In this document: one piece after another, positions 1 to 15,263 of the stretch
Numbering within the stretch: position 1 is the stretch's first letter
Layout of the letters: each line of letters opens with the position of its first letter
From: Desulfocapsa sp.
GTDB taxonomy: Bacteria; Desulfobacterota; Desulfobulbia; Desulfobulbales; Desulfocapsaceae
DNA length: 15,263 nucleotides
Direction: 5' to 3'
Assembly (NCBI GenBank): GCA_029942265.1
Contig: JAOZTO010000008.1
Span: 1 to 15,263 of the forward strand
The notes under the pieces: generated by a model
Told to the model about the DNA's origin: nothing
Seen by the model: the letters and a program-made list of their open reading frames with translations, nothing else
The model's database searches: none
Position numbers and translations under genes: made by a program

Positions 1-55
1 GATCGATCAAGAAAAATGGTCAACTCAAGCTGTTTGGTAACTTTGCGACAGAACC
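1..55. mobile_element. Terminal end of an IS6-family insertion sequence (partial)
   Basis: The segment at 39-55, read on the minus strand, begins GGTTCTGTCGCAAAGTT. This is nearly identical to the terminal inverted repeat of IS6-family elements of the IS257/IS431 type (known consensus GGTTCTGTTGCAAAGTT, recalled from memory). The element would occupy bases 1-55 and continue to the left of the window, with the flanking 8-bp target duplication expected at 56-63 (aatattta). An open plus-strand frame from base 3 runs through the repeat to a stop at 90-92 and could be a read-through transposase tail. A second frame stops at 38-40. Neither is long enough to identify. The boundary lies 13 bp beyond the stop codon of the TlpA-like gene. 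Confidence 0.5.
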
Positions 56-68
56 AATATTTACGGTA

Positions 69-578
69 TCACTGCTCTATAAATTGCTCTAGCATCTGTA
101 TGTATCTGGAAGAATCCCATCTGGCCGGGCCGATGAATTTTCTCACAACCACCCCTTTTTTGTTAATGATATAGGTTTCCGGTACGCCTGTGAGACCATA
201 TTGTGCTCCCACAATATTTTTCTGATCATCAAGGATTGGCATAGTAAGCCCAAGTTTTCCAGCAAAACTGTCTGCTAGAGCAGGATCATCCTTGTTGAGT
301 ATGGCAAGCATTGTAAACGTGTCTTTTGGAAATCGTTCGTACAGTTTTTGCATTGAAGGCATCTCCTCACGACACGGCCCACACCATGTCGCCCAGAAGT
401 TCACAAAAACGACCTGCCCCTTCAACTCGGAGAGTTTCCATGTTTTTCCCTGTCTATCAACAAGAGTAAAATCAGGAGCAGGTTTGCCGACGGTTGCAAC
501 CTCTGGGGCAGAGCCGCAAGATGCCATACTCAATAGCACACAAGAAAATAACAATGTTAAGTACAAATATTTTTTCAT
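69..578 (-). CDS. TlpA/ResA-like thioredoxin lipoprotein
   Basis: Predicted membrane-anchored thiol-disulfide oxidoreductase facing the periplasm, 169 aa. A hydrophobic signal ends in a lipobox-like M-A-S-C with Cys21 as the lipidated residue. An AhpC/TSA-Redoxin-type fold follows, with the active site W-C66-G-P-C69 and the cis-proline loop G-V-P133. TlpA/ResA family members usually reduce apocytochrome or other envelope thiols, whereas the neighbouring DsbA/DsbB pair oxidises; which role applies here cannot be read from sequence. The ATG at 576-578 is chosen because it starts the signal peptide. A TTG at 597-599 in the same frame would add seven residues, and neither start has a clear ribosome binding site. 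It is the last gene of the minus-strand operon, 43 bp after the DsbA-like gene. Confidence 0.88.
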   Translation of the reverse strand: MKKYLYLTLLFSCVLLSMASCGSAPEVATVGKPAPDFTLVDRQGKTWKLSELKGQVVFVNFWATWCGPCREEMPSMQKLYERFPKDTFTMLAILNKDDPALADSFAGKLGLTMPILDDQKNIVGAQYGLTGVPETYIINKKGVVVRKFIGPARWDSSRYIQMLEQFIEQ

Positions 579-621
579 AGTAACCAGTAGATCCAGCAAC
601 TTGCCGGAACCACATGCACTC

Positions 622-1275
622 CTACTTTTTATAAGCTGCTTTAACTTCTGACTGAATCAATGCCTGAAGCTGTTGATAACCAAACTCCTGTAACGGCTTG
701 CCATTAACAAAATAGCCAGGGGTTTTTCGAACATTCAATGCCTTCGCATCAGCAATATCCTGGGCAATAAGCTTTGCAATTTCAGGGTCATTCATATCTT
801 TTTTGAGACGTTCCATGTCAAGACCTGCTTCAGGAAGAAACTCCCATACTCGCTGGGGTTGCGGATTGCTATGGCTGGCCCAGTAAGGTTGGGATTTAAA
901 CATGACATCCAGAGTTTCCCAATATTTCCCCTGTTTTTTGGCAGCTTCAAGAATCGTAACAAAATATTCCGCACCATCATGGAACGGAGCATAGCGAAGC
1001 ACAAGTTTTATTTGACCGGGATTATCATCCATCATCTGCCTCACAAAAGGTGCAAAGGCAGCGCAGGTTTCACATGCCGGATCCATAAACTCAACAATAT
1101 ACACTTTTGCATCATCACTGCCAAGTGTTTGAGAGTGGTCTCTTACAAAGGTTGAAATATTTTCCTGTGCCATAAAACTTGCTTTTTCAGCCTGCCTATC
1201 TTTGTACCACGAACTAACAAACATAAATCCAAAAATCAGGGCAAGACTTGCTACTGCCAGTATTGCATTTTTCAT
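622..1275 (-). CDS. DsbA-like thiol:disulfide oxidoreductase, membrane anchored
   Basis: 217-aa protein with one N-terminal hydrophobic segment (about residues 4-22), followed by a DsbA/BdbD-type thioredoxin domain. The catalytic pair is C68-E-T-C71 within D-P-A-C-E-T-C, and T185-P186-G is the cis-proline loop facing it. The central helical insertion typical of DsbA proteins fits residues about 95-175. It probably introduces or isomerises disulfides in exported proteins and is recycled by the DsbB-like protein encoded just upstream; their genes overlap by 4 bases (ATGA), which implies translational coupling. A good ribosome binding site (GAGGAG, 8 nt before the ATG) supports the start. The anchor appears uncleaved, so it likely stays at the outer face of the inner membrane. 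Confidence 0.88.
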   Translation of the reverse strand: MKNAILAVASLALIFGFMFVSSWYKDRQAEKASFMAQENISTFVRDHSQTLGSDDAKVYIVEFMDPACETCAAFAPFVRQMMDDNPGQIKLVLRYAPFHDGAEYFVTILEAAKKQGKYWETLDVMFKSQPYWASHSNPQPQRVWEFLPEAGLDMERLKKDMNDPEIAKLIAQDIADAKALNVRKTPGYFVNGKPLQEFGYQQLQALIQSEVKAAYKK

Positions 1276-1709
1276 TTAATCATTCTCCTCTGTAAAATAC
1301 ATAATAATGCGATAATTGCCGAAAATGCGAGCAAGGAAAGCATTGGAATTGTGATAAAACCAAATAAATCAATATATTCTTCTGTGCATGAAACTCCCTG
1401 TGTACAAGGCTGTATGCTTTCAGGAATAATACCGGAATAGAGCAAAGTATGATAAAGGGCAACCAGCCAGCCGGCAATGGCCAGGGGCAAAGAATACTTC
1501 ACTACACTCTTGTCAAAAGACAAAAGTCCTGCACCTAAAATTAACACTAGAGGAAACAACGATATCCTCTGATACCAACACAGTACACATGGAGCAAACT
1601 CCATTACAGAGCTGAAAAATATACTTATGGCAGTCGATACACTGACAAGAAGCCAGCATAGAAAAAGTATGGTCCAATTTGTGTTGGACTGCGGTTCAGA
1701 TGGTGACAT
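1272..1709 (-). CDS. dsbB: DsbB/BdbC-like disulfide bond formation membrane protein
   Basis: 145-aa inner-membrane protein with four predicted hydrophobic helices (about 12-34, 48-65, 73-92, 116-138). It carries the two cysteine pairs that define DsbB: C41-V-L-C44 followed by W-Y-Q-R in the first periplasmic part, and C102-x5-C108 in the second. The known role is to take electrons from a DsbA partner and pass them to quinone. The compact length fits the BdbC branch better than the longer E. coli DsbB. Its stop overlaps the start of the DsbA-like gene, so the pair is made together. GGAG lies 8 nt upstream of the ATG. The gene follows the ABC permease gene by 45 bp. Confidence 0.9.
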   Translation of the reverse strand: MSPSEPQSNTNWTILFLCWLLVSVSTAISIFFSSVMEFAPCVLCWYQRISLFPLVLILGAGLLSFDKSVVKYSLPLAIAGWLVALYHTLLYSGIIPESIQPCTQGVSCTEEYIDLFGFITIPMLSLLAFSAIIALLCILQRRMIK

Positions 1710-1754
1710 AAAGGGACTCCCAAAAAAAGTGACGAATAGAATGACAATTTGTTT

Positions 1755-2999
1755 TTATTTTGAAAAAAGAGTTTCTCGTATACCTGCCCTGCTTAATCTA
1801 TAGTTGTTCCATACTCCGGTAATAACAGCTGTAAAACATGTGGCAACAAATCCACAGATAAAGACAAGAGGCTGCAAGGTAACAGGTAAAGGAACCTGTA
1901 TAGCCTTACTGTTCTTCATTTGATGCATTCCTTCCGGATTTGGAGCAAGATTCCATGGAAGTGTTAAAGACACTTCCATGTTAGAGAATCCCTGTATAAC
2001 AAGATATCCCACCACCATTCCTCCTATCGCAGCGATTGCACTAATTGTAAAAATTTCTGCACTGGAATAGAGCAAAATATCTTTCTTCTGCCATCCTATT
2101 GTCTGCATCAAACCTATTTGCCAGCGTTGTTCCTCCTGTCTGCCAACAATAAGCCAGCAGGTAAAAAACAGAGTAAACAAAATAGTTATAAAGCTTAACA
2201 GACGTGATGCCGTAGAGCTGATTCTCGCAAACCCCTGCATCATCTCCCCTATGGAATCAGGTGAAGAAACAAGACTGCTCGGGATAATCTTCTGTATTTG
2301 CTGCGTTACTGCTTTCTTGTCTGTGCCCAGAACAAGACTTGCTGACAAAAGGTTTACAGAATCCTTATCCATCCCAGCAAGTTCCCGTGCATCGTCCAGA
2401 GAAATATAAAAATTTGCAGCAGCAAGTGCGGCTCCGCTTTTAATTTTACTGATACCAACAATATGAAACAACCGTTCGCCTAAATGAATAGTCGCACCAG
2501 GTTTGAGCGAATGAAACCGTGCATAATGACTCTCGACAACTGTTTCGCCACTGTTTTGCAGACTGCGCCCTTTTGAAATCCATTGCAATACCTTAGCAGG
2601 GCCTCTGTCAGTGGAATTTTTATCTACTCCTGTAATCGTGATAAAATTTTTCTTTTCTTGATGCCAAAGAAGGATCGCACTATCCAGTTCTTGGATTTCC
2701 GTAAGTTCACTTATATTTTGTACTATGTTTTTATCAATAACCTGATTAGAGAATGGCAGTTTAATAGCACTGTCGTTCTCCTTGATTTGTCTTTTTCCGT
2801 CTGCTCCCAGTTGGATTAGCAAATCACTTTCAATTCTACTGAAAGGGAGACTAACAAGTGCAGTATAGCTTGCGCCAATCGAGGATATTGTAATAAAAAA
2901 AGCAACACCCAGCACAATGCCAGCCACCAGCCACCCCGAACGTTTCCAATTACGACATCCGGCTTTTACTCCTTGTCGAATAAGAGATGTGATTTCCAT
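1755..2999 (-). CDS. ABC transporter permease, MacB/FtsX type (second permease)
   Basis: 414-aa integral membrane subunit with the architecture of MacB/LolC/LolE permeases. One N-terminal helix (about 22-45) is followed by a periplasmic domain of roughly 220 residues and three C-terminal helices of the FtsX core. The motif before the second helix (E-E-Q-R-W-Q-I-G-L-M-Q-T-I-G-W) corresponds to the E-R-T-x-E-I-G-x-x-K-A-x-G coupling helix of the family, but is degenerate. It should pair with the permease encoded at 4096-5352 and the ATPase between them, giving a heterodimeric exporter or extraction machine. I prefer the ATG at 2997-2999, which has an AGGTGA site 5 nt before it. A GTG at 3006-3008 is also possible and would overlap the upstream stop as GTGA. 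Substrate unknown. Confidence 0.85.
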   Translation of the reverse strand: MEITSLIRQGVKAGCRNWKRSGWLVAGIVLGVAFFITISSIGASYTALVSLPFSRIESDLLIQLGADGKRQIKENDSAIKLPFSNQVIDKNIVQNISELTEIQELDSAILLWHQEKKNFITITGVDKNSTDRGPAKVLQWISKGRSLQNSGETVVESHYARFHSLKPGATIHLGERLFHIVGISKIKSGAALAAANFYISLDDARELAGMDKDSVNLLSASLVLGTDKKAVTQQIQKIIPSSLVSSPDSIGEMMQGFARISSTASRLLSFITILFTLFFTCWLIVGRQEEQRWQIGLMQTIGWQKKDILLYSSAEIFTISAIAAIGGMVVGYLVIQGFSNMEVSLTLPWNLAPNPEGMHQMKNSKAIQVPLPVTLQPLVFICGFVATCFTAVITGVWNNYRLSRAGIRETLFSK

Positions 3000-3004
3000 T
3001 GTAC

Positions 3005-3418
3005 TCACCTTACTTCTTTATCAAGCAGGATTTTCAAATCATCCAGTGACCAGTTTCCCTCTACTCGTTTAAAGGGACTGGCACCGGTAGGAAATCCCTG
3101 CAAACTGATCTCTCTTCCTTCAATAGTGAATTTTGACTGATCATTAATCAATATCAGCATGGGAATATGGCCTGTGATATTTTTTTTCTTGCTAAATGTT
3201 TTTCCGGATTTCTGGTCTACATCGTACCATTCAGCCTGCACTCTATCTCCATATTCAGCAAGAAGCGTTTTGATTTGAGCAACGGTTGGGCGCATGGGGC
3301 CGTGATTCATAAAAAGAATATCAACCTTTGTCGCAGCTGATGCGGTGGAATACAGAACAAAAAACAGCAGAAGAAATGTAAAAGAAAATGATGCAATTTG
3401 TTTGGATATATTATTCAT
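3005..3418 (-). CDS. Small periplasmic thioredoxin-fold-like protein without CxxC
   Basis: 137-aa protein with a cleavable signal peptide (cleavage likely after A-S-A, residue 28). The mature part follows a thioredoxin order: strand V-D-I-L-F-M-N, helix about 43-57, strand V-Q-A-E-W-Y-D-V-D, helix, then T-G-H-I-P86 in the place of the cis-proline loop and a hairpin (K-F-T-I-E-G-R-E-I). The position of the catalytic CxxC reads N-H-G-P-M-R-P, and the whole protein contains no cysteine, so redox catalysis is unlikely. Its gene overlaps the ATPase stop by 8 bases (ATGAATAA) and sits between ABC genes, which suggests a periplasmic accessory or substrate-handling role. No firm family name. Upstream in-frame codons overlap the ATPase gene and look like non-coding extension. 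Confidence 0.75.
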   Translation of the reverse strand: MNNISKQIASFSFTFLLLFFVLYSTASAATKVDILFMNHGPMRPTVAQIKTLLAEYGDRVQAEWYDVDQKSGKTFSKKKNITGHIPMLILINDQSKFTIEGREISLQGFPTGASPFKRVEGNWSLDDLKILLDKEVR

Positions 3419-4103
3419 GATATGTGACCTCTCCGTCCTGCATATAAAGTGAGCGATTAGACAACTTTGTGATTTCACGGTCATGGGTGACCATAAACAG
3501 GGTAACTCCCTGTTCGACATTAAGCGAAACAAGGAGATCTAGAATTTCCTTCCCTGTTGTTGAATCAAGATTTCCTGTGGGTTCATCACAAAAAAGAATG
3601 GATGGCTTGTTGACCAAAGCCCTTGCAATTGTTACCCGTTGCCGTTCCCCACCTGAAAGTTTTGCCGGAAGATGATCTGCCCTTCCTGACAATCCCATTT
3701 GGTCCAGCAGGCTTTGTGCCCGTTCGTTACGTTCTTTTTCCGGTATTTTGACAGGATAAAGTGGAAAAGCGACATTCTCAAGGGCACTCAAAGTGGGGAT
3801 AAGATGAAAATCCTGAAAGACAAAACCCACAGATTTCCTTCGCATAAGGGCCAGTTGATCTTCATCAAGTGCGACAATCTCACGTCCCTGTAACACAATT
3901 GAGCCTGTATCCGGTTTCTCAAAACCGGCAATAAGGCCAAGCAGGGTGGTTTTTCCAGAACCTGACGAACCAACAAGTGTTACAAACTCCCCCTGTTCCA
4001 CACAAAAACTTACATTTTGAACAGGTTTCACCGAACCAAAATGTTTACTTATTTTTTTAACCGTGATTGCAGACACTGCTTCTTTTTTACACTTTTCATT
4101 CAT
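3411..4103 (-). CDS. ABC transporter ATPase, MacB/LolD type
   Basis: 230-aa cytoplasmic ATPase with all canonical parts: Walker A G45-S-S-G-S-G-K-T52, Q-loop glutamine Q97, signature L-S-G-G-E-R-Q-R (149-156), Walker B I-L-F-C-D-E (169-174), D-loop N-L-D and switch histidine H207. The sequence P-T-G-N-L-D after Walker B is typical of the LolD/MacB/FtsE subfamily, which powers extraction or export across the envelope. The start at 4101-4103 overlaps the upstream permease stop by 8 bases (ATGAATGA), so translation is likely coupled. Reading further upstream in the same frame gives only permease-overlapping sequence that does not resemble an ABC N terminus. It serves the two permeases on either side. 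Confidence 0.95.
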   Translation of the reverse strand: MNEKCKKEAVSAITVKKISKHFGSVKPVQNVSFCVEQGEFVTLVGSSGSGKTTLLGLIAGFEKPDTGSIVLQGREIVALDEDQLALMRRKSVGFVFQDFHLIPTLSALENVAFPLYPVKIPEKERNERAQSLLDQMGLSGRADHLPAKLSGGERQRVTIARALVNKPSILFCDEPTGNLDSTTGKEILDLLVSLNVEQGVTLFMVTHDREITKLSNRSLYMQDGEVTYHE

Positions 4104-5352
4104 AACGGAGTACCTCTGATGTTTGTAATCGTGAAACTGCTCTGCCCGCACTCCACACTGTGCCAAGGCCAAGAAGCACTGGAACAGCACAACATAATAC
4201 GAGCAGTTGAGGAGAAAAATCCATCTGTAACTGAACCTTCCGGAATAACTGTTCAGCACCACCTGGCAAGAAATGCGGTATGGGAGCCATATCCCAAGGG
4301 ACCGGGATAGCAATAGTGATGTGGGAAAACCCCCATGCAGCAAGAACACCACCAAAAACGCCCAATACTGTTCCTATAAAGATATAGAGTCCGTTTTCTG
4401 CCAGCAACTGAGTACGAATATCAGCTCCCGTCCAGCCAACAGCCTTCATAGTACCGATTTCTTTAGTACGTTCAGCGATTGCAGCGGAAGCGTTACGAAC
4501 CACAAGAAGCATTGCAAGAAAGAATACCATGCCTGATATCAGTGCTGAAAACCGCTGGGTAAGGTTAAACATACTCCCCAGTAATTGTTTAAAAGAATCA
4601 GGAGTTGCAACACTGGTTTTTTCACCAAGCATCTCCCGTATCTGCTCGGCCAGATCTTCAGTTTTGTCACGATCTGCCTGAATAAACAGTATATTGCTAT
4701 CCTGTGGTTCAAAGCTGTGTATCTCTTTTACACCTGCGGCTTTCGAGGCAATCAGTTGCGCCTCCTGCAAAGGAATATAGAGATTCGCCGTACCAATCTG
4801 GCTAATTTGTGACGCATCAACCAAACCTGCAATAATGAACGACTCTCCACCAATTGTAACATTGTCTCCAATTCCAATGGAGTTTTGCTCTGCCCAGACA
4901 ATTTCGGCCAAAGCTTTTTCTGTGTCAGTTTCTGTCAGCATTCGTCCTTCAAGGACAGCACTACGCAATAAGGCAGGACCTGCTTTGTCTGTAGCGTTCA
5001 TGCCGACAACTATTTGAAAAACATCCTCAGAAAAATCCCAAAACAGAACTGCCTGACTGACCGACTGTATTCCGGGTAGCTGTTCAATCTCAATTCGTTG
5101 TTGATTTGTGATAGGAGCTACCGAACATGGCAAAACCGGCCCAGCCATCTGTTCCGGTACGTCTCCTGATTTTTGTACGGTTATGTTTGCACCGATATCG
5201 TTTAATGGTGCTTGAAATGCCTTTTCCAATGCGCCGGAAAGCAGTGTGACACAGATCAGAATAGTGGTGACAAGTGCCACCATTCCAATATTGACAACAG
5301 ATCTCCGTCCTCGCTTTGTCAGCTCACTTATAAGATACTTTCTGTTAATCAT
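4096..5352 (-). CDS. ABC transporter permease, MacB/FtsX type (first permease)
   Basis: 418-aa permease with an N-terminal helix (about 18-40), a MacB-type periplasmic core domain (about 45-265) and three C-terminal helices with the FtsX coupling motif E-R-T-K-E-I-G-T-M-K-A-V-G-W just after the first of them. The intact coupling motif contrasts with the degenerate one in its partner permease at 1755-2999, as often seen in heterodimers. A strong ribosome binding site (AAAGGAG, GGAG 9 nt before ATG) fixes the start at 5350-5352. The first 21 residues of the longer frame are not supported. Separated from the upstream small gene by 154 bp full of inverted repeats, so an internal promoter, processing or attenuation site is possible here. 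Confidence 0.92.
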   Translation of the reverse strand: MINRKYLISELTKRGRRSVVNIGMVALVTTILICVTLLSGALEKAFQAPLNDIGANITVQKSGDVPEQMAGPVLPCSVAPITNQQRIEIEQLPGIQSVSQAVLFWDFSEDVFQIVVGMNATDKAGPALLRSAVLEGRMLTETDTEKALAEIVWAEQNSIGIGDNVTIGGESFIIAGLVDASQISQIGTANLYIPLQEAQLIASKAAGVKEIHSFEPQDSNILFIQADRDKTEDLAEQIREMLGEKTSVATPDSFKQLLGSMFNLTQRFSALISGMVFFLAMLLVVRNASAAIAERTKEIGTMKAVGWTGADIRTQLLAENGLYIFIGTVLGVFGGVLAAWGFSHITIAIPVPWDMAPIPHFLPGGAEQLFRKVQLQMDFSPQLLVLCCAVPVLLGLGTVWSAGRAVSRLQTSEVLRYE

Positions 5353-5398
5353 GGGGTTGGTCTCCTTTGATTTCGAAAGTGATATTCTTTTGAACCTG

Positions 5399-5445
5399 AA
5401 TTGAGCAGTGAACAATCCTCCCGAGGATCACGCAACTACTCAATT
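5399..5445 (-). repeat. Nested inverted repeat in the ABC operon leader
   Basis: The outer arms at 5399-5409 and 5435-5445 (aattgagcagt / actactcaatt) pair with a single mismatch. Inside them atcctc/gaggat (5415-5420, 5423-5428) forms a second perfect palindrome. It lies about 50 bp upstream of the permease start. No T-run follows on either strand, so it is more likely an operator, an mRNA-processing stem or an attenuator than a classical terminator. A further pair, ACCTGAA at 5394-5400 and TTCAGGT at 5479-5485, brackets the region. Confidence 0.45.
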
Positions 5446-5484
5446 TCGAGTTCCAAAAACTCAGATTAAGAAGCAAAGTTCAGG

Positions 5485-5509
5485 TGATTGCAACACCTTC
5501 ATGCAATCA
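5485..5509 (-). terminator. Stem-loop overlapping the stop codon of the small secreted protein gene
   Basis: A perfect 8-bp inverted repeat (tgattgca at 5485-5492, tgcaatca at 5502-5509) has a 9-nt loop. Its minus-strand 5' arm includes the TGA stop of the gene ending at 5507. There is no U-tract after it, so it is a weak terminator at best, or an mRNA 3'-end stabiliser. Confidence 0.35.
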
Positions 5510-5926
5510 AATAAGAAAGGACTGATGTTGGATAAACAGTGGAGGGGGGTGGTTGTGAGGAGTGTTGCCAACGCCTGCAAGATACTTTTGCACAGGAACC
5601 GAACACATCACCTCAAGAAGTATTGAAGTACTAAACAAAGGGATAAACCCTGGTAATACTATTACGTTTTGTTGAATTTGCTCAATTTTCAGGCGTTGAA
5701 AATGCTCAAGCGGAAGAGTGGTTGCTGTAGATCCTTCTTTCTTTTGTGCGAACATATGACAAGGAGGAAGCTCCTCATCGCCCTGTAGGGTTTCCCCGCC
5801 GCTGAAAGGGCAGTTGTTTGTATTTTTTTGTTCACAATCAAGCTTTGTAGCGTAACAAGCAGGTAGACTACTGACACCACTACACAGGAAAATGACAATA
5901 AACATGATAGTGACAAGGATTCGCAT
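5507..5926 (-). CDS. Small secreted cysteine-containing protein, unknown function
   Basis: 139-aa protein that I do not recognise. Residues 3-20 form a hydrophobic signal. The region after it holds spaced cysteines: C24, C31, C39 (in N-C-P-F) and C56-H-M, the last after L-P-P. A second hydrophobic stretch lies at about 88-112 and may be a membrane segment. The C terminus is His/Pro-rich and ends N-H-P-P-P-L-F-I-Q-H-Q-S-F-L-I. The Cys/His pattern could bind metal or form disulfides, consistent with the Dsb/TlpA genes farther down the operon; this is inference. The ATG at 5924-5926 starts the signal peptide but has no ribosome binding site. An upstream in-frame start would add 12 residues. It is the first gene of the minus-strand block. 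Confidence 0.65.
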   Translation of the reverse strand: MRILVTIMFIVIFLCSGVSSLPACYATKLDCEQKNTNNCPFSGGETLQGDEELPPCHMFAQKKEGSTATTLPLEHFQRLKIEQIQQNVIVLPGFIPLFSTSILLEVMCSVPVQKYLAGVGNTPHNHPPPLFIQHQSFLI

Positions 5927-5933
5927 GACCAAG

Positions 5934-5962
5934 ATGTAACAACGTGGCACTTGTTTTGTCAA
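5934..5962 (-). promoter_or_regulatory. Candidate sigma70-type promoter for the minus-strand block
   Basis: On the minus strand a perfect -35 TTGACA (5957-5962) is followed after 17 bp by TTACAT (5934-5939) as a poor -10. Transcription would begin at about 5927, practically at the ATG at 5924-5926. That would make a leaderless message and fits the absence of a ribosome binding site. Confidence 0.35.
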
Positions 5963-6054
5963 GAAAATTCAGTCACTATTCCTGTCTGTTGTCACTCATC
6001 GTTTTGATATATCTGACAACCGGATTGCGTTAACTCCTCCGTAAATATTCGGGT

Positions 6055-6072
6055 TGGGCTCAAAACAGCCCA
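6055..6072. repeat. Small hairpin/operator-like palindrome in the divergent control region
   Basis: tgggct (6055-6060) and agccca (6067-6072) form a perfect 6-bp stem with loop caaaac. Flanking bases extend the pairing imperfectly. It lies between the two divergent blocks and has no T-run, so an operator or a weak structure is more likely than a terminator. Confidence 0.3.
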
Positions 6073-6092
6073 GACCACTGAATTGTAAATGT

Positions 6093-6122
6093 TTGGATAC
6101 TATTCCGAAAACAGTTGATAAT
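6093..6122 (+). promoter_or_regulatory. Weak candidate promoter for the 393-aa protein gene
   Basis: TTGGAT (6093-6098), an 18-bp spacer and GATAAT (6117-6122, 5 of 6 to TATAAT) lie about 67 bp before the start codon at 6189. The -35 is poor. The only other AT-rich stretch (6158-6174) has no partner box. Confidence 0.3.
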
Positions 6123-6188
6123 GAATAGTGATTCAGTTATTATTTGTTCACATTGATTTTTTTTTAATAAAAATTGAGGCGAAAACAC

Positions 6189-7370
6189 ATGCTGAATAAA
6201 TATCGAGAACCCTATATCGTAAGAGAAGTCGCCCCATTTAAAGTGGATGGTCTCGCCATTCCTTATCCGGAATTTGTTCCCAGATTGTACAATTTTTGTA
6301 AAGAACTTGGATTCCGCCGAGGAGGAATTATTCCTTCCCGAGCTTTTTGTTCCGATGAAAACCAGGGTTTACCCATAATTCTGCTCACAAAACACTTTGG
6401 CAGCTTTCCTTTTAATCATGGCCTAATTGGCGGAATGTTGGCAGTAAGTCGTCACGGCCCTCACTCACAGCATGGCGATGATCTAGTCATTGTACAGGCA
6501 AGTCATGTTGGATACGACCCTGACACTGGGGAATATGGAACCTATCACCGACCACAGCTTTCAGGAGATGACCTTTGTGTCTCCTGTGGAAAACTCACTC
6601 ATGTTATCTCACCATACGTTGAACGTTACAAATTTGCCTGTGACCGCACTTTTCTCTGGCAGGATGAAAGTGGGCGTAGTCTGCTCACCACCAAAAATTC
6701 ACTGATTGATTTCACCTCCCACCCGGTAGAAAACGGATTAGTTCTCAAACTCTCCCACATGGTCAAGCATGACGAACAAGGTATCATTCGCCCATTATCC
6801 TCCGCAAGCACAACTCAAACCTATGAAATATCTGATGAATTCAAAAACAAACTTGATTCAAAAGGCTACAGATGGGAAACAGGTCAAGAACAGGCTATCG
6901 GCAAATGGTTGACAGCAGACCTCTTTTATTTCAAGGCCGACTTTCACGAAACCGATGATTCCATTTTACTTGAAAAAAATCTCATGGAGTTTATGCCTGA
7001 TATTGTTAGTTCCGAGTACCCTTCTCTGCGTGCTGCGGAAACAAACGTGCAACTGGAATTTTCACGTGTAGTCTTATCCATTCGGCGAGGAGATGAATAT
7101 AGAAATCGTAATCTTCTCTATATTGCCGGACTCAATATTGACATTTCTGAACATAACGGCTTTCCCCCAACAAATTATTTTATTCCCTGGGCAGCTCATG
7201 TGCAACTTGCCAGTGATACTCCGTCTGAATATTCCCATCCAATCGAACAGGAGAACCTTTTTAAGAAGTTGATGGCACAAAATGCAGACAATCCTGACCA
7301 GATCGATCTGAAAGAAAACATCAAACGAATGCTGACGGCACCACGTGTTGACATTCGAGCCGACCATTGA
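6189..7370 (+). CDS. 393-aa soluble protein of unknown function with a possible metal site
   Basis: No signal peptide or membrane segment, so cytoplasmic. I cannot name the family with certainty. The N-terminal 140 residues are the striking part: C54-S-D56, H69, N76-H77-G-L-I-G-G, H89-G-P-H92-S-Q-H95-G, then strand D-L-V-I-V-Q-A-S-H106-V-G-Y-D, and C130-V-S-C133-G. Clustered His/Cys residues suggest a metal centre. The order Cys-x-Asp, glycine-rich helix, hydrophobic strand ending in His, then Cys loosely resembles beta-carbonic anhydrases, though the Arg of C-x-D-x-R is absent. Residues 150-393 are mixed alpha/beta without recognised motifs. The ATG at 6189 has GAGG 9 nt upstream; a TTG at 6174 is the alternative. 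Same strand as the Ehr-type operon but 336 bp before it, so shared transcription is unproven. Confidence 0.8.
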   Translation: MLNKYREPYIVREVAPFKVDGLAIPYPEFVPRLYNFCKELGFRRGGIIPSRAFCSDENQGLPIILLTKHFGSFPFNHGLIGGMLAVSRHGPHSQHGDDLVIVQASHVGYDPDTGEYGTYHRPQLSGDDLCVSCGKLTHVISPYVERYKFACDRTFLWQDESGRSLLTTKNSLIDFTSHPVENGLVLKLSHMVKHDEQGIIRPLSSASTTQTYEISDEFKNKLDSKGYRWETGQEQAIGKWLTADLFYFKADFHETDDSILLEKNLMEFMPDIVSSEYPSLRAAETNVQLEFSRVVLSIRRGDEYRNRNLLYIAGLNIDISEHNGFPPTNYFIPWAAHVQLASDTPSEYSHPIEQENLFKKLMAQNADNPDQIDLKENIKRMLTAPRVDIRADH

Positions 7371-7384
7371 TTTCAATACCACAT

Positions 7385-7430
7385 TCGAGGAGATTCCTTC
7401 TTTTTTGTTGTTTTGTTGGAATCTTCTCGA
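7385..7430 (+). terminator. Stem-loop after the 393-aa protein gene
   Basis: A 13-bp stem (7385-7397 with 7418-7430; one G-U pair, otherwise perfect) encloses a 20-nt T-rich loop, 14 nt after the stop codon. A U-tract is missing directly after the stem, so termination efficiency is uncertain. The position suggests the 393-aa gene is transcribed separately from the following operon, or that the junction is attenuated. Confidence 0.5.
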
Positions 7431-7483
7431 TCAATAGTGTCTTTTCCTGAATTGTACCATTGAGCATCATTAGCAAATAATTG

Positions 7484-7511
7484 TTGACTTTTTTCAATTT
7501 GGCACTAAATA
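7484..7511 (+). promoter_or_regulatory. Weak candidate promoter for the Ehr-type operon
   Basis: TTGACT (7484-7489, 5 of 6 to TTGACA), a 16-bp spacer and TAAATA (7506-7511, only 3 of 6). It would give a leader of roughly 190 nt before the first gene, containing the hairpin at 7608-7623. No better pair was seen between the stem-loop and the gene. Confidence 0.3.
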
Positions 7512-7607
7512 CCTCCTTACTTTCATAAGTTGCCAGCCACGGAAACTTCTTTTGTTCTATTCCCGTGACCGACGACAGTAACGATGCTTCAATGCACCGT
7601 TGTTTTC

Positions 7608-7623
7608 GTGGGAATCATCCCAC
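7608..7623 (+). repeat. Short perfect hairpin in the operon leader
   Basis: gtggga (7608-7613) and tcccac (7618-7623) pair perfectly around the tetraloop atca, about 85 nt upstream of the first gene of the operon. Function unknown; it may be chance. Confidence 0.25.
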
Positions 7624-7706
7624 TTGCAGTTCGACAGAACCAAAATCATTTCATATTTTTCATATACAGAGAAACTGCACTTTCTTCATATGACACAAGA
7701 GGACGT

Positions 7707-9665
7707 ATGAATACCTTTTTTATTGCACTACTATTTATCGGAATCGGTGGCCTGCAAACGCTCATCACCTATAGGTTCTATTCAGTAATGAAAACCGTTG
7801 CAGTCACTGCCATTATCACTGGCTGTGCGCTTGGAACCTACGATGCTGTCATGCGAATTTTTCAGCATTCCGACCCTTTGGTATTCAGCTATCAGTGGTT
7901 ACAAATCTTCTCTTTTTCACTAAAATTAGACACTGTTTCCGCATTTTTTCTTGTCCCTGTTTTTGCGATTTGTGCTGTAGCTGCGCTATATAGTTACCAA
8001 TACATGCATGATGCAAAACGATCAGCTGCAACTGCCAACAACTACTTTTTCTATTCACTGCTTATTATTTCAATGGCACTTGTGGTCTGTGCAGACAACC
8101 TTATTACTTTTGCCCTTGCTTGGGAGATAATGTCTATCTCATCATTTTTTCTGGTCATTTATGATGTTCATAAAAAGGCCACCAGAGATGCCGGATACAT
8201 CTATTTTATCTTTACCCAGGCCGGCGCACTATTTATTTTTGCAGGATTTGGCTTTATCTACTCCCAAACCGGCAGTTTCTCATTTGACGCAATCGCCACA
8301 ATTCCCGAATACACCAAACTCGTCGCATTTATACTGATCCTTATTGGTTGCGGCTCAAAAGCGGGTATTATGCCGCTTCACATCTGGCTACCATACGCAC
8401 ACCCCGCTGCGCCTAGCCATGTTTCTGCTGTTATGTCAGGGGTTATGATCAAAATGGGTATTTACGGTATTGTGCGGTTTTATCTTCTGATGGAACCTAC
8501 ATCTGTTCTTTTTGGACAGATTGTTATCAGCCTTGGTATTCTTTCTGGTATCCTTGGTGTTGTCTACGCCATTGGTAAACAGGATCTTAAAAAGATGCTT
8601 GCGTATTCAAGTGTTGAGAATATCGGTATTATCCTTCTTGGTATTGGTGTTGGTATGCTGGGAGCAGCATCTGGAAATAAAACCATGGCCGCTTTTGGCT
8701 TTGCCGGTGGTTTACTCCATGTTTTCAATCACGCAATTTTCAAATCATTACTGTTTATGGGGGCAGGTTCTGTTATTCATCAAACCCATACAGGAGCATC
8801 CAACGAACTAGGCGGTCTAATGAAGACCATGCCCGTGACAGGGCGCACCATGCTTATCGGCTCTGTTTCAATTTCCGGCCTACCACCGTTTAATGGCTTT
8901 ATCAGTGAGTTTCTAATATTTTACGGTGCCATCCACGGATTGTCGCTCCATGGTGCATCCTTTGTTTTTTCGGCACTTGCTGTAATTGCACTTGCTGTAA
9001 TCGGCGCTCTTGCTGCCGCTGCGTTCACCAAGCTTATCGGTGTTGTTTTTCTTGGAGAACCGCGAAGTGATAAGGCTGCAAATGCAAGTGAAGCCGGATT
9101 TTTCATGGGAGCAGCGTTATCCATACTAGCGGCAAGTTGTCTTATTATTGGTGTATGGCCCGATTATTTTGTACAGGCGGCATTTAAGGCCAGTCAGGCA
9201 ATTCCGCTGGTTGCTGACTTTGCACCAGATTCCTTTATGCCTATTATGACAAATATTGCCAGGACTGCGGCACTGTTCCTTCTGTTCTTTGTTGCTGTTG
9301 TACTCCTTAGAAAGATCCTTTATGCAGGAAAAGAAATCACTAGATCAGGCACTTGGGGCTGTGGCTTTACCCAACCAACAGTGCGAATGCAATACACCGC
9401 AACTTCATACGCTGACAGTATGGTTGCTTTTTTCCGCCCCTTTATACAGGTACAGAAAAAATACTCCGGGATAGATAAAATCTTCCCTGGTAAAACAACC
9501 TACAGTTCCGAAATACATGACACCTCGGAAATTGGACTCAATCGCTTTATTGTTCGTCCAATAGTGTATGCACTCAGTAAACTGCGCTGGATTCAGCACG
9601 GTAATATTCAGCTCTACATTGGTTACATTGTGCTGACCATAGTGGTTATGCTTATCTTTATATAG
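7707..9665 (+). CDS. hyfB: HyfB-like antiporter-type membrane subunit of an Ehr complex
   Basis: 652-aa polytopic protein of the NuoL/MrpA (Proton_antipo_M) family, close to HyfB of group 4 hydrogenases in length and layout. The proton-path residues are in place: E140 in A-L-A-W-E-I-M, K218 in G-C-G-S-K-A-G, and K249 after H-P-A-A-P-S-H-V-S-A. A further Lys lies in D-L-K-K-M-L-A-Y-S-S. The C-terminal loop T-W-G-C-G-F-T-Q-P-T-V-R-M-Q-Y-T is the HyfB-type signature. It should translocate H+ or Na+, driven by the electron-transfer arm encoded downstream. The ATG at 7707 is preferred (AGAGGA upstream, hydrophobic start). An upstream start at 7584 would add 41 hydrophilic residues and is unlikely. 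The symbol is by homology; the complex is not a hydrogenase. Next gene 10 bp away. Confidence 0.92.
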   Translation: MNTFFIALLFIGIGGLQTLITYRFYSVMKTVAVTAIITGCALGTYDAVMRIFQHSDPLVFSYQWLQIFSFSLKLDTVSAFFLVPVFAICAVAALYSYQYMHDAKRSAATANNYFFYSLLIISMALVVCADNLITFALAWEIMSISSFFLVIYDVHKKATRDAGYIYFIFTQAGALFIFAGFGFIYSQTGSFSFDAIATIPEYTKLVAFILILIGCGSKAGIMPLHIWLPYAHPAAPSHVSAVMSGVMIKMGIYGIVRFYLLMEPTSVLFGQIVISLGILSGILGVVYAIGKQDLKKMLAYSSVENIGIILLGIGVGMLGAASGNKTMAAFGFAGGLLHVFNHAIFKSLLFMGAGSVIHQTHTGASNELGGLMKTMPVTGRTMLIGSVSISGLPPFNGFISEFLIFYGAIHGLSLHGASFVFSALAVIALAVIGALAAAAFTKLIGVVFLGEPRSDKAANASEAGFFMGAALSILAASCLIIGVWPDYFVQAAFKASQAIPLVADFAPDSFMPIMTNIARTAALFLLFFVAVVLLRKILYAGKEITRSGTWGCGFTQPTVRMQYTATSYADSMVAFFRPFIQVQKKYSGIDKIFPGKTTYSSEIHDTSEIGLNRFIVRPIVYALSKLRWIQHGNIQLYIGYIVLTIVVMLIFI

Positions 9666-9675
9666 GAAGACTTCG

Positions 9676-10611
9676 ATGGATTTTACTTTCTCTTTAGCGT
9701 CATTTCTTTCATTTCTGGTCGCTGTTGCCTTAGCTCCGCTGTTCATGGGCGTTATTTTAAAGGTGAAAGCCTTTTTTGCAGGGAAACAAGGCCCACCATG
9801 GCTAATAAAATACTACACGCTGATCAAACTATTGCGTAAAGGTTCTGTTTATTCAACCAGTACTACATTTGTCTTTAAGTTAGGGCCGATCGTCTCCTTT
9901 GTTACCGCATTGATGCTTCTGCTGTTTTTTCCATTTGCAGGGCTTCCGCCTGTACTTTCCTTTCATGGTGATGTTGTCATACTATTCTACCTTCTTGGCT
10001 TAGGAAGGTTCTTCACAGTACTTGCAGCACTTGACACTGCGTCTCCCTTTGAAGGGATGGGAGCTGCCAGAGAAGTGTTTTTCTCAGCACTTGCAGAAGC
10101 AACCATCTTTGTAATCATTGCGCTCTTTTTCAGACTGAGTGGCAGTTTAAGTTTTGCCGAATATTTTACAGGAGTCCACGCAGTAAACCTCTGGTCTGAA
10201 TCAGCAGCTCTTATCTTTCTTGTGCTGATTGCTCTATTTATCGTACTCTTAACAGAAAATTCACGGGTACCAGTTGATGATCCTGCTACGCATCTTGAAT
10301 TGACAATGATCCATGAAGTGATGATTCTTGATCACAGTGGTCCTGATCTTGCGCTTATCGAGATGGGTGCCTTCTTTAAAATGCTCTTTTATTCATCCTT
10401 TGTAAGCTGTCTGCTCTTTCCTTTCCATACAGGAACACCTTTATTCAATGTCATAATTTTTTATATCATTATGACTCTTGTTTATGCAACTGTTGGCCTG
10501 ATTGAGTCAATAACAGCACGATATAAAATGGATATGGTTCCAAACTTTATTCTTACCTCTTTTGCTTTGGTCTTCTTTGCAATTATCCTTACCATGGAGT
10601 TTGTCCAGTGA
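9676..10611 (+). CDS. hyfC: HyfC/NuoH-like membrane subunit of an Ehr complex
   Basis: 311-aa protein with about eight membrane helices of the NADH dehydrogenase subunit 1 (NuoH/HycD/HyfC/EchB) family, which connects the soluble arm to the ion-pumping arm. Conserved blocks: a cytoplasmic loop K-Q-G-P-P-W (37-42) ahead of L-L-R-K-G, S-P-F-E-G-M-G-A-A-R-E (123-133), and E194-N-S-R-V-P-V-D-D-P-A-T-H-L-E-L-T-M-I-H-E (194-214), the hallmark acidic loop of the hydrogenase-type branch. AGGA lies 8 nt before the ATG. Its TGA overlaps the GTG start of the next gene (GTGA), so translation is likely coupled. Confidence 0.93.
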   Translation: MDFTFSLASFLSFLVAVALAPLFMGVILKVKAFFAGKQGPPWLIKYYTLIKLLRKGSVYSTSTTFVFKLGPIVSFVTALMLLLFFPFAGLPPVLSFHGDVVILFYLLGLGRFFTVLAALDTASPFEGMGAAREVFFSALAEATIFVIIALFFRLSGSLSFAEYFTGVHAVNLWSESAALIFLVLIALFIVLLTENSRVPVDDPATHLELTMIHEVMILDHSGPDLALIEMGAFFKMLFYSSFVSCLLFPFHTGTPLFNVIIFYIIMTLVYATVGLIESITARYKMDMVPNFILTSFALVFFAIILTMEFVQ

Positions 10612-11264
10612 TACATATTTCCAATATTCTCTTGGCGCTGATTCTTCTGTCAGTGCTGCTGTCCCTGCGTTCCAACCGCCTTATGGCTCTGGTTAAACTT
10701 ATGGCTTTCCAGGGAGTTGTTGTCTCAGCAGTTCCTCTGGTTCTTGAAACATCACATGGGGTCAATGTAAATCTGTTTCTATTTTTCCTGCTTCTGGTGC
10801 TGGTAAAAGGTATTTTGATTCCAGGCCTAATGTACAGAGCGGTAAAATGGGTTGTGGTTGACAGGGAGATTGAGCCGATCATCGGTTATCATGCCTCTTT
10901 GTTTGCTGGGTTGATCATGATTGTATTTTCCGTATATGTGACCAACCATCTACAACTTGCCATGTTTTCAGAGAGCCATAAATTACTTATGGTTACAGGT
11001 ATCACCACCATGGGAGCCGGTTTGATTCTCCTTATGGCACGTCGTAAGGCCATTACTCAGGTTATCGGATACCTGATGATGGAAAATGGTATCTATCTTA
11101 TCGGTACCGCCCTTGCAAAACAGGTTCACACCCAATATGTAGTCGAATTTGCAGTTCTTCTTGATCTTATTGTTGCAGTACTGGTTATGGGTATTGTCTT
11201 AAATGATATCAACCACACCTTTGACGATGTTGACACTACCCTTATGGGACAGCTAAAGGATTGA
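10608..11264 (+). CDS. hyfE: HyfE-like membrane subunit (NuoK-related)
   Basis: 218-aa protein with six or seven hydrophobic helices, matching HyfE of formate hydrogenlyase-2 type complexes in length. The C-terminal half corresponds to NuoK, with the characteristic Q-V-I-G-Y-L-M-M-E159-N-G-I-Y glutamate in a membrane helix expected to take part in proton transfer. The N-terminal half (V-K-G-I-L-I-P-G-L) may relate to NuoJ-like helices. The start codon is GTG at 10608-10610, overlapping the previous stop, with GGAG 8 nt upstream. It ends 4 bp before the HyfF-like gene. Confidence 0.88.
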   Translation: MIHISNILLALILLSVLLSLRSNRLMALVKLMAFQGVVVSAVPLVLETSHGVNVNLFLFFLLLVLVKGILIPGLMYRAVKWVVVDREIEPIIGYHASLFAGLIMIVFSVYVTNHLQLAMFSESHKLLMVTGITTMGAGLILLMARRKAITQVIGYLMMENGIYLIGTALAKQVHTQYVVEFAVLLDLIVAVLVMGIVLNDINHTFDDVDTTLMGQLKD

Positions 11265-11268
11265 AACT

Positions 11269-12699
11269 ATGCTCCAATTAGTCTTTTTAATACCAATTAT
11301 TGCAGGAATTGCAGTGTTCTTCCTCCCTGTGAAAATAGGCAGGATGGTTCTTATTGGCACTGCCATTACTCATCTGCTTATCACTGCTCTTGAATGGTTC
11401 CATGTGACAGGTCCGCTGCACAACAAATACTTTAGTAACACGCCAGAAGGTATGCTGGTACTTGCTATTATGTCATTTCTGTTCTTATTTATCTCCCTTT
11501 ACACAATCTCCTATATGGCTGAAGTGGAGATGAGCAAAGAACCGACTTTCAATGCCTGCATGTTACTCTTTCTTGGTGCCATGTCCATGGTTACGATTGC
11601 TGATCATATCATTATGCTTTGGGTTGCAGTTGAAGCAACAACGCTAATGAGTGCGCCGCTTATTTTTGTGCGCCGATCAAAAGAATCTCTGGAAGCTACC
11701 TGGAAATACGTACTTATATGCTCTGTTGGTATTGCACTTGCTCTTCTTGGCTGTTTCTTTATTATCTTCTCCATGGAGATGAGCAATATCCACGTACCTA
11801 TTAGTTTTTCATCTTTAAGCGATGTGGCAGATCAGCTCAATTCTGTGTGGTTGAAGGCAGGGTTTATCTTTATAGTCATAGGTTATGGTACTAAAATGGG
11901 ACTTGCTCCCATGCACACCTGGCTTCCTGATGCCCATAGCGAGGCACCAAGTCCTGCTTCTGCACTCCTTTCAGGGGCACTTCTAAACTGTGCATTTCTT
12001 GGAGTGTATCGCTGTCACCAACTTATGCATAGTGCCGGACTTGGTGATTATTCCAGTAATGTTTTAATCGCCTTTGGACTTGCTTCCATGCTGGTGTCGG
12101 CTATCTTCATACTCAACCAGACCGATTACAAACGGATGCTTGCCTACTCCAGTATAGAGAATATGGGCATCATTGCGGTGGGTATTGGCATTGGTGGTTT
12201 AGCGGCCTTTGGTGCCATGCTGCATATGATTCATCATTCGCTTATTAAGTCCTCACTTTTTCTTTCAGCAGGAAATATCCTTCTTGGCTACGGGACAAAA
12301 TCCATTGACAAAACCCGTGGTATGCTCCGGCTTTTTCCAAAAACAGGCATGAGCTTTTTTGCAGGGTTTGCCGGAATTTCAGGGTTTCCACCATTCGGTA
12401 TTTTTATTAGTGAACTCCTTATTATTTTAGGTGCTATTCAAGCAGGGCGCTATGTCGCAGTCACTATTTTCATTTTCTGCCTGATCCTGATTTTTGCAGG
12501 GGCATCACGCCTTGTTATGCAAATGATCTTTGACGAAAATAAAGAGGACGACCGACTTGTTCCTGAAACATGGGCAAGAGCCTTGCCACCCATTATTCTC
12601 TTACTCACATCGATGGCTCTTATAATTTGGTTACCAGACTCTCTGTACCAGACAATTCAGAGTGCGATCTCATCCATTGGAGGCACAATACATGGATAA
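11269..12699 (+). CDS. hyfF: HyfF-like antiporter-type membrane subunit of an Ehr complex
   Basis: 476-aa polytopic protein, the second Proton_antipo_M subunit of the operon. It carries E122 in W-V-A-V-E-A-T-T, K209 in I-G-Y-G-T-K-M-G-L-A-P-M, then the block D-A-H-S-E-A-P-S-P-A-S-A-L-L-S-G. The helix position that carries a Lys in the HyfB-like partner (K249) reads L-L-N240 here, as is usual for HyfF. Downstream are D-Y-K-R-M-L-A-Y-S-S and a H-H-S-L-I-K-S-S lysine. A third such subunit (HyfD) is absent, so the complex would have two antiporter-like modules. AAGGA precedes the ATG. The stop overlaps the next start by 8 bases (ATGGATAA). Confidence 0.92.
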   Translation: MLQLVFLIPIIAGIAVFFLPVKIGRMVLIGTAITHLLITALEWFHVTGPLHNKYFSNTPEGMLVLAIMSFLFLFISLYTISYMAEVEMSKEPTFNACMLLFLGAMSMVTIADHIIMLWVAVEATTLMSAPLIFVRRSKESLEATWKYVLICSVGIALALLGCFFIIFSMEMSNIHVPISFSSLSDVADQLNSVWLKAGFIFIVIGYGTKMGLAPMHTWLPDAHSEAPSPASALLSGALLNCAFLGVYRCHQLMHSAGLGDYSSNVLIAFGLASMLVSAIFILNQTDYKRMLAYSSIENMGIIAVGIGIGGLAAFGAMLHMIHHSLIKSSLFLSAGNILLGYGTKSIDKTRGMLRLFPKTGMSFFAGFAGISGFPPFGIFISELLIILGAIQAGRYVAVTIFIFCLILIFAGASRLVMQMIFDENKEDDRLVPETWARALPPIILLLTSMALIIWLPDSLYQTIQSAISSIGGTIHG

Positions 12700-14212
12700 C
12701 CTCCTACAAGTTACTAACGGCGAGGCAGTATCCCGTTCCAACATCCCTAACCTGGACTTTAACACTTTCAGGCAGACTATTCTTGATGAAACCCGTCATA
12801 ACGGATTTATTGTTCAATTTTTTGCCTATGAAGATGAGGAAAAAACCCTCAAGCTCATTGCGGTTATTCGTTCAGGTCTGCATCTCTATGTTACTGGATG
12901 TTCCCTTGCCGATGAATACCCTGCTCTCACCGTTGAAAACGAAAAGTTTCACATGTTTGAACGTGAAATCGCAGAGCAGTTTGGAGTCCACCCTAAAAAT
13001 CATCCCTGGTTAAAGATGGTTCGATACCACGAAAATTATCGTGGTAAAGATGATGTCTTTGGTAATGACTACACGGAAGATATTCCTGGAAACTACCCAT
13101 ACTTTACCGTTGAAGGTGATTCCGTTCATGAAGTTGCTGTAGGCCCTGTTCATGCTGGAATCATAGAACCTGGACATTTTCGTTTCCAATGTGCCGGAGA
13201 AGAAGTATTCAGCCTGGAAATCCAGCTTGGATACCAGCATCGTGGAGCAGAAAAACTCCTTGAACAGCCGGGCATGGCAATGAATCGCCTCCCCGTTATC
13301 GCAGAATCCATAGCAGGCGACACCGCAATCGGACACAGTCTCTGTCATTCTCAGGCAATTGAAGCATTGGCAGGACTTGAGGTCGATGAGGCTTCAAAAA
13401 TCATTCGTTCTGTTGCTCTTGAGCTTGAGCGTATTGCCTGTCATGTTGGTGATCTTGGGGCACTTAGTGGTGATGTTGCCTTTAATCCACCAATGAATTA
13501 TTTTGGTCGTATCAGAGGGGAATTCCTCAACCTGTCAATGACCATGGCTGGTAATCGTTTTGGTAAAGGATTGGTTCGTCCTGGTGGTATCTCCTTTTCG
13601 GTACTGGCTGAGCATCGTAAAATTATCTGTGATAAAATTGCTAGTGAAACTCCTGGAATAACTAATGTCTGTGACCTTCTGTTCTCAGCTCATACGGTTA
13701 TCGCACGATTTGAAAACACAGGGACAGTACCTCGCAAACTTGCTGAAGAATTAGGGTTAGTTGGGTATTCAGGAAGAGCAAGTGGCCTTTCCTATGATGC
13801 CAGAGTGACTTTTCCAACAGAGGCATACGATACGGTAAAAGCCAATGTTAATGCACGTACTGTTGGGGATGTTTTTGCCCGAGCATCAGTGAGACGTGAA
13901 GAAATCATGCACTCTCTTCGGGTCATTCCTGAGTTACTTTCAAAGAATATTGATGCTCAGCCGATTCCGTTTGCACCCGGCTATACGCTTGCTCCTGATT
14001 CTTTTGTAGTTACCATCAATGAAGCTTGGCGTGGGGAAGTGTCACACTGTCTACTTACCGATAAAGATGGTGCGATTCTTCGCTACAAAGTCAAAGATCC
14101 ATCATTTCATAACTGGACTGGACTTGCCATGTCCCTGCGCAACCAGGGTATTTCAGATTTTCCACTCTGCAATAAGAGTTTTAACCTTTCCTACTGCGGA
14201 TTCGACCTGTAA
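12692..14212 (+). CDS. hyfG: HyfG-like large subunit (NuoC-NuoD fusion) lacking all NiFe ligands
   Basis: 506-aa fusion: residues about 10-130 are the NuoC (30-kDa) domain, with F-E-R-E-I-A-E-Q-F-G-V-H-P; about 145-506 are the NuoD/large-subunit domain, with G-P-V-H154-A-G-I-I-E-P-G-H-F-R-F. In active group 4 hydrogenases four Cys in E-R-x-C-G-x-C and D-P-C-x-x-C hold the NiFe centre. Here the first motif reads E205-S-I-A208-G-D-T211 and the second N498-L-S500-Y-C-G503, so C-to-A, C-to-T, C-to-S and C-to-G replace all four. The protein is otherwise intact, so this is a catalytically different member (Ehr type), not a decayed hydrogenase. It may react with quinone or another acceptor; the reaction is unknown. 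The ATG at 12692 has GGAGG 8 nt upstream. No protease-processed tail is present. Confidence 0.93.
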   Translation: MDNLLQVTNGEAVSRSNIPNLDFNTFRQTILDETRHNGFIVQFFAYEDEEKTLKLIAVIRSGLHLYVTGCSLADEYPALTVENEKFHMFEREIAEQFGVHPKNHPWLKMVRYHENYRGKDDVFGNDYTEDIPGNYPYFTVEGDSVHEVAVGPVHAGIIEPGHFRFQCAGEEVFSLEIQLGYQHRGAEKLLEQPGMAMNRLPVIAESIAGDTAIGHSLCHSQAIEALAGLEVDEASKIIRSVALELERIACHVGDLGALSGDVAFNPPMNYFGRIRGEFLNLSMTMAGNRFGKGLVRPGGISFSVLAEHRKIICDKIASETPGITNVCDLLFSAHTVIARFENTGTVPRKLAEELGLVGYSGRASGLSYDARVTFPTEAYDTVKANVNARTVGDVFARASVRREEIMHSLRVIPELLSKNIDAQPIPFAPGYTLAPDSFVVTINEAWRGEVSHCLLTDKDGAILRYKVKDPSFHNWTGLAMSLRNQGISDFPLCNKSFNLSYCGFDL

Positions 14213-14240
14213 GACAGGATATAAGTAAAGGCTGACAACT

Positions 14241-14984
14241 ATGTTAAAAGTTATAAAAAACAGAACAGAACAGGGCTACAGAACAACAAAATACCCGGAA
14301 GAAGCGATTAATCTCTATTCCCGTTATCGTGGATTACCCACGGTTCATCAGGATTGTGACAAAGAACTTGCCCGTCAATGTGCTGAAGCGTGTCCACAGG
14401 AAGCATTGAACAGTGATGAAATGGTAATTGATATTGGCCGTTGCACATTCTGCGGCCAGTGCGAGATCCAATCTGAAGGAAAGTTTGTAACATTCAGCAA
14501 TAACTTTGAACTCGGAACGTCAAGCAGGGAAGCACTCTTTACCAGCGGTTCTCTGCCAGCTCTTGCGGAGCACTCAAAACAGCATTTCAAGAAACTTTTT
14601 GGTAGATCGCTACAACTCAGACAAATATCAGCTGGTGGCTGCAACGCATGCGAAGCAGATACAAACGTTCTAGGAACGCCGTTCTTTGACCTGCAACGTT
14701 TTGGAATCGACTTTGTTGCCTCACCTCGCCATGCAGACGGTATTCACGTTACAGGTCCTATTTCCTACAATATGAAATCTGCTGTCCTTGCAACCTATGA
14801 AGCAGTTCCATCACCAAAAGTTGTTATTGCAAGTGGTTGTTGTTCTATTTCGGGCGGGCCATTCTTTGGTAGTAAAGATGTTGTGGGAGATCTCAACAGT
14901 TTACTACCAGTTGATTTGTATATCCCAGGTTGTCCACCGCATCCAATGACTACGTTGCATGCTCTTTTACAATATTTCAAGTGA
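14241..14984 (+). CDS. hyfI: Small subunit: ferredoxin-like domain fused to HyfI/NuoB-like domain
   Basis: 247-aa iron-sulfur protein. The N-terminal part resembles a HyfH/NuoI-type ferredoxin domain in which one [4Fe-4S] site is complete (C51-P with C68-x2-C71-x2-C74) while the second is eroded (only C39 and C47 remain). Residues 120-247 are the NuoB/HyfI domain holding the cluster nearest the active site: G-G-C134-N-A-C137, G-C200-C201-S-I-S-G-G, and P-G-C231-P-P-H-P. Both domains thus give a two-cluster wire that could take electrons from ferredoxin towards the large subunit. In Hyf/Hyc systems these are separate genes, so the fusion is notable. It ends the operon; the stop codon lies in the arm of an inverted repeat. 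Start supported by AAAGG about 10 nt upstream. Confidence 0.9.
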   Translation: MLKVIKNRTEQGYRTTKYPEEAINLYSRYRGLPTVHQDCDKELARQCAEACPQEALNSDEMVIDIGRCTFCGQCEIQSEGKFVTFSNNFELGTSSREALFTSGSLPALAEHSKQHFKKLFGRSLQLRQISAGGCNACEADTNVLGTPFFDLQRFGIDFVASPRHADGIHVTGPISYNMKSAVLATYEAVPSPKVVIASGCCSISGGPFFGSKDVVGDLNSLLPVDLYIPGCPPHPMTTLHALLQYFK

Positions 14985-15036
14985 TGGATTCGTAAAAACT
15001 CTTCATCTTAATTTCAGACTTTTTACAAGTCCATCA
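14982..15036. terminator. Bidirectional terminator-like inverted repeat between convergent genes
   Basis: A 17-bp stem (14982-14998 with 15020-15036; one mismatch and one G-U pair) encloses a 21-nt loop. The inner arm ends are A-tract and T-tract (gtaaaaa / tttttac). Its outermost bases are exactly the TGA of the small-subunit gene and, on the other strand, the TGA of the sensory-protein gene. The layout fits a bidirectional terminator. It also has the look of dispersed intergenic repeats in related genomes, which I cannot verify here. Confidence 0.6.
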
Positions 15037-15263
15037 AGTAGGTGTTTCTGAATTTTTCTTAGTCAGACACATACCCGGGTAGAGCTTTTCTGCGCAATCC
15101 GGACAGATACTGTGAGTAAAATCAGCCTCACTATGTTCTCTTATGTAGGATTCTACCTGACTCCAATACCCATCACCATCTCTGATTTGCTTACAATTGG
15201 AACAGATAGGTAAAATTCCCTGCAACTGTTTAACGTCTGCCAGTGCTTTTTCCAGTTTTTTAA
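15034..15263 (-). CDS. C-terminal end of a sensory/signalling protein (partial, runs off the window)
   Basis: 75 residues are visible and the frame is still open at base 15263. A charged helix (K-K-L-E-K-A-L-A-D-V-K, probably coiled coil) leads into L-Q-G-I-L-P-I-C-S-N-C-K-Q-I-R-D-G, then G-Y-W-S-Q-V-E-S-Y-I-R-E-H-S, and finally I-C-P-D-C-A-E-K-L-Y-P. Two CxxC pairs about 32 residues apart suggest a small zinc-ribbon-like fold. This tail is known from PAS, response-regulator and GGDEF proteins of deltaproteobacteria and relatives; the upstream signalling domains lie outside the window. A TTG at 15223-15225 is not a credible start. It converges on the Ehr-type operon and its stop is inside the shared inverted repeat. 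Confidence 0.72.
   Translation of the reverse strand, partial: KKLEKALADVKQLQGILPICSNCKQIRDGDGYWSQVESYIREHSEADFTHSICPDCAEKLYPGMCLTKKNSETPT

Follow-up and report, generated by a model that had tools for sequence, protein, structure and literature searches.

An LCIB-type carbonic anhydrase homologue is a recurrent gene partner of Ehr, a hydrogenase-like complex without NiFe ligands

Ehr complexes, described in members of several phyla, combine a group-4 hydrogenase-like subunit set with the absence of NiFe-binding residues; no function has been established for them (PMC6349859, PMC10284858). Two other known systems bear comparison, namely DAB complexes (DabA/DabB), which serve DIC uptake and join a protein resembling beta-carbonic anhydrase (beta-CA) to a NuoL-like subunit, and cyanobacterial NDH-1MS, like Ehr a complex-I-like machine, which uses Cup proteins and plastoquinone. 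PMF-coupled hydration has been proposed for DAB, and NDH-1MS is described as coupling ferredoxin oxidation to CO2 hydration (PMC13144422). A 2024 review described the pairing of a carbonic anhydrase with a "formate hydrogenlyase" in Desulfocapsa sulfexigens as hard to understand (PMC10880623).

We analysed 15,263 nucleotides of Desulfocapsa sp. DNA (contig JAOZTO010000008.1, positions 1 to 15,263; hereafter the window), in which the gene of an LCIB-type beta-CA homologue (hereafter CA) lies upstream of a six-gene Ehr operon. No such partner is described for Ehr in the available parts of PMC6349859 and PMC10284858, and we found no paper in the open-licence PMC literature that links an LCIB-type CA with Ehr. 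Unlike DAB, the locus has no DabA; its CA is an LCIB-family protein, paired at the membrane with an entire redox complex. It differs from NDH-1MS in having an LCIB homologue instead of Cup proteins and in lacking the quinone tyrosine. Compared with algal and diatom LCIB/LCIC, the CA is bacterial, longer (393 aa) and encoded beside a membrane complex.

The Ehr operon and its altered large subunit

Six intact genes, all on the plus strand, occupy 7707-14984 and encode a six-subunit Ehr complex. The antiporter-type membrane subunits L (HyfB/NuoL-like, 652 aa, 7707..9665) and M (HyfF/NuoM-like, 476 aa, 11269..12699) match PF00361 at 198 and 181 bits, respectively; L scores 571 bits against NF005086 (hydrogenase 4 subunit B), below the cut-off of 667, and the top NCBIfam models for M are those of hydrogenase 4 subunit F, again below cut-off. 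Between them lie subunit H (NuoH/HyfC-like, 311 aa, 9676..10611; PF00146, 106.8 bits) and subunit K (HyfE-like, 218 aa, 10608..11264; NF008556, hydrogenase 4 membrane subunit, 74.4 bits, below the cut-off of 136). The large subunit (506 aa, 12692..14212) is a HyfG/HycE-like fusion of NuoC and NuoD, identified by PF00346 (112 bits), a motif check and a fold match. The small subunit (247 aa, 14241..14984; PF01058, 90 bits) joins an N-terminal HyfH-like ferredoxin domain, with HyfH/HycF-type NCBIfam matches below cut-off over residues 1-105, to a NuoB-like domain. Gene models and Pfam/NCBIfam matches agree with a first-pass annotation that had recognised here the subunit set of a group 4 energy-converting hydrogenase, shared with complex I (two antiporter-type subunits, NuoH, HyfE, NuoCD and NuoB). 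The operon holds these six genes only, and the NADH module (NuoEFG) is absent from it. The description as a complete Ehr-type complex stands as to type and falls short as an account of the locus: the class without NiFe ligands was already known, and the recurrent CA homologue gene upstream is the point that was missed.

Numbered from the start at 12692, A208, T211, S500 and G503 of the large subunit occupy the NiFe-ligand columns of E. coli HycE/HyfG, and the alignment places the replacements exactly where they had been reported. None of 90 related rows carries Cys at any of the four columns, whose contents are A82/S6/G1/V1, T86/S4, S89/N1 and G90 (93 rows minus three E. coli controls; matches covering fewer than 380 query residues were left out, and 13 near-copies are included). 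The two NiFe-binding CxxC motifs of group 4 hydrogenases are missing, as is usual for Ehr, and the NuoD quinone-site tyrosine of complex I (E. coli NuoCD) is Gly in 90/90 rows. The remodelled pocket carries an invariant G-D motif in sequence; in a model of the chain alone, the former NiFe pocket (132-183, 478-506) has low confidence. Because the loss of the ligands is clade-wide, it is best explained as selected, as the first-pass annotation had argued, and we reject both a sequencing artefact and a decaying large subunit as explanations.

The tree that had been suggested as a check, with few named references and long branches, separates the large subunit from E. coli HycE/HyfG (100/99) and sets it at a great distance from NuoCD. 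Plasmid Ehr-like rows fall on the large subunit's side of this tree, but long branches meet there, and a place within the published Ehr clades is at most tentative. For this tree 93 rows were reduced to 80 by dropping 13 at 97% identity or more, and labels for presence of CA were set by hand; the share of CA in it is biased, because many rows entered through the CA query.

The closest solved large subunit by sequence is that of E. coli formate hydrogenlyase (FHL; 7z0s_E, FHL subunit 5, E 1e-41), and this chain alone among the 50 fold matches listed aligns from residue 1, over 457 residues. The FHL-like gene set would suit a formate hydrogenlyase, and a published proposal has CA convert the CO2 released from formate to bicarbonate, which a formate:bicarbonate antiporter would then use (PMC10880623). 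However, Cys is missing at all four NiFe-ligand positions, and stretches resembling E. coli FdhF (26-28% identity), the one formate dehydrogenase type sought, occur in 4 of 144 loci and in no case within the operon. We reject formate hydrogenlyase on these two grounds as extremely improbable. In the D. sulfexigens genome, the sole FHL-like large subunit matched, apart from a NuoD-like one, is that of Ehr, and this Ehr (locus L080) stands between a beta-CA and an LCIB-type CA. The FHL-like complex of the 2024 review is very probably this Ehr, and the published puzzle (PMC10880623) can be re-read as CA beside Ehr.

The cluster cysteines of the small subunit were correctly described as conserved: those of the proximal cluster (134/137/201/231) are kept in 41/41 orthologues. 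They bear on a further alternative, that the complex is a sulfane-sulfur or polysulfide reductase like Pyrococcus MBS. Such chemistry would be plausible in a sulfur disproportionator's genus (D. sulfexigens, G009, and the window's genome are listed under one genus), and MBS, too, has lost the quinone residues together with two of the four NiFe cysteines (PMC7684303). Yet the proximal cluster of MBS has three Cys in a shortened motif, whereas the four found here align with those of HycG in all 41 orthologues, and the CA would be left unexplained. We therefore disfavour an MBS-like function and regard it as very unlikely.

The claim that the proton-path residues are conserved held in part. Subunit L keeps E140, K218, K295 and E401 in 36/36 sequences, and subunit M keeps E122 and K209 in 39/39. 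The positions of NuoL R175 and D178, in contrast, are replaced (Q31/H5 and A33/T2/V1), that of NuoM K265 is N36/S3, that of NuoM E407 is Lys in 2/39 and that of NuoH E218 is His in 41/41. It is also true that the window contains no hydrogenase maturation gene, yet its genome has HypD elsewhere, so this absence carries no weight; the genome also encodes at least one full-length NiFe hydrogenase large subunit (Pfam, 735 bits), with further partial matches.

The carbonic anhydrase homologue and its linkage to Ehr

The gene at 6189..7370 on the plus strand encodes a 393-aa LCIB-type beta-CA homologue, assigned by Pfam, fold and zinc-ligand residues (C54 at 6348-6350, H106 at 6504-6506 and C133 at 6585-6587). 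Its score against Pfam LCIB_C_CA, 26 bits, is narrowly over the cut-off of 25 and covers residues 23-135 only. The predicted model has the LCIB fold, with the LCIB family at the top of both fold comparisons (13-17% identity over 199-220 structurally aligned residues), and its active-site loops (55-58, 76-91 and 131-133) are of low confidence. Among solved structures, a search with the single sequence found no LCIB, and a profile reached PtLCIB4 at E 0.25 only, behind two unrelated chains; family membership therefore rests on Pfam and fold. The Cys-His-Cys zinc-ligand residues are present in 85 of 88 distinct copies (reduced from 108 stretches). Two of the exceptions, at L074 and L076, are Ehr-linked copies without zinc ligands, and the third, L189, is cut at a contig end. 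LCIB itself has shown no CA activity in vitro (PMC9614477), so belonging to the family is no proof of activity, and CO2 hydration by this protein is a prediction from sequence and model.

The gene association of CA with Ehr is well supported. With the large subunit as the only query, 29 clade-A loci were fetched in which 3 kb or more could be seen upstream; CA lies directly 5' of Ehr in 18 of them, with gaps of 55-570 bp, and 11 have no CA upstream. In L137, L138, L141 and L145, CA lies 3' of the operon. Seen from the CA side, 48 loci show 3 kb or more on each flank; 31 of these have an Ehr gene within 3 kb and 17 have none, and over all loci the count is 40 of 79 (the best of 138 matches, retrieved with a query built on the same genomes and overlapping the loci fetched by large subunit). 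Across 96 genomes, the window's own included, clade-A Ehr occurs in 23 of the 26 that bear CA, the clade-A list (38 genomes) being compiled by hand from large-subunit matches of at least 57% identity, one of them split. At L148, on one contig, CA stands beside a different Ehr class (clade B) and is sister to the Tharpella CA of L154 (100/98).

The next ORF 5' of CA belongs to nine clusters among the 18 linked loci, and the next ORF 3' of Ehr to 14 clusters, with none in the window. The link is not mere synteny, because the outer neighbours vary; this variety is overstated, because some of the mechanically called ORFs are surely spurious. A profile search of six-frame ORFs in L064-L123 for hidden divergent CA in CA-less loci found known copies only. 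Of the 96 genomes, 12 have both LCIB-type CA and canonical beta-CA, 14 LCIB-type CA only, 46 beta-CA only and 24 neither; replacement of canonical beta-CA by LCIB-type CA was unconvincing (P = 0.10, Fisher test, uncorrected for kinship).

The Ehr and CA genes are likely to serve a single function. The opposing possibility makes Ehr a pumping ferredoxin oxidoreductase whose acceptor would be some small molecule or a quinone, with CA merely sharing a regulon. Consistent with this, 11 of the 12 clade-B rows have no CA in view (L100, L103 and L121 showing less than 2 kb upstream), and Ehr-like sets on plasmids of Variovorax, Rhodococcus, Paraburkholderia and Methylocalor have no annotated CA nearby (three PLSDB tables being incomplete). 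The co-occurrence in clade A and the repeated adjacency argue against such an incidental neighbourhood, which we consider improbable.

The intergenic gap and other neighbours

Between the CA and Ehr genes, a 13-pair hairpin at 7385..7430 (plus strand), found by folding a 110-nt stretch, may act as a terminator or attenuator; as a terminator it is only a candidate, because no T run follows it directly. The folding energy of this stretch is -23.7 kcal/mol (z -2.57), equalled by 3 of 200 shuffles. A repeat search gave hairpins in three of six CA-Ehr gaps (L065, L067 and L068), that at 7385..7430 being unlisted, and L080 shows one by eye. Seven promoter-like sites were scored over 6000-7900 against 4.0 (sd 2.1) in shuffles, and one terminator-like site against 1.5; no RNA family reached gathering score in the window. 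The hairpins in some gaps allow separate transcripts.

Neighbouring ORFs were called mechanically and named by eye, Trk included, save where Pfam was used. A beta-CA lies 3' of Ehr in L072, L073, L078, L079 and L080, and SulP adjoins Ehr in L071, L083, L084 and L093 and relatives of CA in L125, L143 and L187. In L195 and L198, a CA relative and a DAB cluster are arranged end to end, DabA being 4.6-4.7 kb away; the cluster and its CA are convergent, so they are not co-transcribed. DabA (PF10070) had no match in the window's genome (88.85% complete) and matched in one of 96 related genomes. By eye, no ion transporter either was seen at the Ehr-less CA loci L159, L169, L172, L175, L182, L191, L194, L196 and L199.

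A looser partnership would have Ehr act as a redox-driven H+ or Na+/K+ pump in energy or pH homeostasis, while a soluble CA supplies H+ and HCO3- to Ehr and neighbouring transporters, with a shared task and no mechanical coupling. The hairpins between the genes and the many Ehr loci without CA speak for it, as does the presence of CA beside Trk-like genes (L183), upstream of an Mrp operon (L193, a CA relative), 3 kb from MnhE (L143) and beside an NhaP-like antiporter (L139). Homeostasis of ions or pH would account just as well for these Trk, Mrp and NhaP-like neighbours, and SulP and DASS might here be sulfate transporters. Against it, Ehr is the commonest companion of CA in the loci examined, and the link outlasts rearrangement and an apparent change of partner. 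We hold a loose partnership to be a possibility of rather low probability.

A possible CO2/bicarbonate-handling module

Our leading reading, held tentatively, is that the locus is a CO2/bicarbonate-handling module in which a complex-I-like ion pump, Ehr, is paired with an LCIB-type CA. It is supported by the identity of the CA, its linkage to Ehr, the rearranged loci, the apparent change of partner and the DIC-type neighbours, and weakened by CA-less Ehr loci, the gap hairpins, the loss of zinc ligands in L074 and L076 and Ehr-less CA loci. That the pump is directly coupled to net CO2 hydration is possible, though we would not presume it.

In such a module, a low-potential donor, probably ferredoxin, would pass electrons to the cluster of the ferredoxin domain and on to the NuoB-like proximal cluster, judged by their ligands. 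Electrons would exit at the remodelled large-subunit pocket, which lacks NiFe cysteines and the quinone tyrosine and keeps the invariant G-D motif. The redox work would move H+ or another cation through L and M, whose key residues are mostly kept, in a direction that we infer. At the cytoplasmic face CA would hydrate CO2, and the pump would remove the product proton or supply a cation gradient, trapping HCO3-. DAB2, with its beta-CA-like and NuoL-like subunits, and cyanobacterial NDH-1MS would be precedents for the trapping step.

In its strongest and more doubtful form, the Ehr of this clade would be the motor of a new vectorial carbonic anhydrase, in which ferredoxin-driven flow through a metal-less hydrogenase powers net hydration by a docked LCIB-type enzyme. 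If so, it would parallel NDH-1MS in anaerobic, non-photosynthetic cells, and sulfur disproportionators and cable bacteria would have in it a third route in addition to DAB. Ehr is still a known class without an established reaction, as the first-pass annotation stated, and the recurrent CA partner now turns this into a specific, testable question of a CO2/bicarbonate link. The pairing, found in many sulfur bacteria, suggests that the Ehr ion pump may help the cell to hold CO2 as bicarbonate, and, were the CO2-trap reading true, Wood-Ljungdahl-type anaerobes would possess a hitherto overlooked, energised means of trapping CO2.

A hydrogenase-like operon without nickel-iron ligands

The first-pass annotation had described a six-gene hydrogenase-like operon at 7707-14984 (+) whose large subunit had lost its NiFe ligands, and both descriptions were borne out. 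The six genes share a strand and correspond to the subunits of hydrogenase 4/formate hydrogenlyase, and the 506-aa large subunit has A208, T211, S500 and G503 in the E. coli HycE/HyfG cysteine columns. Cysteine occupied these four columns in none of 90 related large-subunit rows (93 minus three E. coli controls, with shorter matches left out and 13 rows near-copies of others). G209 and D210 were invariant in all 90, with G209 where NuoD has its quinone-site tyrosine, and C502, between the last two ligand positions (S500 and G503), was cysteine in 82. The proximal-cluster cysteines, claimed to be conserved, were intact in 41/41 small subunits, while conservation of the proton path held in part, the membrane-arm residues being mostly but not wholly kept. 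With ligand columns, cluster cysteines and subunit set as stated, the original observation therefore stands, and the operon is a member of the already known energy-converting hydrogenase-related (Ehr) class. Sections of PMC6349859 and PMC10284858 describe Ehr complexes as lacking the Ni- and Fe-binding residues and as having no assigned function.

The window is contig C8 (15,263 bases) of an assembly of 588 contigs that is 88.85% complete, a figure that limits the weight of absences; neither a canonical beta-carbonic anhydrase nor DabA was found in this genome, and DabA was present in 1 of 96 genomes. The genome does contain HypD, one or more NiFe hydrogenase matches of full length, and a CdhC match, the last making acetyl-CoA synthase probable. 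By eye, genes at 69-5415 (-) resemble a thioredoxin-like lipoprotein, DsbA, DsbB and an ABC transporter with two FtsX-like permeases.

Linkage of an LCIB-type carbonic anhydrase to Ehr

Upstream of the operon, at 6189-7370 (+), lies an LCIB-type beta-carbonic anhydrase homologue (CA), with its zinc residues established and an LCIB fold predicted by modelling. We counted its occurrence in 29 loci of the window's Ehr class (clade A), fetched with the large subunit, each with at least 3 kb visible upstream of the first, HyfB/NuoL-like gene (L), window included. CA stood directly upstream of Ehr in 18, with gaps of 55-570 bases, and 11 were without it. From the CA side, among the best 79 of 138 matches, an Ehr gene lay within 3 kb in 40/79 loci overall and in 31 of the 48 whose flanks each extend 3 kb or more; one of the other 17 (L183) has Ehr 4.7 kb away. 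CA was present in 26/96 genomes, the window's own included, and clade-A Ehr occurred in 23 of these 26 versus 15 of the 70 others, uncorrected for kinship.

The association outlives its genomic surroundings. Across the 18 linked loci, ORFs immediately before CA formed 9 clusters and those immediately after Ehr formed 14 (the window has no ORF after Ehr); these ORFs were called mechanically and some are surely spurious, so neighbour variety is overstated. Gene order also varies, with CA after the last Ehr gene in L137, L138, L141 and L145. In L148, CA stands before an Ehr of a different class (clade B; large subunit 46% identical), and this CA is sister (100/98) to that of the Tharpella locus L154, whose Ehr is clade A. 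One CA lineage thus looks to be paired with two Ehr classes, on a single metagenome contig. No other clade-B row had CA in view, L100, L103 and L121 showing less than 2 kb upstream.

An HTH gene, excisionase-like by eye, lies between CA and the first L gene in L148 (4620-6522), and similar genes lie ahead of the clade-B Ehr of L099, L101 and L102. In the CA-less loci L082, L090, L091 and L096, the genes ahead of Ehr resemble sensor kinases and/or NtrC-type regulators (by eye). L164 carries two tandem CA copies (5281-8377) upstream of a single Ehr operon. Cable bacteria (Candidatus Electrothrix; L176, L155) carry CA, which adjoins Ehr in E. gigas; the CA locus of E. aarhusensis contains no Ehr. 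A third, more distant CA type (L113, G047:C165, 8655-9818) is 36% identical to the window's, and its genome also holds an Ehr-linked copy. Two homologues directly upstream of Ehr (L074, 13093-14181; L076, 5860-6870; sharing 30% and 27% identity with the window's CA) retain 0/3 zinc-ligand residues, and these ligand-less sequences suggest that a CA-type protein may also have a non-catalytic role near Ehr.

Motor or looser partnership

The gene set, lost metal and quinone residues, FeS ligands and recurrent CA association are established. We propose that Ehr would act as a motor for CA, with ferredoxin as the likely electron donor; the electron acceptor, the pumped ion, the reaction direction and a contact between CA and the pump are elements that we infer. 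The closest precedent is DAB2, which pairs a beta-CA-like subunit with a NuoL-like one; in PMC13144422, PMF-coupled hydration is proposed, the purified complex alone did not hydrate CO2, and cyanobacterial NDH-1MS is stated to couple ferredoxin oxidation to CO2 hydration.

A canonical beta-CA lies downstream of Ehr in L072, L073, L078, L079 and L080 (Pro_CA confirmed for L080), SulP adjoins Ehr in L071, L083, L084 and L093 (confirmed for L084), and in L069 a carrier of CitMHS/DASS type stands before Ehr. On gammaproteobacterial contigs L195 and L198, CA relatives of 42-44% identity sit end to end with a DAB cluster of the opposite strand, at a distance of 4.6-4.7 kb from DabA (identified by Pfam with 782 bits in L195, by similarity in L198). 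A relative in the same identity range stands just before an Mrp operon on Methylophaga contig L193 (MnhE confirmed). The L195 cluster (3749-13222) comprises DabA and four NuoL-like genes, three named by similarity only. In Desulfobacterota, CA is next to SulP in L125, L143 and L187, where no Ehr is visible, and by eye it neighbours Trk-like genes in L183 and an NhaP-like antiporter in L139. CA is thus found alongside systems for the transport of bicarbonate and ions, and the commonest of its neighbours is Ehr, in a locus set drawn from these same genomes. By eye, L159, L169, L172, L175, L182, L191, L194, L196 and L199 had no such transport neighbour. No annotated carbonic anhydrase lay within about 12 kb of Ehr-like sets on Variovorax, Rhodococcus, Paraburkholderia and Methylocalor plasmids; in the Rhodococcus set the NuoB gene comes first.

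The Trk-like, Mrp and NhaP-like neighbours are compatible with the main rival to a motor, a looser partnership in which CA would only buffer and feed an ion pump, as are a hairpin in the window's CA-Ehr gap and hairpins in 3 of 6 such gaps searched.

A probable partner for Ehr

The pairing of a carbonic anhydrase with "formate hydrogenlyase" in Desulfocapsa sulfexigens has been called hard to understand (PMC10880623, section 7), and the term LCIB is absent from that paper's main text. In strain DSM 10523 (G009), of the window's genus, the order at L080 is LCIB-type CA, Ehr, beta-CA, and the large subunit has just one further match, to a NuoD-like gene with 26% identity. G009 was matched to this strain through its second replicon, which agrees at every one of the 8,000 bases compared with plasmid NC_020305.1 and has the same length (36,751 bases). 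Our comparison suggests that this "formate hydrogenlyase" is Ehr and that the LCIB-type CA on its other side went unnoticed. In our searches of open-licence papers, none was seen to describe an LCIB-type CA next to Ehr. The Ehr operon alone belongs to a known class; what is new here is Ehr with a carbonic anhydrase partner, which offers a specific handle for testing Ehr function.
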